From NCBI RefSeq assembly GCF_035917235.1, contig NZ_CP108423.1, positions 1,674,001 through 1,738,000 on the forward strand: a stretch of 64,000 nucleotides of DNA. The letters are read 5' to 3'. The position numbers were made by a program, and so were the translations under genes. The notes under the pieces are model-generated. The model saw nothing but the letters and a program-made list of their open reading frames with translations. It made no database searches and had not been told where the DNA came from. Each line of letters begins with the position of its first letter. The first letter of the stretch is position 1. Shown piece after piece: positions 1 through 64,000 of the stretch. The DNA is from Streptomyces sp. NBC_01294. GTDB taxonomy: Bacteria > Actinomycetota > Actinomycetes > Streptomycetales > Streptomycetaceae.

Positions 1-282
1 GCGCGGCTGCTCGCCGCCCTGGCCCCGCAGCGGCTGCTGGCTCCGGCGTCCGCGGACGAACTCGCCTGGGCCGTACGGGAGACGGACCGGACCGGGCTGG
101 ACGGCGCCGTGCGGTTCTTCGCGAGTGAGGCCTTCACCACCCGCCACCCGAAGCGGCGCCGGGTCCCGGACACCGCCCGCGATCTCCTCCTCCGCCACGC
201 CCGCAGCCACCGCCCCAAGGACCTCCCGGTCCTGGAACGGCGGCTGCTGCACACACCGGAGGACCGCGTCAGGCGGTCTTGA
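1..282 (+). CDS. C-terminal end of an unidentified protein (5' truncated)
   Basis: An open frame enters at base 1 in frame 1 and ends at a TGA at 280-282, giving the last 93 residues of a protein that begins before the window. The tail is basic, with several Arg/Lys-rich stretches (KRRRVPDTARDLLLRHARSH). I see no recognisable motif and do not assign a function. Codon use has the G/C third-position bias of its neighbours, which supports it as real coding sequence. It runs into the convergent phospholipase C gene, and the two stop codons overlap by about 14 bases. Confidence 0.6.
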   Translation, partial: ARLLAALAPQRLLAPASADELAWAVRETDRTGLDGAVRFFASEAFTTRHPKRRRVPDTARDLLLRHARSHRPKDLPVLERRLLHTPEDRVRRS

Positions 283-2329
283 TCGCCGGGTCGGAGATGC
301 CCGGGGCGCCCGTCTCGACGTGGCCCGCGAAGCGGCGGAGGAAGGTGGTGTCGGCGTCGGAGACGACCTTCACGTCGTACCAGCGGCCCGTGGCGGCGAG
401 GGTCACCGTGTGGGCGACCGTGGCGCCGGCCGCGACCCTGATGGTCTGGGCCGCGCCGCCGTAGGTGTTGGTCACCGTCAGGTTCACGGCCGCCGTACCG
501 GTGTTGGTGAGGGTCAGCGCCAGGTTCCCGCTGCCCGTCACGTGGCGGGCCGTCACCTCGGGGCCGGCCTTCTTCGCCGGGCCCTTCCAGGTGCGCAGGA
601 AGCCGTTCGGGCCCCACACCGTCAGGTTGATCTGGTTGCCGGTGGAGCCGCTGGTGGACCACGTGTCCGAGAGGGTCTTGCCCGCCTCGACCGTGTAGGG
701 CCACGGGCCGTCCGTACGGTTGCCCGACGTGCTGTGGAAGTGGGCGCCCAGGTTCGGCCCGGAGGCGAAGGTGAGGGTGAACTTGCCGGTGGAGACGGTG
801 CGCGCACCGTCCACGTACGGAACGTAGCCCAGGGCGCGGGTCGGCTTGGCGCCCGCCTCCTGCCCGGGCAGGGTGCCCGTCGCCGGCGGGGTCGGGTGGT
901 AGGACGGGTGACGGTCCTTGTCCGGCGGGACGTACCCGGCCGTGGACGGCAGCGCGGCGGGCGCGGCATCGGCGCGGGTGAAGTCGAAGGCCGAGGTCAG
1001 GTCACCGCAGACCGCGCGGCGCCACGGGGAGATGTTGGGCTCGTGCACCCCGAAGCGCTTCTCCATGAAGCGGATCACCGAGGTGTGGTCGAAGGTCTCG
1101 GAGCAGACGTAGCCGCCCTTGCTCCACGGGGAGACCACGATCATCGGGACGCGCGGGCCGAGCCCGTACGGTCCGGCCGAGTAGCCGCCACCGCCCGCGT
1201 ACAGGTCGCCCTTGACGTCGGCCGTGGACAGGCCCCAGGCCGAGGAGGCCGGCGGGTACGGCGGGACCACGTGGTCGAAGAAGCCGTCGTTCTCGTCGTA
1301 GGTGATGAACAGGGCGGTCTTCGCCCACACCGCCGGGTTCGCCGTCAGCGCGTCCAGGACCTGCGAGATGTACCAGGCGCCGAAGTTCGTCGGCCAGTTC
1401 GAGTGCTCGCTGAACGCCTCGGGGGCGGCGATCCAGGAGACCTGGGGCAGGGTGCCGTTCACCACGTCCGCGCGCAGCCGGTCGAAGTAGCCGTCGCCCG
1501 CCTTGACGTTCGTACCCGTGCGCGCCTTCTCGTACAGGGCGCTGCCGGGCTGGGCGTTGCGGTAGGTGTTGAAGTACAGCAGCGAGTTGTCGCCGTAGTT
1601 GCCGCGGAAGGCGTCGTTGATCCAGCCCCAGTGACCGGCCGCGTTCAGGCCGTCGCCGATGTCCTGGTAGACCTTCCACGAGACGCCGGCGGACTCCAGG
1701 CGCTCGGGGTACGTCTTCCAGCCGTACCCCAGCTCCTGGTTGCCGAGGACCGGGCCGCCGCCCACCCCGTCGTTGCCCGTGTAACCCGTCCACATGTAGT
1801 AGCGGTTCGGGTCCGTGGCGCCGATGAAGGAGCAGTGGTAGGCGTCGCACACCGTGAAGGCGTCGGCGAGGGCGTAGTGGAACGGGATGTCGTTCCGGGT
1901 CATGTACGACATGGTCGTGGCCGTCTTGGCCGGGATCCACTTGTCGTACTTGCCGTTGTTGTACGCCTGGTGGCCGCCGGCCCAGTCGTGGTTCAGCCCC
2001 TCGAGGAACTGCATGCCGAGGTCTTCCACCTGCGGGTTGAAGGGCAGGATGTCCTTCGTCCCGTTCGACTGGTGGAAGACCGACTTGCCGTTGTCCTGAA
2101 GGACCGGCCGCGGGTCGCCGAAGCCCCGGACACCTTTCATCGCGCCGAAGTAGTGGTCGAAGGACCGGTTCTCCTGCATGAGGACGACGACGTGCTCGAT
2201 GTCCTGGATCGTTCCGGTGGTGCCCTGCGCCGAGATGGCGGCGGCCCGCGCGATGCTGTCGTTCAGCATCGTGAGGGCGGCCGTGCCGCCTGCGATCTGC
2301 AGGAACCTGCGACGATTGAGTTCTGCCAT
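269..2329 (-). CDS. Phosphocholine-specific phospholipase C, Tat-exported
   Basis: This 686-aa protein opens with a twin-arginine signal (NRRRFLQIAGGTAAL), so it should leave the cell folded. The next segment, IEHVVVLMQENRSFDHYFG, is the hallmark of the bacterial phosphoesterase/phospholipase C family, with Glu/Asn metal-site residues. Later FFDHV and an HTSVIRFME segment fit the same fold. The last ~200 residues are two beta-rich repeats like the C-terminal repeats of the non-haemolytic phospholipase C of Pseudomonas. Length matches the family (about 680-730 aa). I chose the ATG at 2329 because it begins the Tat signal and has AGAGG upstream; the upstream open frame is GC-driven extension. 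It is monocistronic and divergent from the GTPase/GAP1 locus. Family members hydrolyse phosphatidylcholine and related lipids, releasing phosphate. An acid phosphatase role is the main alternative. Confidence 0.9.
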   Translation of the reverse strand: MAELNRRRFLQIAGGTAALTMLNDSIARAAAISAQGTTGTIQDIEHVVVLMQENRSFDHYFGAMKGVRGFGDPRPVLQDNGKSVFHQSNGTKDILPFNPQVEDLGMQFLEGLNHDWAGGHQAYNNGKYDKWIPAKTATTMSYMTRNDIPFHYALADAFTVCDAYHCSFIGATDPNRYYMWTGYTGNDGVGGGPVLGNQELGYGWKTYPERLESAGVSWKVYQDIGDGLNAAGHWGWINDAFRGNYGDNSLLYFNTYRNAQPGSALYEKARTGTNVKAGDGYFDRLRADVVNGTLPQVSWIAAPEAFSEHSNWPTNFGAWYISQVLDALTANPAVWAKTALFITYDENDGFFDHVVPPYPPASSAWGLSTADVKGDLYAGGGGYSAGPYGLGPRVPMIVVSPWSKGGYVCSETFDHTSVIRFMEKRFGVHEPNISPWRRAVCGDLTSAFDFTRADAAPAALPSTAGYVPPDKDRHPSYHPTPPATGTLPGQEAGAKPTRALGYVPYVDGARTVSTGKFTLTFASGPNLGAHFHSTSGNRTDGPWPYTVEAGKTLSDTWSTSGSTGNQINLTVWGPNGFLRTWKGPAKKAGPEVTARHVTGSGNLALTLTNTGTAAVNLTVTNTYGGAAQTIRVAAGATVAHTVTLAATGRWYDVKVVSDADTTFLRRFAGHVETGAPGISDPAIKTA

Positions 2330-2514
2330 GGCGTGACGACCTCTGGGGGTGAGGGGGGAGTCGAGGGGCGCCCCAAGGACAGCGGTCCCGGGGTACCGTC
2401 CGGAGATCGATTCGTGACGCTGCGCCGTACACCTGGAGAACGAAAAGCGTTCCCGAACGGCCCTCGCATCTGCTGAAATGACCTCCCACACACTGCACGG
2501 GGGGCGCAGAGCGG
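2330..2514. promoter_or_regulatory. Divergent promoter region between phospholipase C and the GTPase/GAP1 locus
   Basis: These 185 bases separate two divergent genes and must hold both promoters. A less GC-rich patch (aacgaaaagcgttcccgaac, about 2438-2457) is the best location. I could not define -10/-35 hexamers confidently, and I found no convincing 11-bp PhoP direct repeats. Confidence 0.4.
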
Positions 2515-4851
2515 ATGGCGGGGAGCGATTTCGGGCATGCCATCGGGCTGCCCCGCGCGCTCTCCGGCCTGCCTCTGTCGCCGCTGGTGGGAGCGTACGG
2601 GGAACTCCTCGCCTCACAACAGACCCTCGGACTGCGCCACTTGGGCGAGTTACTGGTCCCGCCGGGAGGCCGCTTACGGGTGCTCGACGGGGTCTTCCGC
2701 GTCGAGGGGACCGGCCGGCGCCACCACGTGGGAACCGGGGTGCTGCGCGCGCTGCGCCGGGACCGGCCGGAGCCGGCCGCGGCCCGGTTGCTGGAGCGGC
2801 TCACGGGGATCCAGCGGGCGGACCCGTCCGCCCTGCGCCGGATCCTGCTCTACCAACTCGTCCACCTGCTCCAGGACCACCCGCAGGGGCACCTGCCGGC
2901 CACCGCGGCCGGCTTCGGGGTCGACCCGGCGGAGGCCGCCGCCCTGGTCCACGCCGCCGCCCGGCGGGCCCGGCTGGACGCCGCGCAGCGGGCCGCCGCC
3001 GAGGCCCTGGAGGACGACGTACTCGGCCACCGGATCCGGTCCGCCGCCGCGCTGGCCGCCGTACTGCCGCCCGCCGGCGGGGACCGGCCGCTGGCCGCCC
3101 GGCTCGCGGAGCTGGCCGCCCGGGCCGCGGCCGCCGACGCCGCGCTCGATGCGGCCCGGCGCCACGAGGAGCGGGGCGATCCGGAGCGGGCCCGCGTCCG
3201 CTACGAGGAGGCGGCCGCGCTGGCGGGGGACTGCCCGCGCGCGGTGCGCGGGCTGGTCCGCACCCACCGGCCGGACGCCGAGGATCCGGGCTCCGGCGCG
3301 CTGGAGTCCGTACTCGTCCCCGGCGGGGTCGAACTGCGCTGGCCGCCCGGTGACTTCGGCGGCCCGCGCTGGCGGGTGGTGCGGCTGACCCGCGGGGAGC
3401 CGGCGACCGCCCCGCTCGCCGAGGTGGCGGGGCAGCCCGGCGGGGGCCTGCTCGTGGACCGCGGCGCCGGGACCGGCACGGAGGTCCGCCACGTGGCGCT
3501 GCCGCTGCGGGCCGACGGCCGCGTCGACGGGCCGCCGCTGATCGGCCCCGCGCTGTCCGTCGCCCCGGCGGTGACGGAGCTTGGCGTCGACGACGGCAAC
3601 GGCTGGATCGAGGCCTCCTGGACGCCGGCCGCGGGCGCGGCCCGCTCCGAGGTGACGCTGACCCGGCCCGGGGGACGCACGGAGGAACTCACTGCGGTGC
3701 GGGCGGGCCTGCGGGAGACCCTGCGCGCCGAGGGGCTGGAACCCGGGAGGTACGAACTGGCCGTACGGGCCCGGTACGCGCCGTCCCACCCTGCCGCCGG
3801 GCGCGGCGCGCTGTCCGCGGCCGCGACGGCCCGGGTCACCGTGCACCCCTGGCCGGCGCCCGTGCTCACGCTTTCGGCGGCGGCCCGGGAGGCGGGCGGG
3901 GTGGAGTTCCGCCGGACCGGCGGCGAGGGGGCCGAGGTACGGCTGGTGGAGTGGCCGGGCGACGCCCCCGCCGAAGGCGCAGAACTGAGGACATCCGAAC
4001 TGCCGCCCCCGCTGCCCTGGACCGCCCCGACCTGGACCCCGACGACCCCGACGCCCCCGGCCGGCGCCGGTTCCGGCGGTGCGGTCTCGGTCGGGCTGCC
4101 GCCCGTGGGGGCGCTCGTCACCGTGTCCGCCGTGGCCGTGCTGGGTGAGCGGGCCCTGGCCGGGCCGGGCGTCCTGGTCGAGGCCCCGCTGCCGGTGACC
4201 GGGCTCGCGCTGCGGCGCACCGCACCCGGCGAGGTCGAGGTCACCTTCGACTGGCCCGGCGCCACCGGCACCGTCACGGCCGCCGTCACCCAGGACGGCC
4301 GGCGCACCGTCTTCGACGTGGCCCGCAGCGTGTTCCTGCGCGAGGGGCTCCGCCTGCCGGTCACCCCGGCCGCGGTACGCATCGACGCGTACGCCGCACC
4401 GCGCAGCGCCCGGTCCGTCCTGGCCGCCACGGCCGGCGACGCGCGGGCCGGACTCCCGGCCGACGTGGCCATCGCCTACGAACTGGTGCCGGGCGCCCGG
4501 CGCGGACTGCTCCGCCGCGGGCCCGCCGTCCTGCGGGTGACCGTACGGGCTCCGGGCGGCGCGCCCGGCCCGGACCTGCCCGGCTTCGTCCTGGTCGCCC
4601 GGGGCGACGGCGGGCGCGATCCGCAGCGCCCGGGCGGTCCGGCCGCCGGCCCGGCCGTGTGCCGGGTGACCGGGGCCGAACTCGCCGCCGCCGCTGCGGC
4701 CACGGCCGCGGGAACGGGCACGGTGGAGCGCGAGATCGACACCGCCGCCGCTCCCGGCCGCCCGTACGCCCTGCGTGGTTTCCTCCTCGGCGGCTCCGCC
4801 GCCTCCGTCCGGCTCGAAGAGCCCCCTCTCCCCTCTCTGGTGGTCCGCTGA
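2515..4851 (+). CDS. Large helical plus Fn3-like beta-sandwich protein, first gene of the GTPase/GAP1 locus
   Basis: This 778-aa protein has no signal peptide or membrane segment. Residues ~1-240 are Ala/Arg/Leu-rich and look helical. They end in a stretch (AARRHEERGDPERARVRYEEAAAL) that resembles a TPR-like helix pair. From ~255 onward it is a series of beta-rich modules with repeated patterns such as GWIEASWTP, GRYELAVRARY and GEVEVTFDWPG, typical of fibronectin type III-like domains, plus a Pro/Thr linker near residue 505. The ATG at 2515 is the first in frame and follows a G-rich stretch. The stop lies one base before the ATG of the next gene, so it heads an operon with the GTPases and GAP1-like protein. 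I infer a cytoplasmic scaffold or sensor role from the architecture. No catalytic motif is visible, and the function is unknown. Confidence 0.75.
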   Translation: MAGSDFGHAIGLPRALSGLPLSPLVGAYGELLASQQTLGLRHLGELLVPPGGRLRVLDGVFRVEGTGRRHHVGTGVLRALRRDRPEPAAARLLERLTGIQRADPSALRRILLYQLVHLLQDHPQGHLPATAAGFGVDPAEAAALVHAAARRARLDAAQRAAAEALEDDVLGHRIRSAAALAAVLPPAGGDRPLAARLAELAARAAAADAALDAARRHEERGDPERARVRYEEAAALAGDCPRAVRGLVRTHRPDAEDPGSGALESVLVPGGVELRWPPGDFGGPRWRVVRLTRGEPATAPLAEVAGQPGGGLLVDRGAGTGTEVRHVALPLRADGRVDGPPLIGPALSVAPAVTELGVDDGNGWIEASWTPAAGAARSEVTLTRPGGRTEELTAVRAGLRETLRAEGLEPGRYELAVRARYAPSHPAAGRGALSAAATARVTVHPWPAPVLTLSAAAREAGGVEFRRTGGEGAEVRLVEWPGDAPAEGAELRTSELPPPLPWTAPTWTPTTPTPPAGAGSGGAVSVGLPPVGALVTVSAVAVLGERALAGPGVLVEAPLPVTGLALRRTAPGEVEVTFDWPGATGTVTAAVTQDGRRTVFDVARSVFLREGLRLPVTPAAVRIDAYAAPRSARSVLAATAGDARAGLPADVAIAYELVPGARRGLLRRGPAVLRVTVRAPGGAPGPDLPGFVLVARGDGGRDPQRPGGPAAGPAVCRVTGAELAAAAAATAAGTGTVEREIDTAAAPGRPYALRGFLLGGSAASVRLEEPPLPSLVVR

Positions 4852-4852
4852 C

Positions 4853-6127
4853 ATGACCTCCGTCGTCTGCCCCTACTGCTTCGACCGGGCCCCGGCCGCA
4901 CGGCTGCCCTACCGGTGCCAGATGTCCGCCACCGGAGTGCGCGGCGCCCGGCCCTGCGGCGCCGAACTCGACACCATATGGGCCGACTTCATCGGCCCCG
5001 GCGTGCCTCCCGCACTGAAGCTGCGCGGCCCCGTCTTCACCGCCGCGCGCGGACTGGGGCGGCGGATCGCGCTCAACCAGGGCGGATCGCGCGCGGACTG
5101 CCCCGCCTGCGGGGTGTCCACCCCCGTCCGGGTGTGCCGGCGCTGCCACAGCGACTTCCCGAGCGACTACTGCGACCAGGACACCCGGATCATCGCCCTG
5201 CTCGGCCCCAAGGCCTCCGGCAAGAGCACCTACGTCTCGGTCCTGGTCAACGAGCTGCGCGGCCGGGTGGGCCGGGCGTACGGGGCCTCGGTGACCGCGA
5301 TGGGCGGCGAGACCCAGCGCCGGGACCGCGAGATGGCCGAGGACCTCTACGACCGGCTGCGGCTGCCGGAGGCCACCAGACCGGCGGCCCTGGGCTTCAA
5401 CGACCCGCTGCTGTACCGGCTGAGCCTGCCCCTGCGGCGCCGGCTGCGCGGGAACGGCAGCCGGCACACCGCGCTGGTGTTCTTCGACGCCGCGGGCGAG
5501 GACCTGGGCAGTGCCGAGGCCATGGACCGCTACACGCACTACCTGGCCGCCGCCGACGGGATCATCCTGCTCGTGGACCCGCTGCAGGTGCGTGCGGTGC
5601 GCGACCGGCTGCCCGTGGACGACGGGCCGCCGCTGCCGGTCATCGAGACGCCGCCGCAGCAGATCGCCGCCGACCTCGCGGCGCAGCTGCGGGCCCACGG
5701 CCGGGGTGCCTCGCGCGGCCGGGTCACGACCCCGGTGGCCGTGGCCGTGACCAAGACGGACTCGCTGGCGCCGCTGCTGGAGCCGCACTCGCCGCTTCTG
5801 CGCAACGCCGACCACGCGGCCGGCGCACTGGACGAGGAGGACCGGCAGGCGGTGCACGAGGAGATGCGGACGCTGCTGGACGGCTGGGACTCGGGGGCGC
5901 TGCTGCGGCAGTTGGAGCGGGACTTCACCCGGCTCTCGCTGTTCGGGCTCTCGGCGCTCGGCTCGCCGCCGCCCGCGCACGCACCGGCCGACGCCCCGAA
6001 GTCGGGGCCGCGGCCGCTGCGGGTGGAGGATCCGCTGCTGTGGCTGCTGGGGCTGGGCGGGCTGCTGCCCCGTACCGGCGGCGCGTCCGGTACGGGCATC
6101 CGTACCGGCCCGGAGGGGAACGCATGA
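4853..6127 (+). CDS. Zinc-ribbon TRAFAC-type GTPase (first of two)
   Basis: This 424-aa protein starts with paired cysteines (CPYC at 6-9, CPAC at 83-86, then CRRCHSDFPSDYC), which look like zinc ribbons. The G domain follows. The P-loop GPKASGKS is at about 118-125, the Walker B/G3 motif FFDAAGED has its Asp near 212, and the G4-like TKTD is at 300-303 for guanine recognition. These fit the 'double-GTPase' families annotated beside GAP1 proteins in actinobacterial conflict loci (my recollection of the literature, not a search). No membrane segment is present, so it is probably cytosolic. It begins one base after the upstream stop and overlaps the next gene by ATGA. GTP hydrolysis driving an on/off switch is inferred from the family. 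The partner is probably the adjacent GAP1-like protein. Confidence 0.82.
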   Translation: MTSVVCPYCFDRAPAARLPYRCQMSATGVRGARPCGAELDTIWADFIGPGVPPALKLRGPVFTAARGLGRRIALNQGGSRADCPACGVSTPVRVCRRCHSDFPSDYCDQDTRIIALLGPKASGKSTYVSVLVNELRGRVGRAYGASVTAMGGETQRRDREMAEDLYDRLRLPEATRPAALGFNDPLLYRLSLPLRRRLRGNGSRHTALVFFDAAGEDLGSAEAMDRYTHYLAAADGIILLVDPLQVRAVRDRLPVDDGPPLPVIETPPQQIAADLAAQLRAHGRGASRGRVTTPVAVAVTKTDSLAPLLEPHSPLLRNADHAAGALDEEDRQAVHEEMRTLLDGWDSGALLRQLERDFTRLSLFGLSALGSPPPAHAPADAPKSGPRPLRVEDPLLWLLGLGGLLPRTGGASGTGIRTGPEGNA

Positions 6128-9100
6128 ATCTCGCCCAACTGCACTACACCTCGGCGCCGCCCGGCCCCGACGGATCCGGCTTCCGGTTCACGGCCGTCAG
6201 CCCCGGGGTGCCGGCCGCGCTGCTGCGCGAGGCCGAGCAGCTGATCGGGTACGAGCCGCCCCGGGACGCGCCGCCGCGCCCGGACCCCGGGCAGCTCGCG
6301 GCCTTCCCGCAGGCGCTCAGCCTGAACGTGCTGGCCGACGGCAGCCGACTGCTGGCCCGTTCGGTGTACACGGGCGCCGACTACAGCGGCCGCTGGGGCA
6401 ACTTCCACGCCCACGCGGTGCACCTGCCGCAGCCCGCCGGTTCCGGTCCGGCGCTCGGGGCGCTGCCGATCACCGCCTGGGGCTCCCCGCAGTGGGCGGG
6501 CGAAACCCCTGCGGACGGGGCTCCCCCGCTGGCGGCGGTACCGTTTCCGGGCCGGCACGACCCGGCCGGGCTGGCCGAGTTCGTCACCGCCCGGGGGCCC
6601 TGGCTTGCGGGGTTCTTCGCCGATGTGCGCCGGCTGGGCGAGGACCCGGCCGCGCCGCAGATCGTGCTCGTGGAGGCGGACAGCGAGGCCGTGGCCCGCT
6701 GGATCATGCTCGCGTGCAGTGTGCTGCCGCACCAGCGCGGGCAGTGGCTGACCTTCACCACCTACACCAGGCGGCCGCAGCTCGCCCGGCAGCAGATCAT
6801 CGGCGTGGTGCCCGAGGACGGCCTCGGCCTGGCCGGGCAGGAGCACCGCTACCGGGTGTACGACGCCACGCGCGCCACGGCTCCCGACGCCGCGGCTCCC
6901 GACACCGGGGCGCCGGACGTGTGGGCCGACACCGCCGCGCGGATCTGGCAGGGGCGGCGGCAGGAACTCTTCGCCGAGGTACGGCGGCTGTCCACCGATC
7001 CGTACGACCCGGGCCCGCTGGCCGCGCTCGCACTGGCCGCGGGCGTCGCCCTGGCCGCGCCCGGCCGGACCGCGGCCGCCGACTGGACGGCCGGGCACCG
7101 GGACGCGCTGGACGGCGTACGGCTGCACGCGCTGGCCCTGGCGCTGGGCCGGCCGGCCGCGGACCGGGACCGGGCGGAGGCCGCCGCGGGCGGGCGGCTG
7201 CTCGCGGCCCTGGACGGGTGGGCCCCGCCGGAGGTGTGCGAGCCGCTGGTGGCGCTGACCCTCGCCGAGGCGGTGCGCACCGGCGCCCCGCCCGCGGCGC
7301 TGCCCTCCGCGGGCGCGCTGGGCGCGGCCGCCCGGAGCCGGCTCGCGGCGGAGCTCGAACCGGGGCTGCGGGCGGCGCTCACCGGCGCCCCGGCCGAACC
7401 GGGCCATCCGGCCGGGCTGTTGCGGGTCGCCTCGCTGCTCGGGGTGGACGTGACGGACCTGCTGCCCGGTGTGGCGCGGCAGGTGGCGCTCGCCCTGCTC
7501 GACGATCCGGAGCGGGCGTACGGCGAGGGGGTGCGGGCCGCGCTGGCCGAACTGCCGGGGCTGCGCGCCCTCGTACTCGACCGGCTGGACGCGCTCGCGG
7601 CGGGTGATCCGGCCGCGGCGCGGCGGCTGTTCGCCCGGACCGCGCTGCGGCTGACGGCGGCCGACGCGCTGCCGCACCTGCGGATGTGCGCCGATGCTCC
7701 GGCGGTGGCCGCGGCGGCCGCCCCGGACCGGGTCGCCGCGCTGAACGCCCTCCTGGCCCGCTCGGGCGTCTCGCTGTACGCGGAGCCGCTCGTCCTGCGG
7801 ACGGCGATGCGGCTGGTGTGGGACGGGGAGCCGCCGACCGCGGGCGAGGCGGGGCTGGTCCTCGTGGCGACCGGATCGCAGGTCCACCGGGAGTCCGGCA
7901 CCTGGGAGTTCCTCGTGGAGGCGGTGGTGCGGGCCCCGGCCGGGGACGCCGAGGCGGCGGAGCTGGCACCGGAGGTCCTCGGGCACTTCCAGGAGGAGAT
8001 CCCGGCCCGGCTGCGGCCGTCGCTGCTGCTGCTGGAGCTGGCCCGGAACCTGCGGTCGGGCGCGGCGGGCGCGGGCTGGGTCCGCCAGGCACTGGACCTG
8101 ACGTCGCTGGACCCGGAGCCGGGGGCGCGGGGGCAGGCGTACGCGGCGGTCTGCGCGCGGCTGCTGGCCGGGGAACGGCCGGACGGCGAGCTGCGGGCCC
8201 TGATCGAGAGCAACGACGCGGGGCTGCTGGCCGCGTACCGGCAGGCGGCGCGGGAGCCGCGGGTGCTCGACCGGCTGCGGCTGGATCCCGGCTACGTCGC
8301 GGACTGCTTCACGGTGTGGTCCTCCCAGCCGCAGGCCGGCCCGGTCTGGCAGGAGGCCCGTACGGACCTGCTCGACGGGGTGCTGCGGCCGGTCGTACGG
8401 GGGCTGCAGGCGGCGGAACTGGCCGAGGTGGAGCAGGCGCTGGCCCGGCTGGGCGGCCGGTGGGCGGACGAGTTCCGCGGCTGGCAGCGGCCGGGCGCCT
8501 TCGGACGCCTGCGGGAACGCTTCGGCGGCCGCCGGTCCGGCTCCGCCGGGGGGAGCAGCACGTTCCGCCCGGCCGGATCCGGCGCGCGGCCCGCCGACGA
8601 CACACGCGGCGGGCCGACGGCCCCCGACCGCCCGGACGGACACGTCCGCCCGGCCGCCCCGGGCCCCGACGGACGCCCCGAACCGGGCGCCGCGGGCGGG
8701 CCGGACCGGCGGTCCGGCGGGCCGGGCACCGCCGACGGGCCGAGCACCCCGGGCAAGCCGGGCGCCGCGGAGGGCGGCGACTGGTGGTCCGGCAGGCCGG
8801 GCACCGCGGGTGGGCCGGGCACCGCCGCCGGCTCGGGCGGATCCGGTCGGCCCGGCGGGCCCGGTGAGCCGCCCGAGGGCGGGCGGGTCGGGCCGGCGTA
8901 CCCGGGTCGGCCGGACGGCTCCGGCCGACCCGGGGGGTTCGGCGCGCCCGGCGCCACGGGCGGCGGCGACTGGTGGTCCGGCGAGCCGGGCACCGCGCGC
9001 ACGCCGGGCGGCACCGGCAGGCCGGGCACCCCAGGCGGGCCGGGCGGCGGGGCCGGACAGGGCGGGCCGGGCGGCACACGCGGACGGGGCACCCCGGGCG

Positions 9101-9258
9101 GGCCCGGCGGCGGGGCCGGACAGGGCACCCCGGGCGAGCCGGGCGGCACGGGCGGACAGGGCGGGCCGGGCGGCACGGGCCGCGCGGAGGGGCGGGACTG
9201 GTGGTCCGGCAGGTCGGGCCGGGCGGGCGGGCAGGGGGCCGGTGGGGATGGGGGCTGA
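6124..9258 (+). CDS. GAP1-like GTPase-associated protein with a long Gly/Pro tail
   Basis: This 1044-aa protein has an N-terminal region (about 1-240) beginning MNLAQLHYTSAPPG. It contains GFRFTAVSPG, YTGADYSGRWGNFHAHAVHLP and LTFTTYTRRP. That matches my memory of the GAP1 N-terminal domain (type 2) found next to paired GTPases. Residues ~250-810 are an Ala/Leu-rich, probably all-helical middle and C-terminal region. The last ~230 residues are a low-complexity Gly/Pro/Arg tail with three DWWSG motifs at about 886, 949 and 1025. The ATG overlaps the preceding GTPase stop (ATGA), and its own end overlaps the start of the second GTPase by 11 bases, so the three are translationally coupled. It probably regulates or is moved by the flanking GTPases. 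'GAP' here means GTPase-associated; activating activity is not shown. Confidence 0.75.
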   Translation: MNLAQLHYTSAPPGPDGSGFRFTAVSPGVPAALLREAEQLIGYEPPRDAPPRPDPGQLAAFPQALSLNVLADGSRLLARSVYTGADYSGRWGNFHAHAVHLPQPAGSGPALGALPITAWGSPQWAGETPADGAPPLAAVPFPGRHDPAGLAEFVTARGPWLAGFFADVRRLGEDPAAPQIVLVEADSEAVARWIMLACSVLPHQRGQWLTFTTYTRRPQLARQQIIGVVPEDGLGLAGQEHRYRVYDATRATAPDAAAPDTGAPDVWADTAARIWQGRRQELFAEVRRLSTDPYDPGPLAALALAAGVALAAPGRTAAADWTAGHRDALDGVRLHALALALGRPAADRDRAEAAAGGRLLAALDGWAPPEVCEPLVALTLAEAVRTGAPPAALPSAGALGAAARSRLAAELEPGLRAALTGAPAEPGHPAGLLRVASLLGVDVTDLLPGVARQVALALLDDPERAYGEGVRAALAELPGLRALVLDRLDALAAGDPAAARRLFARTALRLTAADALPHLRMCADAPAVAAAAAPDRVAALNALLARSGVSLYAEPLVLRTAMRLVWDGEPPTAGEAGLVLVATGSQVHRESGTWEFLVEAVVRAPAGDAEAAELAPEVLGHFQEEIPARLRPSLLLLELARNLRSGAAGAGWVRQALDLTSLDPEPGARGQAYAAVCARLLAGERPDGELRALIESNDAGLLAAYRQAAREPRVLDRLRLDPGYVADCFTVWSSQPQAGPVWQEARTDLLDGVLRPVVRGLQAAELAEVEQALARLGGRWADEFRGWQRPGAFGRLRERFGGRRSGSAGGSSTFRPAGSGARPADDTRGGPTAPDRPDGHVRPAAPGPDGRPEPGAAGGPDRRSGGPGTADGPSTPGKPGAAEGGDWWSGRPGTAGGPGTAAGSGGSGRPGGPGEPPEGGRVGPAYPGRPDGSGRPGGFGAPGATGGGDWWSGEPGTARTPGGTGRPGTPGGPGGGAGQGGPGGTRGRGTPGGPGGGAGQGTPGEPGGTGGQGGPGGTGRAEGRDWWSGRSGRAGGQGAGGDGG
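8560..9255 (+). repeat. Gly/Pro-rich degenerate repeat tail with three DWWSG motifs
   Basis: The 3' end of the GAP1-like gene is built from degenerate GGC/CCG-rich units encoding GxP-type collagen-like sequence. Three spaced copies of DWWSG (codons at 8779, 8968 and 9196), each followed by [RE][PS]G, stand out against the low-complexity background. The third copy sits 20 residues before the stop codon. Confidence 0.75.
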
Positions 9259-10909
9259 TCTCTGGTATCCGGAGCCGCTCGTGCGGGTCCTCGTCGTCGG
9301 CACCGGTGTGATCGGGGTCGCCGTGTGCCTCGGGTACGGGCTGTGGCGGTTCCTGGGGCTGGCCCTGTCGGCCGCCGGGTCCGCCTTCGACCCCCGCACG
9401 CTCGGGTCCAGGGCCCCGAGGATCACCCCGTACGCGGGCCCGGAGCCGGCCCGCCCCGCGTACTGGGCCGGGCAGATGTGGCGGGACGCCCGGTTCGCCG
9501 GGCGGGCGGCCGCGCTGACGGTCTGGTACCTGCTGACCCGGCACTGGCTGGGCGAGGTGGTGCGCCGGCGCCTGCTGCGCGGCCGCCACGGCCAGACCGG
9601 CATCCGCGCCGGGAACGGCATCGGCCGGCTCGTGCTGCGCCTGATCGCCCCCGGCACGGCGCTGGCCGCACTGCTGTCCGCGCTGCTCGCCTCGGTCCTG
9701 CTGGTCGGTGTCGCGCTGGTCTTCCTCGTGCAGCTCGTCCTGGTCGCGCTCGCCGCGCTGGCCGCCGTCCTCGCCGGGCGGACCGCGGACCGGCTGTGGA
9801 AGCTGGCCCGGGGCATCCGCATGAAGTGCCCGTACCCCGGCTGCTACCGGCCGTTCCCGCTCGCCGTGCACATCTGCCCGGGCTGCGGCGCCGCCCACCG
9901 CGACCTGCGGCCCGGCGGCTTCGGCGCCCTGCGGCACGTCTGCCGCTGCGGCCGGGCGCTGGCGACCACCGCCGTGACCGGGCGGCGCAAGCTCACCGCC
10001 CGGTGCCCGCACTGCGACCAGAGCCTGCCCCCGGCCGTCGGCACCACCCGGGTCGTGCACCTGCCGCTGATCGGCGGCACCTCCGCAGGGAAGACCATGC
10101 TGATGGCCGCCATGCTCGAAGGGCTGCGGTCCTGGTCGCACCAGTCCGGGCTGACGGTCGAGTACGCCTCCCCCGACGACCTCCGCGAGGCCAACACCCT
10201 GAACCGGCAGCTGAGCCAGTCGGGGTGGACCCTCAAGACCCAGGGCGGGCAGCCCCGCGCCCTGATGCTGCTGGTCGGTCGCGGCCGCCGGCGCCGGCTG
10301 CTCTACCTGTACGACCCGATGGGCGAGTCCCTGCGCGACGCGGACACCACGCGCCGCCAGGGCTACCTCGCGCACGCCGACGGGGTCCTGCTGGTCACCG
10401 ACGTGCTCGCCGCGCCCGTCGTACGCCGCGCCCTGAGCGCGGGCGACCCCGAACGGGCCGCGGCCGCCCGGCCGGCCGACCTCGGCCCGGTGGAGACGTA
10501 CGCGGGGTTCACCGGCGAGCTGCAAGGACTCGGCGGCCGCCGCAAGCGGCTCGCCGTGGCCACGGTGGTGACCAAGCGGGACGTACTGGACCAGCTGACC
10601 TCGCTGCCGCGGCCGTCGGAGCCGGTCGGCGGCTGGCTCGGCGCCATCGGGCTGGACGAGCTGGTGCGCGCCCTGGGCCACGACTTCGCGGCGGCCCGCT
10701 ACTGGGTGGTCAGCGCCCGTGCCGCGACCGGCGCGGGCGCCCTGGACACCGAGCAGCGGCGGGCCGCGGAGCCCGTGCTGTGGCTGCTGTCGCGCACCGG
10801 GCTGCGCGTCGGGCGGCTCGCGGAGGACCGGCCGGAGCCCCGGGGCGTGCAGGACGCGCAGGACACACAGGGCCCGCAGGGCACCGAGGAAAGGATCAAC
10901 ACCCCATGA
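9248..10909 (+). CDS. Membrane-anchored zinc-ribbon GTPase (second of two)
   Basis: This 553-aa protein has an N-terminal hydrophobic segment (VRVLVVGTGVIGVAVCLGYG) and a long hydrophobic block at about 137-180, probably two helices. It should therefore sit in the membrane with its catalytic part in the cytosol. Cysteine pairs after residue ~195 (KCPYPGC, ICPGCG, CRCG, RCPHCD) form a double zinc ribbon. The G domain then shows P-loop GGTSAGKT at ~275-282, YDPMG (Asp ~356) in the G3 position, and TKRD near 443. It resembles the DO-GTPase2-like partner of GAP1 systems. I prefer ATG 9248; GTG 9242 is two codons upstream in frame. It overlaps GAP1 by 11 bases and the next small gene by ATGA. The soluble/membrane division between the two GTPases suggests recruitment of the complex to the membrane. 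Confidence 0.8.
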   Translation: MGADLWYPEPLVRVLVVGTGVIGVAVCLGYGLWRFLGLALSAAGSAFDPRTLGSRAPRITPYAGPEPARPAYWAGQMWRDARFAGRAAALTVWYLLTRHWLGEVVRRRLLRGRHGQTGIRAGNGIGRLVLRLIAPGTALAALLSALLASVLLVGVALVFLVQLVLVALAALAAVLAGRTADRLWKLARGIRMKCPYPGCYRPFPLAVHICPGCGAAHRDLRPGGFGALRHVCRCGRALATTAVTGRRKLTARCPHCDQSLPPAVGTTRVVHLPLIGGTSAGKTMLMAAMLEGLRSWSHQSGLTVEYASPDDLREANTLNRQLSQSGWTLKTQGGQPRALMLLVGRGRRRRLLYLYDPMGESLRDADTTRRQGYLAHADGVLLVTDVLAAPVVRRALSAGDPERAAAARPADLGPVETYAGFTGELQGLGGRRKRLAVATVVTKRDVLDQLTSLPRPSEPVGGWLGAIGLDELVRALGHDFAAARYWVVSARAATGAGALDTEQRRAAEPVLWLLSRTGLRVGRLAEDRPEPRGVQDAQDTQGPQGTEERINTP

Positions 10910-11034
10910 TGACACCGCAGATCGTGCGGGGCCGGCGGCTGATGCTGGTCCTGCTCGTGACGGCGGTCGTGGTGACGGCTGCCGCCGCAGTGGCGGCGCT
11001 GGTGCGGTACGTACCGCAATGGATCGGGAGTTGA
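10906..11034 (+). CDS. 42-residue single-pass membrane peptide
   Basis: A very short gene runs from the ATG at 10906, which overlaps the GTPase stop, to a TGA at 11032-11034. The product MMTPQIVRGRRLM... has a basic N-terminal segment and one hydrophobic helix (LVLLVTAVVVTAAAAVAALV), then a short RYVPQWIGS tail. A GAGGAAAGGA ribosome site lies 6-8 bases upstream. The tight coupling on one side and a 12-base gap to the VWA gene on the other argue that it is a genuine operon member and not chance. A small membrane partner of the GTPase, or a pore-like effector, are both possible; nothing in the sequence decides. Confidence 0.65.
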   Translation: MMTPQIVRGRRLMLVLLVTAVVVTAAAAVAALVRYVPQWIGS

Positions 11035-11046
11035 AGGAGATATGCG

Positions 11047-11736
11047 GTGAGTGACATCCCCGGCGGGCCGATGGCGAACCGGCCCGTCCATTTCATCTGG
11101 CTGCTCGACTGCTCGTACTCGATGCAGGGCGAGAAGATCGGTCAGCTCAACTATGCGATCAGAGAGGCCGTTCCGGAGATGCGCGCGGTGGCGCAGGACA
11201 ATCCGGCCGCCCAACTGCTGCTGCGCACGATGACGTTCTCCACGACGGCCCGCTGGCACCACCAGGACCCGGTGCCGGTGGAGCAGTTCACCTGGCAGGA
11301 CGTGCAGGTGGACGGCATGACCAACCTGGGCGAGGCGCTCCAGCTCGCCGCGCGCGAGCTGGACACCCCGCCGATGCCGCAGCGGGCCCTGAAGCCGGTG
11401 CTGGCCCTGGTCTCCGACGGCGTCCCGACGGACGACTGGAAGGCGGGTCTGCGGGCGGTGGACGCGACCCCGTGGGGCCGCAAGGCGGTCCGGGTGGCCA
11501 TCGCGATCGGCGCGGACGCCGACCGCACCGTGCTGCAGGAGTTCCTGGGCAATCCCGAGCTCCAGCCGCTGGACGCGAACAGCCCCAAGCAGCTGGCCGC
11601 GGCGATCCGCTGGGCCTCGACGGCGGCGGTGAAGGCGGCCTCCCAGCCGGTGGCGGGCTCCGCGGACGTCACCATGAAGCAGCCGCCGTACGCCCCGCCG
11701 GTGCTGGACGACGACGATGACGACGACGTGTGGTGA
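11047..11736 (+). CDS. von Willebrand factor A domain protein, TerY-like
   Basis: This 229-aa protein is almost entirely a VWA domain. The metal-ion-dependent adhesion site is complete: D21-x-S23-x-S25 in LLDCSYSMQG, T92 in GMTNLGEAL, and the SDGVPTD aspartate at 123-129. It therefore likely binds Mg2+ and a partner protein. The C-terminus ends in a run of seven aspartates followed by VW, which is unusual. The GTG start at 11047 has a strong GAAGGAGAT ribosome site. Its stop overlaps the phosphatase start (GTGA). VWA, PP2C and kinase genes in a row match the 'TerY-P' phosphorylation triad proposed from comparative genomics of tellurite/stress loci. Here the triad is joined to the GAP1/GTPase genes. 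Confidence 0.85.
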   Translation: MSDIPGGPMANRPVHFIWLLDCSYSMQGEKIGQLNYAIREAVPEMRAVAQDNPAAQLLLRTMTFSTTARWHHQDPVPVEQFTWQDVQVDGMTNLGEALQLAARELDTPPMPQRALKPVLALVSDGVPTDDWKAGLRAVDATPWGRKAVRVAIAIGADADRTVLQEFLGNPELQPLDANSPKQLAAAIRWASTAAVKAASQPVAGSADVTMKQPPYAPPVLDDDDDDDVW

Positions 11737-12752
11737 GCGGACCCGTGCGGACCCTCGGACCCGAACCGCTCTGGGACACGCTCCAGGGCACCGTCCAGGG
11801 CGTGAACAAGACCCGTAACCAGGACCACTACGAGGCGGAGGGGCGCGGCACCGCCGGACAGCCGCTGATCATGGCGGTGGCCGACGGCCACGGATCGGCG
11901 GTGCACGCGCGCAGCCACCTGGGGTCCCGGTTCGCCGTGGACCTGTTCGTCCAGCAGGCCAGGCTGTTCGCCGCGCTCGCCGAGCCCCGGGGCGACGGGC
12001 AGCCGCCGAGCCTGTCCTGGCTGATGCACTACGCCGAGCACACCCTGCCGCGCCAACTGGTCAGCGCCTGGCAGGAGAAGGCGCTGGGGCACTGGGAGCG
12101 GACCCGGTCGCCCGGTGAGCCCGGGATGGACCCGGTGGACAAGCTGGTGCTCTACGGGAGCACGCTCGTCGGCGCCGTGCTGACCCCCCGGGTCTTCGCG
12201 GCCTGGCAGCTCGGCGACGGGGAGCTGACCGTGGTGACCGACGACGGGCGGGTGACCGTGCCGCTCGCGCCGGACGAGGCGGATCTGGGCGACGAGACGG
12301 AGTCGCTGTGCTCCCCGCAGGCCTGGCTGCGGGTGCGGACCCACTGGGCGCCGGTGACCGCTCCCGCGCGGGCGCCCCGGCTGGTGTCGGTGTCGACCGA
12401 CGGCCTGTCCAAGAGCTTCGCCTCGGACACCGGCTTCCGGCAGTTCATGGCCGGGCTGGACGACCGGCTGGCGGCGGAGGGCACGGAGTGCGTCCGGGCC
12501 GTCCTGCCGCAGTGGCTGGCCAAGGCCTCGCGGCACTCGGGGGACGACACCACCCTGGTGGCGGCCTGGCACACCGCCACCGCCGCCACCGCCGGCCCCG
12601 CCGACGCGACGGTCACGGGCGACGCGACCGACCGTGCCGCGATGGCGTACCCGTCCGGCGTGACCTACCCGGCCGCCCCGGCCGGCATGACGTATCCGGC
12701 CGACACGACCGACCCGGCCGACCTGAGAGACCCGTACAGGAGTGACGAATGA
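11733..12752 (+). CDS. PP2C-family serine/threonine phosphatase
   Basis: This 339-aa protein carries the PP2C metal and catalytic motifs in order: RNQDHY (28-33), ADGHGS (50-55), LGDGEL, STDGLS and GDDTTLVAAW (near 270). The missing Gly-rich spacing is minor, and the domain should be an active Mn/Mg phosphatase. The last ~60 residues are a low-complexity Ala/Thr/Asp tail with repeated YP motifs (MAYPSG, VTYPAAPAG, MTYPADT). It starts at GTG 11733, overlapping the VWA stop, and ends in an ATGA overlap with the kinase. It most likely opposes the adjacent kinase, with the VWA or GTPase proteins as candidate substrates; the pairing is inferred from gene order. Confidence 0.85.
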   Translation: MSGPVRTLGPEPLWDTLQGTVQGVNKTRNQDHYEAEGRGTAGQPLIMAVADGHGSAVHARSHLGSRFAVDLFVQQARLFAALAEPRGDGQPPSLSWLMHYAEHTLPRQLVSAWQEKALGHWERTRSPGEPGMDPVDKLVLYGSTLVGAVLTPRVFAAWQLGDGELTVVTDDGRVTVPLAPDEADLGDETESLCSPQAWLRVRTHWAPVTAPARAPRLVSVSTDGLSKSFASDTGFRQFMAGLDDRLAAEGTECVRAVLPQWLAKASRHSGDDTTLVAAWHTATAATAGPADATVTGDATDRAAMAYPSGVTYPAAPAGMTYPADTTDPADLRDPYRSDE

Positions 12753-14080
12753 GCGGCATGCTCGAGAGCGGTACCCGACTGGCGGCCGACAGCGGCCCGG
12801 GCGTGGAGGTCTTCGACCTGCTCGGCTCGGGCGGCCAGGGGGAGGTCTACCGGGTGCGGACCCCGTCCGGCGACCAGGCCCTCAAGTGGTACTACCCGGC
12901 CTGCGCCACACCGGCACAGGAAGACATCGTCCGCCAGCTGGTGGACCGCGGCTTCGACGACGACCGGTTCCTGTGGCCCCGGGACTTCGTGTCCGACGGG
13001 CGGGGCGGCTTCGGCTACCTGATGGACATCCGGCCGGACCGGTTCAAGGGCCTGCCGATGCTCTTCCGCCGGAAGCTGCGCACCACCATCCGCGCGCTGC
13101 TCACCGCCTGCCTCTACACGGTCGAGGCCTACCAGGCGCTGCACTCGCGCGGGATCGCCTACCGGGACATCTCCTGGGGGAACATCTTCTTCGACCCGGC
13201 CACCGGAGAGGTCCTGGTCTGCGACAACGACAACGCGGTGGTGGAGGGCGACAGCACCGGCATCTCCGGGACCATGGAGTTCATGGCGCCCGAGCTGGTG
13301 CGCGGCGAGCCCGGGGTCGCCCCCGGCACCCAGAGCGACCTGCACTCCCTGTCCGTGCTGCTGTTCATGCTGCTGATGAACCACCACCCGCTCAAGGGAC
13401 GGCGGGAGCTGGCCATCCGCTGCCTCGACGAGGCGGCCGAGCGCAAGCTGTACGGGAAGCAGCCGCTGTTCGTCTTCGACCCGCAGGACCGGTCCAACGC
13501 CCCCGATCCCGTGGAGCATTCGACGGTGCTGGCCACCTGGAAGGTGGTGCCGGACTCCCTGCGCGACCTGTTCACCAAGAACTTCACGACGGGCCTGCAC
13601 GACCCCGCCGCCCGGGTACGGGAGTCGCAGTGGCGGGACACGCTGCGGGCGGTCCTCGACGCGGTCGTGGACTGCGCGCACTGCGGGAAGCAGAACATGA
13701 CCGAGCCGCTGGCCGCCACCGCGAGTCCCTGCTGGAACTGCGGGAGCACGCTGGTGCTGCCGCCCCGGCTGGTGCTCACCACGCCCCCGCCGCGCACCGA
13801 GCACCACATCCTGCTGCACCGGTCCTCGCGGGTGCAGGCGCACCACCTGGCGCCGGAGCCGGCCCGGCACGACTACGGCGACGGCACGCTGGTGGCGCAG
13901 CTCACCGAACATCCGCAGCGGCCGGGGAAGTTCGGGCTGGCCAACCGTTCCGGTTCGGCCTGGACGGGCACCCGCGCGGACGGCAGCACGCAGGAGATCG
14001 CGCCCGGTCAGACCGTGCCGTTGCGCTCGGGGCTGGAGCTGGACTTCGGCGGTGCGCGGGCCGTCGTCCGCACGAGGTGA
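12749..14080 (+). CDS. Atypical serine/threonine kinase with zinc ribbon and FHA-like tail
   Basis: This 443-aa protein begins with a kinase domain. The Gly loop is GSGGQGEVY (26-34) and the ATP-binding Lys46 lies in ALKWYY. The catalytic loop is YRDISWGN (Asp140, Asn145), then CDNDNAV at 158-164 and FMAPE (178-182). The HRD motif is YRD, and the canonical DFG is DND, keeping the metal-binding Asp but not Phe-Gly. A CxxC...CxxC zinc ribbon (CAHCGKQNM...CWNCGS) follows at ~309, and the last ~60 residues (FGLANRSGSAWTG...LELDFGGARAVV) look FHA-like. No membrane segment is present, unlike most PknB-type kinases. It ends the plus-strand operon and overlaps the phosphatase (ATGA). I infer that it phosphorylates locus partners. 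Confidence 0.85.
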   Translation: MSGMLESGTRLAADSGPGVEVFDLLGSGGQGEVYRVRTPSGDQALKWYYPACATPAQEDIVRQLVDRGFDDDRFLWPRDFVSDGRGGFGYLMDIRPDRFKGLPMLFRRKLRTTIRALLTACLYTVEAYQALHSRGIAYRDISWGNIFFDPATGEVLVCDNDNAVVEGDSTGISGTMEFMAPELVRGEPGVAPGTQSDLHSLSVLLFMLLMNHHPLKGRRELAIRCLDEAAERKLYGKQPLFVFDPQDRSNAPDPVEHSTVLATWKVVPDSLRDLFTKNFTTGLHDPAARVRESQWRDTLRAVLDAVVDCAHCGKQNMTEPLAATASPCWNCGSTLVLPPRLVLTTPPPRTEHHILLHRSSRVQAHHLAPEPARHDYGDGTLVAQLTEHPQRPGKFGLANRSGSAWTGTRADGSTQEIAPGQTVPLRSGLELDFGGARAVVRTR

Positions 14081-14134
14081 GACGGCCCGGCGCCGCGAGG
14101 AGGACGGGAGCGGCGGACGGGGCCGGGGCCGGGG

Positions 14135-14461
14135 TCAGCCCAGCAGCCGGCTGATCTCCTGGGCGAGGGCGAGGCCCGTGCTGCCCGCCCCCAGCCCGAG
14201 GGTGATGGTCTCCAGCGCCCGCCGGACCACACCTGGTTCGGCGGTTCGCCGCTCCCGTCCTGCCTGGTCCAGCTCCTCGCGCAGGGTCTGCGCCGCGTCG
14301 AGCCGCGCCTGCCCCGCGCCCTCCGCCCTCAGCCACTGGGCGAGTTCGGCGGCCAGGCGCAGCGTCTGTGCGGCGGTGTCCTGCTGCCCGATGTTGATGG
14401 TGCCGTTGTCCCCGAAGTTGCCGGGGCCGGTGATGTTCCCGTGGAAGTTGTACGTGCTCAA
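14135..14461 (-). CDS. Small adaptor-like protein with Gly-rich N-terminal beta tag
   Basis: This 108-aa protein starts STYNFHGNITGPGNFGDN, a glycine/asparagine motif like the 'GxNFGxxGTIN' tags seen at the ends of bacterial NLR-like and effector-associated-domain proteins. The rest is helical: AQTLRLAAELAQWLRAEG, then LREELDQAGRERR, then an Ala/Gly-rich C-terminal helix (ITLGLGAGSTGLALAQEISRLLG) that could be amphipathic or membrane-touching. I use a TTG start at 14461 because GAGGAG lies seven bases upstream and no ATG/GTG precedes the motif. It is 20 bases downstream of the membrane protein, so the two form an operon convergent with the kinase. The shared tag suggests that the two proteins interact. 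Confidence 0.7.
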   Translation of the reverse strand: MSTYNFHGNITGPGNFGDNGTINIGQQDTAAQTLRLAAELAQWLRAEGAGQARLDAAQTLREELDQAGRERRTAEPGVVRRALETITLGLGAGSTGLALAQEISRLLG

Positions 14462-14481
14462 CGGTGACTCCTCGTCTTCGC

Positions 14482-15954
14482 TCAGGGGTTCGCGGACGGC
14501 TGTGCGGCCGCACCGTTCTGGTTGACGGTGCCGTGCGCGCCGAAGTTGCCGGCGTGGATGTCGCCCTGGAAGGTGTAGGTGTGGGTGTTGATGACCTGCT
14601 GCGCCTGGTCGTAGGAGCTGGTGTCGACGTTGTGGTCCTTCAGGAACCGCTCGGTCGCTATCAGCACGCCCTGCTGGAGCCGCTGGAGGAAGTCCTGGGA
14701 GTCCGTCCGCTCGGAGAACCCCAGCTGCTTCCAGTCGGCGACCCGTTCGCGCAGGCTGTCCACGGCGCCGTAGTCGAACCGCAGGTGCCGCTTGTCGATC
14801 TCGCGGCGCCACTTCTCCAGCGCCCGGGCGCGCGTCCGCCGGGAGGAGGCCCGCCGGGAGAGCGTGCGGGGGGCGCCGAGGAGGGCCGACGCGGTGGTCC
14901 GGGTGGCGAAGCCGACGAGGCTCCACCAGCGTTCCAGGCCGTCCACGGGCAGCTGGTGCACCCGGTAGAACCGCTGCTGGAGCGGGGGGATCCCGTACGC
15001 CGCCACCTCCCAGGTGAGGCTGGGGTGCTGGAGCCTGGCCCGCAGGTGCATGGAGACGATGACGCGGCCGCCCTCGCCCGCCCGTTCCAGGCTGAGGTAG
15101 GTGCGCATGCCGGCGCCGGGCTGCATCACCCCGGCCTGCACCAGCTGCTTGGGGATCTGGGCGCGCGGGCGGCGCAGCCGGTCGGGGAGCAGGTCGGGGC
15201 CGACGTAGGAGACGTGATCGCCTATCACGTAGAGCCGGTTGCGGGCCCGCAGCCCCTTGAGTCCGGCGATGTGCTCCATCTCGCGGGCGATGAAGCTGTG
15301 CAGGTCGACGGCGTCGAAGGGCTTGATGACCAGCTTGCCGCCGCCCGCCGGATCGTCGGCGGGCCGGCTGACGTCGATGGGCTGCCAGACCATTTCCTTG
15401 ATCTTCGAGCCGCTGCCGACGAACGGGTTGGTCCGCTCGGCGCTCGCGGTGTACGGGACCACGTTGGCCCGCTTCTGCTCCAGCAGCCGGTCCTCGGCCT
15501 CCGCCCCGACGTCCGGGGCGAGGTCGACCGGCCGCTCGGCGCCGTGCTCGACGGCGAGCGCCGCCGCGCGGGCCGCGCTCTCGGCCCGGTGGACCAGCCC
15601 CCAGGCGGTCCCGTACGTGAGGACGATCAGTGCGCCGGCCCCGAGGGCGAGGCCGGACAGGCCCGCGACGAGCCCGTACAGCGCGGTGGGCACCGCCGCC
15701 CAGACGCCGACCGCGCAGAGCTGCGCCAGGCGCCGGTCCCGGAGGTCGGTGTGCCGGACGGAGGCCCGGGCGTGGCGGGCCAGGGCCACCAGGTCGATGC
15801 CGAGGGAGAGCCCGGTGGCGTGCAGCCGGTCCTCGGTGAGCTCCACGTCCACGTCGCGGGCGAAGCCCTCGTCCAGGTGCGCTCCCGCGCACAGCAGGCG
15901 TGTCACCGCGTCGGTCCGGTACTGCGCCAGCGCCGGTAACCGGCGAGCTGCCAT
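14482..15954 (-). CDS. Two-TM membrane protein with C-terminal Gly-rich beta tag
   Basis: This 490-aa protein has hydrophobic segments at about 78-98 and 100-118 (VWAAVPTALYGLVAGLSGLAL, GAGALIVLTYGTAWGLV), so a short N-terminal part and a large C-terminal part face the same side, presumably the cytoplasm. The soluble part (130-470) has mixed alpha/beta character with RNRLYVIGDHVSYVG and GGRVIVSMHLRARL. It ends YTFQGDIHAGNFGAHGTVN, which matches the N-terminal tag of the downstream small protein. The ATG at 15954 has a GGAGGACGAGAC ribosome site. I do not recognise the main domain. By position it belongs with the GTPase/GAP1 locus, and a membrane-linked sensor or effector is a reasonable guess. 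Confidence 0.75.
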   Translation of the reverse strand: MAARRLPALAQYRTDAVTRLLCAGAHLDEGFARDVDVELTEDRLHATGLSLGIDLVALARHARASVRHTDLRDRRLAQLCAVGVWAAVPTALYGLVAGLSGLALGAGALIVLTYGTAWGLVHRAESAARAAALAVEHGAERPVDLAPDVGAEAEDRLLEQKRANVVPYTASAERTNPFVGSGSKIKEMVWQPIDVSRPADDPAGGGKLVIKPFDAVDLHSFIAREMEHIAGLKGLRARNRLYVIGDHVSYVGPDLLPDRLRRPRAQIPKQLVQAGVMQPGAGMRTYLSLERAGEGGRVIVSMHLRARLQHPSLTWEVAAYGIPPLQQRFYRVHQLPVDGLERWWSLVGFATRTTASALLGAPRTLSRRASSRRTRARALEKWRREIDKRHLRFDYGAVDSLRERVADWKQLGFSERTDSQDFLQRLQQGVLIATERFLKDHNVDTSSYDQAQQVINTHTYTFQGDIHAGNFGAHGTVNQNGAAAQPSANP

Positions 15955-16048
15955 GTCTCGTCCTCCCCCGTGATCCTTGTCGCCTCACCCTACGGAAACG
16001 GGCCCTGCGTGTCCCGCCGTTGGGCGGGTCCGGCTCCGGGGGCGGGGT

Positions 16049-16103
16049 GCGTACTCAGACGGTCCGGGCGGGGGACGGCGCCGAACTGAGCACGCGTACT
16101 CAG
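16049..16103. promoter_or_regulatory. Candidate operator upstream of the KASIII operon
   Basis: CTGAGCACGCGTACTCAG at 16086-16103 is an 18-bp palindrome with one mismatched pair around an ACGCGT core. Its right half, GCGTACTCAG, recurs exactly at 16049-16058, 45 bases upstream. Both lie in the divergent gap 34-88 bases before the KASIII start. This spacing suits a dimeric repressor of the biosynthetic operon. No regulator gene is adjacent. Confidence 0.5.
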
Positions 16104-16136
16104 GACCCGGCGCGCGCGGCTTGTCATCGTGAGGGC

Positions 16137-17159
16137 ATGTTCATTCAGCCAACTGATCCGCCGCCGCGCGCCGGGATAACCGCCGTCGGCAGCGTGTTGC
16201 CCGAGGAGGTGCTCTCCTCGGACGACCTCCTGCGGGAGGTGGCGCGCCGCAGCGGCCTGGCGCTTCCCCCAAGGCTGCTGACGCAGGCCACCGGGATCGT
16301 CTCGCGCCGCGTCGCGGGCGAGGGCGTGTACGCCTCCACCCTCGCCGTGGGCGCCGCCCGCCGGGCGCTGGACGCCGCCGGGCTCGGTCCGCTCGACGTC
16401 GACCTGCTGGTCTTCGCCTCCGCCTCCCGTGACCTGGTCGAGCCCGCGACGGCGCACATCGTGCAGGCCGAACTGGGCTCGCGGGCCCACGCCCTGGACG
16501 TCACCAACGCCTGCAACAGCTTCGTCAACGGGATCGACCTCGCCCGGTCCATGGTCCTCGCCGGGCGGGCGCGGCGGGCGCTGGTGGTCACCGGCGAGAC
16601 GCCGAGCCGGGCCGTGCGCAGGGACCCGGCCGATCTCGCGGAGCTGCGCGACGGCTTCGCCGGCTACACCTTCGGCGACGCGGGGGCGGCCGTGGTGGTG
16701 GAGGCCGTGGAGCGGGGCGGGATCCTCGACGTGGACACCGAGACCCACTCCGAGCACTGGGAGGTCGGGGGGATCCCGGGCGGCGGGTCACGGCACCCGC
16801 GCGGGGACGCGTACACCTACTTCCGCGGCGACGGGCACGAACTGCGGGGTGTCTTCGAGAAGGTGGGCACCGCCGTCATCGACCGGACGCTGCACCGTAC
16901 GGGGATGGACTGGGACGGCTTCGCCAAGGTGCTGGTGCACCAGGTGACGGTGCCGTACCTGGAGCGCTTCGCCGAGCTGACCGGGGTGCCCGCCGGGAAG
17001 CTGGTGGTGACGGTGCCCGAGCTGGGCAACGTCGCGAGTGCGAGCATCGGGATCCAGCTGGACCGGGTCTTCGGCGAACTGGCGCCGGGGGAACGGGTGT
17101 TGTTCGTCGGGCTGGGCGGCGGCATCAGCATCATGACGATGGTCTGGGAGAAGTCGTGA
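16137..17159 (+). CDS. KASIII/OleA-like condensing enzyme
   Basis: This 340-aa thiolase-fold enzyme carries the Cys126 nucleophile in DVTNACNSFVNG, the VLVHQV histidine and the GNVASASIG asparagine of the FabH/OleA family. FabH uses acyl-CoA and malonyl-ACP; OleA joins two acyl-CoAs in a head-to-head condensation. The neighbourhood (AMP-ligase and NAD-epimerase) favours the OleA type, although substrate cannot be read from sequence alone. The ATG at 16137 starts a family-length protein; the upstream open frame is an extension. It overlaps the glycosyltransferase by GTGA and heads a five-gene operon. Confidence 0.85.
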   Translation: MFIQPTDPPPRAGITAVGSVLPEEVLSSDDLLREVARRSGLALPPRLLTQATGIVSRRVAGEGVYASTLAVGAARRALDAAGLGPLDVDLLVFASASRDLVEPATAHIVQAELGSRAHALDVTNACNSFVNGIDLARSMVLAGRARRALVVTGETPSRAVRRDPADLAELRDGFAGYTFGDAGAAVVVEAVERGGILDVDTETHSEHWEVGGIPGGGSRHPRGDAYTYFRGDGHELRGVFEKVGTAVIDRTLHRTGMDWDGFAKVLVHQVTVPYLERFAELTGVPAGKLVVTVPELGNVASASIGIQLDRVFGELAPGERVLFVGLGGGISIMTMVWEKS

Positions 17160-17911
17160 GCGCGGCGGACGGCCCGATGTGGGTGGTCGTTCCCGCGCAC
17201 GAGGAGGAGGCCCGGCTCGCGGACACGTTGCGGGCGCTCGCGGCGCAGCGGGACCGGGACTTCACCCTGCTCGTCGTCGACAACGCCTCGGCGGACGGCA
17301 CCGGGGCGATCGCCCGGACGTTCGCGGCGAACGCGCCGTTCCCGGTGGAGGTGATCGAGGAGCCGGAGAAGGGCGTCGGCTCCGCCGTGGACACCGGCTT
17401 CCGGTACGCGATCGGGCGGGGCGCGACCCTGCTCGCCCGGACGGACGCCGACTGCCTGCCCCGGCCCGGCTGGACCGGCGCCGCGCGGGCCGCCCTCACC
17501 CGCAGCCCCGGGCTGGTCTGCGGGCGGATCGTCGCCCGCCGCGACGAGCACGGCCCGCTGGGCCGGGCCGGGTTCGGCGCGCTCGTGGCGCTCGCCGCGC
17601 TCTTCGGGCGGCTGCGGCCGCAGCACTCCCGCAAGAACGGCTTCCGGGCGCCGTACCGCATGCACGCCGGGAACAACATGGCCATCACCGCCGAGCTGTA
17701 CCTGGCCGTCGGCGGCATGCCCCGGCGCCCCTCCCCCACCGACCGGCTCTTCCTCAACGCCGTCCGCCGGCACAGCGACCGGATCGTGCACTGCCGCACG
17801 ATGGTCGTGGAGAACTCGACGCGGCGCCTGCGGGCCTACGGGATCGCCGGCACCGCCCGCTGGTACCTCGACCAGGGCAGCGGCACGCACGGAACGGACG
17901 ACCCCCGCTGA
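17156..17911 (+). CDS. Family 2 glycosyltransferase
   Basis: This 251-aa protein begins with the GT-A nucleotide-sugar fold: VVVPAHEEEARLADTL, LLVVDNASADGT and a TDADCLP metal motif (DxD-like). GNNMAITAELYLAVGGMP matches the acceptor-side region of GT2 enzymes. There is a short hydrophobic run (FGALVALAALFGRL) but no clear membrane helix. It starts at GTG overlapping the KASIII stop and ends in TGATG with the AMP-ligase. A sugar could be attached to the lipid product of the operon, but the donor and acceptor are unknown. Standard OleABCD pathways lack a glycosyltransferase, so this gene marks a tailoring step. Confidence 0.85.
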   Translation: MSAADGPMWVVVPAHEEEARLADTLRALAAQRDRDFTLLVVDNASADGTGAIARTFAANAPFPVEVIEEPEKGVGSAVDTGFRYAIGRGATLLARTDADCLPRPGWTGAARAALTRSPGLVCGRIVARRDEHGPLGRAGFGALVALAALFGRLRPQHSRKNGFRAPYRMHAGNNMAITAELYLAVGGMPRRPSPTDRLFLNAVRRHSDRIVHCRTMVVENSTRRLRAYGIAGTARWYLDQGSGTHGTDDPR

Positions 17912-19404
17912 TGCTGGACCGACTCGACCACGCGCTGCGCAGCCGCCCCGAGCGGGCCGCCGTGCTCACCGCCACCCGTACCGGCGCGCCCCGGGTACGG
18001 GCCACCCGCGGCGAACTCGCCGAGCTGTCGGACGCGTTCGCCGCCGCGCTGCACGCGCGCGGGCTGCGCGCCGGGGACACCGTCGGCGTCGCCGTGCGCC
18101 CCGGACCGCGGGCGCTCGCCGTGCTGCTCGCGCTGTGGCGGCTCGGGCTGCGCGGGGCCGTACTGGACCCGGGCGCGGGGCCCGACGTGCTGCGGGCCCG
18201 CCTCGCGCTGGCCCGGCCCTCGCTGGTGCTGGCGGACGCGGCCGCGCAGGCGGTGGCGGGCTGGGCCCGGCCGCTGGCCCGCCGGGCCCGGCTCGCGCTG
18301 CCGGACCTGGCCGAGCTGGGGCCGGTGGCCACCGTCGGGCCCCGGCTGCCGGGCTGCGCGCCCGCGCTGGACCTGGGGGCGCCGCGGCTCGGTGTCCCCG
18401 GGCACCGGGACGTGGACGGGACGGTGGACGGGGACGCCGACGCGGTGATCGTGTTCACCTCCGGGACCACCTCGCTGCCGCGGGCCGTCGTGCACACCCG
18501 GGCGAGCCTGTCCGCCGGGATGGCCACGGTCTCCTCCCTCTTCGACGCGCACGGGGACCGGCCGGTGCTCGGCGGGACCTTCTTCGTCCTCGTCCCCTCG
18601 CTGACGCGCGGCGCCCCCGTGGCCCTGCCGGCCGGCAACCCCCGGGTGCTGGCCCGGCAGTTGGGGCGGCTGCGGCCCCAGGACACCTATCTGACGCCGC
18701 CCCGGCTGCGGGACGCGCTGGGTGCGGGCGCCCGCTTCCACGGCCGGGTGTGGACGGGCTCGGCCCCGGCCGGCGCCGGGCTGCTGGAACGCGTGCGGGA
18801 GGCGGGCGCGGCCGAGGCCTGGGGCGTGTACGCGCTCACCGAGCTGTTCCCGGCCGCCGCGGTCGAGGCACGGGAGAAGGCCGCTTTCGAGGAGGCCGGG
18901 GACCTGGTCGGCGCCCCGCTGCCCGGCGTACTGGCCAAGCCGGACGAGGACGGGCAGCTGCTGCTGTCCGGGCCCGCGGCCCGCCACCGCTACCTCGGCG
19001 AGGAGCCGGACCCGTGGGTGCGTACGGGCGACCGGGCGCGGCTGGACGGCGCGGGCCGGATCGTCCTGGAGGGCCGGAGCAAGGACATGGTGCTGCGCCG
19101 GGCGGAGAACATCTACCCGGGGCTGTACGAGCCCGCCCTGCACGTGCCGGGGGTGGAGCTGGCCGTGCTCGTCGGGATCCCGGCGGGCGACGGCGACGAA
19201 CGGCTCGTGGCCGTCGTACAGCCGCGGCGCGGCGCGGACGAGCACGCCCTGCGCGCCGCCCTGGACGAGCCGGTCCGGCGGATGGGCACGGCCCGTCCCG
19301 ACGCGCTGCTCCTGGCGCGGATCCCGCTGTCGGGGCGCTCGCGCAAACCGGACCGGGCGGCGACGGCCGCCCTTGCGGCGCGACGCCTGGGCCCACCGGA
19401 ATGA
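17911..19404 (+). CDS. AMP-dependent acyl ligase, OleC-like
   Basis: This 497-aa adenylate-forming enzyme has the ATP motif VIVFTSGTTSLPRAVVHT, the GVYALTELFPAA acceptor motif, the WVRTGDRARLDGAGRIVLEGR hinge region and a C-terminal RSRKPDR lysine segment. The family activates carboxylates with ATP. OleC members instead convert 2-alkyl-3-hydroxy acids to beta-lactones. Position beside OleA- and OleD-like genes supports OleC; a normal acyl-CoA ligase remains possible. The ATG overlaps the preceding stop by one base (TGATG). After it comes a ~400-base gap before the P450 gene, the only break in the operon. Confidence 0.8.
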   Translation: MLDRLDHALRSRPERAAVLTATRTGAPRVRATRGELAELSDAFAAALHARGLRAGDTVGVAVRPGPRALAVLLALWRLGLRGAVLDPGAGPDVLRARLALARPSLVLADAAAQAVAGWARPLARRARLALPDLAELGPVATVGPRLPGCAPALDLGAPRLGVPGHRDVDGTVDGDADAVIVFTSGTTSLPRAVVHTRASLSAGMATVSSLFDAHGDRPVLGGTFFVLVPSLTRGAPVALPAGNPRVLARQLGRLRPQDTYLTPPRLRDALGAGARFHGRVWTGSAPAGAGLLERVREAGAAEAWGVYALTELFPAAAVEAREKAAFEEAGDLVGAPLPGVLAKPDEDGQLLLSGPAARHRYLGEEPDPWVRTGDRARLDGAGRIVLEGRSKDMVLRRAENIYPGLYEPALHVPGVELAVLVGIPAGDGDERLVAVVQPRRGADEHALRAALDEPVRRMGTARPDALLLARIPLSGRSRKPDRAATAALAARRLGPPE

Positions 19405-19484
19405 CAGCCCCGCCCCGAGGGTCCGAAACGCACCTCGGCCACACGCCGACAACCGGACCAGGGCCGCACCGACGCGCCTCGCTT

Positions 19485-19607
19485 GCGTGCCGGGTGTGCC
19501 TCGCCCGCGTGCCGGGCGGCCGGCGGCAGCCGGGCGCCGCCGCGCACCGGGCAGCCGCCGACGGACCCGGCCGCAACGGCGGGGCCGCGGGTAACCCGCA
19601 GCAGCTC
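19485..19607 (-). pseudogene. Inverted partial copy of the downstream P450 gene
   Basis: Read on the minus strand, this segment encodes ELLRVT...GSVGGCPVRGGARL...ARHA. That matches the P450 at 20547-20690 (ELLRVT...GSVGGCPVRGGDRL...ARHA). A 34-base core (19535-19568 versus 20604-20637) is identical in inverted orientation, and by hand alignment about nine in ten bases match over ~80 bases. It lacks a start, the heme loop and the rest of the gene, so it is a relic. Confidence 0.75.
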
Positions 19608-19667
19608 CCCGGACGGCACCGACCGTCCCCGGCCTTGCCGGTCCCGCCCTGCCCGCCCTGCCCGCCC

Positions 19668-19721
19668 TGCCTGCCCTGCCAGGCCTGCCTGCCCTGCCAG
19701 GCCTGCCTGCCCTGCCAGGCC
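19668..19721 (+). repeat. Three perfect tandem copies of an 18-bp unit
   Basis: TGCCTGCCCTGCCAGGCC occurs three times head to tail with no mismatch, preceded by more degenerate CCCTGCCCG units from about 19645. Each unit contains a small inverted repeat (CCTG/CAGG). It lies in the transcribed gap 85 bases before the P450 start. Confidence 0.9.
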
Positions 19722-19805
19722 TTCTCCGGCCCCGCCGGCCTTGCCCGGCCTTGCCCAGGCCCGGCCCGGCCCGGGCCGCCGATCTTCCACGGAGGTACAG
19801 CCCCG

Positions 19806-20900
19806 ATGAGCACCACGTCCCATGCCCGGGCCCGGCGGCGCGACCGCCGCGTCTATCTGCGCAGCCATCCCGTGCTGTTCGGGCTGCTCGCCGCCACCCG
19901 CGGCAGGCCCGTGCGGAGGCTCGGCCGGACCCTGCTGGTGCACGACGCGGACGCCTACCGGGAGGCGCTGACCCGGCTGCCGCTCGACCGGACGGCGGCC
20001 GGCACGACGGGCGCGGCCGCGCGCGCCGCCCTGCGCGACGGCGGGGGCGTGCTGTTCGACCAGGAGGGCGGCGGGCACCGGGCGGACCGGCGGGGGCTCG
20101 CGGGCGGGCTCGGCGCGGCCGGGGTCGAGGAACTCCGGGCGCGGTGGCAGCCGTTGCTCGTACGCCGCCTCGCGCCGCTGGCCGGGGGCGGGGAGGTGGA
20201 CCTCGTCGAGCTCGCGCGGGAGCTCTCCGGGGCGGTGGTGTGCGCCCTGCTGGACTCTCCCGCCGATCCACGGGCGGTCGCGGAGGCCGCCGCCGAGGCC
20301 GCCGCCGCCTCCGTACGCAGTCATCTGCCCGGGCCGCGCCGCCCGCGAGCCGAGGCCGCCGCGGCCCGGGCCGCCGAGCGGCTGCGCCGGATCCTGGGCC
20401 CCGGCGAGGACGCGCTGTCGGCGATGGTGGCGGTGGCCGCCGTCAACACCACCGTCGCGGCGCTGCCCCGGGCCGTGGCCTGGTGCGCCGACGCGGGACT
20501 GTGGGAGCAGGCGGCGGACGGGGGGCTGCGGCCCGCGCTGGCCGAGGAACTGCTGCGGGTCACCGCGGCCTCGCCGCTGCTGCCCCGGGTGGCCGCGGCC
20601 GACGGGTCCGTCGGCGGCTGCCCGGTGCGCGGCGGCGACCGGCTGCTGCTGGTCGCCCGGCACGCGGCCGGGGCGCACCGGCGCGACCCGGACGCCCGGC
20701 GGCCCGCCGGCCCGGCCCTGGCGCGGCTGGTGTTCGGCGCCGGACCGCACGCGTGTCCCGGGGCCCGGCTGGCGGTCGTCCAACTGGCCGACGTCCTGGC
20801 GGCGCTGGCCCCGCACCGGCCGGTGGTGACGCGGGCCCGCGTGGACCGCGGGGCGGCGCTGCCGGGCTGGCGCTCGCTGACCGTACGGGCCGGATCGTGA
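19806..20900 (+). CDS. Cytochrome P450, short and atypical
   Basis: This 364-aa protein is shorter than the usual ~400-aa bacterial P450. It keeps the ExxR motif (EELLR), and its heme loop FGAGPHACPGARLA contains the Cys ligand. The I-helix reads AAVNTT where most P450s have AGxxT with an acidic residue, so proton delivery could differ. The N-terminal region has few of the usual P450 landmarks. The ATG at 19806 follows GGAGG by 12 bases. Its stop overlaps the epimerase start (GTGA). In this operon it probably oxidises the lipid product, or performs an OleB-like removal step; neither is established. Confidence 0.85.
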   Translation: MSTTSHARARRRDRRVYLRSHPVLFGLLAATRGRPVRRLGRTLLVHDADAYREALTRLPLDRTAAGTTGAAARAALRDGGGVLFDQEGGGHRADRRGLAGGLGAAGVEELRARWQPLLVRRLAPLAGGGEVDLVELARELSGAVVCALLDSPADPRAVAEAAAEAAAASVRSHLPGPRRPRAEAAAARAAERLRRILGPGEDALSAMVAVAAVNTTVAALPRAVAWCADAGLWEQAADGGLRPALAEELLRVTAASPLLPRVAAADGSVGGCPVRGGDRLLLVARHAAGAHRRDPDARRPAGPALARLVFGAGPHACPGARLAVVQLADVLAALAPHRPVVTRARVDRGAALPGWRSLTVRAGS

Positions 20901-21862
20901 TCGCGGTCACCGGCGCCTCCGGCTTCTGCGGCGGGCACGTCGCCCGCGCCGCCGCGGCCGCCGGAACGCCGGTCGTGTGCCTGGGCCGCAGGCCGGGCCC
21001 GGTGGGCACGCACCGCTTCTGGGACGCCGCCCGGGGCGGCCCCGACCTCACCGGGGTCGACCTGGTGGTGCACTGCGCGGCGGCCGTCGGCGACCCCGCC
21101 CCCGGCTCCCCGGCCGAGGCGCGGATGCACGCGGTCAACGTGGACGGCACGGAGCGCCTGCTCCGGGCGGCGGGCGGGCGGCCCGTGGTGTGGGTGAGCA
21201 GCGCCAGCGTCTACGATCCGCGGCCGGACCGGCGCCTGGTCGGCGAGGAGCATCCGCGCACCGGGCAGCTGAACGCCTACGGCCGGACCAAGGCGGCGGG
21301 CGAGGCCCTCGCCCTGGCGGCCGGCGCGGTGGTGCTGCGTCCACGGGCCGTCTACGGCCCGGGCGACACCACGCTGCTGCCGCGGCTGCTGTCGCGGGTC
21401 CGGGCGGGCACCCTGCTGCTGCCGGGCCCGGACGTACCGCTCAGCCTCACCGCGGTGGAGAACCTGGCGGAGGCCTGCCTCGCGGCTCCCGCCTGGGCGC
21501 CGGGCGCGTACAACATCGCCGACGCCGAGCCGTACGCCCGCGACGCCGCGGTCCGGGCGGTCCTGCGCGCCCACGGCGTCCGGGCCCGGATCCGCCACCT
21601 CCCGCTGCCGGTGGCCCGTACGGCGGCCCGGATCGCGGAGGCCCTGGCGCGCGCCGAACCCGCCCTCAGCCGCTACGCGGTGGACCAGCTGGCCCACCCG
21701 GTGGTCCTGGACCTCACCCGGGCCCGGTCCCGGGGCTGGACTCCGCGCCGGACCCTGGCGGACTACCTGGCGTCCGTGGCCCCTGCGGGCGCGGTGGACG
21801 CGGCAGGTCCGGGGGACGCGGTGGGCTCGGCGGACGCGGCCGGTCCGGGGATCAGCCGCTGA
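20897..21862 (+). CDS. NAD-dependent epimerase/dehydratase, OleD-like
   Basis: This 321-aa SDR-superfamily enzyme opens with the Rossmann motif VTGASGFCGGH. It has VVWVSSASVYD with the catalytic Ser and YGRTKAAGE with the Tyr/Lys pair. OleD reduces the 2-alkyl-3-ketoacid made by OleA, and this position in the operon fits that job; a sugar epimerase working with the GT2 gene is the alternative. The last ~25 residues are low-complexity Ala/Gly/Asp. It starts at GTG 20897 overlapping the P450 stop. It ends convergently with cvnD, the two overlapping by 11 bases. Confidence 0.83.
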   Translation: MIAVTGASGFCGGHVARAAAAAGTPVVCLGRRPGPVGTHRFWDAARGGPDLTGVDLVVHCAAAVGDPAPGSPAEARMHAVNVDGTERLLRAAGGRPVVWVSSASVYDPRPDRRLVGEEHPRTGQLNAYGRTKAAGEALALAAGAVVLRPRAVYGPGDTTLLPRLLSRVRAGTLLLPGPDVPLSLTAVENLAEACLAAPAWAPGAYNIADAEPYARDAAVRAVLRAHGVRARIRHLPLPVARTAARIAEALARAEPALSRYAVDQLAHPVVLDLTRARSRGWTPRRTLADYLASVAPAGAVDAAGPGDAVGSADAAGPGISR

Positions 21863-22451
21863 CGGCCGCCGGGGCCTGCGCCCTGACGATGAGCACGTCG
21901 AGCAGCGAGAGCAGGCAGGCGCGGACGTCGTCGCGGGAGCGGGCGTCGAGCATGAGGACGGGCGTCTCGGGATCCCGCAGGTGCAGGGCCGCCCCGATCT
22001 CCTGCGCGGTGTACGGCTGTTCGCCGTGGAAACAGTTCGCGCCGACCACGAAGGGCAGCCCGCGGCTTTCGAAGAAGTCGACGGCCGGGAAGCTGCGGTC
22101 GAGGCGCCGCGTGTCGACCAGCACGATCGCCCCGAGCGCCCCGTTCAGCAGGTCGTCCCACATGAACCAGAAGCGTTCCTGGCCCGGGGTGCCGAACAGG
22201 TAGAGGACGACTCCGGCGTCGGTGAGGGTGAGCCGGCCGAAGTCCATGGCCACGGTGGTGACCGTCTTGGACTCGATGCCGTCGAGGTCGTCGACGCCGA
22301 CGCCCGCGGCCGTCAGCCGCTCCTCCGTGCGCAGCGGCTCGATCTCGGAGATCGTCTCCACCAGGGTCGTCTTGCCCACGCCGAATCCACCGGCGATGAG
22401 GATCTTGACCGGGGCCGGTTCCCCGGGGGCGGGCGTGTCATATCCGGGCAA
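21852..22451 (-). CDS. cvnD: Conservon small GTPase CvnD
   Basis: This 199-aa Ras-like GTPase has a P-loop GGFGVGKTT, LYLFGTPGQERF in the G3 position and VGANCF in the G4 position. That is the normal shape of conservon ATP/GTP-binding proteins. A TTG start at 22451 is the only in-frame option because a stop lies a few codons upstream. It overlaps cvnC by 14 bases. With CvnA, B and C it should form a membrane-tethered heterocomplex analogous to G-protein signalling. The closest neighbour is the P450/epimerase operon, running convergently. Confidence 0.9.
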   Translation of the reverse strand: MPGYDTPAPGEPAPVKILIAGGFGVGKTTLVETISEIEPLRTEERLTAAGVGVDDLDGIESKTVTTVAMDFGRLTLTDAGVVLYLFGTPGQERFWFMWDDLLNGALGAIVLVDTRRLDRSFPAVDFFESRGLPFVVGANCFHGEQPYTAQEIGAALHLRDPETPVLMLDARSRDDVRACLLSLLDVLIVRAQAPAAVSG

Positions 22452-22809
22452 GGTTGTCCCTGATTCTCATGAGCAGGTGGACGTCGGTGGTGTCGGTGGC
22501 CGCCAGGGGCGGCCGGTGGTGGATCAGCCCGCGGTCGGCCAGTTCACCGAGGAGCAGCGTCATCGGGGTGAGGCGGATGTGCATCCGCGCCGCGATCTCG
22601 GCGACCGCCCGGCCGCCCGGCGGCGCGCACATGGCGAGGATCTCCTGCCACTCGGTGGGCAGTGCGCCGTGCGCGTCGTCGGCGGCCGCCGCCGTGGTGA
22701 TCGTGGTGTCCATGGTGAGGACGGTCTGCGCGGCGTCTGTACGTCCGTCGGTCAGGGCGTACAGACGCGTACGGCGGCGGCTTGCGGGCTGCGGCTCGTC
22801 CTGCGGCAT
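22438..22809 (-). CDS. cvnC: Conservon DUF742 protein CvnC
   Basis: This 123-aa protein belongs to the DUF742 family of conservons. RRTRLYALTDGR at the start and PTEWQEILAMC, IAARMHIRLTPMTLLLGELADRGLI in the middle suggest a winged-helix-like fold. The ATG at 22809 shares one base with the cvnB stop (TAATG). It probably bridges the roadblock protein and the GTPase. Confidence 0.9.
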   Translation of the reverse strand: MPQDEPQPASRRRTRLYALTDGRTDAAQTVLTMDTTITTAAAADDAHGALPTEWQEILAMCAPPGGRAVAEIAARMHIRLTPMTLLLGELADRGLIHHRPPLAATDTTDVHLLMRIRDNLARI

Positions 22810-23228
22810 TACGAGGACGGCACCTGGGCGCGCTCGGGGGTGCCCAGCCACTCGCCGAGCGCCTGCGCGGTGCGCACGGCCTCGCCGCCCAGCTCGCCGA
22901 GCCGTGCCTTGCGGGAGGTCACCACGATGAGCGTGCTGCCCTCCCCGCAGCCGACGATGCAGAGGTACCTGTCGTCCATCTCGACGAGCTGGCGGATGAC
23001 GCTTCCCCCGTCGATCTCCCGCGATATCGCCTTCATCGTGGAGGCGATGCCGGAGGCCGCGGCCGCCATGCGCTCGGCCTGCGGCTGGTCCAGCAGGTAG
23101 GCGCTGAGGCGGATGCCGTCGTTGGACAGGAGCACGGCGCCCTGGATGCCGGCGATCCTGCTCAGGTTGTTGTCGAGGACGCTGTAGATGGCGTCGTTGG
23201 ACGCCGCGGTGTTCTGAGAGGTGGTCAT
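22809..23228 (-). CDS. cvnB: Conservon roadblock/LC7 protein CvnB
   Basis: This 139-aa protein of the roadblock/LC7 fold has the pattern IAGIQGAVLLSNDGIRLSAY followed by MAAAASGIASTMKAI and YLCIVGCGEGSTLIVVTS. Such proteins regulate Ras-like GTPases, here CvnD. It overlaps cvnA by ATGA and cvnC by TAATG. Confidence 0.92.
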   Translation of the reverse strand: MTTSQNTAASNDAIYSVLDNNLSRIAGIQGAVLLSNDGIRLSAYLLDQPQAERMAAAASGIASTMKAISREIDGGSVIRQLVEMDDRYLCIVGCGEGSTLIVVTSRKARLGELGGEAVRTAQALGEWLGTPERAQVPSS

Positions 23229-25594
23229 GGCTGATCCCGTCGGAGCTCTTCTTCCACTGTCTGGGTCCCCTGTTCGTAGTCCGCCCAGGCGTCGGCCACC
23301 TCTTCGGGTGTCGCGGTGTCCGGCCGGACGGCTGTTTCCGGCGCGCGGGGCGCGCGCAGTTGGTCGGCGATGTGGGTCTGCGGGACCCGCTCCGGGAGGG
23401 CCGGCCGCGCGGTGCCGGCCACCGGAGCCGGCCGGGCCGCGGGGACCGGCACGGGCGCGAGTGTCTTCGTCCGGCGGCTCGGCAGACCGGCGCTCGTGCG
23501 CGGGACCGGCTCGGGCTCGGGCTCGGGTACGGGTACGGGCACGGGCTGCTCGGCCGGCTCGGGCTGCCCGGCCGGAGTGGCGGCGGCCGGCGGCGGTGTC
23601 GGGGCCGGCGCCTCGGGGGCCGTGACCTGCGCCGGCGCAGACCGCGCGGGCCCCCGCGAGGCCTGTGCTCCGGCCGCCACCAGCAGCTCCCCGGGCAGGA
23701 TCACCACGGCGGAGGTCCCTCCGTACACCGAGCGGCGCAGGGTGACCGTCGCCTGGAGCTGGTCGGCGAGGTGGCCGACCACGAAGAGCCCGAGCCGGTG
23801 CGCGTTCTGCGCGAGGACGGAGTACGGCGGGGCCTGGTGCAGGCGACCGTTCATCTCCTCGTAGCGCTCCGGGCTCACCCGCGGCCCGCAGTCCTCGATC
23901 TCGACCGACAGTCCGTCCGCGACCAGTTCGGCGCGGATGACGACCTTCGAGCGGGGCGGGGAGAAGCGGGTGGCGTTGTCCAGGAGTTCCGCGAGCAGGT
24001 GGCTGATCTGGCTGATCGCGCGCGGTTCCACGCTGGTCTCGTCCAGGGCCTGCCGCTCGATGCGCCGGAAGTCCTCGACCTCCGCGGCGGCTTCGCGGAG
24101 CAGGTCGGCGACGCGCATGGGCTCGGTGTGCGGGTCGGGGACCTCGCCGCCCGCCAGGATGAGGAGGTTCTCGATCTGCCGCCGCATGCCCACCGTGAGC
24201 TGGTCGGCCCGCATCAACTGGGCGAGCAGCGCCTCGTCATGGCCGAAGGTGTCCTGGAGGTCCTCGGTGAGGCTCAGCTGGCGGCTGACCAGGTTTCCGG
24301 TGCGGGAGGCGATGCCGGCGGCGAACAGGCCGAATCCGTGGCGCTCCGCGGCGAGCTGCCGGTGCCCGTCGACGGACACGGCCACGGCCCGGGCGAAGGC
24401 GTCGCTGATGCGTCCGACCTCGTCCCCGTCCCCGGTCACCGCGGGCAGGGCCTCGGCGTCGACGGTCTGTCCGCGCTGGAGCCGGGCGACGACGTCGGGG
24501 AGGGTCCGGTCGGCGACGGTCACCGTGCGTTCGTGCAGTTCGCGCAGGCGGCGGAGCACCGACCGCGTGGTGAACACGACCACGACCACGACGGCCAGCA
24601 GCCCGCCGCCGCTTCCGCCGATCAGCCAGGCGACCTCGGTCTGCAGCTCCTCGGCCTTGGCCTCGCCGCGGGCGAGCACCGTGCGCGCCAGGTCGATGTT
24701 GAGCGTGGCCATCTGTACCGAGAAGTTGGCGTGCGCGGACTGCCAGCCGCCGACCTCGGCCGGCAGCCTGATGCCGGCCGTCGTGTCCTTGTGCCCGGAG
24801 AGGACCGCGTTCTCGATGCGCGTCTTCGTCTGCCAGTCCGCGGAACCGACGACCCGCTCGTAGAACCGGTGGTCCCCCGCCGCCAGGTACGGCACGATCG
24901 ACGCCTCGTGCAGGTAGCGCTGGGCGCCGAGGGCGCCGACGAACTGGTCGTAGCCGACGAAGGTCAGTTCCCCGGACGGCCCGGCCAGCGCCAGGACGGT
25001 GTCCTCGCGCGCCACCATCTCGGTGGCCTGGAGCATGGCCACCACGGGCCGGCTCGCCTGGGCGAGCTCGGCGTCCTCCGCGTGGCTGAACTCCTGCTGG
25101 TAGACCTGGATGACCTTGCCGATCACGTCGGAGTAGTAGGTCAGCGTGCTGTCGGCGGCGCCGCTGCGGGTGTCCGCGCGCTGGCGGTACGCGGCCAGTT
25201 TGTCGAGCTGCCGGGTCACTTCCGCGAAGGACCGGTCGGGATCGCCGGCCAGGGCACGGAACTCGGCCGCGGCGAGGTCCGTGGCGGCGCGCCGTTTGCG
25301 CAGGTCGCCCTCGGCCCCGGCGGTGCCCGCCCAATGGGCGGCGGTGGCCGTCCGCTCGGCCTGCATGTCGACCATGAGGGTGTAGAGCGGGGCGCCGACC
25401 CGCTCGGCGGCCGCCACGTCGTCCCGCAGCTGCTCCGACTGCGCCAGCAACCGCTGCGCGGTCACCGTCACTTGGGTGCCCATCGCCACGGTGGGGACCA
25501 CCGCCAGCCAGATGAGCAGCGTGCGCAGGCGCACGGTTCTCCACCGGCGGGCCGTCGACTGCCCTCGTACGCCTTCGGATTCCATGGGAGGCAT
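23225..25594 (-). CDS. cvnA: Conservon sensor histidine-kinase-like protein CvnA
   Basis: This 789-aa membrane protein has an N-terminal helix (TLLIWLAVVPTVAM), a ~290-residue extracellular region of nitrate/nitrite-sensing type, a second helix (GLLAVVVVVVF) and a HAMP-like region. The ATPase part carries the N-box ELLDNATRFSPP. A clear phospho-accepting His box is lacking, as usual for conservon sensors. The C-terminal ~170 residues are Pro/Ala-rich with PVPVPEPEPEPV repeats. I prefer ATG 25594, which has GAGGA just upstream; ATG 25585 is also possible. The ~290 bases before it hold no gene, and a less GC-rich patch near 25715-25740 is the likely promoter. Confidence 0.9.
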   Translation of the reverse strand: MPPMESEGVRGQSTARRWRTVRLRTLLIWLAVVPTVAMGTQVTVTAQRLLAQSEQLRDDVAAAERVGAPLYTLMVDMQAERTATAAHWAGTAGAEGDLRKRRAATDLAAAEFRALAGDPDRSFAEVTRQLDKLAAYRQRADTRSGAADSTLTYYSDVIGKVIQVYQQEFSHAEDAELAQASRPVVAMLQATEMVAREDTVLALAGPSGELTFVGYDQFVGALGAQRYLHEASIVPYLAAGDHRFYERVVGSADWQTKTRIENAVLSGHKDTTAGIRLPAEVGGWQSAHANFSVQMATLNIDLARTVLARGEAKAEELQTEVAWLIGGSGGGLLAVVVVVVFTTRSVLRRLRELHERTVTVADRTLPDVVARLQRGQTVDAEALPAVTGDGDEVGRISDAFARAVAVSVDGHRQLAAERHGFGLFAAGIASRTGNLVSRQLSLTEDLQDTFGHDEALLAQLMRADQLTVGMRRQIENLLILAGGEVPDPHTEPMRVADLLREAAAEVEDFRRIERQALDETSVEPRAISQISHLLAELLDNATRFSPPRSKVVIRAELVADGLSVEIEDCGPRVSPERYEEMNGRLHQAPPYSVLAQNAHRLGLFVVGHLADQLQATVTLRRSVYGGTSAVVILPGELLVAAGAQASRGPARSAPAQVTAPEAPAPTPPPAAATPAGQPEPAEQPVPVPVPEPEPEPVPRTSAGLPSRRTKTLAPVPVPAARPAPVAGTARPALPERVPQTHIADQLRAPRAPETAVRPDTATPEEVADAWADYEQGTQTVEEELRRDQP

Positions 25595-25883
25595 CGGTCC
25601 TCGGATGCGGGGACGGCGGAGGGACGTCGGGGGTGACCCAACGGCCGGACCGGGCACGGTTCTGGGGAGGGGACGGCCACAACCGGTCCGGCTGCGGCGG
25701 GATCTGAGGATGCCGATCATAACCAGACACGCGCCGGAATAGGACAGGTGTCTTCCGTGACGATGCGTGCTATCGGTGCCGGATCACCCCAGGCCAGAGA
25801 CCGGATCGGAATCGAACCGCGATGTCCTCGACACCAGGAAGGGAAGGTTCCGGCCGGAGGCGCGGCCGGCTCCCGGAACACGG

Positions 25884-25922
25884 ACGGGCCCTCCCGACCG
25901 GTATGCGGTCGGGAGGGCCCGT
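25884..25922 (-). terminator. Strong hairpin terminator downstream of msrB
   Basis: A perfect 16-bp stem (acgggccctcccgacc and its complement) encloses a 7-base loop. It sits 17 bases beyond the msrB stop, on the side expected for minus-strand transcripts. Confidence 0.85.
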
Positions 25923-25938
25923 GGATGCACCGGGGGGA

Positions 25939-26352
25939 TCAGGCCTCGTCGGAGGCCGGGGCCAGGCGCAGGGAGATGCTGTTGATGCAGTACCGCTGGT
26001 CCGTGGGCGTGGGGAAGCCCTCGCCCTCGAAGACGTGGCCCAGGTGGGAGCCGCACGTCGCGCAGCGGACCTCGGTACGGGTCATGCCGTGCGAGCGGTC
26101 GGCGATCAGCTCGACCGCGTCGGTGTCCTTCGGGTCGAAGAAGGACGGCCAGCCGCAGTGCGAGTCGAACTTCTCCGAGGAGCGGAACAGCTCGGCCCCG
26201 CAGCCCCGGCAGGCGTAGACGCCTTCCGTCTTGGTGTCCGTGTATTCACCACGGAAGGCCGGCTCGGTGCCGGCGAGGCGCAGCACCTGGTATTCGGACG
26301 GGGTCAGCTCCGCCTGCCACTGCTCGTCCGTCTTCTCGACCTCGTACGACAT
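25939..26352 (-). CDS. msrB: Peptide-methionine (R)-S-oxide reductase MsrB
   Basis: This 137-aa protein has the MsrB zinc cysteines (ACRGCG and VRCATCGSHLGHVF) plus DSHCGWPSFF and RYCINSISLR, whose Cys is catalytic. It repairs oxidised methionine using thioredoxin. Length and motif order match the family. It starts 27 bases after murC and shares its transcript, giving a mixed cell-wall/repair operon. A strong terminator follows. Confidence 0.96.
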   Translation of the reverse strand: MSYEVEKTDEQWQAELTPSEYQVLRLAGTEPAFRGEYTDTKTEGVYACRGCGAELFRSSEKFDSHCGWPSFFDPKDTDAVELIADRSHGMTRTEVRCATCGSHLGHVFEGEGFPTPTDQRYCINSISLRLAPASDEA

Positions 26353-26379
26353 TGGTTCTCCCGCTCCTTCGTCCTGCCT

Positions 26380-27777
26380 TCAGCTCGTCAGGCGGGCGAG
26401 GATGGCCGGACCGAGGTCCGTGACGTCGCCCGCGCCCATGGTGAGAACGAGATCACCGGGCTTGGCCATTCCCGCGATGACGTCGGCGACGGCCGCCTTG
26501 TCGTGCTCGGCGGTGACGTCGGCGCCCGCGGTCCGGGCGGCCGCGATGATGACCTCGCTGGTGATGCCGGGGATCGGGTCCTCGCGGGCCGGGTAGATGT
26601 CCAGGACCACGGAGGCGTCGGCGAGGGCCAGCGCCTGGCCCATCTCCCTGCCCAGCTCCTGGGTGCGGGAGAAGAGGTGCGGCTGGAAGACGACCAGGAT
26701 CCGGGCGTCCCCGGCGGCTCCGCGGATGGCCTCCAGGTCGGCGGTCATCTCGGTGGGGTGGTGCGCGTAGGAGTCGATGACCTGGACGCCGGCGGCCTCG
26801 CCCTTGAGCTGGAGGCGGCGCTTGACGCCGGTGTACTTGCCGAGGGCGGAGGCCAGGTTGTGCGCCGGGATGCCGAGGGCCACGCCCGCGGCGAGGGCCG
26901 CGACGGCGTTGTGCGCGTAGTGGCGGCCGGGGACCGAGACGGTGAAGGTGAGCATCCGGCCGTCCAGGACGACGGTGACCTCGCTGGTCAGGCCGCGCGG
27001 GGTGATCTTGGCGATCCGGACGTCGGCGCCCTCCTCCTCGCCGTACGTGACGACGGTGAGGCCCTCCGCGCCCGCGACCCGGCGGGTGATCTCGGCGGCG
27101 CCCTCCTGCCCGTGGGCGACGACCAGGGTGCCGCCGGGAACGATCTTGCCGACGAAGGTCTCGAAGGACTCGTAGATCTCCTCGATCGACGCGTAGTTCG
27201 CGTGGTGGTCGAGCTCCGCGTTGAGGATGATCGCGACCTGCGGGCTGTACTTGTGGAAGGTGCGGTCGCTTTCGTCCGCCTCGGCCACGAAGATGTCGCC
27301 CTCGCCGTGGTGGGCGTTGGAGCCCGGGGCGTCCAGGTCGCCGCCGATGGCGTACGAGGGGTCCAGGCCCAGGGCGGAGAGGGACACCGCCAGCATCGAG
27401 GTGGTGGTGGTCTTGCCGTGCGTGCCGGCGACGGCGATCGGGCGCAGCCCGTCCATCAGCGCGGCGAGGGCGTCGGAGCGGTGCACGACGGGGATGCCGA
27501 GCTCGGCGGCGCGGGCCAGCTCGGGGTTGTCGGCGCGGATGGCGCTGGAGACGACCACGCAGGTGGAGTCGGCGGCGAGGTTTCCGGCCGCGTGTCCGCC
27601 GTGGACCGTGGCGCCGTGGGCGCGCAGCGCCTCGGCGGTCTCGGAGTCGCCGCGGGTGTCACTGCCGGCCACCTGCGCGCCGCGCTGGGCGAGGATCTTC
27701 GCGATGCCGGACATGCCGGCGCCGCCGATGCCGATGAAGTGGGGCCGTTCCATGGCGGTCGGCAGGCCGGGCTTCAT
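26380..27777 (-). CDS. murC: UDP-N-acetylmuramate-L-alanine ligase MurC
   Basis: This 465-aa cytosolic Mur ligase adds L-Ala to UDP-MurNAc, the first peptide step of peptidoglycan synthesis. HFIGIGGAGMSGIAKIL is the UDP-binding start, GTHGKTTTTSM the ATP P-loop, and EADESDRTF and HHPTEM lie in the expected places. FQPHLFSRT and the following YPAREDP mark the C-terminal domain. The ATG at 27777 gives MKPGLPTAMERPHF; the internal ATG nine codons later is an alternative. It lies downstream of a stress-like gene and directly upstream of msrB. Confidence 0.96.
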   Translation of the reverse strand: MKPGLPTAMERPHFIGIGGAGMSGIAKILAQRGAQVAGSDTRGDSETAEALRAHGATVHGGHAAGNLAADSTCVVVSSAIRADNPELARAAELGIPVVHRSDALAALMDGLRPIAVAGTHGKTTTTSMLAVSLSALGLDPSYAIGGDLDAPGSNAHHGEGDIFVAEADESDRTFHKYSPQVAIILNAELDHHANYASIEEIYESFETFVGKIVPGGTLVVAHGQEGAAEITRRVAGAEGLTVVTYGEEEGADVRIAKITPRGLTSEVTVVLDGRMLTFTVSVPGRHYAHNAVAALAAGVALGIPAHNLASALGKYTGVKRRLQLKGEAAGVQVIDSYAHHPTEMTADLEAIRGAAGDARILVVFQPHLFSRTQELGREMGQALALADASVVLDIYPAREDPIPGITSEVIIAAARTAGADVTAEHDKAAVADVIAGMAKPGDLVLTMGAGDVTDLGPAILARLTS

Positions 27778-27839
27778 TCAGTTCGCTCCATGATCGAGTG
27801 CGTGCGGTGCTTGCGTGCGGTGGGCTCTGGGGCCCCAGC

Positions 27840-28307
27840 CTATTCGTTGTGGGCGAAGAGCTTGAGCACCGGAACTCCGACCTTGTGGCGGGCGCGGGAG
27901 GCCCAGTCCCGGTGGAAGAACTCCTCCACGAAGTGCGGGGCGGTCAGGACGATCACCTCGTCGGCGCCGGTCTCGTCCACGACGGCCTTCAGTTTGTCGA
28001 GCGGGTGGTCCTCGACGATCTGCCCCACGGCCTTGGCGCCCTTCAGGCGCAGGGCGTTCAGGGAGTGCGCGAGGGCGAGGGCGGCGGGGCCGAGGGCGGC
28101 GTCCCCCTCGGGTTCGTCGCCCTCGCGGATGGCCTCGGGGAGCTCACCGAGCGCTACGTCGTCGATGGCGCGCAGCAGTCGGTCCTGGTCGCCCCGGGGT
28201 TGCATGAGGACGACGAAGGAGACCGCGTCGTCCCCGTGCAGGGTGGTGACGAAGTCCACGTCCACCGTGGTCAGCGGCTGCTCGATCATCAATACGCTCG
28301 TGAACAC
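27840..28307 (-). CDS. Small universal-stress-like protein
   Basis: This 155-aa cytosolic protein has alternating beta/alpha character. VDFVTTLHGDDAVSFVVLMQP, AKAVGQIVEDHPLDKLKAVVDETGADEVIVLTAPHFVEEFFHRDW and HKVGVPVLKLFAH resemble the nucleotide-binding fold of universal stress proteins, although the usual Gly-rich ATP loop is not obvious. I chose the GTG at 28307 because GGAGAGGG lies eight bases upstream; the ATG at 28325 would place that ribosome site inside the gene. Streptomyces homologues are sometimes labelled indole-3-glycerol phosphate synthase, which I see no evidence for. It is 62 bases upstream of murC. An AT-rich patch near 28393-28400 could be its promoter. Confidence 0.75.
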   Translation of the reverse strand: MFTSVLMIEQPLTTVDVDFVTTLHGDDAVSFVVLMQPRGDQDRLLRAIDDVALGELPEAIREGDEPEGDAALGPAALALAHSLNALRLKGAKAVGQIVEDHPLDKLKAVVDETGADEVIVLTAPHFVEEFFHRDWASRARHKVGVPVLKLFAHNE

Positions 28308-28442
28308 GGACGCCCTCTCCTTCATGGGCCGAGGCCGGCTGGCCGGCCCCTGCGGAAACCATCCTGCCCCGCTGTCGCACGGGGCCTGCGCAGGTATATG
28401 TGCCCAGCGGAAGCAAAGCGGAACGACAAATTCCGCCCCTTG

Positions 28443-29225
28443 TCAGATCCGACGGTAGCTCGTGAACAGGAACCCGGCCTCTTCCAGTACGCAGGCGGGC
28501 GCGAGCCGGTGCGGAACCGTGACGGAGGGCCCTCCGGCGATCCGCTGGGCACCCCCCGCCGTGAGCATCGGCGAGATCGTCAGGCACAGCTCGTCCAGGG
28601 CGTCCGCGGCCACGAACTGGCCCAGCAGCCGGGGCCCGCCCTCGGTGAGCTGGCGGCGCAGTCCCCGCTCGGCGAGCTCCCGTACCGCCCGGGCGGCGTC
28701 CACGGCCGCGCCGTCACCGGCCACCACGACCTCGGCCCCGGCCTTCACGGCCGCGGCCACCCGGTCGGCGGGCGCGGCGGCGCCGGTGACCACCAGGGTC
28801 GGCACCAGCGGGGAGGCGAACAGGGGCAGCGAGAAGTCCAGGTCCATGCTCGCGGTGACCACGGCGATGGCGGGGGCCGGGCCCTGTCCCGAGGCCTCGC
28901 GGCGGGCCGCGAAGGCCTCCCGGGCGCGGGCCGGGCGGTAGCCCTCCTGACGAACCGTTTCCGCGCCGACGACCACCACATCGGCCAGCGCCCGCAGGGT
29001 GCCGAAGATCCGCATGTCGGTCTCGCCGGAGATGGGCTGCGAGCGGCCGTCGTGCTGGGCGGCCCCGTCCAGGGTCGAGACCATGTTCGCCCGCAGCCAG
29101 TGCCCGTCCGGTCCGAGGCCGGGGTACGCGTAGGCGTCCGCGAGCTCGTCGAGCGACCACTCCCGGTCGGTCAGGTCCCGGGGCGAGGCTGGTGTCTGAT
29201 CGGTCACAGGGAACAGGCGGCGCAT
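28443..29225 (-). CDS. RibD C-terminal-like pyrimidine reductase
   Basis: This 260-aa protein matches the dihydrofolate-reductase-like domain of RibD: RANMVSTLDGAAQHDGRSQPISG, DVVVVGAETVRQEGYRP and QLTEGGPRLLGQF. The family uses NADPH to reduce a ribosyl-pyrimidine in riboflavin synthesis. There is no deaminase domain and no riboflavin gene nearby, so its substrate is uncertain. The ATG at 29225 lies only 36 bases from the divergent zapE start, so both promoters share that short gap. Confidence 0.85.
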   Translation of the reverse strand: MRRLFPVTDQTPASPRDLTDREWSLDELADAYAYPGLGPDGHWLRANMVSTLDGAAQHDGRSQPISGETDMRIFGTLRALADVVVVGAETVRQEGYRPARAREAFAARREASGQGPAPAIAVVTASMDLDFSLPLFASPLVPTLVVTGAAAPADRVAAAVKAGAEVVVAGDGAAVDAARAVRELAERGLRRQLTEGGPRLLGQFVAADALDELCLTISPMLTAGGAQRIAGGPSVTVPHRLAPACVLEEAGFLFTSYRRI

Positions 29226-29261
29226 CCGGGCAGTGTGCCACGCCCCGTAGAGTTAAGGGCT

Positions 29262-30365
29262 GTGTCGACATCACTCTCCACCTCCGGTTACACCTCAGGC
29301 CGGCCTCCGATAGCCGGCGTGGGGCCCGAGGCCCTGTGCGCGCGTGAGCCCCGGGTGCCCGCCGAACGGCTGGTGGCCGAGATGGTGCCGCCGCCGCGGT
29401 TCGACTCGGTGCGCTTCGACACGTACGACCCGGATCCGACCCAGCCGAGCCAGTCCGAGGCCGTCACCGTGCTGAGCGGCTTCGCCGCCGGCCTGGGCGG
29501 GGCGCACGCGAGCGGCGCCGGCCGGAAGCGCTGGTTCTCCAGGAAGCCGGCCGCCCCCACCGCCCCGCGCGGGGTCTACCTCGACGGCGGCTACGGCGTC
29601 GGCAAGACCCACCTGCTCGCCTCCCTGTGGCACGCCACCCCGGCCGAGCCCGCGCTCAAGGCCTTCGGCACCTTCGTGGAGCTGACCAACCTGGTCGGCG
29701 CGCTCGGCTTCCAGCAGACCGTGCGGACCCTGGGCGAGCACCGGCTGCTGTGCATCGACGAGTTCGAACTGGACGACCCCGGCGACACCGTGCTGGTGTC
29801 CTCGCTGCTCAGCCGTCTCGTCGAGCAGGGCGTGGCGCTGGCCGCCACCTCCAACACGCTGCCCGGCAAGCTCGGCGAGGGGCGTTTCGCCGCCGCCGAC
29901 TTCCTGCGGGAGATCCAGGGCCTGTCGGCGCACTTCCGGCCGCTGCGGATCGACGGCCAGGACTACCGCCACCGCGGTCTGCCGCAGGCGCCGGCGCCGT
30001 TCTCGGACGAGCAGGTCACCAAGGCCGCGTACGCGACCCCGGGCGCGAGCCTGGACGACTTCCCGGGCCTGCTGGAACACCTGGCCCGGGTGCACCCGAG
30101 CCGCTACGGCGCGCTGACCGACGGGATCGCGGCCGTCTGCCTGACCGGCGTCGGCCCGGTGCCGGACCAGTCGACGGCGCTGCGACTGGTGGTGCTGGCC
30201 GACCGGCTGTACGACCGCGAGATACCGGTCCTGGCCTCCGGGGCCCCCTTCGACCGGCTGTTCAGTGAGGACATGCTGAACGGCGGTTATCGAAAGAAGT
30301 ACTTCCGCGCCATATCGCGGCTCACCGCGCTGGCGCGCGACGCGAAACCCCTGGTGTCCCAGTAG
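29262..30365 (+). CDS. zapE: Cell division protein ZapE (AFG1-type ATPase)
   Basis: This 367-aa P-loop ATPase shows Walker A DGGYGVGKTH, Walker B LLCIDEFELDDPGD, and the AFG1/ZapE signature TSNTLPGKLGEGRFAAADF. A further FSEDMLNGGYRKKYFRAISRL segment closes the family pattern. ZapE associates with the Z ring in proteobacteria; in actinobacteria its role is less clear. The GTG at 29262 is preceded by AAGGG and is the first plausible start. Upstream Ser/Thr-rich residues are short and family-typical. It ends 61 bases before osmC. Confidence 0.9.
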   Translation: MSTSLSTSGYTSGRPPIAGVGPEALCAREPRVPAERLVAEMVPPPRFDSVRFDTYDPDPTQPSQSEAVTVLSGFAAGLGGAHASGAGRKRWFSRKPAAPTAPRGVYLDGGYGVGKTHLLASLWHATPAEPALKAFGTFVELTNLVGALGFQQTVRTLGEHRLLCIDEFELDDPGDTVLVSSLLSRLVEQGVALAATSNTLPGKLGEGRFAAADFLREIQGLSAHFRPLRIDGQDYRHRGLPQAPAPFSDEQVTKAAYATPGASLDDFPGLLEHLARVHPSRYGALTDGIAAVCLTGVGPVPDQSTALRLVVLADRLYDREIPVLASGAPFDRLFSEDMLNGGYRKKYFRAISRLTALARDAKPLVSQ

Positions 30366-30426
30366 GTTTGGGAACGCCGGACTCTTCCGGGGGCCCGGCC
30401 GTTTCCACTTCTGCGAAGGGATCACC

Positions 30427-30852
30427 ATGGCCACCACGCGTCACGCGCACACCGTCTGGGAAGGCAACCTCCTGCAGGGCAAGGGTGTCGTCACCCTCGA
30501 CTCCTCGGGCCTCGGTTCGTACGACGTCTCCTGGCCCGCGCGCTCCGAGGCCGCGAACGGCAAGACCAGCCCCGAAGAGCTGATCGCCGCCGCCCACTCC
30601 AGCTGCTTCTCGATGGCGCTGTCCCACGCCCTCGCGGGCAAGGGCAACCCGCCCACCCGGCTGGAGACCAAGGCCGACGTCACCTTCCAGCCCGGTGAGG
30701 GCATCACCGGCATCCACCTGACGGTGGAGGGCGAGGTCCCCGGCCTGGACAACGACGGCTTCACCGCCGCCGCCGAGGAAGCCAAGAAGAACTGCCCGGT
30801 GAGCCAGGCCCTGACCGGTACGACCATCACCCTGAGCGCCAAGCTCGCCTGA
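30427..30852 (+). CDS. osmC: OsmC-family peroxiredoxin
   Basis: This 141-aa protein carries both redox cysteines of the OsmC/Ohr family: AAHSSCFSMALSHAL and AKKNCPVSQAL. EELIAAAHSSC is typical for OsmC. It reduces organic hydroperoxides with a thiol partner. The ATG follows AAGGGATCACC. It is a single gene or distal to zapE, followed by a bidirectional hairpin. Confidence 0.93.
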   Translation: MATTRHAHTVWEGNLLQGKGVVTLDSSGLGSYDVSWPARSEAANGKTSPEELIAAAHSSCFSMALSHALAGKGNPPTRLETKADVTFQPGEGITGIHLTVEGEVPGLDNDGFTAAAEEAKKNCPVSQALTGTTITLSAKLA

Positions 30853-30875
30853 CCGCTCCCGCTCCGGCGGGGGGC

Positions 30876-30898
30876 GCGGGCCGCACGACGCGGCCCGC
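30876..30898. terminator. Bidirectional hairpin between osmC and amidohydrolase
   Basis: A perfect 9-bp stem (gcgggccgc/gcggcccgc) with a 5-base loop lies between two convergent stop codons. It should terminate transcripts from both sides. Confidence 0.75.
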
Positions 30899-30907
30899 AC
30901 ACCCCCG

Positions 30908-32002
30908 TCAGGCGGTCGCCAGCTGTGGGATCAGGCGCATCGCGTTGTCGTGGTAGATCCCCTGCAGCTGCTGCGGGGTGAAGGCCGGGTCCGCTTCCAG
31001 CGCGGGGAGCGCCAGGTCCGTGACCGTGTCCGCTGGGGCGGCGGGCCAGTCGGTGCCGAAGAGGATGTGGTCGGCCGGCACGTGCTCCAGCAGGGTCGCC
31101 GCGGGCGCCATGGGTCCCGCGGTGTCGTAGTAGAAGCGGCTCAGGTGGTCGCGGACGGCGGCGGGTTCGACTGGCGGGTCACAGAACCGCCCGAGGGCCT
31201 GCAGGCGCGACGCGATGTACGGGAGGAAGCCGCCGGCGTGCGGCAGGACGACGGACAGGTTCGGGAAGCGGTCCAGCGTCCGTCTGCTGATCATGTTCAC
31301 GGCGGCCCGCGTGGTGTCCAGCAGGAAGTCGCACATGAAGTTCGGGATGCCGGGAACCGTCGACGCTCCGGGCGGGCAGCCCGGAAGGTTGTGCGGGTGG
31401 GTGTCCACCACGGCGGAGAACTCGTTCAGCTCGTGGAACAGCCGGTCGTAGGCGGGATCCCCGAGGTAGACGCCCCCGTAGTTGGCCGTCACGTTCACGC
31501 CGACGGCGCCGAGCTGCCCCAGCCCGCGGCGCACGGCCCAGGACGACGCCTCCGGATCGTCCAGGAAGAGGGGCACGTAGTACGTGAACCTCCCCGGGTG
31601 CGACTGCGCCACCTCGATCATCGACTGCAGCGTGATGTTGACGGCTTCGCGCAGCTGCGCCGACGACCGGTAGCGCGCAGGCAGCATCGGCTTGAGGACG
31701 GCGGTCGTGATGCCGGCGTCGTCCATGAAGCGGACCGCAGCCGCGGTGTCGAGCCGGGTCCACGGGGGCAGCTGTTCCTCCTTGATCAGACCGTGGTGCA
31801 CGGCCCACTCGCGCCATTGCGGCGCGCAGAAGTGGTGATGCATGTCGATCTTCGGCTGGACCGCGTGTGCCGCGGCCGGGCCCGGTGCGGAGGAACCCCG
31901 CGCGACCCGGATGACCTCGCTGGTGCCCACCGCGGCGACGCGCAGTGCGTTCGCCGGTGTTCCCAGGAGGCGCACCCCGGGGGTACTCGCGGAATCCGTC
32001 AT
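30908..32002 (-). CDS. Amidohydrolase-2 family metal hydrolase/decarboxylase
   Basis: This 364-aa protein has the TIM-barrel metal motifs DMHHHFCAP, VVDTHPHN, VLPHAGGFLP and FGTDWPAAP of the ACMSD-like amidohydrolase-2 family. Members decarboxylate or hydrolyse aromatic and heterocyclic acids. The substrate is not evident. The N-terminal ~45 residues (TPANALRVAAVGTSEVIRVARG) precede the barrel and may be a linker or weak leader. It begins 27 bases after a P450 gene and shares its transcript, suggesting a two-step oxidation/decarboxylation of a small molecule. Confidence 0.85.
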   Translation of the reverse strand: MTDSASTPGVRLLGTPANALRVAAVGTSEVIRVARGSSAPGPAAAHAVQPKIDMHHHFCAPQWREWAVHHGLIKEEQLPPWTRLDTAAAVRFMDDAGITTAVLKPMLPARYRSSAQLREAVNITLQSMIEVAQSHPGRFTYYVPLFLDDPEASSWAVRRGLGQLGAVGVNVTANYGGVYLGDPAYDRLFHELNEFSAVVDTHPHNLPGCPPGASTVPGIPNFMCDFLLDTTRAAVNMISRRTLDRFPNLSVVLPHAGGFLPYIASRLQALGRFCDPPVEPAAVRDHLSRFYYDTAGPMAPAATLLEHVPADHILFGTDWPAAPADTVTDLALPALEADPAFTPQQLQGIYHDNAMRLIPQLATA

Positions 32003-32029
32003 GTCGATCCACCGCCCATCGGGTCTGGG

Positions 32030-33343
32030 TTACTTTCCGGAGGCCACGGAGGCCAGGGCCGGCTCGCCGGGGTCCTCGTCCGGGCGCGACGGATCCAGGA
32101 CGATCCGGAGGTGCTGGAGCCCCCGGAACGCCGCCACCGGTCCGTTGAGCCAGGCCCCCTGGGCCTCCTGCGCGTCCGCCGGCGCCATGTCCGGGAACTC
32201 CCGCAGGAGCAGGGTGAGCGCGATCTCGAGTTCGAGCCGCGCCAGCGGCGCCCCCAGGCAGTAGTGGGTCCCGTGGCCGAAGCCCAGGTGCGTCCCCTGG
32301 AGCCCCTCGCGGGTCACGTCCAGCTCGTCGGGGGACGCGAACTTCTCCGGGTCCCGGTTGGCCGAGGAGATCGCGATCTGCACCAGGGAGCCCTTGGGGA
32401 TCAGCGTGTCCCGGATCCGGGCCTCCTCCGCCGCGTACCGGAAGGTCGACGTCTCCACCGATCCCTCGAAGCGCAGGATCTCCTCGACCGCCCCGGGGAC
32501 GAGCCGGGGGTCCTCGCGGAGCTTCGCCGCCTGGTCGGGGCGCAGCAGCAGGTTGAGGACCGAATTCCCGATCTGGTAGGCGGTGGTCTTGTGGCCGGCG
32601 AAGAACAGCACCCAGAGCGACGCGACCAGTTCGTGGTCCTCCAGCTGTTCCTCCGCCTGGACGAGGTCGCTGAGGAAGGAGTCCGACGGGTGGTCGCGCG
32701 TGTCCGCGATGAGCCGCTCCAGCCGGTGCTGCAGACGCTCCTCGGCCGCCTTCAGCTCCGCCTTCCTGCCGGGATCGAACCGGGAGCGCGTCACCTCCGC
32801 GAACTGCTCCAGGATCTCCGGGCGGTCCTCCTGCGGAATGCCCATCAGTTCGCACAGGACCGCGACGGGCAGCGGGAAGGCGAACGCGGTCATCAGGTCG
32901 ACCGTGCCCGCCTTCCGGCACTCGCCGAGGATCTCCTCGGCGATCTCGGTGATCCTCGGGCGCATCTGCTCCACCCGCCGGGGGGTGAAGGCGCTGCGCA
33001 GGATGCGGCGCAGCCGCGTGTGCCGGGGCGGGTCCGAGAAGAGCACGTTGTCGTCGAGCGCGTCGAAGAAGCTGCCGTACACGGCGTGGTAGGTGTCGAT
33101 GGCGCCGCGCATGTTCTTGCTGAAGCGGGGGTCCGACAGGGCGTCACGGGCGTCGTCGTGACGGGTGATGAGGTAGGTGTCGATCCCGTGGGGCGGGGTC
33201 AGCCGGCACACCGGGGCCTGCTCGCGCAGCGCGGCGTACATGGGGTGGGGGCACTGCCGGTATTCCGGCGCGCCCCGGGACACGGCCGACACGATGTCGT
33301 GCAGTTCTCCGCCGCCGTTCGGTGCCGCATCCTGCTGCGCCAT
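32030..33343 (-). CDS. Cytochrome P450
   Basis: This 437-aa bacterial class I-like P450 has HPMYAALREQAPV near the start, EEILRFE as ExxR, and FGHGTHYCLGAPLARLE with the heme Cys. The I-helix reads AGHKTT, with Lys where most homologues have Glu or Asp; the Thr pair is kept. I use ATG 33343 with GGAGGG nine bases upstream instead of an upstream in-frame ATG at 33382. It is the first gene of a pair with the amidohydrolase. A ferredoxin gene was not seen nearby. It is divergent from a secreted protein gene across a 247-base gap that must carry both promoters. Confidence 0.93.
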   Translation of the reverse strand: MAQQDAAPNGGGELHDIVSAVSRGAPEYRQCPHPMYAALREQAPVCRLTPPHGIDTYLITRHDDARDALSDPRFSKNMRGAIDTYHAVYGSFFDALDDNVLFSDPPRHTRLRRILRSAFTPRRVEQMRPRITEIAEEILGECRKAGTVDLMTAFAFPLPVAVLCELMGIPQEDRPEILEQFAEVTRSRFDPGRKAELKAAEERLQHRLERLIADTRDHPSDSFLSDLVQAEEQLEDHELVASLWVLFFAGHKTTAYQIGNSVLNLLLRPDQAAKLREDPRLVPGAVEEILRFEGSVETSTFRYAAEEARIRDTLIPKGSLVQIAISSANRDPEKFASPDELDVTREGLQGTHLGFGHGTHYCLGAPLARLELEIALTLLLREFPDMAPADAQEAQGAWLNGPVAAFRGLQHLRIVLDPSRPDEDPGEPALASVASGK

Positions 33344-33590
33344 GTTTCCGCACCCTCCGTCGCACTCGACTTCTGCGGACACACGGGTTCCCCGTACGGG
33401 TGGACCGCGAAACGGCGCCGTTCCCGTTCGAGTGAGGTGACGGGGCCGGGCAGGGGGTCGTCCGGGTGGGGTCCCGGCCGACCGTCAGCCGATCGGCGGT
33501 CGGCCGTCCGGGCCGAGTGTGTGGCGGGTGCGGCGGCCCGGGGAAGGGCTGCTGGTGCCACAGCCAGCCCGTCCACAAGGAGCCCCGCGC

Positions 33591-34202
33591 ATGGCCCGAC
33601 GTCTCGCCCTGGCCCTCACGGCAGCCGCCTCGCTCACCCTGGCGGCCCTCACCGCTCCCCCGGCCTCGTCCACTGCCGCCTCGTCCACCGCGGCCGGGGC
33701 CGGCATCGGCGCCGGCATCGGTACCGGCACCGGCCGGGCGCTGGCCGACCGGGCGATCGTGTACGCGGCGACCGCCCCGTACCAGGTGCACGGCAAGGCC
33801 GTCGCGGCCGGCTACGTGCCGGACACGTACTGCGTCTTCGACCGGGCGGGGGGAACGGGCGCGCTCGGCTACCCGCACTTCAACCACGCCTACGACAACT
33901 CCGTCGACCCGGCGAAGCCCGCCGCGCTGTACTACGAGGACGACGGGCGCGGCGGCAAGCGCCTCGTCGGGGTCCAGTGGCTGGTCTACGACCGCGACCA
34001 GAAGCTGACGACGGACGACGACCGCCCCACGATGTTCGGGACCGCCTTCAAGGGGCCCAAGCCCGGCAACTTCCCCGGCCAGCCGGTCCACTACGCCCTG
34101 CACCTGTGGCTCTGGAAGAAGAACCCCAGCGGCCTGTACGCGACCTTCAACCCGGCGGTGCGGTGCCTGCCGGGCACCACCCGCCCCACGCCGCAGGCCT
34201 GA
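33591..34202 (+). CDS. Small secreted protein of unknown function
   Basis: This 203-aa protein has a Sec signal (MARRLALALTAAASLTLAALTAPPASS). A low-complexity region GAGIGAGIGTGTG follows, partly encoded by a GGCAYC hexanucleotide repeat. The mature part contains YVPDTYCVFDRAGG, HFNHAYDNSVDP, YYEDDGRGGKRLVGVQWLVYD and HYALHLWLWKKNPSGLYATFNPAV, with two cysteines that could form a disulfide. I do not recognise the family with certainty. A GGAG ribosome site precedes the ATG. It appears monocistronic. Just after it, GGTGTCCGGCCGGCG is duplicated at 34220-34250. Confidence 0.8.
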   Translation: MARRLALALTAAASLTLAALTAPPASSTAASSTAAGAGIGAGIGTGTGRALADRAIVYAATAPYQVHGKAVAAGYVPDTYCVFDRAGGTGALGYPHFNHAYDNSVDPAKPAALYYEDDGRGGKRLVGVQWLVYDRDQKLTTDDDRPTMFGTAFKGPKPGNFPGQPVHYALHLWLWKKNPSGLYATFNPAVRCLPGTTRPTPQA

Positions 34203-34368
34203 CGCGGCCCGGCTGACGGGGTGTCCGGCCGGCGAGGTGTCCGGCCGGCGCGGTCCGGCTCACGCGGGTCCGCCTGCCGTCGGCATCCTGCCACCTGCCG
34301 TCGGCCACCCGGCCACCCGGCCGCCATCCGCCTGAAGCCGCCCGCCCCGCGCCGCCCCGGAGCCGCCG

Positions 34369-35711
34369 ATGTCCGTCACCCGACGCAGCCTGCTCGCCGC
34401 CGGCGCGATCGCCTTCAGCGGGGCGCTCGGCGCGCTGTTCGCCGGCGGCTCGCGCGTCGCCGGGGCCGAGCGGGGGTACGGGCCGCTGCTGGCGGATCCG
34501 CGCGGGCTGCTCGACCTGCCCGCCGGGTTCACCTACCGGGTCCTCTCGCGCTCGGGCGGCCCGCTGCGCTCCGGCGAGGGCACCGTCCCGGCCAACTGCG
34601 ACGGCATGGCCGCCTTCGACGCCGGCGGCGGCCGCGTCCAACTGGTCCGCAACCACGAGAACCGCACCACCGCCGCACTGCGCGTCCCCGCCGTGCCGGG
34701 CCTGACGTACGACCCCCACGCCCTGGGCGGCTGCACGGCCCTGGACCTCGACCCGGCCGGGCAGGTCACCGGCGAGCGGGTCGCCCTCGCCGGTACCGCC
34801 GTCAACTGCGCGGGCGGCCGCACCCCCTGGAACACCTGGCTGAGCTGCGAGGAGACCGAGGACCGCGCGGGCACCTCCGGCTACACCAAGGACCACGGCT
34901 ACGTCTTCGAGGTGGACCCGGCCCGCCCGCTCCGCTCGGGCGCGGTCCCGCTCACCGCGATGGGCCGCTTCGCGCACGAGGCCGTCGCGGTGGACCCGTA
35001 CCGCGGGGTGGTCTACGAGACCGAGGACGCCTTCACCGAGCCGTTCGGGCTCTTCTACCGCTTCCTGCCGGCCCGGCCGCTGGGCGGAACCGGGTCCCTG
35101 CGCGCCGGGGGCGCCCTGGAGGCGCTGCGCGTGCCGGGGCTGGCCGACCTGGCGTCGGTGGCCGAACCCGGCGCGGAGTTCCCGGTGGAGTGGGTGCCCG
35201 TCCCGGACCCCTCGGCGGCCCGGACGCCGATCCGGCTGCAGGACTTCGGGCCGGGCGGGATCACCCACGCGCAGAAGCTGGAGGGCTGCTACTGGGGTGG
35301 CTCCGGCGTCCACTTCGTCTCCAGCTACGCCCGCAGCGGCGAGGGGGCGTCCGGCGACCACCACGGGCAGGTGTGGTTCTACGATCCGCGGCGCGCCCGG
35401 CTGCGGCTGGACGTCCTCTTCGGCCCGGCCGCCGACATCATGCTGCCCGGGGACTCCCCCGACAACATCTGCCTGGCCCCGGACGGCGGCCTGATGGTGT
35501 GCGAGGACGGCGGCGGGGCGCAGTACGTCTTCGGCGTGACGGCGGGCGGCGAGGTCTATCCGATGGCCCGCAACGCCGAGGACATCGGGCGGCCGGGGGC
35601 CCCGGAGTGGGGCGAGTTCGCCGGGGTCACCTTCTCCCCCGACGGGCGCACGATGTACCTCAACACCTACGTCCCGGGAACCACGTTCGCCGTGACGGGC
35701 CCTGGCACTGA
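34369..35711 (+). CDS. PhoX/DUF839-like protein with an apparent 3' frameshift
   Basis: The ATG at 34369 opens a protein with a Tat signal (MSVTRRSLLAAGAIAFSGALG). It continues with LPAGFTYRVLSRSGG, LVRNHENRTT, CTALDLDPAG, TWLSCEETED, YGYVFEVDP-like and GGITHAQKLEGC segments typical of PhoX/DUF839 proteins. The expected ending VTGPWH-stop is present but displaced. ACGGGCCCTGGCACTGA would read TGPWH* if one extra base were present near 35700. As given, the length 34369-35711 is one base short of a multiple of three, and the frame continues into the next gene to 36777 (802 codons). A one-base deletion (real or a sequencing/assembly error in the CCC run) is the simplest reading. Calcium-dependent extracellular phosphatase activity is a family inference. 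Confidence 0.75.
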
Positions 35712-35832
35712 CCCCGCGCTCCCCTCCGTTCGACCTGGGGAAGCGCCTGGGGGACCACCCGCGGGCCATCGGCCCGTCGTGCCCGCCGACCGACTTCGAC
35801 GTCGAGGAGCGCCGTGCACGACTACTTGCCGG

Positions 35833-35853
35833 ATAGTCATATATTTTGCCTGT
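35833..35853 (+). promoter_or_regulatory. AT-rich promoter for the deacetylase, possibly leaderless
   Basis: The stretch atagtcatatattttgcc is strikingly AT-rich for this genome and contains TATATT ~8 bases before the GTG at 35854. No ribosome site precedes that GTG, so the mRNA may start at or just before it. I found no convincing -35 hexamer. Confidence 0.5.
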
Positions 35854-36777
35854 GTGACCATTTCTGTGCGCAAAGCGGCGTCCGTCGCCGCTCTCAGTGC
35901 CGCCCTCGGCGTCGTCCTCACGGGATGCTCGGGCGGCGCCGGCACGTCGGACGCCGGCCGCGAAGCCCGTATGGGCACCCCCGCCGCCCCGGCCTCCGGC
36001 GCGCCCGCCACGTCCCCGCAGAGCAGCGGACCCGCCGCCCCGACCGCCGCGGCGCCGCAGGCCGGTGCGCCCGCCAAGGCCCCGACCATGGCACCCGGCC
36101 CGGGCGGCCTGACCCCGGTCTTCGAGCGGGCGACGCAGCAGACGGACAAGACCGTGGCGCTGACCTTCGACGCCGACATGACCTCCGACCAGGGGCCGCG
36201 GGCGGCGGGCGGGGAGCAGTTCGACAATCCCGGCCTGATCTCGGCCCTGCGCACCCTCAAGGTGCCCTCGACGATCTTCATGACGGGCCGCTGGGCCGAG
36301 GAGTACCCGGACCAGACGAAGGCGATCGGGACCGACCCGAACTTCGAGGTCGCGAACCACTCGTACAGCCACCACGCCTTCAAGTCCCCCTGCTACGGGC
36401 TGCCCGCGCTCGACGGCGCCGCCGCCCGCGCCGACGTGGACCGGGCCTTCGCCGCCTTCCGGCAGGCGGGGGCGGTCAACACCGTCCCGTACTTCCGCTT
36501 CCCCGGCGGCTGCTACGACGACCAGGCGCTGCGGGCCCTGTCCACGGCCAAGGTCACGGCCGTCCAGTGGGACGTGGTCAGCGGCGACGCCTTCGCGAGC
36601 GACCCGGACGCGGTGGCCGAGCAGGTGCTCGCCGGGGTGAAGCCCGGCTCGGTGGTGGTCATGCACTGCACGCGCAGCGCCGCCCCGGTCACCGAGGAGG
36701 CCGTCCGGAAGATCGTCCCGGAGCTGCGCAAGCGCGGCTACCGGTTCGTGAAGGTCTCCGAACTCATCGGGAAATAG
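35854..36777 (+). CDS. Polysaccharide deacetylase lipoprotein
   Basis: This 307-aa lipoprotein has a signal peptide ending in the lipobox VVLTGC, then a ~50-residue Ala/Pro/Gln linker. The NodB domain follows: ALTFDADMTSDQG (catalytic Asp pair), ANHSYSHHAFKSPC (HxxxH metal site), YFRFPGGCYDD and VVMHCT. It should remove N-acetyl groups from an envelope or extracellular polysaccharide. GTG 35854 is the first in-frame start after the AT-rich promoter; GTG 35866 is equally possible. It reads in the same frame as the upstream PhoX-like gene because of the apparent frameshift, so a naive caller would fuse them. The lipoprotein signal in the middle shows that they are separate. Confidence 0.88.
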   Translation: MTISVRKAASVAALSAALGVVLTGCSGGAGTSDAGREARMGTPAAPASGAPATSPQSSGPAAPTAAAPQAGAPAKAPTMAPGPGGLTPVFERATQQTDKTVALTFDADMTSDQGPRAAGGEQFDNPGLISALRTLKVPSTIFMTGRWAEEYPDQTKAIGTDPNFEVANHSYSHHAFKSPCYGLPALDGAAARADVDRAFAAFRQAGAVNTVPYFRFPGGCYDDQALRALSTAKVTAVQWDVVSGDAFASDPDAVAEQVLAGVKPGSVVVMHCTRSAAPVTEEAVRKIVPELRKRGYRFVKVSELIGK

Positions 36778-36786
36778 CCGGAGCCC

Positions 36787-36978
36787 TCAGCCGGAGCAGG
36801 CGGTGCGCTGCGCGTCCTGCCACTCGCACACCGGGCAGAGCACCACGCCCGGGGTCGCGACCCCGTACTCGGTGGGCTTGCCGCACTCCAGGCAGTCCGC
36901 GTACGGCGGCCCCGGCACCCGCCCGGCCGGGGCGGCGGGAGCGGGGCAGTACGACGGGGTCTCGGCCGGCTGGTCCAT
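36787..36978 (-). CDS. Small zinc-ribbon protein
   Basis: This 63-aa protein has two CxxC pairs (CLECGKPTEYG...VLCPVCEW) spaced like a rubredoxin-type zinc ribbon, after a Pro/Ala-rich N-terminal arm. A further Cys lies near the end. The ATG at 36978 gives a compact product; longer upstream frames are GC shadows. Convergent with the deacetylase, with only 9 bases between stops. Function unknown. Confidence 0.65.
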   Translation of the reverse strand: MDQPAETPSYCPAPAAPAGRVPGPPYADCLECGKPTEYGVATPGVVLCPVCEWQDAQRTACSG

Positions 36979-37054
36979 GCGTACGAGCGTACTCGGGCCG
37001 GCCGGCGCGCGGCAGGGAGCCGCGGGAGGCCCGGTCCGGCGGCGGCCGCACGCG

Positions 37055-37708
37055 TCAGCCGCCCCGCCGCGCGGCCGCCAGGCAGGCCACCGCACCCGCC
37101 GCGCCGGCCAGCAGCAGCGCACCTGCCAGGGCCGTCCACGGCAGCGGTACGGTGCCCGAGCGCGCCCCCGTGACCAGGGCCGACACCGCGCCGCGGGCCG
37201 GGGACGGCGCGAGGACCCAGGCCAGCAGGGAGCCGAGGGTCCCGGCCAGCACCCCGTAGCCGCGGCGCCGCACCAGCGGCCTGCTGCACAGCGCCCCCAC
37301 GGCCGCGCCGGTCAGCGCGCACACCGCCACCGCCAGGGCGCCGGCCAGGGCGGTCGCGGCGGGATCGAGCCCGGCCCGGTCGCCGAGCAGCAGGGCGACG
37401 GCAGCTCCGGCCGCTCCCGCGAGCAGCGCCCCGCCGAGGCCGGTGAGCAGTGCCGCCGCATGGACCCGTACGGGGCCGGCCGCGGCGGCGGCGCAGTCAC
37501 GCGCGGCGTCGGGCTCGCCGGTGACGCAGATCCGGACGAGCCAGACGGCCGACGGGACCAGGCCGGCGGCCGCGTAGCCGAGGGAGTCCAGCGCCGGTTC
37601 GCCCGGCTGGATCCCGACGGCCACGAAGGCGGCGTACACGAAGAACGGGGCGAGCCAGCGCTGCGAGCGCAGCAGCAGGGCGCTCTGGTAGCGGAGCAGG
37701 GCGGTCAC
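37055..37708 (-). CDS. ABC transporter membrane subunit
   Basis: This 217-aa protein is strongly hydrophobic with about five to six membrane helices (for example LAPFFVYAAFVAVGI, AALLTGLGGALLAGAAGAAVALLLG, ALAGALAVAVCALTGAAVGALC). GTG 37708 has a GGAGGA ribosome site and overlaps the ATPase stop by GTGA, so the two are a coupled ABC-type pair. Direction (import or export) is unknown; the absence of a binding protein favours export. It resembles ABC-2-like permeases in size. Confidence 0.75.
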   Translation of the reverse strand: MTALLRYQSALLLRSQRWLAPFFVYAAFVAVGIQPGEPALDSLGYAAAGLVPSAVWLVRICVTGEPDAARDCAAAAAGPVRVHAAALLTGLGGALLAGAAGAAVALLLGDRAGLDPAATALAGALAVAVCALTGAAVGALCSRPLVRRRGYGVLAGTLGSLLAWVLAPSPARGAVSALVTGARSGTVPLPWTALAGALLLAGAAGAVACLAAARRGG

Positions 37709-38532
37709 GGCAGTTCCTCCACGGCCCGGACGTGCCACGGCGGCCGGGCGGTGAGCAGGACGCGCAGCACCTCGTCGGAGCGGGCGGCGTCCACGGTCAG
37801 CACGGCGCCGCCGTCCGGGTCGGGCACGCCGGCGAGGCCCGCCGGCAGCGGGCTGCCGGGCGGTCCGGCGGCCCGGATCCGGACGCGGGTCGCCCCTGCC
37901 CCTTCGGACGTCGGCATCGGCACCGGCACCGGCACCGGCACCGGCACGAGCGACGTGCCTTCGACCCGGTAGTGCGCGTCGGGTGCGCCCGCGAGCCGCC
38001 GGGGGTCGTGGTCGACGAAGACCACCGTGGCCCCGGCGGCGGTGCGTTCGGCCACGGCGAGGTCCAACTCGGTCCGGGCGGAGGCGTCCAGCCCGGTCCA
38101 GGCCTCGTCGAGAACGAGCAGCCCCGGTTCGGCGAGCAGGGCCTGGGCGACGGCCACCTTCTGGCTGGTCCCCTTGGACAGTTCGGCCATCGGGGTGCGG
38201 GCGTGCCCGGCGGCCCCGAACCGCTCCAGCCAGTGCTCCGCCCGCCGGGCCGCCTCGGCTCCCCGGAGCCCGTGCACCCGGCCCAGGTGGGTCAGGTAGG
38301 CGGCGGCGCCGAGCGGCAGCGCGGCCGGGAAGCGCTCGGGGACGTAGGCCGTGCGGCGCGGGCGGCCGCCCACGCGTCCCTCGGTCGGTGCGTCGATCCC
38401 GGCGACGAGCCGCAGCAGGGTGGACTTGCCGCCGCCGTTGCCGCCTTCGACCCTGACCAGGGCGCCGTGCGGCAGCTCCAGCGAGATCCCGCGCAGCACC
38501 CAGGGCCGCCGTGGTCCGTAGCGGCGGCCCAC
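37705..38532 (-). CDS. ABC transporter ATP-binding subunit
   Basis: This 275-aa ATPase has Walker A EGGNGGGKST, signature LSKGTSQKVAVAQAL, Walker B LLVLDEAWTGLD and switch VFVDHDPRR. The signature begins LSKG where LSGG is standard. A linker LVPVPVPVPVPMP is encoded by a hexanucleotide repeat, followed by a short C-terminal domain. GTG 38532 is the first good start, but the typical N-terminal strand seems to begin further upstream (HLTGVGRRYGPRRPWVLRGISLEL), so a CTG start near 38565 is possible. It is coupled to the membrane subunit downstream. Confidence 0.88.
   Translation of the reverse strand: MGRRYGPRRPWVLRGISLELPHGALVRVEGGNGGGKSTLLRLVAGIDAPTEGRVGGRPRRTAYVPERFPAALPLGAAAYLTHLGRVHGLRGAEAARRAEHWLERFGAAGHARTPMAELSKGTSQKVAVAQALLAEPGLLVLDEAWTGLDASARTELDLAVAERTAAGATVVFVDHDPRRLAGAPDAHYRVEGTSLVPVPVPVPVPMPTSEGAGATRVRIRAAGPPGSPLPAGLAGVPDPDGGAVLTVDAARSDEVLRVLLTARPPWHVRAVEELP
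37913..37948 (-). repeat. GGCACC hexanucleotide repeat inside the ABC ATPase
   Basis: Six consecutive 6-base units (ggcatc, then four ggcacc, then ggcacg) encode alternating Val-Pro on the minus strand. Loss or gain of units would stay in frame. Confidence 0.85.
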
Positions 38533-38561
38533 GCCGGTCAGGTGCGTTGCGGTCGGTGCCC

Positions 38562-39236
38562 TCAGTGCGACGCCGCCGTCTCGGTGACCTCGCTCGGGCG
38601 GACGATGACGAAGCCCTCGCCGCGCAGCATCAGCTGGACGGCCTCGCCGGAGCCGCCGCGGATCATCGAGCCGACCGACTGGGAGCGGTGCAGGCCGGTC
38701 TCCAGAGCGGCGCTCCAGCCGACCACCGCGTCCGTGTCGACGTAGACCGGGGACTGGGCGGTGACCGGGATGATGATCGGGTTGCCGTCGCAGACCACGG
38801 CGAGCTTGCCGGTGCCGGTGAAGAGGCTGTTGAAGAGGCCGCCGCCGGTCATGCCGGCGCCCTTCACCATCTTGATCTCGTAGGACAGGGTCGGGTCGAA
38901 GCAGAGCACGTTGCGGCCGTTGATGGTGAGGGCGTCACCCGGCTCGAAGTCGATGATGAAGCAGTTGCCCGCCTGGTGGGCGAACCAGGCCTCGCCCTGA
39001 CCGCGTACGGACATCAGGGCCAGGCCCTCGCCCGTCACGGCGCGCTTGAGCATGCCGCCTATGCCCTGGCCCTTGCGCTCGAACTGGAGGTTGCCGCGGT
39101 AGGCGACCATCGAGCCCTGACGGGCCAGCATTTCACCGTTGACGTTGTACTTGACGGACTTGGCGTTCTGCAGGCTCATGCCAGGGGTGACGGCCGCCTG
39201 GGCCAGGTTCTCGGACGCGAAAAGATCACTCTTCAT
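38562..39236 (-). CDS. AIM24-family protein
   Basis: This 224-aa soluble protein belongs to the AIM24/TIGR00266 beta-sandwich family: GMSLQNAKSVKYNVNGEMLARQGSMVAYRG, GEGLALMSVRGQGEAWFA, DALTINGRNVLCFDPTLSYEIKMVKG and SAALETGLHRSQSVGSMIRGGSGEAVQLML. The role in bacteria is not established. The ATG at 39236 begins MKSDLFASENL. It lies just upstream of the ABC ATPase on the same strand, so co-transcription is possible. Confidence 0.88.
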   Translation of the reverse strand: MKSDLFASENLAQAAVTPGMSLQNAKSVKYNVNGEMLARQGSMVAYRGNLQFERKGQGIGGMLKRAVTGEGLALMSVRGQGEAWFAHQAGNCFIIDFEPGDALTINGRNVLCFDPTLSYEIKMVKGAGMTGGGLFNSLFTGTGKLAVVCDGNPIIIPVTAQSPVYVDTDAVVGWSAALETGLHRSQSVGSMIRGGSGEAVQLMLRGEGFVIVRPSEVTETAASH

Positions 39237-39307
39237 GGCATCGATCCTCACCCGGGCCGGCCACCCGGGACATCATCCTCAAGGCGGAGCCTGGCATCCT
39301 TGGCGGG

Positions 39308-40060
39308 ATGAGCAGCCAGCACACGAACGACATCTCCGACGTGCCCGCGGTCGGGGCGGACAGCCCGTTCCGGCAGGAACACGTACGGCGCGACGAGGCC
39401 CCGCAGTTCGTCCTGCCGCTGGTGGTGCGGATCGAGAAGGCCGAGCCGCCCGCCCGCACGGACGCCCTGGAGACGGCGGCCCGCGCGGTGCTGGTCCTGC
39501 TCACCGACGAACGGGCGCGGGGCGAGGGCGAGTGGGCCGGGGCGGTCCGCGACTGGCAGGACGCCCGGATCCGCAAGGTGGTCCGGCGGGCGCGCGGGGC
39601 GGAGTGGCGCAAGGCGGAGACCCTGCCGGGCGTCACGGTGGACGGCGACGGCGCGCAGGTACGGGTCTTCCCGCCGGTGCCCCTCGACGGCTGGCCCAAG
39701 GAGCTGGCCAAGCTCCAGGTGTCGGGCACCGATCTGGACGACCCGGAGCCGGTCGCCGCGGTCACCGAGCCGGCCCTGCCCGTGCTGTGGCTCAACCCCG
39801 ACCTCGACATGTCCGCCGGCAAGGCGATGGCCCAGGCCGGGCACGCGGCGCAGCTGGCGTGGTGGGAGCTGACGGAGGCGGAGCGGGCCGCCTGGCAGGA
39901 TTCCGGTTTCCGCCTGGCGGTACGGACGGCCGCGCGCGAGCGGTGGGCGGAGCTGAGCGGGAGCGGGCTGCCCGTGGTGCGCGACGCCGGGTTCACCGAG
40001 ATCGCTCCGGGCAGCGCGACGGTGGTCGCCGACCATCCGGCGCTGCGCTCCCGGCTCTGA
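39308..40060 (+). CDS. PTH2-like peptidyl-tRNA hydrolase domain protein
   Basis: This 250-aa protein ends with a PTH2-like module: VLWLNPDLDMSAGKAMAQAGHAAQLAWWEL, FRLAVRTAARERWAEL and DAGFTEIAPGSATVVAD. The K-x-x-A-Q-x-x-H pattern resembles peptidyl-tRNA hydrolase 2. The first ~140 residues are an extra acidic/basic region absent from minimal PTH2 enzymes. It could hydrolyse peptidyl-tRNA or act in RNA surveillance. Start ATG 39308. Divergent from AIM24. Confidence 0.75.
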   Translation: MSSQHTNDISDVPAVGADSPFRQEHVRRDEAPQFVLPLVVRIEKAEPPARTDALETAARAVLVLLTDERARGEGEWAGAVRDWQDARIRKVVRRARGAEWRKAETLPGVTVDGDGAQVRVFPPVPLDGWPKELAKLQVSGTDLDDPEPVAAVTEPALPVLWLNPDLDMSAGKAMAQAGHAAQLAWWELTEAERAAWQDSGFRLAVRTAARERWAELSGSGLPVVRDAGFTEIAPGSATVVADHPALRSRL

Positions 40061-40180
40061 CGGCCTTCCCCGGCCGGCGGGAACCTCAAATGTTCCTCTG
40101 AACGTCCCTTCCGGCGGTTGGCCCGACTCCGCCGGGGTCATGACATCGGCACACGATGCGACGAGAGGGGGCGAGGGGAC

Positions 40181-41593
40181 ATGAAGCCCATGGCACACCT
40201 GGGGGTGGGCATCGGCTGGCGGCCGGAGATCGCGGAAGCGGTCGAGCGGCTGCCCGGCCTGGACTGGGTCGAGGTGGTGGCCGAGAACGTATGCCCCGGC
40301 CACCTGCCCGAGGCGCTGCTGCGGCTGCGCGAGCGCGGTACGCGTGTCGTGCCGCACGGGGTCTCGCTCGGGCTCGGCGGCGCCGACCGCCCCGACCCGG
40401 AGAAGCTCGCGGCGCTCGGCGAGCGGGCGGTGGCGCTGGGGGCGCCGCTGGTCACCGAGCACATCGCCTTCGTACGGACCTCCTCGCCCGTGCTGGAGGC
40501 CGGGCACCTGCTGCCGGTGCCGCGCACCCGCGACGCGCTGGACGTGCTGTGCGAGAACGTACGGATCGCGCAGGACGCCCTGCCCGTGCCGCTGGCCCTG
40601 GAGAACATCGCGGCGCTGTTCTCGTGGCCGGGCGAGGAGCTGACCGAGGGGCAGTTCCTGACGGAGCTGGTCGAGCGGACCGGTGTCCGGCTGCTGATCG
40701 ACGTGGCCAACCTGCACACCAACCGGGTCAACCGGGGCGAGGACCCGGCCGCCGTCCTGGACGGGATCCCGCTGGAGGCGCTGGCGTATGTGCACGTGGC
40801 GGGCGGTGTGGAGCGGGGCGGCGTCTGGCACGACACGCACGCGCACCCGGTGCCGCCGGTGGTCCTCGACCTGCTGGCCGAGCTGCGCTCCCGGGTGGAC
40901 CCGCCGGGCGTCCTGCTGGAACGCGACGACGACTTCCCGCCGGAGCAGGAACTCGCGGACGAACTGACCGCGATCCGCGCAGTGGTGACGGCGGGCGCCG
41001 CGACGACGCGACCCGCGACCGCAGGCCCCGCGACCGCAGGCCCCGCAACCGCCGGCCCCGCAACCGCGGGCCCCGCGGCCACCGCCCCCGCGACGGAGGT
41101 CCCGGGCGTCGGCGTGCCGGAAGCGGCACCGGAGGCTGCCGCACAGGAGCCCGCCGCGGAGGCGGAGTTCCTCGGCGACACTGAGCCCGCCCGGACCCGG
41201 GTGGCGCTCGGGCAGGCCGCGCTGCTGTCGGCCCTGGTGGCCGGGACCCCGGTGCCCGAGGGGTTCGACCGGCTGCGCATCCGGGTACAGGCCCGGGCCC
41301 TGGCCGCCAAGCGGGCCGACGTGGTGGCCCGGCTGGCTCCCGAGCTGCCCGGGATCCTGGGCGGCCGGGACCCGTACCGCGAGGCCTTCCTCGCCTACGC
41401 CAAGGGCCGCCCCATGACCGCCGGCTACCGCCGGGACGCGCTGGACTTCGCCGAGCACCTGCTGATCCGGGACCTGCCGGCCGATCCGGCCGCCCGGCGC
41501 CGGCTCACCGCCTGGTGGCGGGACCGGGCCGGGGCCAGGCCGCCCGGCCGGATCGTGCGCTGGGCCCGGACGCTCGTGGGGAGGGCGGCATGA
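40181..41593 (+). CDS. DUF692/MNIO iron-dependent enzyme with C-terminal partner domain
   Basis: This 470-aa protein has the full ligand pattern of multinuclear non-heme iron oxidases (the DUF692 family that includes MbnB and TglH): VVPHG (H59), VTEHIAF (H94), LALENIA (E141), [11 protein letters not shown] (D174, N177), YVHVAGG (H205), HDTHAH (D218, H220) and VLLERDDD (E247). A repeat linker of PATAG units (41012-41071) joins it to a helical C-terminal domain of about 170 residues, where MNIO partner (MbnC/DUF2063-like) regions are often found. Known members oxidise Cys-containing precursor peptides. The ATG at 40181 has a GAGAGGGGGCGAGG ribosome site. Its stop overlaps the next ATG (ATGA), so the adjacent Cys-rich membrane protein is the natural substrate candidate. 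Confidence 0.85.
41012..41071 (+). repeat. Four near-perfect 15-bp tandem repeats in the MNIO gene
   Basis: CCCGCGACCGCAGGC twice, then CCCGCAACCGCCGGC and CCCGCAACCGCGGGC, encode repeated PATAG. They form the linker between the MNIO and C-terminal domains, and unit gain or loss keeps the frame. Confidence 0.9.
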
Positions 41594-42606
41594 ACCTCCT
41601 CGCCCTCGCGATCTGGATCGCCGTCATCGTCTCCTCGTTCCTGCTGATGCGCGGGCTGCGCAGCTCCCGGCCCGCCTCGGCCGGACCTGCGGCCGGGCTC
41701 CACGACCTGTCCGAGGCCGCCTTCGTGGTGGGCGGCCCCGGCACCGTCGTGGACGTCGCGCTCGTCTCCATGCTCGGGGACGGCCGACTCGTGGTCGGCG
41801 GTCCCGGCATCGTCCAGGTACACCCCGGGTCGTGGGCCACCAACCCCACCGAACGCGCCGTCCTCCAGGCCCACCAGGGGGCGCCCTCGGGGTGGCTCTA
41901 CCAGGTGCGCTACACCGCCATGTGCGACCCGGCCGTCCAGGAGATCGGGGACGCGCTGGCCGCACGCGGGCTGCTCTCCCCGCCCGGATCCGGGCGGCCG
42001 TGGCGCCGCTTGGCGCTGCTCCAGGCCGCCGTGTGCGCGCTCCTGATCCCGGTGTCGCTGGTGCTGACCTTCGTGGGCTTCGTCGTCGATTCCGGCCCCC
42101 AGGTGCCGTTCATCGCGAAGGTGCTGGTCGTCCTGGTGGCCGGCATCCTCGTGGGCCTGATCTGCGCGGCCCGGGCCAAGAGCCGGGTCACCCCGGCGGG
42201 GCGGCGGGCGCTGCTCGCGACCCGCTCCGCGCACCGCAACGACCCGACCCCGTACGTGCAGACCGCACTGTTCGGGCTGCGCGGTCTGCGGGACCCGTAC
42301 CTGCGGCAGCAGTTGGTGCCCGCCATCCGCGGCACCCGGCTGGCCGCGGCCCAGTCGGGCCCGCGGTTTCGCAGCACGGACGGGGCGTCGTACGGATCCG
42401 CAGCCGAGCTGCTGCCGGTCCTCTGGTGCGCCACGAGCGACGGCGGCAGTGGCGGTTCGAGCTGCGGCGGTGGCGGTTCGAGCTGCGGCGGCTCCTCGGG
42501 ATCCGGCTGCGGGTCCTCCGGCAGCAGCGGTTCCAGCTGCTCCAGCAGCAGCTCGAGCTGCAGCAGTTCGTCCGGTTCCAGCTGCTCCAGCTCCAGCAGT
42601 TCCTGA
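41590..42606 (+). CDS. TIGR04222-type membrane protein with Cys/Ser/Gly tail
   Basis: This 338-aa protein has an N-terminal helix ([18 protein letters not shown]), a soluble region and two further helices at about 140-190 ([33 protein letters not shown]). Its last ~50 residues are almost only Gly, Ser and six Cys spaced 7-10 residues apart. The core resembles the TIGR04222 'near-uncomplex' domain, which precedes low-complexity tails. It is translationally coupled (ATGA) to the DUF692 enzyme. The tail looks like a substrate and not a folded domain. A Ser/Gly linker for display is the other reading. The mature tail could be modified at Cys; that is inference. Confidence 0.8.
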
Positions 42607-42682
42607 CCACCCGGTACGGCAACCGGGGGCGTAGGGCGCGGCATCGGGGCCATTGCGGCCGACACCGGCCGGTGATCCTTTA

Positions 42683-42704
42683 CACGGGCGCAGCCCGTGC
42701 CTTT
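42683..42704 (+). terminator. Short hairpin terminator after the MNIO operon
   Basis: A 7-bp stem (cacgggc/gcccgtg) with a GCA loop is followed by CCTTT. It lies 77 bases beyond the stop and before the next promoter. Confidence 0.6.
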
Positions 42705-42737
42705 CATCGATTCATCGGATGAGATGAGGGGGCCGCC

Positions 42738-44414
42738 ATGCGGACGAGGCACGCACGCCACGGAGCCGCCGTGGCCGCGCTCTCCCTCGCCCTCTGCGCC
42801 CCGGCCCACCTCCCCGCCCACGCCGCGGGGCCCGCCGGGCCCGCCCCGCGCGACCCGCTCGGCGGGACGGCCGCCGAGGCCGCCGGCGCCGCCCTCGCCG
42901 CCCAGCGCGCGGCGGCCACGGCAGCGGCCGGAGGCAGCGGCGGCCTCGACTTCCGCGGCTGCCCCGACGCCGAGCGGCTCCCCGCCCCGGTCCGGTGCGC
43001 CACCCTGCGCGTCCCGCTCGACTACGCGCGCCCCGACGGCCCGCAGATCTCCCTCACCGTCAGCCGGGTCCCCGCCACCCGCGCCCGCGGCGCCGACCGC
43101 CAGGGCGCGCTCGTCCACAACCCGGGCGGCCCCGGCGCCTCCGGCATGCAGTTCCCGCTCGTCGCCGGCCTCGCCGGCTGGGAGCGGATCGCCGCCGCCT
43201 ACGACCTCGTCGGCTACGCCCCGCGCGGCGTCGGCCGCTCCGCCCCGCTGTCCTGCCAGGACCCGGCCGCCCGCACCAAGGGCCCCACCCCGGAGCCGGC
43301 CGACCCCTCCCCCGCGGACAAGAGGCAGCGCGTCGAGGCCGCCCGGGCCTACGCCCACGGCTGCGCGCGGCGGGCCGGCGCGGCCCTGCCGTACTACACG
43401 ACCCTGAACAACGCCCGCGACCTGCACGTGCTGCGGGCCGCGCTCGGCGAGGAGAAGCTGACCTTCCTGGGCTCCTCGTACGGCACCTACCTCGGCGCCG
43501 TCTACGCCACCCTCCACCCGGGCCGTGTCCGCCGGATGGTCCTCGACTCGGCGGTCGATCCCGACCCGCGCCGCGTCTGGTACCGCAACAACCTCGACCA
43601 GGCGCCCGGCTTCGAGCGCCGCTGGTACGACTTCCGCGCCTGGGTGGCCCGGCACCACGGCACGTACCGCCTCGGCGCCACCCCGGCGGCCGTGCAGGCG
43701 AGTTACGAGCGCGTCCGGGACGCGGTGGCCCGTACCCCCGCCGGCGGGGCCGTCGGCACCGGCGAACTCCGGGCCGCCTACCTCCAGGCCGCGTACTACG
43801 ACGACGTCTGGCCGGACCGGGCGGCGGCCCTGGCGGCCTTCCTGCGCGGCGATCCGGCGGAGCTGACCGCGCAGGCCGCCCCGGACCCGGCGGTGGCCGC
43901 CGCGGCCGAGAACGCGACGGCGGTCTACACGGCGGTGCTGTGCAACGACGCCTCCTGGCCCGCGGACTTCGCGACCTGGGACCGCGACAACACCGAGCTG
44001 GCCCGCACGGCACCCTTCGAGACCTGGGCCAACGCCTTCCTGAACCTCCCCTGCGCCTACTGGCCGGTGCGCGAGCGGCAGCGGCCGGTGGCGGTCGGGG
44101 CCCAGCCGGAGCGGCTGCCGCGGACGCTCGTGGTCGCGGCGGAGCGGGACGGAGCGACGCCGTACCCGGGCGCGCTGGAGCTCCAGCGGCGGCTCGGCGC
44201 CGGGTCCTCACTGGTGACGGAGACGGGGTCCGGCTCCCACGGAGTGGTCGGCGGACGCAATGACTGCGTGGACCGTCACGTGGAGCGGTATCTGCTGACG
44301 GGCTCCACCCCCGGGTGGCGCGTCAGGTGTGCGCCGCATCCGGAGCCCGCACCGGTGTCGCTGGACGACCGGGCAGCGGGCGCCCGCAGGGCGCTGCTGC
44401 CACCAGTCGTCTGA
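42738..44414 (+). CDS. Secreted tripeptidyl aminopeptidase (alpha/beta hydrolase)
   Basis: This 558-aa exported protein (signal RHGAAVAALSLALCAPAHLPAHA) has the Streptomyces Tap/SlpD-E pattern: VRCATLRVPLDYARPDG, ALVHNPGGPGASG and the nucleophile elbow FLGSSYGTYLG. The family C-terminal region ends in the catalytic Asp/His part (AERDGATPYPGALEL, GSGSHGVVGG). Such enzymes remove tripeptides from secreted proteins or digest peptides outside the cell. The ATG at 42738 has a GAGGGGGCC ribosome site. It is a single gene with a hairpin before the convergent hemQ. Confidence 0.92.
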   Translation: MRTRHARHGAAVAALSLALCAPAHLPAHAAGPAGPAPRDPLGGTAAEAAGAALAAQRAAATAAAGGSGGLDFRGCPDAERLPAPVRCATLRVPLDYARPDGPQISLTVSRVPATRARGADRQGALVHNPGGPGASGMQFPLVAGLAGWERIAAAYDLVGYAPRGVGRSAPLSCQDPAARTKGPTPEPADPSPADKRQRVEAARAYAHGCARRAGAALPYYTTLNNARDLHVLRAALGEEKLTFLGSSYGTYLGAVYATLHPGRVRRMVLDSAVDPDPRRVWYRNNLDQAPGFERRWYDFRAWVARHHGTYRLGATPAAVQASYERVRDAVARTPAGGAVGTGELRAAYLQAAYYDDVWPDRAAALAAFLRGDPAELTAQAAPDPAVAAAAENATAVYTAVLCNDASWPADFATWDRDNTELARTAPFETWANAFLNLPCAYWPVRERQRPVAVGAQPERLPRTLVVAAERDGATPYPGALELQRRLGAGSSLVTETGSGSHGVVGGRNDCVDRHVERYLLTGSTPGWRVRCAPHPEPAPVSLDDRAAGARRALLPPVV

Positions 44415-44468
44415 ACTTCCGGGCGGGATCTCCGGCTGCGTCGTTTCGGGGGCATGGCCTCCCGATCC

Positions 44469-44509
44469 ACCGGAGGAACTCACCTTGACGGTGTCGGTCG
44501 TCCTCCGGT
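44469..44509. terminator. Possible hairpin between tap and hemQ
   Basis: A 9-bp stem (accggagga/tcctccggt) with a 23-base loop lies between convergent genes. The large loop makes it a weak candidate. Confidence 0.35.
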
Positions 44510-44529
44510 CCTTCCCCCCAGGGGAGGTA

Positions 44530-45243
44530 TCAGGCGAGCCCGGCCACCAGATCGGTGACGGACTTGCGGCGTCCGGTGTAGAAGGGCACCTCTTCACGGA
44601 CGTGCATGCGGGCCTCGGAGGCGCGCAGGTGACGCATCAGGTCGACGATGCGGTACAGCTCGTCCGCCTCGAAGGCCAGCATCCACTCGTAGTCGCCCAG
44701 CGAGAAGGAGGCGACGGTGTTGGCACGCACGTCCGGGTAGCCGCGGGCCATCTTGCCGTGGTCGGCGAGCATGCGGCGGCGGTCCTCGTCGGGCAGCAGG
44801 TACCAGTCGTAACTGCGCACGAAGGGGTACACGCTGACGTAGTCGCGCGCGACCTCGTCGGCCAGGAAGGCCGGGATGTGCGACTTGTTGAACTCGGCCG
44901 GGCGGTGCAGGGCCATGTTCGACCACACCGGCTCCAGCGCGCGGCCGAGCCTGGTGCGGCGGAACAGGTTGTACGCGGTCTGCAGCTCGTCCGCGGTCTC
45001 GGCGTGCCACCAGATCATGATGTCGGCATCGGCACGCAGGCCGGAGACGTCATAGGTGCCGCGGACGGTGATGTCCTTGGCGGCCAGCTGGTCGAACAGC
45101 TCCTGGACCTCGTCGGCGAAACCGGCGCGGTCCTCCGGCAGGACGTCCTTCAGCTTGAAGACGGACCACAGGGTGTAGCGGATGACCTCGTTGAGGTCCT
45201 TCGCCTTCTTCCCCGCGTTGGGAATCTTCTCTGGTGCAGTCAT
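44530..45243 (-). CDS. hemQ: Coproheme decarboxylase HemQ
   Basis: This 237-aa protein is a chlorite-dismutase-fold heme enzyme of the Gram-positive HemQ type: [65 protein letters not shown] and [18 protein letters not shown]. It converts coproheme to heme b in the coproporphyrin-dependent pathway. The GKMARGYP histidine-bearing loop (DHGKMARG) is typical. Located 23 bases after hemG in the same direction, so the last two pathway oxidations are co-transcribed. Confidence 0.95.
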
Positions 45244-45266
45244 GTTCCCATTGTCCCGTGCGCTGA

Positions 45267-46778
45267 TCAGTGGTCGGTGCCAGGGGTACCGGAACGCGTC
45301 CCGAGCGAGGCGATCACCGCGTCCGCGGCCGCGCCGGCGCTCGCGATGCAGGCCGGAATGCCCACCCCGTCGTAGACCGCGCCGCACACCGCGAGGCCGG
45401 GCAGGGCCGCGACGGCGCCGCGGATCCGGGCGACCCGGCCGAGGTGGCCGACCGGGTACTGGGGCAGCCCGCCGTCCCAGCGGGTGACGGTCGAGGCGAC
45501 CGGCCGGGCCGTCAGGCCCACGGCCTCGCCGAGGTCGGCGAGGGAGACCTCCACGAGCTCGCCGTCCTCGCGTTCCAGGTCCTCCTCGTCGGCGTGGCGG
45601 CCCACCGAGGTGCGCAGCAGGAAGAGCTCCGGATCCGACCCGGCCCAGGCCCACTTGTTGCTGGAGAAGGTGGAGGCCTTGATGGTCCGGCCGTCGACGG
45701 GCGGTACGAGGAACCCGCTGGCGCCGCCGCCGGAGACGGCGGCCGGCAGGTCGGAGCGCCGGAAGGCCATCGTGATCAGGGCCATCGAGGCGTACTCGAC
45801 CCCGCGCAGCTCGGCCGCGGCCGTCGGCGCGAGCCGGTCCAGCAGCCGCGCGGCGGGCCCGGCCGGGGTGGCCAGGACCACGCCGTCGGCCTCGACGACC
45901 TCGGCGCCGGCCACGACCCGCCAGCCTTCCGTCGTACGCGTGACCTCGCGGACGGGGGCGCCGGTGACGATCCGCGCCCCGGCGGAGCGGCAGGCCTCGG
46001 CCACGGCGAGCGGGAGCCGTCCGATGCCGCCGTCGATGCCGGCGAAGACCGGACCGGCCTGCTGGGGCTGCGCCTGCGCCCTGCGCTGCAGTTCCCGTAC
46101 GCCGTCGCCCAGCAGGGCGTGCGTCCGGGCGGCCTCGAAGAGCTGGGGTACGGCGGCCCGCATGGAGATGCGGTAGGCGTTGCCGGCGTAGACCCCGCCG
46201 AGCAGCGGTTCCACCAGCCGGTCGACGACCTCGTGGCCCAGCCGGGCGGCGACGTACTCGCCGACGGCGACGTCGTCGCCGATCTCGACGGGCGGCAGCG
46301 TGCGCTCGGCCTCGATGCGCGCCAGCCCCTCGGCGGAGAGCACCCCGGAGGCGGCGAGCGGTCCCAGGTCGCCGGGGACTCCCATGACGTGCCCGCGGGG
46401 CATCGGCCGCAGCGCGCCGCGGGTCCACAGGTGGGCGGTGGCGGTGGCGGGCGGCTGTACGGCTGCGCCGAGGCCGACGGCCTCGGCGAGGGCCACGGCC
46501 TCCGGGCGGCGGGCGAGCATCGATTCGGCGCCGAGGTCGACGCGGGCCCCGGCGAGTTCGCCGGCGTACAGCTTGCCGCCGAGCCGCGGTCCGGCCTCCA
46601 GCAGCGTGACGCGGACGCCTCCGGCCAGCAGCCGGTGGGCCGCCGCGAGGCCCGCGATGCCGCCGCCGATGACGACGACATGGCCGAGGGGGCCGGGGGC
46701 GCCGCCGGCGCCTTCGCGGGCCGGCCGGGTGGCGCCGCCCGGCCGATCCGTACGCATGTCCGCTTCGTGCATGGACAC
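45267..46778 (-). CDS. hemG: Coproporphyrinogen/protoporphyrinogen III oxidase (HemG/HemY type)
   Basis: This 503-aa flavoprotein starts with a dinucleotide motif [20 protein letters not shown], followed by [12 protein letters not shown]. The FAD C-terminal segment reads [26 protein letters not shown], matching the HemY family. It oxidises coproporphyrinogen III in actinobacteria and feeds HemQ downstream. The start could be GTG 46778, ATG 46772 or ATG 46757 (a few residues apart); no strong ribosome site is seen. It is divergent from the DUF4349 lipoprotein. Confidence 0.93.
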
Positions 46779-46910
46779 ATCGTCTCAGATCGATCTCCGA
46801 GGCCGGACCGTGACCGCATCGGGACCGGGCCGGAACCGCGGAAGCGAAACCCGCGACGGGACTCTGGACGTCGAAACGGCAACATCAGCCGATCCTCGGG
46901 GGTTTACACG

Positions 46911-47927
46911 ATGCGACGACGCCCAGCAGCAACCCTGGCCGCCCTCTCCCTGGCGGGCGCGCTCGCGCTCACCGGCTGCGGAGCGGCCGACGAGGGCCGG
47001 GCCACCTCGGCCGACAAGGCGGCGGTCGCGCCCGCGCCCGCCTCCGGCGGAAAGGCTCCGGAGGGCGCGCAGGGCGCCGCGGCGGCCCCGGCGCCGGCCG
47101 CCTCCCCGGCCGACAAGAACGCCCCGCCCGCGGTGGTCCGCCCCAACGTCATCCGTACGGCGACGCTCGGCATCGAGACGACGGACGCCCAGAAGGCGCT
47201 CGCCGCGGCCCGCACCGCGGCCGACGGGGCCGGCGGCTACGTCGGCAACGAGTCCACCCGGCGCGGCGAGGACGGCCGGATGACCTCGACGGTGACCCTG
47301 CGGGTGCCCGGCGAGCGCTACGACGCCGTGCTCGGCGCCATGGAGGGCAGCGGGAAGCTCCTGCACCGCAAGGTCGACGCGCAGGACGTCACCGAGAAGG
47401 TCGCCGACATCGGCAGCCGCGTCGCGTCGCAGCAGGCCAGCGTGGCGCGGGTGCGCGACATGATGGGCAAGGCCTCGACGCTGAGCGACGTGGTGATGCT
47501 GGAGAGCGAGCTGAGCCGGCGCCAGTCGGACCTGGAGTCGCTGCTGGCGCAGCAGACGGCGCTGAAGGACCAGACCTCGATGGGCACGATCACGCTGGAG
47601 GTCTCGGAGCCGGCCGTGAAGCCGGAGGCGGTCGAGAAGAAGGAGAAGGAGCCCACCTTCCTGGGCGCCCTGGCCGGCGGCTGGGACGTCTTCACGAGGA
47701 TCGTGCGCTACCTGACGGTGGCGGTGGGCGCGTTGCTGCCCTTCGCGCTGACGGCCGCCCTGGTGCTGTTCGTGGTCCGGCTGTACCGGTCGCGGCGGCC
47801 GGCGCGGCCGAAGGCGTCCCCGGCCTCGACCCCGGCGCAGGCACCGGCACCGGTACCGGCACCGGCACCGGTCGTTCCGGCGGCCCGGCCGGCGACTTCG
47901 GACACCGGGGCCGACGTGCAGGACTGA
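46911..47927 (+). CDS. DUF4349 lipoprotein
   Basis: This 338-aa lipoprotein has a signal ending in the lipobox LALTGC, an Ala/Pro linker, then a DUF4349 region: IRTATLGIETTDAQKAL, ADGAGGYVGNESTRRG and TSTVTLRVPGERYDAVLGAM. A coiled coil spans ASQQASVARVRDMMGKASTLSDVVMLESELSRRQSDLESLLAQQ. A C-terminal helix (YLTVAVGALLPFALTAALVLFVVRLY) and a Pro-Ala tail (PAPVPAPAPVV) follow. It is thus anchored at both ends, with the coiled coil outside. Role unknown; envelope integrity is a guess. Start ATG 46911 follows CTCGGGGG. Divergent from hemG. Confidence 0.88.
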   Translation: MRRRPAATLAALSLAGALALTGCGAADEGRATSADKAAVAPAPASGGKAPEGAQGAAAAPAPAASPADKNAPPAVVRPNVIRTATLGIETTDAQKALAAARTAADGAGGYVGNESTRRGEDGRMTSTVTLRVPGERYDAVLGAMEGSGKLLHRKVDAQDVTEKVADIGSRVASQQASVARVRDMMGKASTLSDVVMLESELSRRQSDLESLLAQQTALKDQTSMGTITLEVSEPAVKPEAVEKKEKEPTFLGALAGGWDVFTRIVRYLTVAVGALLPFALTAALVLFVVRLYRSRRPARPKASPASTPAQAPAPVPAPAPVVPAARPATSDTGADVQD

Positions 47928-47986
47928 ACGGACGTTCGCCCGTAGCGTGTTCACCATCCGATGGCGGTGAAGGGGCGGTACGGGCG

Positions 47987-49369
47987 ATGACGACGGAACG
48001 ACTGGTGGTGGTCGGCGGTGACGCGGCGGGGATGTCCGCCGCGTCACAGGCCCGCAGGCTCAAGGGACCGGCGGAGCTGGAGATCGTCGCCTTCGAGCGC
48101 GGGCACTTCACCTCGTACTCCGCCTGCGGCATCCCCTACTGGGTCGGCGGCCTGGTCGACGAGCGCGACGACCTGATCGCCCGCACTCCCGAGGAGCACC
48201 GCGCCCGGGACATCGACCTGCGCACCCGCACGGAGGTCGTGGAGCTCGACCTCCCCGGATCGCGGGTCCGTGCCCGCGATCTGGACAGCGGAACCGAATC
48301 CTGGACGGGCTACGACCAGCTCGTCCTGGCGACGGGCGCCCGCCCCATCCGCCCCCGGCTCCCCGGCATCGGCGCGCACGGGGTCCACGGCATCCAGACC
48401 CTCGACGACGGCCAGCGCCTCATGGACGCGCTGGAACGCACCGAGGGCCGCCGGGCGGTCGTGGTCGGCGCGGGCTACATCGGCGTGGAGATGGCCGAGG
48501 CCCTGGTGGGACGGGGCTACGAGGTCACCGTGCTGCACCGGGGCGAGCAGCCGATGGCCACGCTGGACCCGGACATGGGCGGCCTGGTGCACAGCGCGAT
48601 GAACAGCATGGGGATCCGTACGGTCTCCCGGGCCGAGGTGACGAAGATCCTCACCGACGAGGAGGGCCGGGCCCGGGCGGTGGCCACGGCGGCGGGCGAG
48701 GAGTATCCGGCGGACGTCGTCGTGCTCGGCATCGGCGTGGAGCCCCGCACCGCGCTCGCCCGCGCGGCCGGCCTCCCGCTCGGCCCGTCGGGCGGCATCC
48801 TCACGGACTTCTCGATGCGCGTCCGGGGCTACGAGAACATCTGGTCGGGCGGCGACTGCGTGGAGGTCCTGGACCTGATCGCGGGCCGCACCCGGCACAT
48901 CCCGCTGGGCACGCACGCCAACAAGCACGGCCAGGTCATCGGATCGGGCGTGGGCGGCGGCTACGCGACCTTCCCCGGGGTGGTCGGCACGGCGGTCAGC
49001 AAGGTCTGCGAACTGGAGATCGCCCGTACGGGCCTGCGCGAGCGGGACGCGCTGGAGGCGGGCCTGCGCTTCGTGACGGCCACCATCACCTCCACCAACA
49101 CGGCCGGCTACTACCCGGGCGCGGCGGAGATGACGGTGAAGATGCTGGCGGAACGCCGCACGGGCCGCCTGCTCGGCGTCCAGATCGTCGGCGGCGCGGG
49201 CTCCGCGAAGCGCGTGGACATCGCGGCGGTCGCCCTCACGGCCGGCATGACGGTGGAACAGCTGGCCACCCTCGACCTCGGCTACGCCCCACCGTTCTCC
49301 CCGGTCTGGGACCCCATCCTGGTGGCAGCCCGCAAGGCCGTCACGGCGGTCCGCTCGGCGGGCGTCTGA
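47987..49369 (+). CDS. FAD-dependent CoA-disulfide-reductase-like enzyme
   Basis: This 460-aa pyridine-nucleotide-disulfide oxidoreductase has VVVGGDAAGMSAASQARR, the active-site Cys in SYSACGIPYWVGG, NAD motif VVVGAGYIGVEMAEAL and GGDCVEVLDLIAG for FAD. The single Cys after Ser-Ala fits CoA-disulfide reductases or NADH oxidases, which use one Cys. Streptomyces relies on mycothiol, so the substrate may differ from CoA. A strong hairpin terminator follows. It lies between heme genes but runs opposite to them; no role in heme synthesis is implied. Confidence 0.88.
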   Translation: MTTERLVVVGGDAAGMSAASQARRLKGPAELEIVAFERGHFTSYSACGIPYWVGGLVDERDDLIARTPEEHRARDIDLRTRTEVVELDLPGSRVRARDLDSGTESWTGYDQLVLATGARPIRPRLPGIGAHGVHGIQTLDDGQRLMDALERTEGRRAVVVGAGYIGVEMAEALVGRGYEVTVLHRGEQPMATLDPDMGGLVHSAMNSMGIRTVSRAEVTKILTDEEGRARAVATAAGEEYPADVVVLGIGVEPRTALARAAGLPLGPSGGILTDFSMRVRGYENIWSGGDCVEVLDLIAGRTRHIPLGTHANKHGQVIGSGVGGGYATFPGVVGTAVSKVCELEIARTGLRERDALEAGLRFVTATITSTNTAGYYPGAAEMTVKMLAERRTGRLLGVQIVGGAGSAKRVDIAAVALTAGMTVEQLATLDLGYAPPFSPVWDPILVAARKAVTAVRSAGV

Positions 49370-49381
49370 CCGGGCTCCGCC

Positions 49382-49410
49382 CGTTGCCGGGGGCTCCGCC
49401 CCCGGCAACG
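49382..49410. terminator. Strong hairpin between the reductase gene and hemE
   Basis: A perfect 13-bp stem (cgttgccgggggc and its complement) with a TCC loop lies between convergent genes, so it can terminate both. Confidence 0.85.
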
Positions 49411-49414
49411 GCGA

Positions 49415-50518
49415 TCAGCGGGCCGTCTTGGTGTGGACGTAGTCCACCAGGCGGGTCAGGGCGTCGGGGTCCGTCGTCGGGAGGACGCCGTGGCCCAGGT
49501 TGAAGACGTGGCCCTCCAGGCCGGCCGCGGCCGCGAGGACCTCATCCGTCTTGGCCTCGACGGCCTCCGGGGTGGAGAAGAGCACCGCGGGGTCCAGGTT
49601 GCCCTGGAGCGCCTTGCCGGGGCCGACGCGGCGGACGGCCTCGTCCAGCGAGACCCGGTAGTCGACGCCCATGACGTCGGCGCCGGCCTCGCCCATCAGG
49701 CCGAGGAGCTCGCCCGTGCCCACGCCGAAGTGGATGCGCGGGACCCCGTACGAGGCGACGGACTCCAGGACCTTCGCCGACGCGGGCATGACCGAGCGGC
49801 GGTAGTCCGCCGGGGCGAGCGCGCCGACCCAGGAGTCGAAGAGCTGGACGGCGGAGGCGCCGGCCTCGATCTGGACCTTCAGGAAGGCCGAGGTGATCTC
49901 CGCGAGGCGGTCCAGCAGGTCGGCCCACAGCTGCGGGTCCCCGTACATCAGGGCCTTGGTGTGCTCGTGGTTCTTCGACGGGCCGCCCTCGACGAGGTAG
50001 CTCGCGAGGGTGAAAGGCGCACCGGCGAAGCCGATCAACGGCGTGGAGCCCAGTTCACCCGTGAGCATGCCGATCGCCTCGGTGACGTACGAGACGTCCT
50101 CAGGGGTGAGGTCGCGCAGCTGTGCGAGGTCCTCGCGGCGGCGGATCGGCTGGGCGACGACCGGGCCGATGCCCGGCTTGATGTCCAGGTCGACGCCGAT
50201 GGCCTTCAGCGGGACCACGATGTCGGAGAAGAAGATCGCCGCGTCCACGTTGTGGCGACGCACCGGCTGCAGCGTGATCTCGGTGACCAGGTCGGGGCGC
50301 ATGCAGGATTCGAGCATCTGCGTGCCCTCGCGCAGCTTGCGGTACTCCGGCAGCGAGCGCCCCGCCTGCCTCATGAACCACACCGGGGTGTGCGGCACCG
50401 GCTCCCGCCGGCACGCCTTCAGGAAGGCGGAATCGTACGTCTGACTCGGCTGGCCCGTGAATGGGGTCTCCCCGGCGCCGGCGGAGCCTGGCGTGAGGGG
50501 AAGGTCGTTGGCGCTCAC
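49415..50518 (-). CDS. hemE: Uroporphyrinogen decarboxylase
   Basis: This 367-aa enzyme decarboxylates uroporphyrinogen III to coproporphyrinogen III, feeding Hem[17 protein letters not shown] is the family signature, with [35 protein letters not shown] and NLGHGVLP in order. GTG 50518 gives the normal N-terminus ([12 protein letters not shown]); longer frames upstream are GC shadows. It is divergent from the DUF3000 gene across 91 bases. Confidence 0.97.
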
Positions 50519-50609
50519 GACCCAAATCTTCGCACGTATGAAGAAGTGCCCGCCCCGGCGCGGGTGTCCCTGCGCCGCGGGGGCGCTCGTTCCGCCTAGT
50601 CTTCCCCGC

Positions 50610-51266
50610 ATGGCTGCGGCTCAGGGACGATTTTCAGATGGCGCTGACGGCATGGACAGCGCGAAGGAGACCTCCGTCCCGCTCCCGTTCCGGCGGGCGG
50701 TCGACGGCTTGAAGAAGGCGCGCCTGCGTCCGGGGATCGAGATCGACCCCACGAAACCGCCCCAGAGACTGGCGCCGCACGCCTACTCCCTGGAGGCCGC
50801 GGTGGTGGACGGGGAGGACGACCTGGCCGACGGCCGGCTCATCCTGCTCCACGACCCGGCCGGACACGACGCCTGGCAGGGGACCTTCCGCCTGGTGACG
50901 CTCGTACGGGCTGAGCTGGAGCCGGAGATGGCCTCGGACCCCCTCCTCCCGGAGGTGTGCTGGTCCTGGCTGACGGGCGCCCTGGACGCGCGCGGGCTGA
51001 CGTACGGGGAGGCGAGCGGAACCGTGACCATGGCGAGCTCGCACTACTTCGGCGGGCTCGCGGAGCGGCGGCCGGCGACGCAGATCGAGATCAGGGCCTC
51101 GTGGACGCCGCGCGAGGGGGTGGGCGGGGTGCCGGACACCTCGGCGCACCTGGCGGCGTGGTGCGAGCTGCTGTGCCAGATCGCGGGGCTGCCGCCGGTG
51201 GGTCCGACGGACACCGCGACCGGCGTGGTCTCCCTGCCACAGCGGCGCGGTCCGCACCACCCGTAG
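50610..51266 (+). CDS. DUF3000 protein
   Basis: This 218-aa soluble protein matches the actinobacterial DUF3000 family: [38 protein letters not shown] is the typical start, then [33 protein letters not shown] and [11 protein letters not shown]. Its role is unknown. Start ATG 50610 has no visible ribosome site; an internal ATG at 50652 is also possible. hemE, DUF3000, a response regulator and RNase D in this order are a neighbourhood common in streptomycetes. Confidence 0.85.
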
Positions 51267-51366
51267 GCACGGGGCCGGACGGCCGCCTCGGAACGCCGGG
51301 GACCCGAAACCGGGAACGGGACGGGAACGGCCGATCGAGGCCCGCGACGCCGTGTCGGAACGCGGC

Positions 51367-51557
51367 ATCCATTGTGGGCTTCTGATCACCCGATGATCGA
51401 TCGTGCGTCCGAATTGCCCGAATTGTTACTCACCAAATCGTGATCATTTCCTAAAGCCGGGCGGGTGACGTGCCGAAGGAGTCAGTGACCATCCGTACGG
51501 TTCGCACCGGCTTCCTTCCCCGAGCCGGCCGTCCCGCCACTCCCCCAGGAGGCCTAG
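51367..51557 (+). promoter_or_regulatory. AT-rich upstream region of the LuxR response regulator
   Basis: A less GC-rich stretch (about 51370-51457) precedes the gene. It has two direct CCGAATTG copies at 51409-51416 and 51418-51425, a GATCGATC palindrome near 51395, and TGATCA at 51382 and 51441. AGGAGG lies just before the GTG. The repeats are candidate regulator sites, perhaps for autoregulation. Confidence 0.45.
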
Positions 51558-52220
51558 GTGTCCGTTCTTCTCGAGCAGCCCGCAAGCCTGGTCGCCTACC
51601 GCCCGAACAAGCCGACGGCCATGGTCGTCGTGGCCGACCCGCGCGTCCGCTCCACCGTCACCCGCCATCTGTGGGCCCTCGGAGTACGTGACGTGATCGA
51701 GGCGTCGTCCATCGCGGAGGCCCGCCCCCGCGTCGGCAGCCCGCGCGACATCTGCGTGGCCGACGTACACCTGCCCGACGGTTCCGGTCTCACCCTGCTC
51801 TCCGAGACCCGCGCCGCCGGCTGGCCCAACGGCCTGGCCCTGTCCGCCGCCGACGACATCGGCGCCGTACGCAACGCCCTCGCGGGCGGAGTGAAGGGCT
51901 ACGTCGTCACCGGCACCCGGACCAACATCGGGCTCCCCACCCGGCCCGGCGCCGCCCCCATCGGCGCTGCCGCCGCCCGTATGCACCGCCGCCCCCCGGG
52001 TGCCCCGAGCCACCCGGGCGGCTACCGAGAGCTCTCCGGCCGCGAGGTCGAGGTCCTGCGCCTCGTCGCGGAGGGCCAGTCCAACAAGGCCATCGGCGTC
52101 TCGATGGGCCTGTCCGCCCTGACCGTCAAGTCCCACCTCGCCCGGATCGCCCGCAAGCTGGGCACCGGTGACCGTGCCGGAATGGTCGCCGTGGCCCTGC
52201 GGACCGGGATCATCCACTGA
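51558..52220 (+). CDS. NarL/LuxR-family response regulator
   Basis: This 220-aa protein has an N-terminal receiver (VVVADPRVRSTVTRHLW with one acidic residue; ICVADVHLPDGSGL with the phosphorylatable Asp; AGGVKGYVV with the Lys) and a LuxR-type helix-turn-helix (LSGREVEVLRLVAEGQSNKAIGVSMGLSALTVKSHLARIARKLG). The first acidic pocket has only one Asp where canonical receivers have two. The ~35-residue linker is rich in Pro/Arg/Ala. No sensor kinase gene is next to it. GTG 51558 has an AGGAGG site 8 bases upstream. It is single-gene, closed by a large hairpin. Confidence 0.9.
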   Translation: MSVLLEQPASLVAYRPNKPTAMVVVADPRVRSTVTRHLWALGVRDVIEASSIAEARPRVGSPRDICVADVHLPDGSGLTLLSETRAAGWPNGLALSAADDIGAVRNALAGGVKGYVVTGTRTNIGLPTRPGAAPIGAAAARMHRRPPGAPSHPGGYRELSGREVEVLRLVAEGQSNKAIGVSMGLSALTVKSHLARIARKLGTGDRAGMVAVALRTGIIH

Positions 52221-52307
52221 ACGGGGGCCGGAGCTCCCGGATAACCTCCCCCGGACCCGGTCCGGGGGACCTCCCGGGAACCGCCGGAAAACTCCCCGCA
52301 TACGCAT

Positions 52308-52343
52308 CGCGCCCGTCGCCGGAACGTTCCGGCGACGGGCGCG
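52308..52343. terminator. 36-bp perfect palindrome, terminator of the response regulator
   Basis: Positions 52308-52343 form a perfect inverted repeat around GGAACGTTCC, able to fold into a long stem with a 4-base loop. It lies 88 bases beyond the response regulator stop and 25 bases before the RNase D start. Confidence 0.8.
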
Positions 52344-52368
52344 TCGTATACACGGATACCCTTGACCG

Positions 52369-53658
52369 GTGACCGACGCCCAAGAGACCGCAGCAGACCT
52401 GCGCACCACCACCGGGGGCGGCCCCCCGGACGACGTCGTTGTTCCGCCCGGTGGGCTGCCGATTCCGTTGTTGGAGCCCCGCGAGGGCATCCCTCCGGTG
52501 GTCGCCGACGCGGACGCCCTCGCCGAAGTGGTCGCGGCGTTCGCCGCGGGCACCGGCCCCGTCGCCGTCGACGCCGAGCGAGCCTCCGGATACCGCTACG
52601 GCCAGCGCGCCTACCTGGTGCAGCTGCGCCGCGAGGGTGCCGGGTCCGCGCTGATCGACCCGGTGGGCTGCCCCGACCTGTCCGCACTGGGCGAAGCCCT
52701 GTCCGGCACCGAGTGGATCCTGCACGCCGCCACCCAGGACCTGCCGTGCCTGCGCGAAATAGGCATGGTGCCCACCTCCCTGTTCGACACCGAGCTGGCC
52801 GGCCGCCTCGCCGGCTTCCCGCGGGTCGGGCTCGGCGCGATGGTCGAGAGCGTTCTCGGCTACGCGCTGGAGAAGGGCCACTCCGCCGTCGACTGGTCCA
52901 CCCGCCCGCTCCCCGAGCCGTGGCTGCGCTACGCCGCGCTGGACGTGGAGCTGCTGGTGGACCTGCGGGACGCACTGGAGAAGGAGCTGGACCGGCAGGG
53001 CAAGCTCGACTGGGCCCACCAGGAGTTCGACGCCATCGCCTCCGCACCGCCCGCGCCGCCCCGCAAGGACCCGTGGCGCCGTACGTCCGGCATGCACAAG
53101 GTGCGCCGCCGCCGCCAGATGGCGGTCGTACGGGAGCTGTGGGAGTCCCGGGACCGGATCGCGCAGCGGCGTGACGTGTCGCCGGGCAAGGTGCTGGGCG
53201 ATGCCGCGATCGTCGAGGCCGCCCTCGCCCTGCCGGCGAACGTGCACACCCTGTCCGCCCTGCCCGGATACGGGCAGCGGATGGGCCGGCGTCAGCTGGA
53301 CCAGTGGATGGCCGCCGTGGACCGGGCGAAGGCCCTGCCCGAGAACGAGCTGCCGCAGCCGGGTGCGACCCCGGCCGGTCCGCCGCCGCCGCGCTCCTGG
53401 GTGGACAAGGACCCGGCTGCCGCGGCCCGGCTGTCGGCGGCCCGCGCCGCCGTCTCGGCGCTGGCGGAGGAGCTGAACCTGCCGCAGGAGAACCTGATCA
53501 CCCCGGACACGGTCCGCCGGCTTTGCTGGGAGCCGCCGCAGCGGCTCCAGGCGGACGCGGTGGCCGAGGCCCTCGCGGGCTACGGTGCCCGGCCCTGGCA
53601 GATCGAGCAGGTGACCCCGGTCCTGGTGACGGCCCTGGCGGCCACCGCCACCGCCTGA
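52369..53658 (+). CDS. rnd: Ribonuclease D (HRDC domain protein)
   Basis: This 429-aa protein has the DEDDy exonuclease motifs: AVDAERASGYRYG (DxE), HAATQDLPCL and the YAALDVELL motif with Tyr and Asp. A downstream helical region (PGYGQRMGRRQLDQWMAAVDRA) is HRDC-like. RNase D trims RNA 3' ends, including tRNA precursors. GTG 52369 is used; the ribosome site is weak. The 3' end is closed by a clear hairpin shared with the convergent hydrolase. Confidence 0.93.
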   Translation: MTDAQETAADLRTTTGGGPPDDVVVPPGGLPIPLLEPREGIPPVVADADALAEVVAAFAAGTGPVAVDAERASGYRYGQRAYLVQLRREGAGSALIDPVGCPDLSALGEALSGTEWILHAATQDLPCLREIGMVPTSLFDTELAGRLAGFPRVGLGAMVESVLGYALEKGHSAVDWSTRPLPEPWLRYAALDVELLVDLRDALEKELDRQGKLDWAHQEFDAIASAPPAPPRKDPWRRTSGMHKVRRRRQMAVVRELWESRDRIAQRRDVSPGKVLGDAAIVEAALALPANVHTLSALPGYGQRMGRRQLDQWMAAVDRAKALPENELPQPGATPAGPPPPRSWVDKDPAAAARLSAARAAVSALAEELNLPQENLITPDTVRRLCWEPPQRLQADAVAEALAGYGARPWQIEQVTPVLVTALAATATA

Positions 53659-53695
53659 CCGGACCGGGCGGACCGCGACCCGGTGCGATGCGATG

Positions 53696-53724
53696 AAGCC
53701 CCCCGGCCCGGTGCCGGGGGGCTT
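53696..53724. terminator. Hairpin terminator shared by rnd and the hydrolase gene
   Basis: A 12-bp stem (aagccccccggc and complement) with a CCGGT loop is followed by TTTG on the plus side, and runs of A on the other. Stop codons flank it within 40 bases. Confidence 0.85.
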
Positions 53725-53726
53725 TG

Positions 53727-54902
53727 CTACACGGTGTCCGTGTACGCGCCGTCCTCGTCCACGTAGTAGCTGCCCTTCTCCAGGTCGTCGATCCTGGTGT
53801 GCCCCAGCCACTGCCTGGACAGGTGGTGCAGGACCTTGGACTGGCGTTCCCAGACCATGGAGTGCCCGGCGCAGGCGACCCGGAACATCAGCTTGCGGAC
53901 GCCCGGGATCGCGTCGTAGAGCGCCGGGACGGAGAAGGTGGGCGAGTTCGCCGTCTGGTCGTGCTCCCCGTAGACGATCATCACCGGGACCTCGTCCCCG
54001 AGCACGCCGCCGACCGGGACGGTGTCCTGGTTCCAGCCCCACCAGTAGGAGTTGCGGAACCGCAGCACGCCCTCGGGCTGCCCGGCCGTCGGGCCGCCCC
54101 AGGTGCTGCCGACCGGGTCGAGGGCCATGCACTCCTTCCACACCGCCTCGACCATGCCCGCGGCCCGCTGCTTCGGGGACCGGACCTCCTTGTCCCAGGC
54201 GCTTTCGAGGCCCGTCCGGCTGGACAGGTTCATCGGGAAGCCGAACAGGGAGGGCGGGCTGGACACGGGGAACGACGCGACCGGGGCGCCGAAGCCGTTC
54301 GGCGGCACGCCGGGCCGGCCCGCGGGCGGGTAGATCGGCGCGAGGAGGAGCAGGCTCTCCACCTTCCCGGGGTTCTGGATCGCGTACGGCCCGAACACGA
54401 AGGAGGCGGCGGACTGCCCGACGAGGGCGACCTTGGCCGTGCCCCGCTGGGCCCTGATCCACTCGACGACCGTGTCGACCTCGCCCCACTCGCTCTTCGA
54501 GTTCCCCAGCTCGTGCGGGTAGGGCGGGGTGCAGGCGGTCGACAGCGGGTTGGGCATCAGGAGGCCCTGGTGCTGCGGGTTGGTGTTGCAGGGCCGGTCC
54601 ATCTCCGGACGCGGCGACAGGCCCGATCCCGTGAGCTCCATGAGGAACACGTCGAATCCCGCCTTGGCCAGGTACTGGGCCCAGCTGTACTTGGCGCCGT
54701 CGTGCTGGAGGTCGAAGGCCACGACCGACGGCACGCTCCGGCCGTGCAGCATCAGGACGGCCTTGCGCTGCGCGTTGGGGCCGGGCGGGGTGCCGTCGTA
54801 CTCCCGCACGAACAGCTTGACGGCCTGGCCCGCGTTGGCGGGGACCGTCGAGGTGTGCGGGACCTGGTGGTTCACGGGGGTGATGGGGGGCATGACTCGC
54901 AT
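53727..54902 (-). CDS. Alpha/beta-hydrolase, lipase/esterase-like
   Basis: This 391-aa protein has KAVLMLHGRSVPS (oxyanion hole), the nucleophile elbow LVGQSAASFVFG (GxSxA-type), an Asp in VMIVYGEHDQTANS and His in CAGHSMVWERQ. The fold is alpha/beta hydrolase with an unusual long insertion. No Sec or Tat signal is evident, so it is probably cytosolic. ATG 54902 is used; ATG 54893 is close. Substrate is unknown. It is divergent from the fadAB operon. Confidence 0.82.
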   Translation of the reverse strand: MRVMPPITPVNHQVPHTSTVPANAGQAVKLFVREYDGTPPGPNAQRKAVLMLHGRSVPSVVAFDLQHDGAKYSWAQYLAKAGFDVFLMELTGSGLSPRPEMDRPCNTNPQHQGLLMPNPLSTACTPPYPHELGNSKSEWGEVDTVVEWIRAQRGTAKVALVGQSAASFVFGPYAIQNPGKVESLLLLAPIYPPAGRPGVPPNGFGAPVASFPVSSPPSLFGFPMNLSSRTGLESAWDKEVRSPKQRAAGMVEAVWKECMALDPVGSTWGGPTAGQPEGVLRFRNSYWWGWNQDTVPVGGVLGDEVPVMIVYGEHDQTANSPTFSVPALYDAIPGVRKLMFRVACAGHSMVWERQSKVLHHLSRQWLGHTRIDDLEKGSYYVDEDGAYTDTV

Positions 54903-55211
54903 CCGATCCGTCGACTCGGCCGGAGGGGACGCTCCGACCGGGTCAGGATCGGGACTGGGCCGGGGCGAACGCCACGATCGCGGCCGGGGGGCCGGTGCAC
55001 GTGACCTGAACGGGTTGGCCGGACGGGTCCGATCGGTCGGGGCGCGGGGTCGTGGAGCGGCGGGCCGAGTGTGACCTTCGCCGCTCCTCCGGGAGGGGGT
55101 GTGCACATTGGTTACCCGCAAGTAGCATGGTCGGGTGAGCGGGCGCTCAGCAATACCTGCCGAACGTCCCCGCGCGCAGCAGTGCACACCCGCACCTGGA
55201 GGAGAGCCAAC
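54903..55211. promoter_or_regulatory. Divergent region with candidate fadAB operator
   Basis: This 309-base gap holds no gene. Near the fadA side, TGAGCGGGCGCTCA at 55136-55149 is an inverted repeat with a two-base centre, and TTACCCGCAAGTAG at 55113-55126 is an imperfect inverted repeat (TTAC/GTAG). Both lie 60-100 bases before fadA and are plausible sites for a TetR-type repressor. TAGCAT near 55123 may be a -10 box. Confidence 0.5.
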
Positions 55212-56438
55212 GTGCCTCGTACCGTCAGGGACGTCGTCTTCGTCGACGGCGTCCGCACCCCGTTCGGCAAGGCGGGCCCGAAGGGCATCTACAACGGGAC
55301 CCGCGCCGACGATCTCGTCGTCAAGGCGATCCGGGAGCTGCTGCGCCGCAACCCGGACCTGGACCCCGCGAAGATCGACGAGGTCGCCATCGCCGCGACC
55401 ACGCAGATCGGCGACCAGGGCCTGACGCTGGGCCGTACGGCCGGCATTCTCGCGGGCCTCCCGCAGTCCGTCCCGGGCTACTCCATCGACCGTATGTGCG
55501 CCGGCGCGCTGACCGCCGTGACCGCCGTCGCGGGCGGCGTGGCCTTCGGTGCGTACGACGTCGCCCTCGCCGGCGGTGTCGAGCACATGGGGCGCCACCC
55601 CATGGGCGAGGGCGTGGACCCGAACCCGCGCTTCGTCTCCGAGAAGCTGGTCGACGAGTCCGCCCTGTTCATGGGCATGACCGCCGAGAACCTGCACGAC
55701 CGGTACCCGACGATCACCAAGCTCCGCGCCGACGAGTACGCCGTGCGCTCGCAGGAGAAGGCCGCCAAGGCGTACGCCGACGGCAAGATCCAGCTGGACC
55801 TGGTCCCGATCTCGGTGCGCAACACCAACGAGGCGGCCGGTGAGACGGGCTGGGGCCTGGTCACCTCCGACGAGCCGATGCGCCCGGGCACCACGCTGGA
55901 GAACCTGGCCGGCCTGAAGACCCCGTTCCGTACGCACGGCCGGGTCACCGCGGGCAACGCCGCCGGTCTCAACGACGGTGCCACCGCCGCGATCATCGCG
56001 TCCGAGGACTTCGCCCGCGAGAACAACCTCCCGGTCAAGATGCGCCTGGTCTCGTACTCCTTCGCGGGTGTCGAGCCCGAGGTCATGGGCTACGGCCCGA
56101 TCCCGGCCACCGAGAAGGCCCTCGCCCAGGCCGGCCTGTCCATCGAGGACATAGGCCTGTTCGAGGTCAACGAGGCCTTCGCCGTGCAGGTGCTCGCCTT
56201 CCTGGAGCACTACGGCATCGCCGACGACGACGCCCGCGTGAACCAGTACGGCGGCGCGATCGCCTTCGGTCACCCGCTCGCCTCCTCCGGCGTGCGCCTG
56301 ATGACGCAGCTGGCCCGGCAGTTCGAGGAGCAGCCGCACGTCCGCTACGGCCTGACCACCATGTGCGTCGGCTTCGGCATGGGCGCCACGGTCATCTGGG
56401 AGAACCCGAACTTCAACGCCGAGGGAGACTCCAAGTGA
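55212..56438 (+). CDS. fadA: Acetyl-CoA acetyltransferase (thiolase) FadA
   Basis: This 408-aa thiolase shows the first Cys in YSIDRMCAGALTAV, NEAFAVQVLAF, GHPLASSG and the second Cys in TTMCVGFGMGATVIWE. It cleaves 3-ketoacyl-CoA in beta-oxidation. GTG 55212 has GGAGGAGAG as its ribosome site and begins PRTVRDVVFVDG. It is coupled to fadB by GTGA overlap, giving the multienzyme pair in the usual Streptomyces order. Confidence 0.95.
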   Translation: MPRTVRDVVFVDGVRTPFGKAGPKGIYNGTRADDLVVKAIRELLRRNPDLDPAKIDEVAIAATTQIGDQGLTLGRTAGILAGLPQSVPGYSIDRMCAGALTAVTAVAGGVAFGAYDVALAGGVEHMGRHPMGEGVDPNPRFVSEKLVDESALFMGMTAENLHDRYPTITKLRADEYAVRSQEKAAKAYADGKIQLDLVPISVRNTNEAAGETGWGLVTSDEPMRPGTTLENLAGLKTPFRTHGRVTAGNAAGLNDGATAAIIASEDFARENNLPVKMRLVSYSFAGVEPEVMGYGPIPATEKALAQAGLSIEDIGLFEVNEAFAVQVLAFLEHYGIADDDARVNQYGGAIAFGHPLASSGVRLMTQLARQFEEQPHVRYGLTTMCVGFGMGATVIWENPNFNAEGDSK

Positions 56439-58564
56439 GCACCACCGCTGAGCTCCTGAAGGGCGCGGCCGAGCTGTTCCCGGACGAGGTCGTCACGTCC
56501 GCGCACGTCCGCCACCTGGACCTGCCGTTCGGCGCCGGGCGCTTCGCGCTCATCACGCTGGACAACGGCTTCGACCACACCAAGCCGACCACCTTCGGCC
56601 CGCAGTCCCTCGCCAACCTGAACGCGGCGATCGACCAGGTCGAGCAGGAGGCCACCGCCGGCTCCATCGTCGGCGCGGGCATCACCGGCAAGCCGTTCAT
56701 CTTCGCGGTCGGCGCCGACCTCAAGGGCGTCGAGCTGCTGAAGAAGCACGACGAGGCGCTCGCCATCGGCAAGGGCGGCCACGACGTCTTCAAGCGCCTG
56801 TCGGCGCTGGCGGTCCCGACGTTCGCGTACTACAACGGCGCGGCGATGGGCGGCGGTGTCGAGGTCGGTCTGCACTGCACCTACCGCACCGTCTCCAAGG
56901 CCATCCCGGCCTTCTCGCTGCCCGAGGTCTTCCTCGGCCTGGTTCCCGGCTGGGGCGGCTGCGCCATCCTGCCGAACCTGATCGGCGCCGAGCGCGCGGT
57001 CTCGGTGATCATCGAGAACTCGCTCAACCAGAACAAGCAGCTGCGCGGCAAGCAGGTCTTCGACCTGGGCATCGCGGACGCACTGTTCGAGGGTGCGGAC
57101 TTCCTGGAGCAGTCGCTCCTGTGGACCGCGAACGTCCTGAACGGCACCACCGAGGTCGTACGCGCCGAGATCGACCGCGGCGAGGCCTGGGACGCGGCCG
57201 TCGCCAAGGGCCGCTTCATCGCGGACTCCAAGGTGCACGGCGCCGCTCCCGCCGCCTACCGCGCGCTGGACATCATCGCCGCGGCCAAGTCGGGCGACCT
57301 CCAGGCCGGCTTCGACGCCGAGGACACGGCCCTGGCCGACCTCATCATGGGCGGCGAGCTGCGCTCGGGCATCTACGCCTTCAACCTGGTCCAGAAGCGC
57401 GGCAAGCGCCCGGCCGGTGCCCCGGACAAGTCCCTGGCCCGTCCGGTCACCAAGGTCGGCGTCGTCGGCGCGGGCCTGATGGCCTCGCAGCTGGCGCTGC
57501 TCTTCCTGCGCCGCCTGGAGGTGCCGGTGGTCCTCACCGACATCGACCAGGAGCGCGTGGACAAGGGCGTGGGCTACGTCCACGCCGAGATCCAGAAGCT
57601 GCTCGGCAAGGGCCGCATCAACCAGGACAAGGCCAACCGCCTGACCGCCCTGGTGACGGGTGTCCTGGACAAGGCCGAGGGCTTCGCGGACGCGGACTTC
57701 ATCATCGAGGCCGTGTTCGAGGAGATGTCGGTCAAGCAGAAGGTGTTCGCGGAGGTCGAGGCGGTCGCCCCGGCGCACGCGATCCTCGCCACCAACACCT
57801 CCTCGCTGTCGGTGTCGGAGATGGCCTCCAAGCTCCGGCACCCGGAGCGCGTGGTCGGCTTCCACTTCTTCAACCCGGTCGCGATCCTCCCGCTGCTGGA
57901 GATCGTCCGCGGCGAGCAGACCGACGAGGCCTCGCTGGCCACCGCCTTCGGTGTCGCCAAGAAGCTGAAGAAGACCGCCGTTCTCACCAAGGACGCCCCG
58001 GCGTTCGTCGTGAACCGGATCCTGACCCGCTTCATGGGCGAGATCCAGAACGTCATCGACGAGGGCACCCCGGTCGTCACGGCGGAGAAGGCCATCGAGC
58101 CGCTCGGCCTGCCGATGTCCCCGCTGGTCCTCCTGGAGCTCGTGGGACCTGCGATCGGTCTGCACGTCTCCGAGACCCTGAACCGCGCCTTCCCGGAGCG
58201 CTTCATCGTCTCCCCGAACCTGGCCGCGGTCGTCAAGGCCGGCAAGCGCGGCTTCTACGTCTACGACTCCGGCAAGCCGGAGCTGGACCCCGAGGTCGCC
58301 GCCCTCCTCGTCCAGGGCGATGTCGTCCTGACCGAGGAGCAGGTCCGCGACCGCGTCCTGGACGCGGTGGCGCAGGAGATCGGCCTGATGCTGGAGGAGG
58401 GTGTCGTGGCCGAGGCCCAGGACATCGACCTCTGCCTCATCACCGGTGCCGGCTGGCCCTTCCACCTGGGCGGCGTGACGCCGTACCTGGACCGCGAGGG
58501 TGTCTCGGAGCGCGTGAACGGCAAGAAGTTCCTCGCCCCCGGCGTGGCGAGCGTCCCGGCCTAG
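56435..58564 (+). CDS. fadB: 3-hydroxyacyl-CoA dehydrogenase/enoyl-CoA hydratase FadB
   Basis: This 709-aa fusion has an N-terminal crotonase domain (FIFAVGADLKGVELL; YYNGAAMGGGVEVGLHC) and a C-terminal 3-hydroxyacyl-CoA dehydrogenase (VGVVGAGLMASQLALLFL NAD motif; GFHFFNPVAILPLLEIV; FVVNRILTRFMGE). It performs two sequential steps of fatty-acid oxidation. The GTG overlaps fadA. A strong terminator follows. The size matches the multifunctional alpha-subunit. Confidence 0.95.
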   Translation: MSTTAELLKGAAELFPDEVVTSAHVRHLDLPFGAGRFALITLDNGFDHTKPTTFGPQSLANLNAAIDQVEQEATAGSIVGAGITGKPFIFAVGADLKGVELLKKHDEALAIGKGGHDVFKRLSALAVPTFAYYNGAAMGGGVEVGLHCTYRTVSKAIPAFSLPEVFLGLVPGWGGCAILPNLIGAERAVSVIIENSLNQNKQLRGKQVFDLGIADALFEGADFLEQSLLWTANVLNGTTEVVRAEIDRGEAWDAAVAKGRFIADSKVHGAAPAAYRALDIIAAAKSGDLQAGFDAEDTALADLIMGGELRSGIYAFNLVQKRGKRPAGAPDKSLARPVTKVGVVGAGLMASQLALLFLRRLEVPVVLTDIDQERVDKGVGYVHAEIQKLLGKGRINQDKANRLTALVTGVLDKAEGFADADFIIEAVFEEMSVKQKVFAEVEAVAPAHAILATNTSSLSVSEMASKLRHPERVVGFHFFNPVAILPLLEIVRGEQTDEASLATAFGVAKKLKKTAVLTKDAPAFVVNRILTRFMGEIQNVIDEGTPVVTAEKAIEPLGLPMSPLVLLELVGPAIGLHVSETLNRAFPERFIVSPNLAAVVKAGKRGFYVYDSGKPELDPEVAALLVQGDVVLTEEQVRDRVLDAVAQEIGLMLEEGVVAEAQDIDLCLITGAGWPFHLGGVTPYLDREGVSERVNGKKFLAPGVASVPA

Positions 58565-58582
58565 TCGGGCCCGCGCACACGG

Positions 58583-58615
58583 AGCCGGCCGAACGGGTGA
58601 CCCGTTCGGCCGGCT
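58583..58615 (+). terminator. Strong terminator after fadB
   Basis: A 15-bp perfect stem (agccggccgaacggg and complement) with a TGA loop lies just downstream of the fadB stop. A pyrimidine-rich run with repeated CTTCCGG follows to about 58680. Confidence 0.85.
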
Positions 58616-58679
58616 TCCGGCTTTTCCGGCCTTTCAGCCTTTCGGTCTTCCGGTCTTCCGGCTTCTCACATCCGGAACG

Positions 58680-60176
58680 TCAGAACTTCGCGTCCGCGCC
58701 GACCTTGCCGAGGCGGCTGTTGCGGCGTCCGTAGGCGAAGTAGACGACGATGCCGATCGCCATCCAGATCCCGAAGCGCAGCCAGGTCTCGGTCGGCAGG
58801 TTGAGCATCAGCCAGAGCGAGGCCGCGATCGACAGGATCGGGACGAAGGGCACCCACGGAGTGCGGAAGGACCGGTGCAGGTCGGGGCGGGTCCGGCGCA
58901 GGATGATCACGCCGAGGGCGACCACCACGAAGGCGAACAGGGTGCCGATGTTCACCAGTTCCGCGAGCTTCTTGAGGCTGGTGAAGCCCGCGACGACGGC
59001 GATGACGCCACCGAGCAGGAGGGTCGCGCGGTAGGGGGTGCGGTACTTCGGGTGAGTGACGGAGAAGACGCGCGGCAGCAGTCCGTCACGGCTCATCGCG
59101 AAGAACACCCGGGTCTGGCCGAGTAGCAGGATCATGCTCACGGTGATCAGACCGACGGACGCCCCGAGGCTGATGGCGCCGGCGAAGAAGGGCTGGTTGA
59201 CGGATTTGAAGGCTTCGGCGAGTGGAGCCGTCGGCGACATCTCCGAGTACTTCTGCATGCCGGTCACGACCAGCGTCACGGCGACGTAGAGCACGGTGCA
59301 GATCACCAGCGAGCCGAGGATGCCGCGCGGCATGTCCCGCTGGGGGTTCTTGGTCTCCTCGGCCGCGGTGGCCACGACGTCGAAGCCGATGAAGGCGAAG
59401 AAGATGAGCGAGGCCGCGGTGAAGATGCCCATGACGCCGAAGTTGGTGGGCGCGTAGCCGAAGAGCACCTGGACCAGCGGAGCATGCCAGCCGCTGCCCG
59501 CGGGCTGCGGTTCGGCCGGAGGGATGAAGGGGGAGTAGTTGTCGGCCGTGATGAAGAACAGGCCGGCGATGATCACCAGCATCACCACGGTGACCTTGAT
59601 GGCGACCACGATCGCGGTGATCCGCGCCGACAGCTTCGTCCCGATGACCAGGACCGCCGTCAGCACCAGGATCAGCAGGAACGCCAGCAGGTCGAAGGAT
59701 CCGCCCGCATCTGGCCCGGAGAGCGCGGCGGGCATGTCCCAGCCGAGGTTGGTGTGCATGAGGCTGCGCACGTACCCGGACCAGCCGACCGCCACGACGG
59801 CGGTGCCGAGCGCGAACTCGAGCACGAGGTCCCACCCGATGATCCAGGCGGGCAGCTCGCCGATCGAGGCGTACGCGAACGTGTACGCCGACCCGGCCAC
59901 CGGCACGGTGGACGCGAACTCGGCGTAGCAGAGCGCCGCGAGGGCGCAGACGATGCCTGCTGCCACGAAGGCGAGGGCGGTGGCGGGGCCGGCGTTGTTC
60001 CGGGCCGCGATGCCCGTGAGGACGAAGATGCCGGTGCCGATGATGACACCCACACCGAACACCGTCAGGTCCCAGGCGGAGAGCGACTTCCGGAGCGCGT
60101 GTTCCGGCTCCTCCGTGTCACGGATGGACTGCTCCACCGTCTTGGTGCGGAAGGGGCTGTTCATATCCCTACTCAC
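58680..60176 (-). CDS. APC-family amino-acid permease
   Basis: This 498-aa membrane protein has twelve predicted helices and the APC signature near the start (LTVFGVGVIIGTGIFVLTGIAA, then AGPATALAFVAAGIVCALAALCYAEFAS). The C-terminal half contains GFDVVATAAEETKNPQRDMPRGI, typical of the cationic-amino-acid transporter group. GTG 60176 has GGAGG at the right distance; ATG 60164 lies four codons in. Substrate is unknown but probably a cationic or branched-chain amino acid. It lies downstream of dxs on the same strand, with a hairpin between. Confidence 0.9.
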   Translation of the reverse strand: MSRDMNSPFRTKTVEQSIRDTEEPEHALRKSLSAWDLTVFGVGVIIGTGIFVLTGIAARNNAGPATALAFVAAGIVCALAALCYAEFASTVPVAGSAYTFAYASIGELPAWIIGWDLVLEFALGTAVVAVGWSGYVRSLMHTNLGWDMPAALSGPDAGGSFDLLAFLLILVLTAVLVIGTKLSARITAIVVAIKVTVVMLVIIAGLFFITADNYSPFIPPAEPQPAGSGWHAPLVQVLFGYAPTNFGVMGIFTAASLIFFAFIGFDVVATAAEETKNPQRDMPRGILGSLVICTVLYVAVTLVVTGMQKYSEMSPTAPLAEAFKSVNQPFFAGAISLGASVGLITVSMILLLGQTRVFFAMSRDGLLPRVFSVTHPKYRTPYRATLLLGGVIAVVAGFTSLKKLAELVNIGTLFAFVVVALGVIILRRTRPDLHRSFRTPWVPFVPILSIAASLWLMLNLPTETWLRFGIWMAIGIVVYFAYGRRNSRLGKVGADAKF

Positions 60177-60209
60177 CGACGCACCTCCGAAAGGTGTCGA
60201 CGCACGCGA

Positions 60210-60253
60210 ACGGGCCGGGAGGCCCACTCCTCAAGAGTGATCTCCCGGCCCGT
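60210..60253 (-). terminator. Hairpin between dxs and the permease
   Basis: A 12-bp stem (acgggccgggag/ctcccggcccgt) carries a smaller inner hairpin (actc/gagt), and the arms extend to gcacg/cgtgc at 60202-60260. It lies downstream of dxs and upstream of the permease on the minus strand, so it could terminate dxs or act as a leader structure. Confidence 0.65.
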
Positions 60254-60329
60254 GACGTGCAACCGCGCCGCGATCTAGGGGCCGCCGTCAAGTGGCCGTA
60301 CCGGCCATTGACGGGGGCGCCCCGGATTC

Positions 60330-62246
60330 CTAGTCGACGGCGGCGGCCGGCTCGCTGTCGTAGCGGCCGTCCAGCTTGGCGACCAGGCCCGTGACCTGCC
60401 GGGCGATGTCCGGCGCGGTCAGCCCGATCTCGGCCATGACCTCCTTGCGGGAGGCGTGGTCGAGGAAGCGCTGCGGGATGCCGAAGTCGCGCAGCGGTAC
60501 GTCGACCCCCGCGTCCCGCAGGGCCTGCGAGACGGCGGAGCCGACGCCGCCGGTCCGGCCGTTGTCCTCGACGGTGACGACCACGCGGTGGCGGTCGGCC
60601 AGCGGCGCCAGGGCCTCGTCCACCGGCTTGACCCAGCGCGGGTCGACCACGGTCGTGGTGATGCCCTGCTTGTCCAGCAGAGCGGCGATCTCCAGGCACA
60701 TCGGGGCGAGCGCACCGACCGAGACGAGCAGTACGTCCGGACGGGTGACGTCGGCTCCGGGAGCGCGCAGCACGTCCATGCCGCCGATGCGGCCGACGGC
60801 CGGGACGGCCGGGCCGACGACGCCCTTGGAATAGCGCACGACGGTCGGCGCGTCCTTGACCTCGACGGCCTCGCGCAGCTGGGCGCGCAGCTGCTCGGCG
60901 TCACGCGGGGCGGCCAGGCGCAGACCGGGCACCACCTGCATGATCGACATGTCCCACATGCCGTTGTGGGAGGCGCCGTCCGTACCGGTGACACCGGCCC
61001 GGTCCAGGACGAAGGTGACCCCGCACTTGTGCAGGGCGACGTCCATCAGGACCTGGTCGAAGGCGCGGTTGAGGAAGGTGGCGTACACCGCGAAGACCGG
61101 GTGGGCGCCGCCGGTCGCCAGGCCCGCCGCCGACGTGGCGCCGTGCTGCTCGGCGATGCCGACGTCGTAGATCCGGTCCGGGAAGGCGTCCGCGAACTTC
61201 TTCAGGCCGACCGGCTGGAGCATGGCCGCGGTGATCGCGACGATGTCCTTGCGCTCCTTGCCGAGCTTGACCATCTCGTCGGCGAAGACGGAGGTCCAGC
61301 TGGCGGCGTCGGTGGAGACGGGCAGGCCGGTGTCGGGGTGGATGACGCCGACGGCGTGGAAACGGTCCGCCTCGTCCTGGACGGCCGGCTCGTAGCCCCG
61401 GCCCTTCTGGGTGAGGCAGTGCACGATGACCGGGCCGCTGAAGCGCTTGGCGCGCTGCAGGGCGGACTCCAGGGCCTCGATGTCGTGGCCGTCGATGGGC
61501 CCGATGTACTTCAGGCCCAGGTCCTCGAACATGCCCTGCGGGGCGATGAAGTCCTTGAGGCCCTTCTTGGCGCCGTGCAGGGTCTCGAAGAGCGGCTTCC
61601 CGACGACCGGGGTGCGCTCCAGGATCTCCTTGCCGCGGGCCAGGAAGCGCTCGTAGCCGTCCGTCGTGCGCAGGGTGGCCAGGTGGTTCGCGAGGCCGCC
61701 GATGGTGGGCCCGTACGAGCGCTCGTTGTCGTTGACGACGATGACCAGCGGGCGGTCCTTGGCGGCGGCGATGTTGTTCAGCGCCTCCCAGGCCATGCCG
61801 CCGGTCAGCGCGCCGTCGCCGATGACGGCGGCGACGTGGTGGTCCTCGCGGCCCAGCACCTCGTTGGCCTTGGCCAGGCCGTCGGCCCAGCCCAGCACGG
61901 TGGAGGCGTGCGAGTTCTCGATCACGTCGTGGTCGGACTCGGCGCGCGAGGGGTAGCCGGACAGGCCGCCCTTGGAGCGCAGGCCCGCGAAGTCCTGGCG
62001 GCCCGTGAGCAGCTTGTGGACGTAGGCCTGGTGGCCGGTGTCGAAGAGGACCTTGTCCTTGGGCGAGTCGAAGACCCGGTGCAGGGCGATCGTCAGTTCG
62101 ACCACCCCGAGGTTGGGGCCGAGGTGCCCGCCGGTCTTGGAGACGGCGTCGACGAGGAAGGACCTGATCTCGGCGGCGAGCTGTTCGAGCTCCTCCTGGC
62201 TGAGCCGGTCCAGATCGCGCGGTCCCTTGATGCGGGTCAGCAGCAC
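60330..62246 (-). CDS. dxs: 1-deoxy-D-xylulose-5-phosphate synthase
   Basis: This 638-aa enzyme starts the methylerythritol phosphate pathway from pyruvate and glyceraldehyde-3-phosphate. TPP-binding [16 protein letters not shown], the [15 protein letters not shown] motif and the transketolase-like [17 protein letters not shown] are in order. GTG 62246 follows GCAAGGAGG and gives [12 protein letters not shown], the usual start. It is single-gene with its own promoter and feeds isoprenoid synthesis for quinones and cell-wall lipids. Confidence 0.97.
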
Positions 62247-62280
62247 CCGTGCCTCCTTGCAGTTGCTTGCTGGTCTGTCG

Positions 62281-62310
62281 AGTCTAATGTTCCGCCCGTG
62301 GGCCCGGTCA
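62281..62310 (-). promoter_or_regulatory. Candidate promoter for dxs
   Basis: On the minus strand TGACCG (-35) and TAGACT (-10) are separated by 18 bases, 35 bases before the GTG start. The match to a vegetative sigma site is fair, not perfect. Confidence 0.5.
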
Positions 62311-62425
62311 TCGGGCCGTCCCGGCAGAGTCACACCTTTGTCATACATGTACGCACGACTGTGCGGCCACACATCACAAACGGGCGTATACCCGCACAGG
62401 AGTACCCGCCACTTGTACGCACGGA

Positions 62426-62456
62426 TGCCCGGCGCCACGCGAAGTGGCACCGGGCA
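62426..62456 (-). terminator. Hairpin terminator after the sugar permease
   Basis: A 13-bp imperfect stem (tgcccgg-c-gccac) with one mismatch and a GCGAA loop lies 54 bases beyond the permease stop. Confidence 0.75.
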
Positions 62457-62509
62457 CTGTGACCGTTCTTACCGCCGGACGTCGCTCCGGCGCGCAGTCG
62501 GACGCACCG

Positions 62510-63829
62510 TCAGGCGCGTCCGGCCGTCTTCTGGGTCTTGCGGGTGATCGAGTCGATCACCACGGTGGCCAGCAGCACCGCACCGGTGATCATGTACTGG
62601 ATCGGCGTCGCGATGCCCTCCAGGGCCAGACCGTACTGGATCGAGACGATGACCATGACGCCGAGGAGGGCGTTCCAGGTCCGGCCCCGGCCGCCGAAGA
62701 GGCTGGTGCCGCCGATGACGGCCGCCGCGATCACGTTCATCAGCAGGTCGCCGGCGCCGGCGCTCTGGTTGGCTGCCGCGATCTTGGAGGCCCAGAACAG
62801 ACCGCCGATGGCGGCGAAAGTGCTGGAGATCGCGAAGACCGTGATCCGGATCCGGGTGACGTTGATGCCCGCGCGGCGGGAGGCCTCGACGCTGCCACCC
62901 AGTGCGAAAACGTTTCGCCCAAAGGTCGTGCGGCGCAGCACGAAGTCCGTGACGATCAGGGCCAGCAGGAAGACCACCACCGCGAGCGGCAGGCCCTTGT
63001 ACTGGTTGAACAGCACGGCGGGGACGAAGGCGAACAGCGCGAGCATGCCGGTGCGCAGCAGGATCTCGACGAGCGGCCGGGAGGGCATCCCGGCGGCCTC
63101 GCGGCGCCTCGCGTCCAGGAAGGCCGCGAGGAAGTAGCCGGCCACCGCGAGTGCGGCCAGCCCGTAGGCGACGGCCACGTCCGAGAAGAAGTACGTGGTC
63201 AGCTGGCCGACCACGCCGTCGGAGTCGATGTTGATCGTGCCGTTGCTGCCGAGGATCTGCAGCATCGCGCCCAGCCAGAACAGCAGGCCCGACAGGGTGA
63301 CGGCGAAGGCCGGGGCGCCGAGCCTGGCGAAGAAGAAGCCGTGGATGCAGCCGATCAGGGCGCCACCGGCGATCGCGGCCAGGATCGCCAGCCACTCGTT
63401 CACGCCGTTGGTGACCGCGAGGACGGCGACGATCGCGCCCGAGACACCGCTGACCGAGCCGACCGACAGGTCGATCTCGCCGAGCAGCAGCACGAAGATG
63501 ATGCCGATGGCGATCATGCCGGTGGCGGTCATCGTGATCGCGATGTTGGTGAGGTTCTCCGGGGAGAGGAAGTTCGAGTTCAGCCCCTGGAAGATCGACC
63601 AGATGACGATCAGGCCGATCACGACCGGGAGGGAGCCCAGGTCACCGGCCTTCATCCGGCGCTTGAACTCGCCCACGTACCCGGCGAGGCCCTCTTCCCT
63701 GACGAGCAGACGCGGGTCCACGGCCGGGATGGCGTCGTGAGCGGCCGCGGGGTTGACCGGGTCGATGTGCTCCGGCCGGTCGGCGGGGCCCTTGCCCAGT
63801 GGATCGGTGGCGGGGTTCTGGGTGCTCAC
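62510..63829 (-). CDS. Monosaccharide ABC transporter permease (XylH/MmsB type)
   Basis: This 439-aa permease has about ten hydrophobic helices and the ribose/xylose-type signature: TATGMIAIGIIFVLLLGEIDLSVGSV, AFAVTLSGLLFWLGAMLQI and RRTTFGRNVFALGGSVEASRRAGINV, then GRGRTWNALLGVMVIVSIQYGL. GTG 63829 overlaps the upstream ATPase stop (GTGA). With the ATPase beyond the window it makes an importer; a periplasmic-type binding protein should follow or precede outside. The sugar is probably a pentose but cannot be assigned here. Confidence 0.93.
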   Translation of the reverse strand: MSTQNPATDPLGKGPADRPEHIDPVNPAAAHDAIPAVDPRLLVREEGLAGYVGEFKRRMKAGDLGSLPVVIGLIVIWSIFQGLNSNFLSPENLTNIAITMTATGMIAIGIIFVLLLGEIDLSVGSVSGVSGAIVAVLAVTNGVNEWLAILAAIAGGALIGCIHGFFFARLGAPAFAVTLSGLLFWLGAMLQILGSNGTINIDSDGVVGQLTTYFFSDVAVAYGLAALAVAGYFLAAFLDARRREAAGMPSRPLVEILLRTGMLALFAFVPAVLFNQYKGLPLAVVVFLLALIVTDFVLRRTTFGRNVFALGGSVEASRRAGINVTRIRITVFAISSTFAAIGGLFWASKIAAANQSAGAGDLLMNVIAAAVIGGTSLFGGRGRTWNALLGVMVIVSIQYGLALEGIATPIQYMITGAVLLATVVIDSITRKTQKTAGRA

Positions 63830-64000
63830 TTGCGGGCCTCCCCGGTGCGGGCCGCCCGGCGGGTCACGGCGTTGTCCGTGGCACCGGTGATGGCGGAGAT
63901 GATCTCTTCCTGCGAGGTGTCGGCGACGTTGAAGACACCGTTGTTGCGGCCCAGCCGCAGGACCGCGACCTTGTCGGCGACGGCCTTCACATCGGCCATG
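63826..64000 (-). CDS. Sugar ABC transporter ATP-binding protein, C-terminal end
   Basis: The window cuts this gene; only about 58 residues remain: MADVKAVADKVAVLRLGRNNGVFNV, DTSQEEIISAIT and GATDNAVTRRA, ending GEARK. The VAVLRLGRNNGVF and QEEIISAITG pattern matches the last part of the tandem ATPases of monosaccharide importers. It overlaps the permease start by GTGA. Confidence 0.85.
   Translation of the reverse strand, partial: MADVKAVADKVAVLRLGRNNGVFNVADTSQEEIISAITGATDNAVTRRAARTGEARK

What the first reader, a model, noticed from the sequence alone, without database searches (positions are those of the whole stretch)
2515..15954. Predicted signalling/conflict locus combining paired GTPases, a GAP1-like protein and a VWA-phosphatase-kinase triad
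Eight plus-strand genes are packed with overlaps or 1-12-base gaps, then two minus-strand genes follow. Seen directly: P-loop, G3-like and G4-like motifs in two zinc-ribbon GTPases flanking one large protein; an intact VWA metal site; PP2C motifs; a kinase. Established: as I recall, GAP1 proteins with paired GTPases, and VWA/PP2C/kinase triads, were each described computationally as parts of prokaryotic immunity/stress systems. Inference: a GTP switch at the membrane is tied to reversible phosphorylation, with the convergent membrane pair as sensor or effector. No obvious nuclease or toxin is visible.
Basis: partly seen in the sequence, partly recalled or inferred. Interest (0 to 1): 0.85.

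Follow-up and report, generated by a model that had tools for sequence, protein, structure and literature searches.

The report
GTPase-kinase locus with matched-tail output pair
A ten-gene Streptomyces locus of an already predicted GTPase/kinase immunity type ends in a two-gene module whose membrane protein and small partner carry the same kind of short tail, as if one recruits the other like-to-like.

Summary
The locus is a GAP1-N2/DO-GTPase system of the "kinase theme" that Kaur et al. (eLife 2020) described as one kind, so its core is known. What looks new is the minus-strand pair. M490 (490 aa, two predicted TM helices) and m108 (108 aa, helical) share a ~22-residue motif, at the disordered C-end of M490 and the N-end of m108. 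Both occur in 41 of 43 kinase-bearing relatives. The motifs co-vary within loci (75.7 versus 52.9 across loci; permutation maximum 60.9), though the window's own pair ranks only 22 of 45. Distant M490-like proteins with no GAP1 detected repeat the pattern with other motifs: a downstream gene chosen without looking at the motif carries the match (70.1 versus 39.3; 46 loci). Partner bodies can be helical, CAP12-type TIR, nucleoside phosphorylase or EAD1. Most likely: GAP1/GTPase/kinase state controls M490, whose tail recruits m108 by like-to-like, possibly amyloid-type, assembly. Motif pairing is shown statistically; binding, amyloid and immunity are inferred. Against it: four kinase-bearing loci lack the pair, and the partner's effector role is untested.

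The parts
2515..4851 (+). FNIII-position component P0001 (778 aa), sensor candidate
   Evidence: conserved first gene of the operon; no Pfam FN3 hit, so FNIII is inferred from position and Kaur et al.
4853..6127 (+). DO-GTPase A, two zinc ribbons (P0002)
   Evidence: Pfam DO-GTPase2 2.1e-9; motifs read by eye
6124..9258 (+). GAP1 (N2-M-C domains) with a Gly/Pro tail holding three DWWSG repeats (P0003)
   Evidence: Pfam; repeats
9248..10909 (+). DO-GTPase B with N-terminal TM segments and zinc ribbons (P0004)
   Evidence: Pfam 1.5e-11; TM segments
10906..11034 (+). 42-aa single-TM protein (P0010)
   Evidence: small TM ORF just upstream of vWA in 42 of 43 loci
11047..11736 (+). stand-alone vWA protein (P0005)
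   Evidence: Pfam VWA 1.6e-5
11730..12752 (+). PP2C phosphatase (P0006)
   Evidence: Pfam PP2C_2 1.8e-30
12749..14080 (+). protein kinase with zinc ribbon (by eye; weak profile hits) and a C-terminal tail (P0007)
   Evidence: Pfam Pkinase 9.3e-15
14482..15954 (-). M490: membrane protein (TM about 79-114), predicted folded to residue 464, disordered tail with the motif (P0008)
   Evidence: (mean pLDDT 89.6; 465-490 below 50)
14506..14589 (-). shared motif, copy at the C-end of M490
14135..14461 (-). m108: 108-aa four-helix protein with N-terminal motif, TTG start (P0009)
14378..14458 (-). shared motif, copy at the N-end of m108

Best explanation
A GAP1-N2/DO-GTPase conflict-type switch of the published kinase theme, with a conserved convergent output module. 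Steps: (1, inferred) an envelope or invader cue is read by the FNIII-position protein and GAP1 and sets the nucleotide state of the membrane-linked GTPase pair; (2, inferred) vWA, kinase and PP2C set a reversible phosphorylation threshold; (3, inferred) this activates or clusters the membrane protein M490; (4, pairing of motifs shown by co-variation over loci, binding inferred) the exposed C-terminal motif of M490 recruits m108 through its N-terminal motif of the same type, like-to-like, as amyloid signalling motifs and EADs are thought to do; (5, inferred) the clustered helical body of m108 acts on the membrane or cell physiology. In distant relatives of the module the same slot can hold TIR, nucleoside phosphorylase or EAD1 bodies, which is why m108 is read as the effector end.
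For: Core domains and order. Pair present in 41 of 43 kinase-bearing named loci; 9 of the 10 genomes (of 150 searched) with a strong M490 match have a GAP1 within 10 kb of it. Motif homology by profile: the M490 model hits the m108 head in 19 and the m108 model hits the M490 tail in 7 of 49 loci holding both. Within-locus similarity 75.7 versus 52.9 across 45 loci, permutation mean 53.4, SD 1.75, maximum 60.9 of 20,000; holds after thinning to 6-7 clusters (p at most 0.003). 46 distant loci, partner chosen without reference to the motif: 70.1 versus 39.3, permutation maximum 50.8. Both motif copies lie in segments predicted disordered in the monomers. In the window's genome a motif profile, which includes these two sequences, finds only these two places at E up to 5. 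Partner bodies of 12 scanned: CAP12-PCTIR_TIR 3, PNP_UDP_1 2, EAD1 2, DUF5955 1 over cut-off and 2 below, 2 without a hit.
Against: The window's own pair is not specially matched: its partner ranks 22 of 45, and 9 of 45 loci rank 19 or worse. Four kinase-bearing loci lack the pair (L062, L044 = L154, L155, L150), so it is not essential. Identical motif residues use the same codon in 920 of 1330 cases versus 829 expected, so DNA copying between the two motif ends may contribute to the match. A control segment also shows a small excess (25.8 versus 23.3, p 0.001; with tandem-motif partners left in, 31.3 versus 25.9). At the strictest thinning (3-5 clusters) the largest p is 0.18. No tool here tests binding, amyloid or immunity; no solved structure matches M490 or m108 convincingly.
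Confidence: 0.6

Rival explanations
1. The shared motif is an ordinary hetero-oligomerisation element (beta-strand pairing or a beta-solenoid cap) that holds M490 and m108 in a stable complex, with no templated polymerisation; m108 is a regulatory subunit, not an effector.
For: Nothing measured here separates simple pairing from amyloid. Motifs are short and Gly/Asn/Ser rich; in several distant loci they look (recalled) like trimeric-adhesin head repeats. Many partners are small proteins of about 115-195 aa with no catalytic domain evident (lengths; only 12 partners were scanned).
Against: Partner bodies are exchanged for TIR, phosphorylase and EAD1, types known as effectors or effector adaptors (passages); the motif occurs twice in tandem in some partners such as L133, L140 and L143, as reported for BASS4 and HET-s (PMC8086366 passage).
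Confidence: 0.35
2. The motif similarity is kept by gene conversion between two nearby DNA repeats, a relic of an old tandem duplication at the M490/m108 junction, with little functional meaning.
For: The two copies flank the intergenic gap; codon identity exceeds expectation mildly overall and strongly in some loci such as L073 (15 of 15) and L029 (16 of 17).
Against: Some loci match in protein while codon sharing is near expectation (L065 12 of 18 against 13.4; window 9 of 12 against 8.6); the pattern recurs with other motif types and partner bodies, also outside the window's family.
Confidence: 0.1
3. The pair is a separate two-gene conflict module that merely sits beside the GAP1 locus in a favourable chromosomal site and does not take orders from it.
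For: In 48 of 48 fetched distant loci no GAP1, GTPase, vWA, PP2C or kinase gene was found at tblastn E 1e-5 (a limited test, as the same search found the M490-like gene itself in only 26, and stretches were 4-18 kb); G104 has a close pair with no GAP1 found; 4 kinase-bearing loci lack the pair.
Against: Linkage in 41 of 43 named loci (these loci were fetched by GAP1), in variant gene orders too (G135, G106), and in G064 only GAP1 and M490 were found between the same flanking genes as in the window. GAP1-N2 loci with a GTPase but no kinase triad detected have no pair (0 of 6, one of them a 4.4-kb contig).
Confidence: 0.25

Closest known systems
GAP1-N2 / DO-GTPase conflict systems, kinase-PP2C-vWA theme (Kaur et al. 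2020, PMC7159879)
   Same: Paired DO-GTPases with zinc ribbons and TMs, GAP1-N2/M/C, kinase with zinc ribbon, PP2C, stand-alone vWA, actinobacteria.
   Different: The passages read do not mention the convergent M490/m108 pair, and the main text holds no occurrence of 'amyloid'. Figures and supplements were not seen.
Bacterial amyloid signalling sequences (BASS) shared by neighbouring NLR and Bell proteins (Dyrka et al. 2020, known here only through passages of PMC7889193, PMC8086366, PMC9815663, PMC12261475)
   Same: Short motif shared by the products of adjacent genes, several motif families, effectors including TIR and helical bundles; filamentous actinobacteria.
   Different: No NLR detected; the constant partner is a membrane protein with no Pfam domain; the motif sits at its C-end and at the N-end of the partner, the mirror image of Bell/NLR; one branch is tied to a GTPase/kinase locus.
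Effector-associated domains (EADs) and the EAD principle (Kaur et al. 2020, PMC7159879, and 2021, PMC8195603; passages)
   Same: Homotypic coupling of a constant core to variable effectors; two partners of M490-like proteins carry EAD1 itself.
   Different: EADs are small domains; here the coupling element is a roughly 22-residue motif predicted disordered in the monomers.
EACC1 two-gene systems (PF19953)
   Same: Small constant protein beside a second gene in actinobacteria; faint profile hits (18 of 37 members, best 0.0049).
   Different: Profile-profile comparison gives 6.6% probability; no caspase seen beside m108.

Membership tests
GAP1-N2 kinase-theme system | DO-GTPase pair, zinc ribbons, one with N-terminal TMs | tested here: met
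   (zinc-ribbon cysteines read by eye)
GAP1-N2 kinase-theme system | GAP1 with N2, M and C domains | tested here: met
GAP1-N2 kinase-theme system | FNIII-repeat component | tested here: inconclusive
   Gene in the right place and conserved; no Pfam FN3 hit in P0001 or four relatives, two of them partial
GAP1-N2 kinase-theme system | kinase, PP2C and stand-alone vWA in adjacent genes | tested here: met
GAP1-N2 kinase-theme system | acts against invaders | not testable with these tools
   a published prediction; no functional test in the passages read
Amyloid signalling (BASS type) | same motif at the ends of two neighbouring gene products, matched per locus | tested here: met
   over the set of loci, while the window's own pair is not specially matched (rank 22 of 45)
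Amyloid signalling (BASS type) | NLR receptor side | tested here: not met
   no NB-ARC/NACHT or other NTPase hit in Pfam for M490 or four distant relatives
Amyloid signalling (BASS type) | motif belongs to BASS 1-10 | not tested
   the BASS profiles are not held here
Amyloid signalling (BASS type) | forms seeded cross-beta fibres | not testable with these tools
   needs peptides or cells
EACC1 | sequence homology to PF19953 | tested here: inconclusive
   weak single-sequence hits; hhalign probability 6.6%

The most novel reading that the evidence does not exclude
Actinobacteria own a non-NLR amyloid-type signalling system: a constant membrane protein with a fast-changing C-terminal 'barcode' motif seeds polymerisation of whichever effector carries the matching N-terminal barcode (helical killer, TIR NADase, nucleoside phosphorylase or EAD1 adaptor), and in one branch this trigger is placed under a GTPase, GAP1 and kinase/phosphatase switch.
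Probability: 0.42. Interest if true: 0.88.

Novelty: new variant of a known kind. Interest (0 to 1): 0.7.

Why it matters
GAP1/DO-GTPase systems were predicted in 2020; in the passages read I saw no output gene named for the kinase theme and no functional test. A conserved output pair with matched tails gives a concrete, cheap test (do the two motifs co-assemble, and does the pair act when triggered?). If true it would extend like-to-like effector recruitment beyond bacterial NLRs and link it to a eukaryote-like GTPase/kinase/phosphatase switch in multicellular bacteria.

Tried and rejected

Rows dropped before counts: one search left out L047, L069, L072 and L068 (degenerate, duplicate or other architecture); one search dropped duplicates L110 and L134; one search's control also dropped six partners taken as tandem-motif (three of them read in full). 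The 48 distant loci are not all the distant matches, and L072 came. Only 12 partner proteins of distant M490-like genes were scanned with Pfam.
Full report
What is there. The window lies in an 8.5-Mb genome whose named close relatives are Streptomyces. Pfam identifies both GTPases as DO-GTPase2, the large protein as GAP1 N2-M-C, and VWA, PP2C_2 and Pkinase in the last three plus-strand genes, all over their cut-offs. The GAP1-N2 family was found once in the genome.

What the core is. Passages of Kaur et al. 2020 (PMC7159879; [quoted passage not shown] The window fits this description except that FN3 was not detectable. So the finding as titled is a member of a described kind.

Neighbourhood. 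A scan of genome contigs with GAP1 gave 50 loci. 43 hold the kinase; all 43 have the other six core components, also with stricter thresholds, and 41 also M490 and m108; L047 counts among the 41 although its M490 is degenerate, and in L052 the pair lies about 4 kb further off. The two without are L044 and L062. The fifth, tiny TM gene has a counterpart in 42 of 43 loci with vWA. Among 150 genomes of the family, 20 have GAP1-N2, 13 have an m108 match and 10 a strong M490 match (E below 1e-80). Of those 10, nine have a GAP1 within 10 kb: seven by PF20013 (G000, G024, G142, G064, G027, G134, G081), and G135 and G106 by GAP1-M/C; G104 has none found. GAP1-N2 loci with a GTPase but without a detected kinase triad (G044, G068, G073, G079, G131, G141) show no pair, 0 of 6; G131's is a 4.4-kb contig, G079's has one weak kinase-like hit, and their theme was not determined. 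Kinase-bearing loci without the pair: L150 (no GTPase or PP2C hit either), L154 (the same sequence as L044), L155, L062.

The pair. M490 is predicted with high confidence up to residue 464 and disordered after that; m108 is of low confidence to residue 24 and then four helices (mean pLDDT 72.8). The M490 profile hits the m108 head in 19, and the m108 profile the M490 tail in 7, of 49 loci that hold both, at E below 1e-3 (also in G142 and G024). In the window the M490 head hit is among the 19. The two ends are TYTFQGDIHAGNFGAHGTVN and TYNFHGNITGPGNFGDNGTIN.

Co-variation. In 45 loci the motif of m108 resembles the motif of its own M490 (mean local score 75.7) more than those of other loci (52.9); 20,000 permutations reached at most 60.9. 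Thinning by M490-body identity keeps the effect: below 75% identity, 16-18 clusters, z 7.8; below 60%, 6-7 clusters, largest p 0.003; below 50%, 3-5 clusters, largest p 0.18. Own partner is rank 1 in 15 of 45; the window's is rank 22, and nine loci are at rank 19 or worse, among them the window and its close kin L014-L016. Cross-locus similarity rises with relatedness (r 0.57), as expected if both copies change together. Striking cases are L065, L073, L033, L017 and L030.

Generality. 48 places with distant M490-like proteins were fetched (47 from the list, one, L072; fetched); this is a part of the distant matches. Taking the downstream same-strand gene by position and coding bias only, its first 70 residues match the M490-like tail of the same locus (70.1) far better than of others (39.3; permutation maximum 50.8; 46 loci after two duplicates). 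Own partner is best in 20 and in the top three in 35 of 46. The rest of the partner shows a small excess (25.8 versus 23.3, p 0.001, n 40), against 69.5 versus 39.4 for the motif in the same set. In none of the 48 loci did tblastn at E 1e-5 find the GAP1, GTPase, vWA, PP2C or kinase genes, but the same search found the M490-like gene in only 26, so diverged copies could be missed. In a class-wide sample 13 of 148 genomes, five of them of the window's genus, have M490-like proteins; in the five loci from other families where both ends could be read (L199, L201, L202, L205, L206) the motifs match by eye. L198 has its M490-like match in several frames, L203 and L204 lack downstream sequence, and L200 repeats a locus of the window's genus.

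Partner bodies. Of 12 partners of distant M490-like proteins scanned, three carry CAP12-PCTIR_TIR (L113, L144, L148; 3.4e-26 to 7.7e-28), two PNP_UDP_1 (L202, L205), two EAD1 (L198, L199), one DUF5955 over the cut-off (L104) and two under it (L099, L201), two nothing (L101, L133). Some partners have the motif twice, for example L133, L140 and L143. Exchange of effector bodies behind a shared motif is a feature of amyloid signalling in fungi and bacteria (passages of PMC7889193, PMC8086366 and PMC9815663) and, with folded domains, of EADs.

Codons. Among 1330 identical aligned residues of both sets 920 use the same codon, 829 expected from codon usage: protein-level matching with possibly some DNA copying.

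Mechanism and limits. I place M490 between the GAP1/GTPase/kinase switch and m108 because it is the membrane member, is linked to GAP1 in variant gene orders, and because in G064, between the same flanking genes as in the window (judged by eye from translations), only GAP1 and M490 of the ten were found. That order of action, binding, amyloid state and antiviral role are inferences. In the window's genome a motif profile (which includes these two sequences) finds just these two places at E up to 5, so no second protein with the same motif was found there.

Verdict. Core: known kind, well confirmed. Pair: a conserved part of the locus that I did not find in print in the searches named under Tried and rejected, and a branch of a wider motif-matched module. 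Together: new variant of known kinds, testable at once.

Noticed in passing
window 6124-9258 (GAP1 tail, residues about 886-1030): The GAP1 C-terminal Gly/Pro tail carries three DWWSG repeats; none of the 34 named GAP1 relatives that could be read to a stop has a DWW.
   Followed up: partly
L067 (G064), 6006-13496: Between the same phospholipase-like and ketoacyl-synthase-like genes as in the window, only GAP1 and M490 were found; no match to m108, GTPases, kinase, PP2C, vWA or the FNIII-position gene.
   Followed up: partly
L047 and L069 (G128): M490 is reduced to a short C-terminal match and both motif copies look decayed, as if the pair degenerated together.
   Followed up: no
L068 2585-4969, L027 and L028: A second, diverged GAP1 gene sits beside M490 in a few loci.
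   Followed up: no
L064 and L065 (G135, G106): Variant order M490-m108-GAP1-vWA-PP2C-kinase on one strand with the FNIII-like gene opposite; GTPase genes were not found by tblastn there. Their motifs resemble (recalled) the RHIM core.
   Followed up: partly
L100-L103: In these distant M490 modules a third gene, a 230-250 aa zinc-ribbon protein, follows the small partner.
   Followed up: no
window 10906-11034: The tiny TM gene may be the C-terminal TM that Kaur et al. report on the second GTPase, here a separate gene.
   Followed up: no
window 15900-21862: Downstream genes look like a small biosynthetic cluster (ketoacyl synthase III, glycosyltransferase, AMP-ligase, P450-like, epimerase), judged from translations only.
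   Followed up: no
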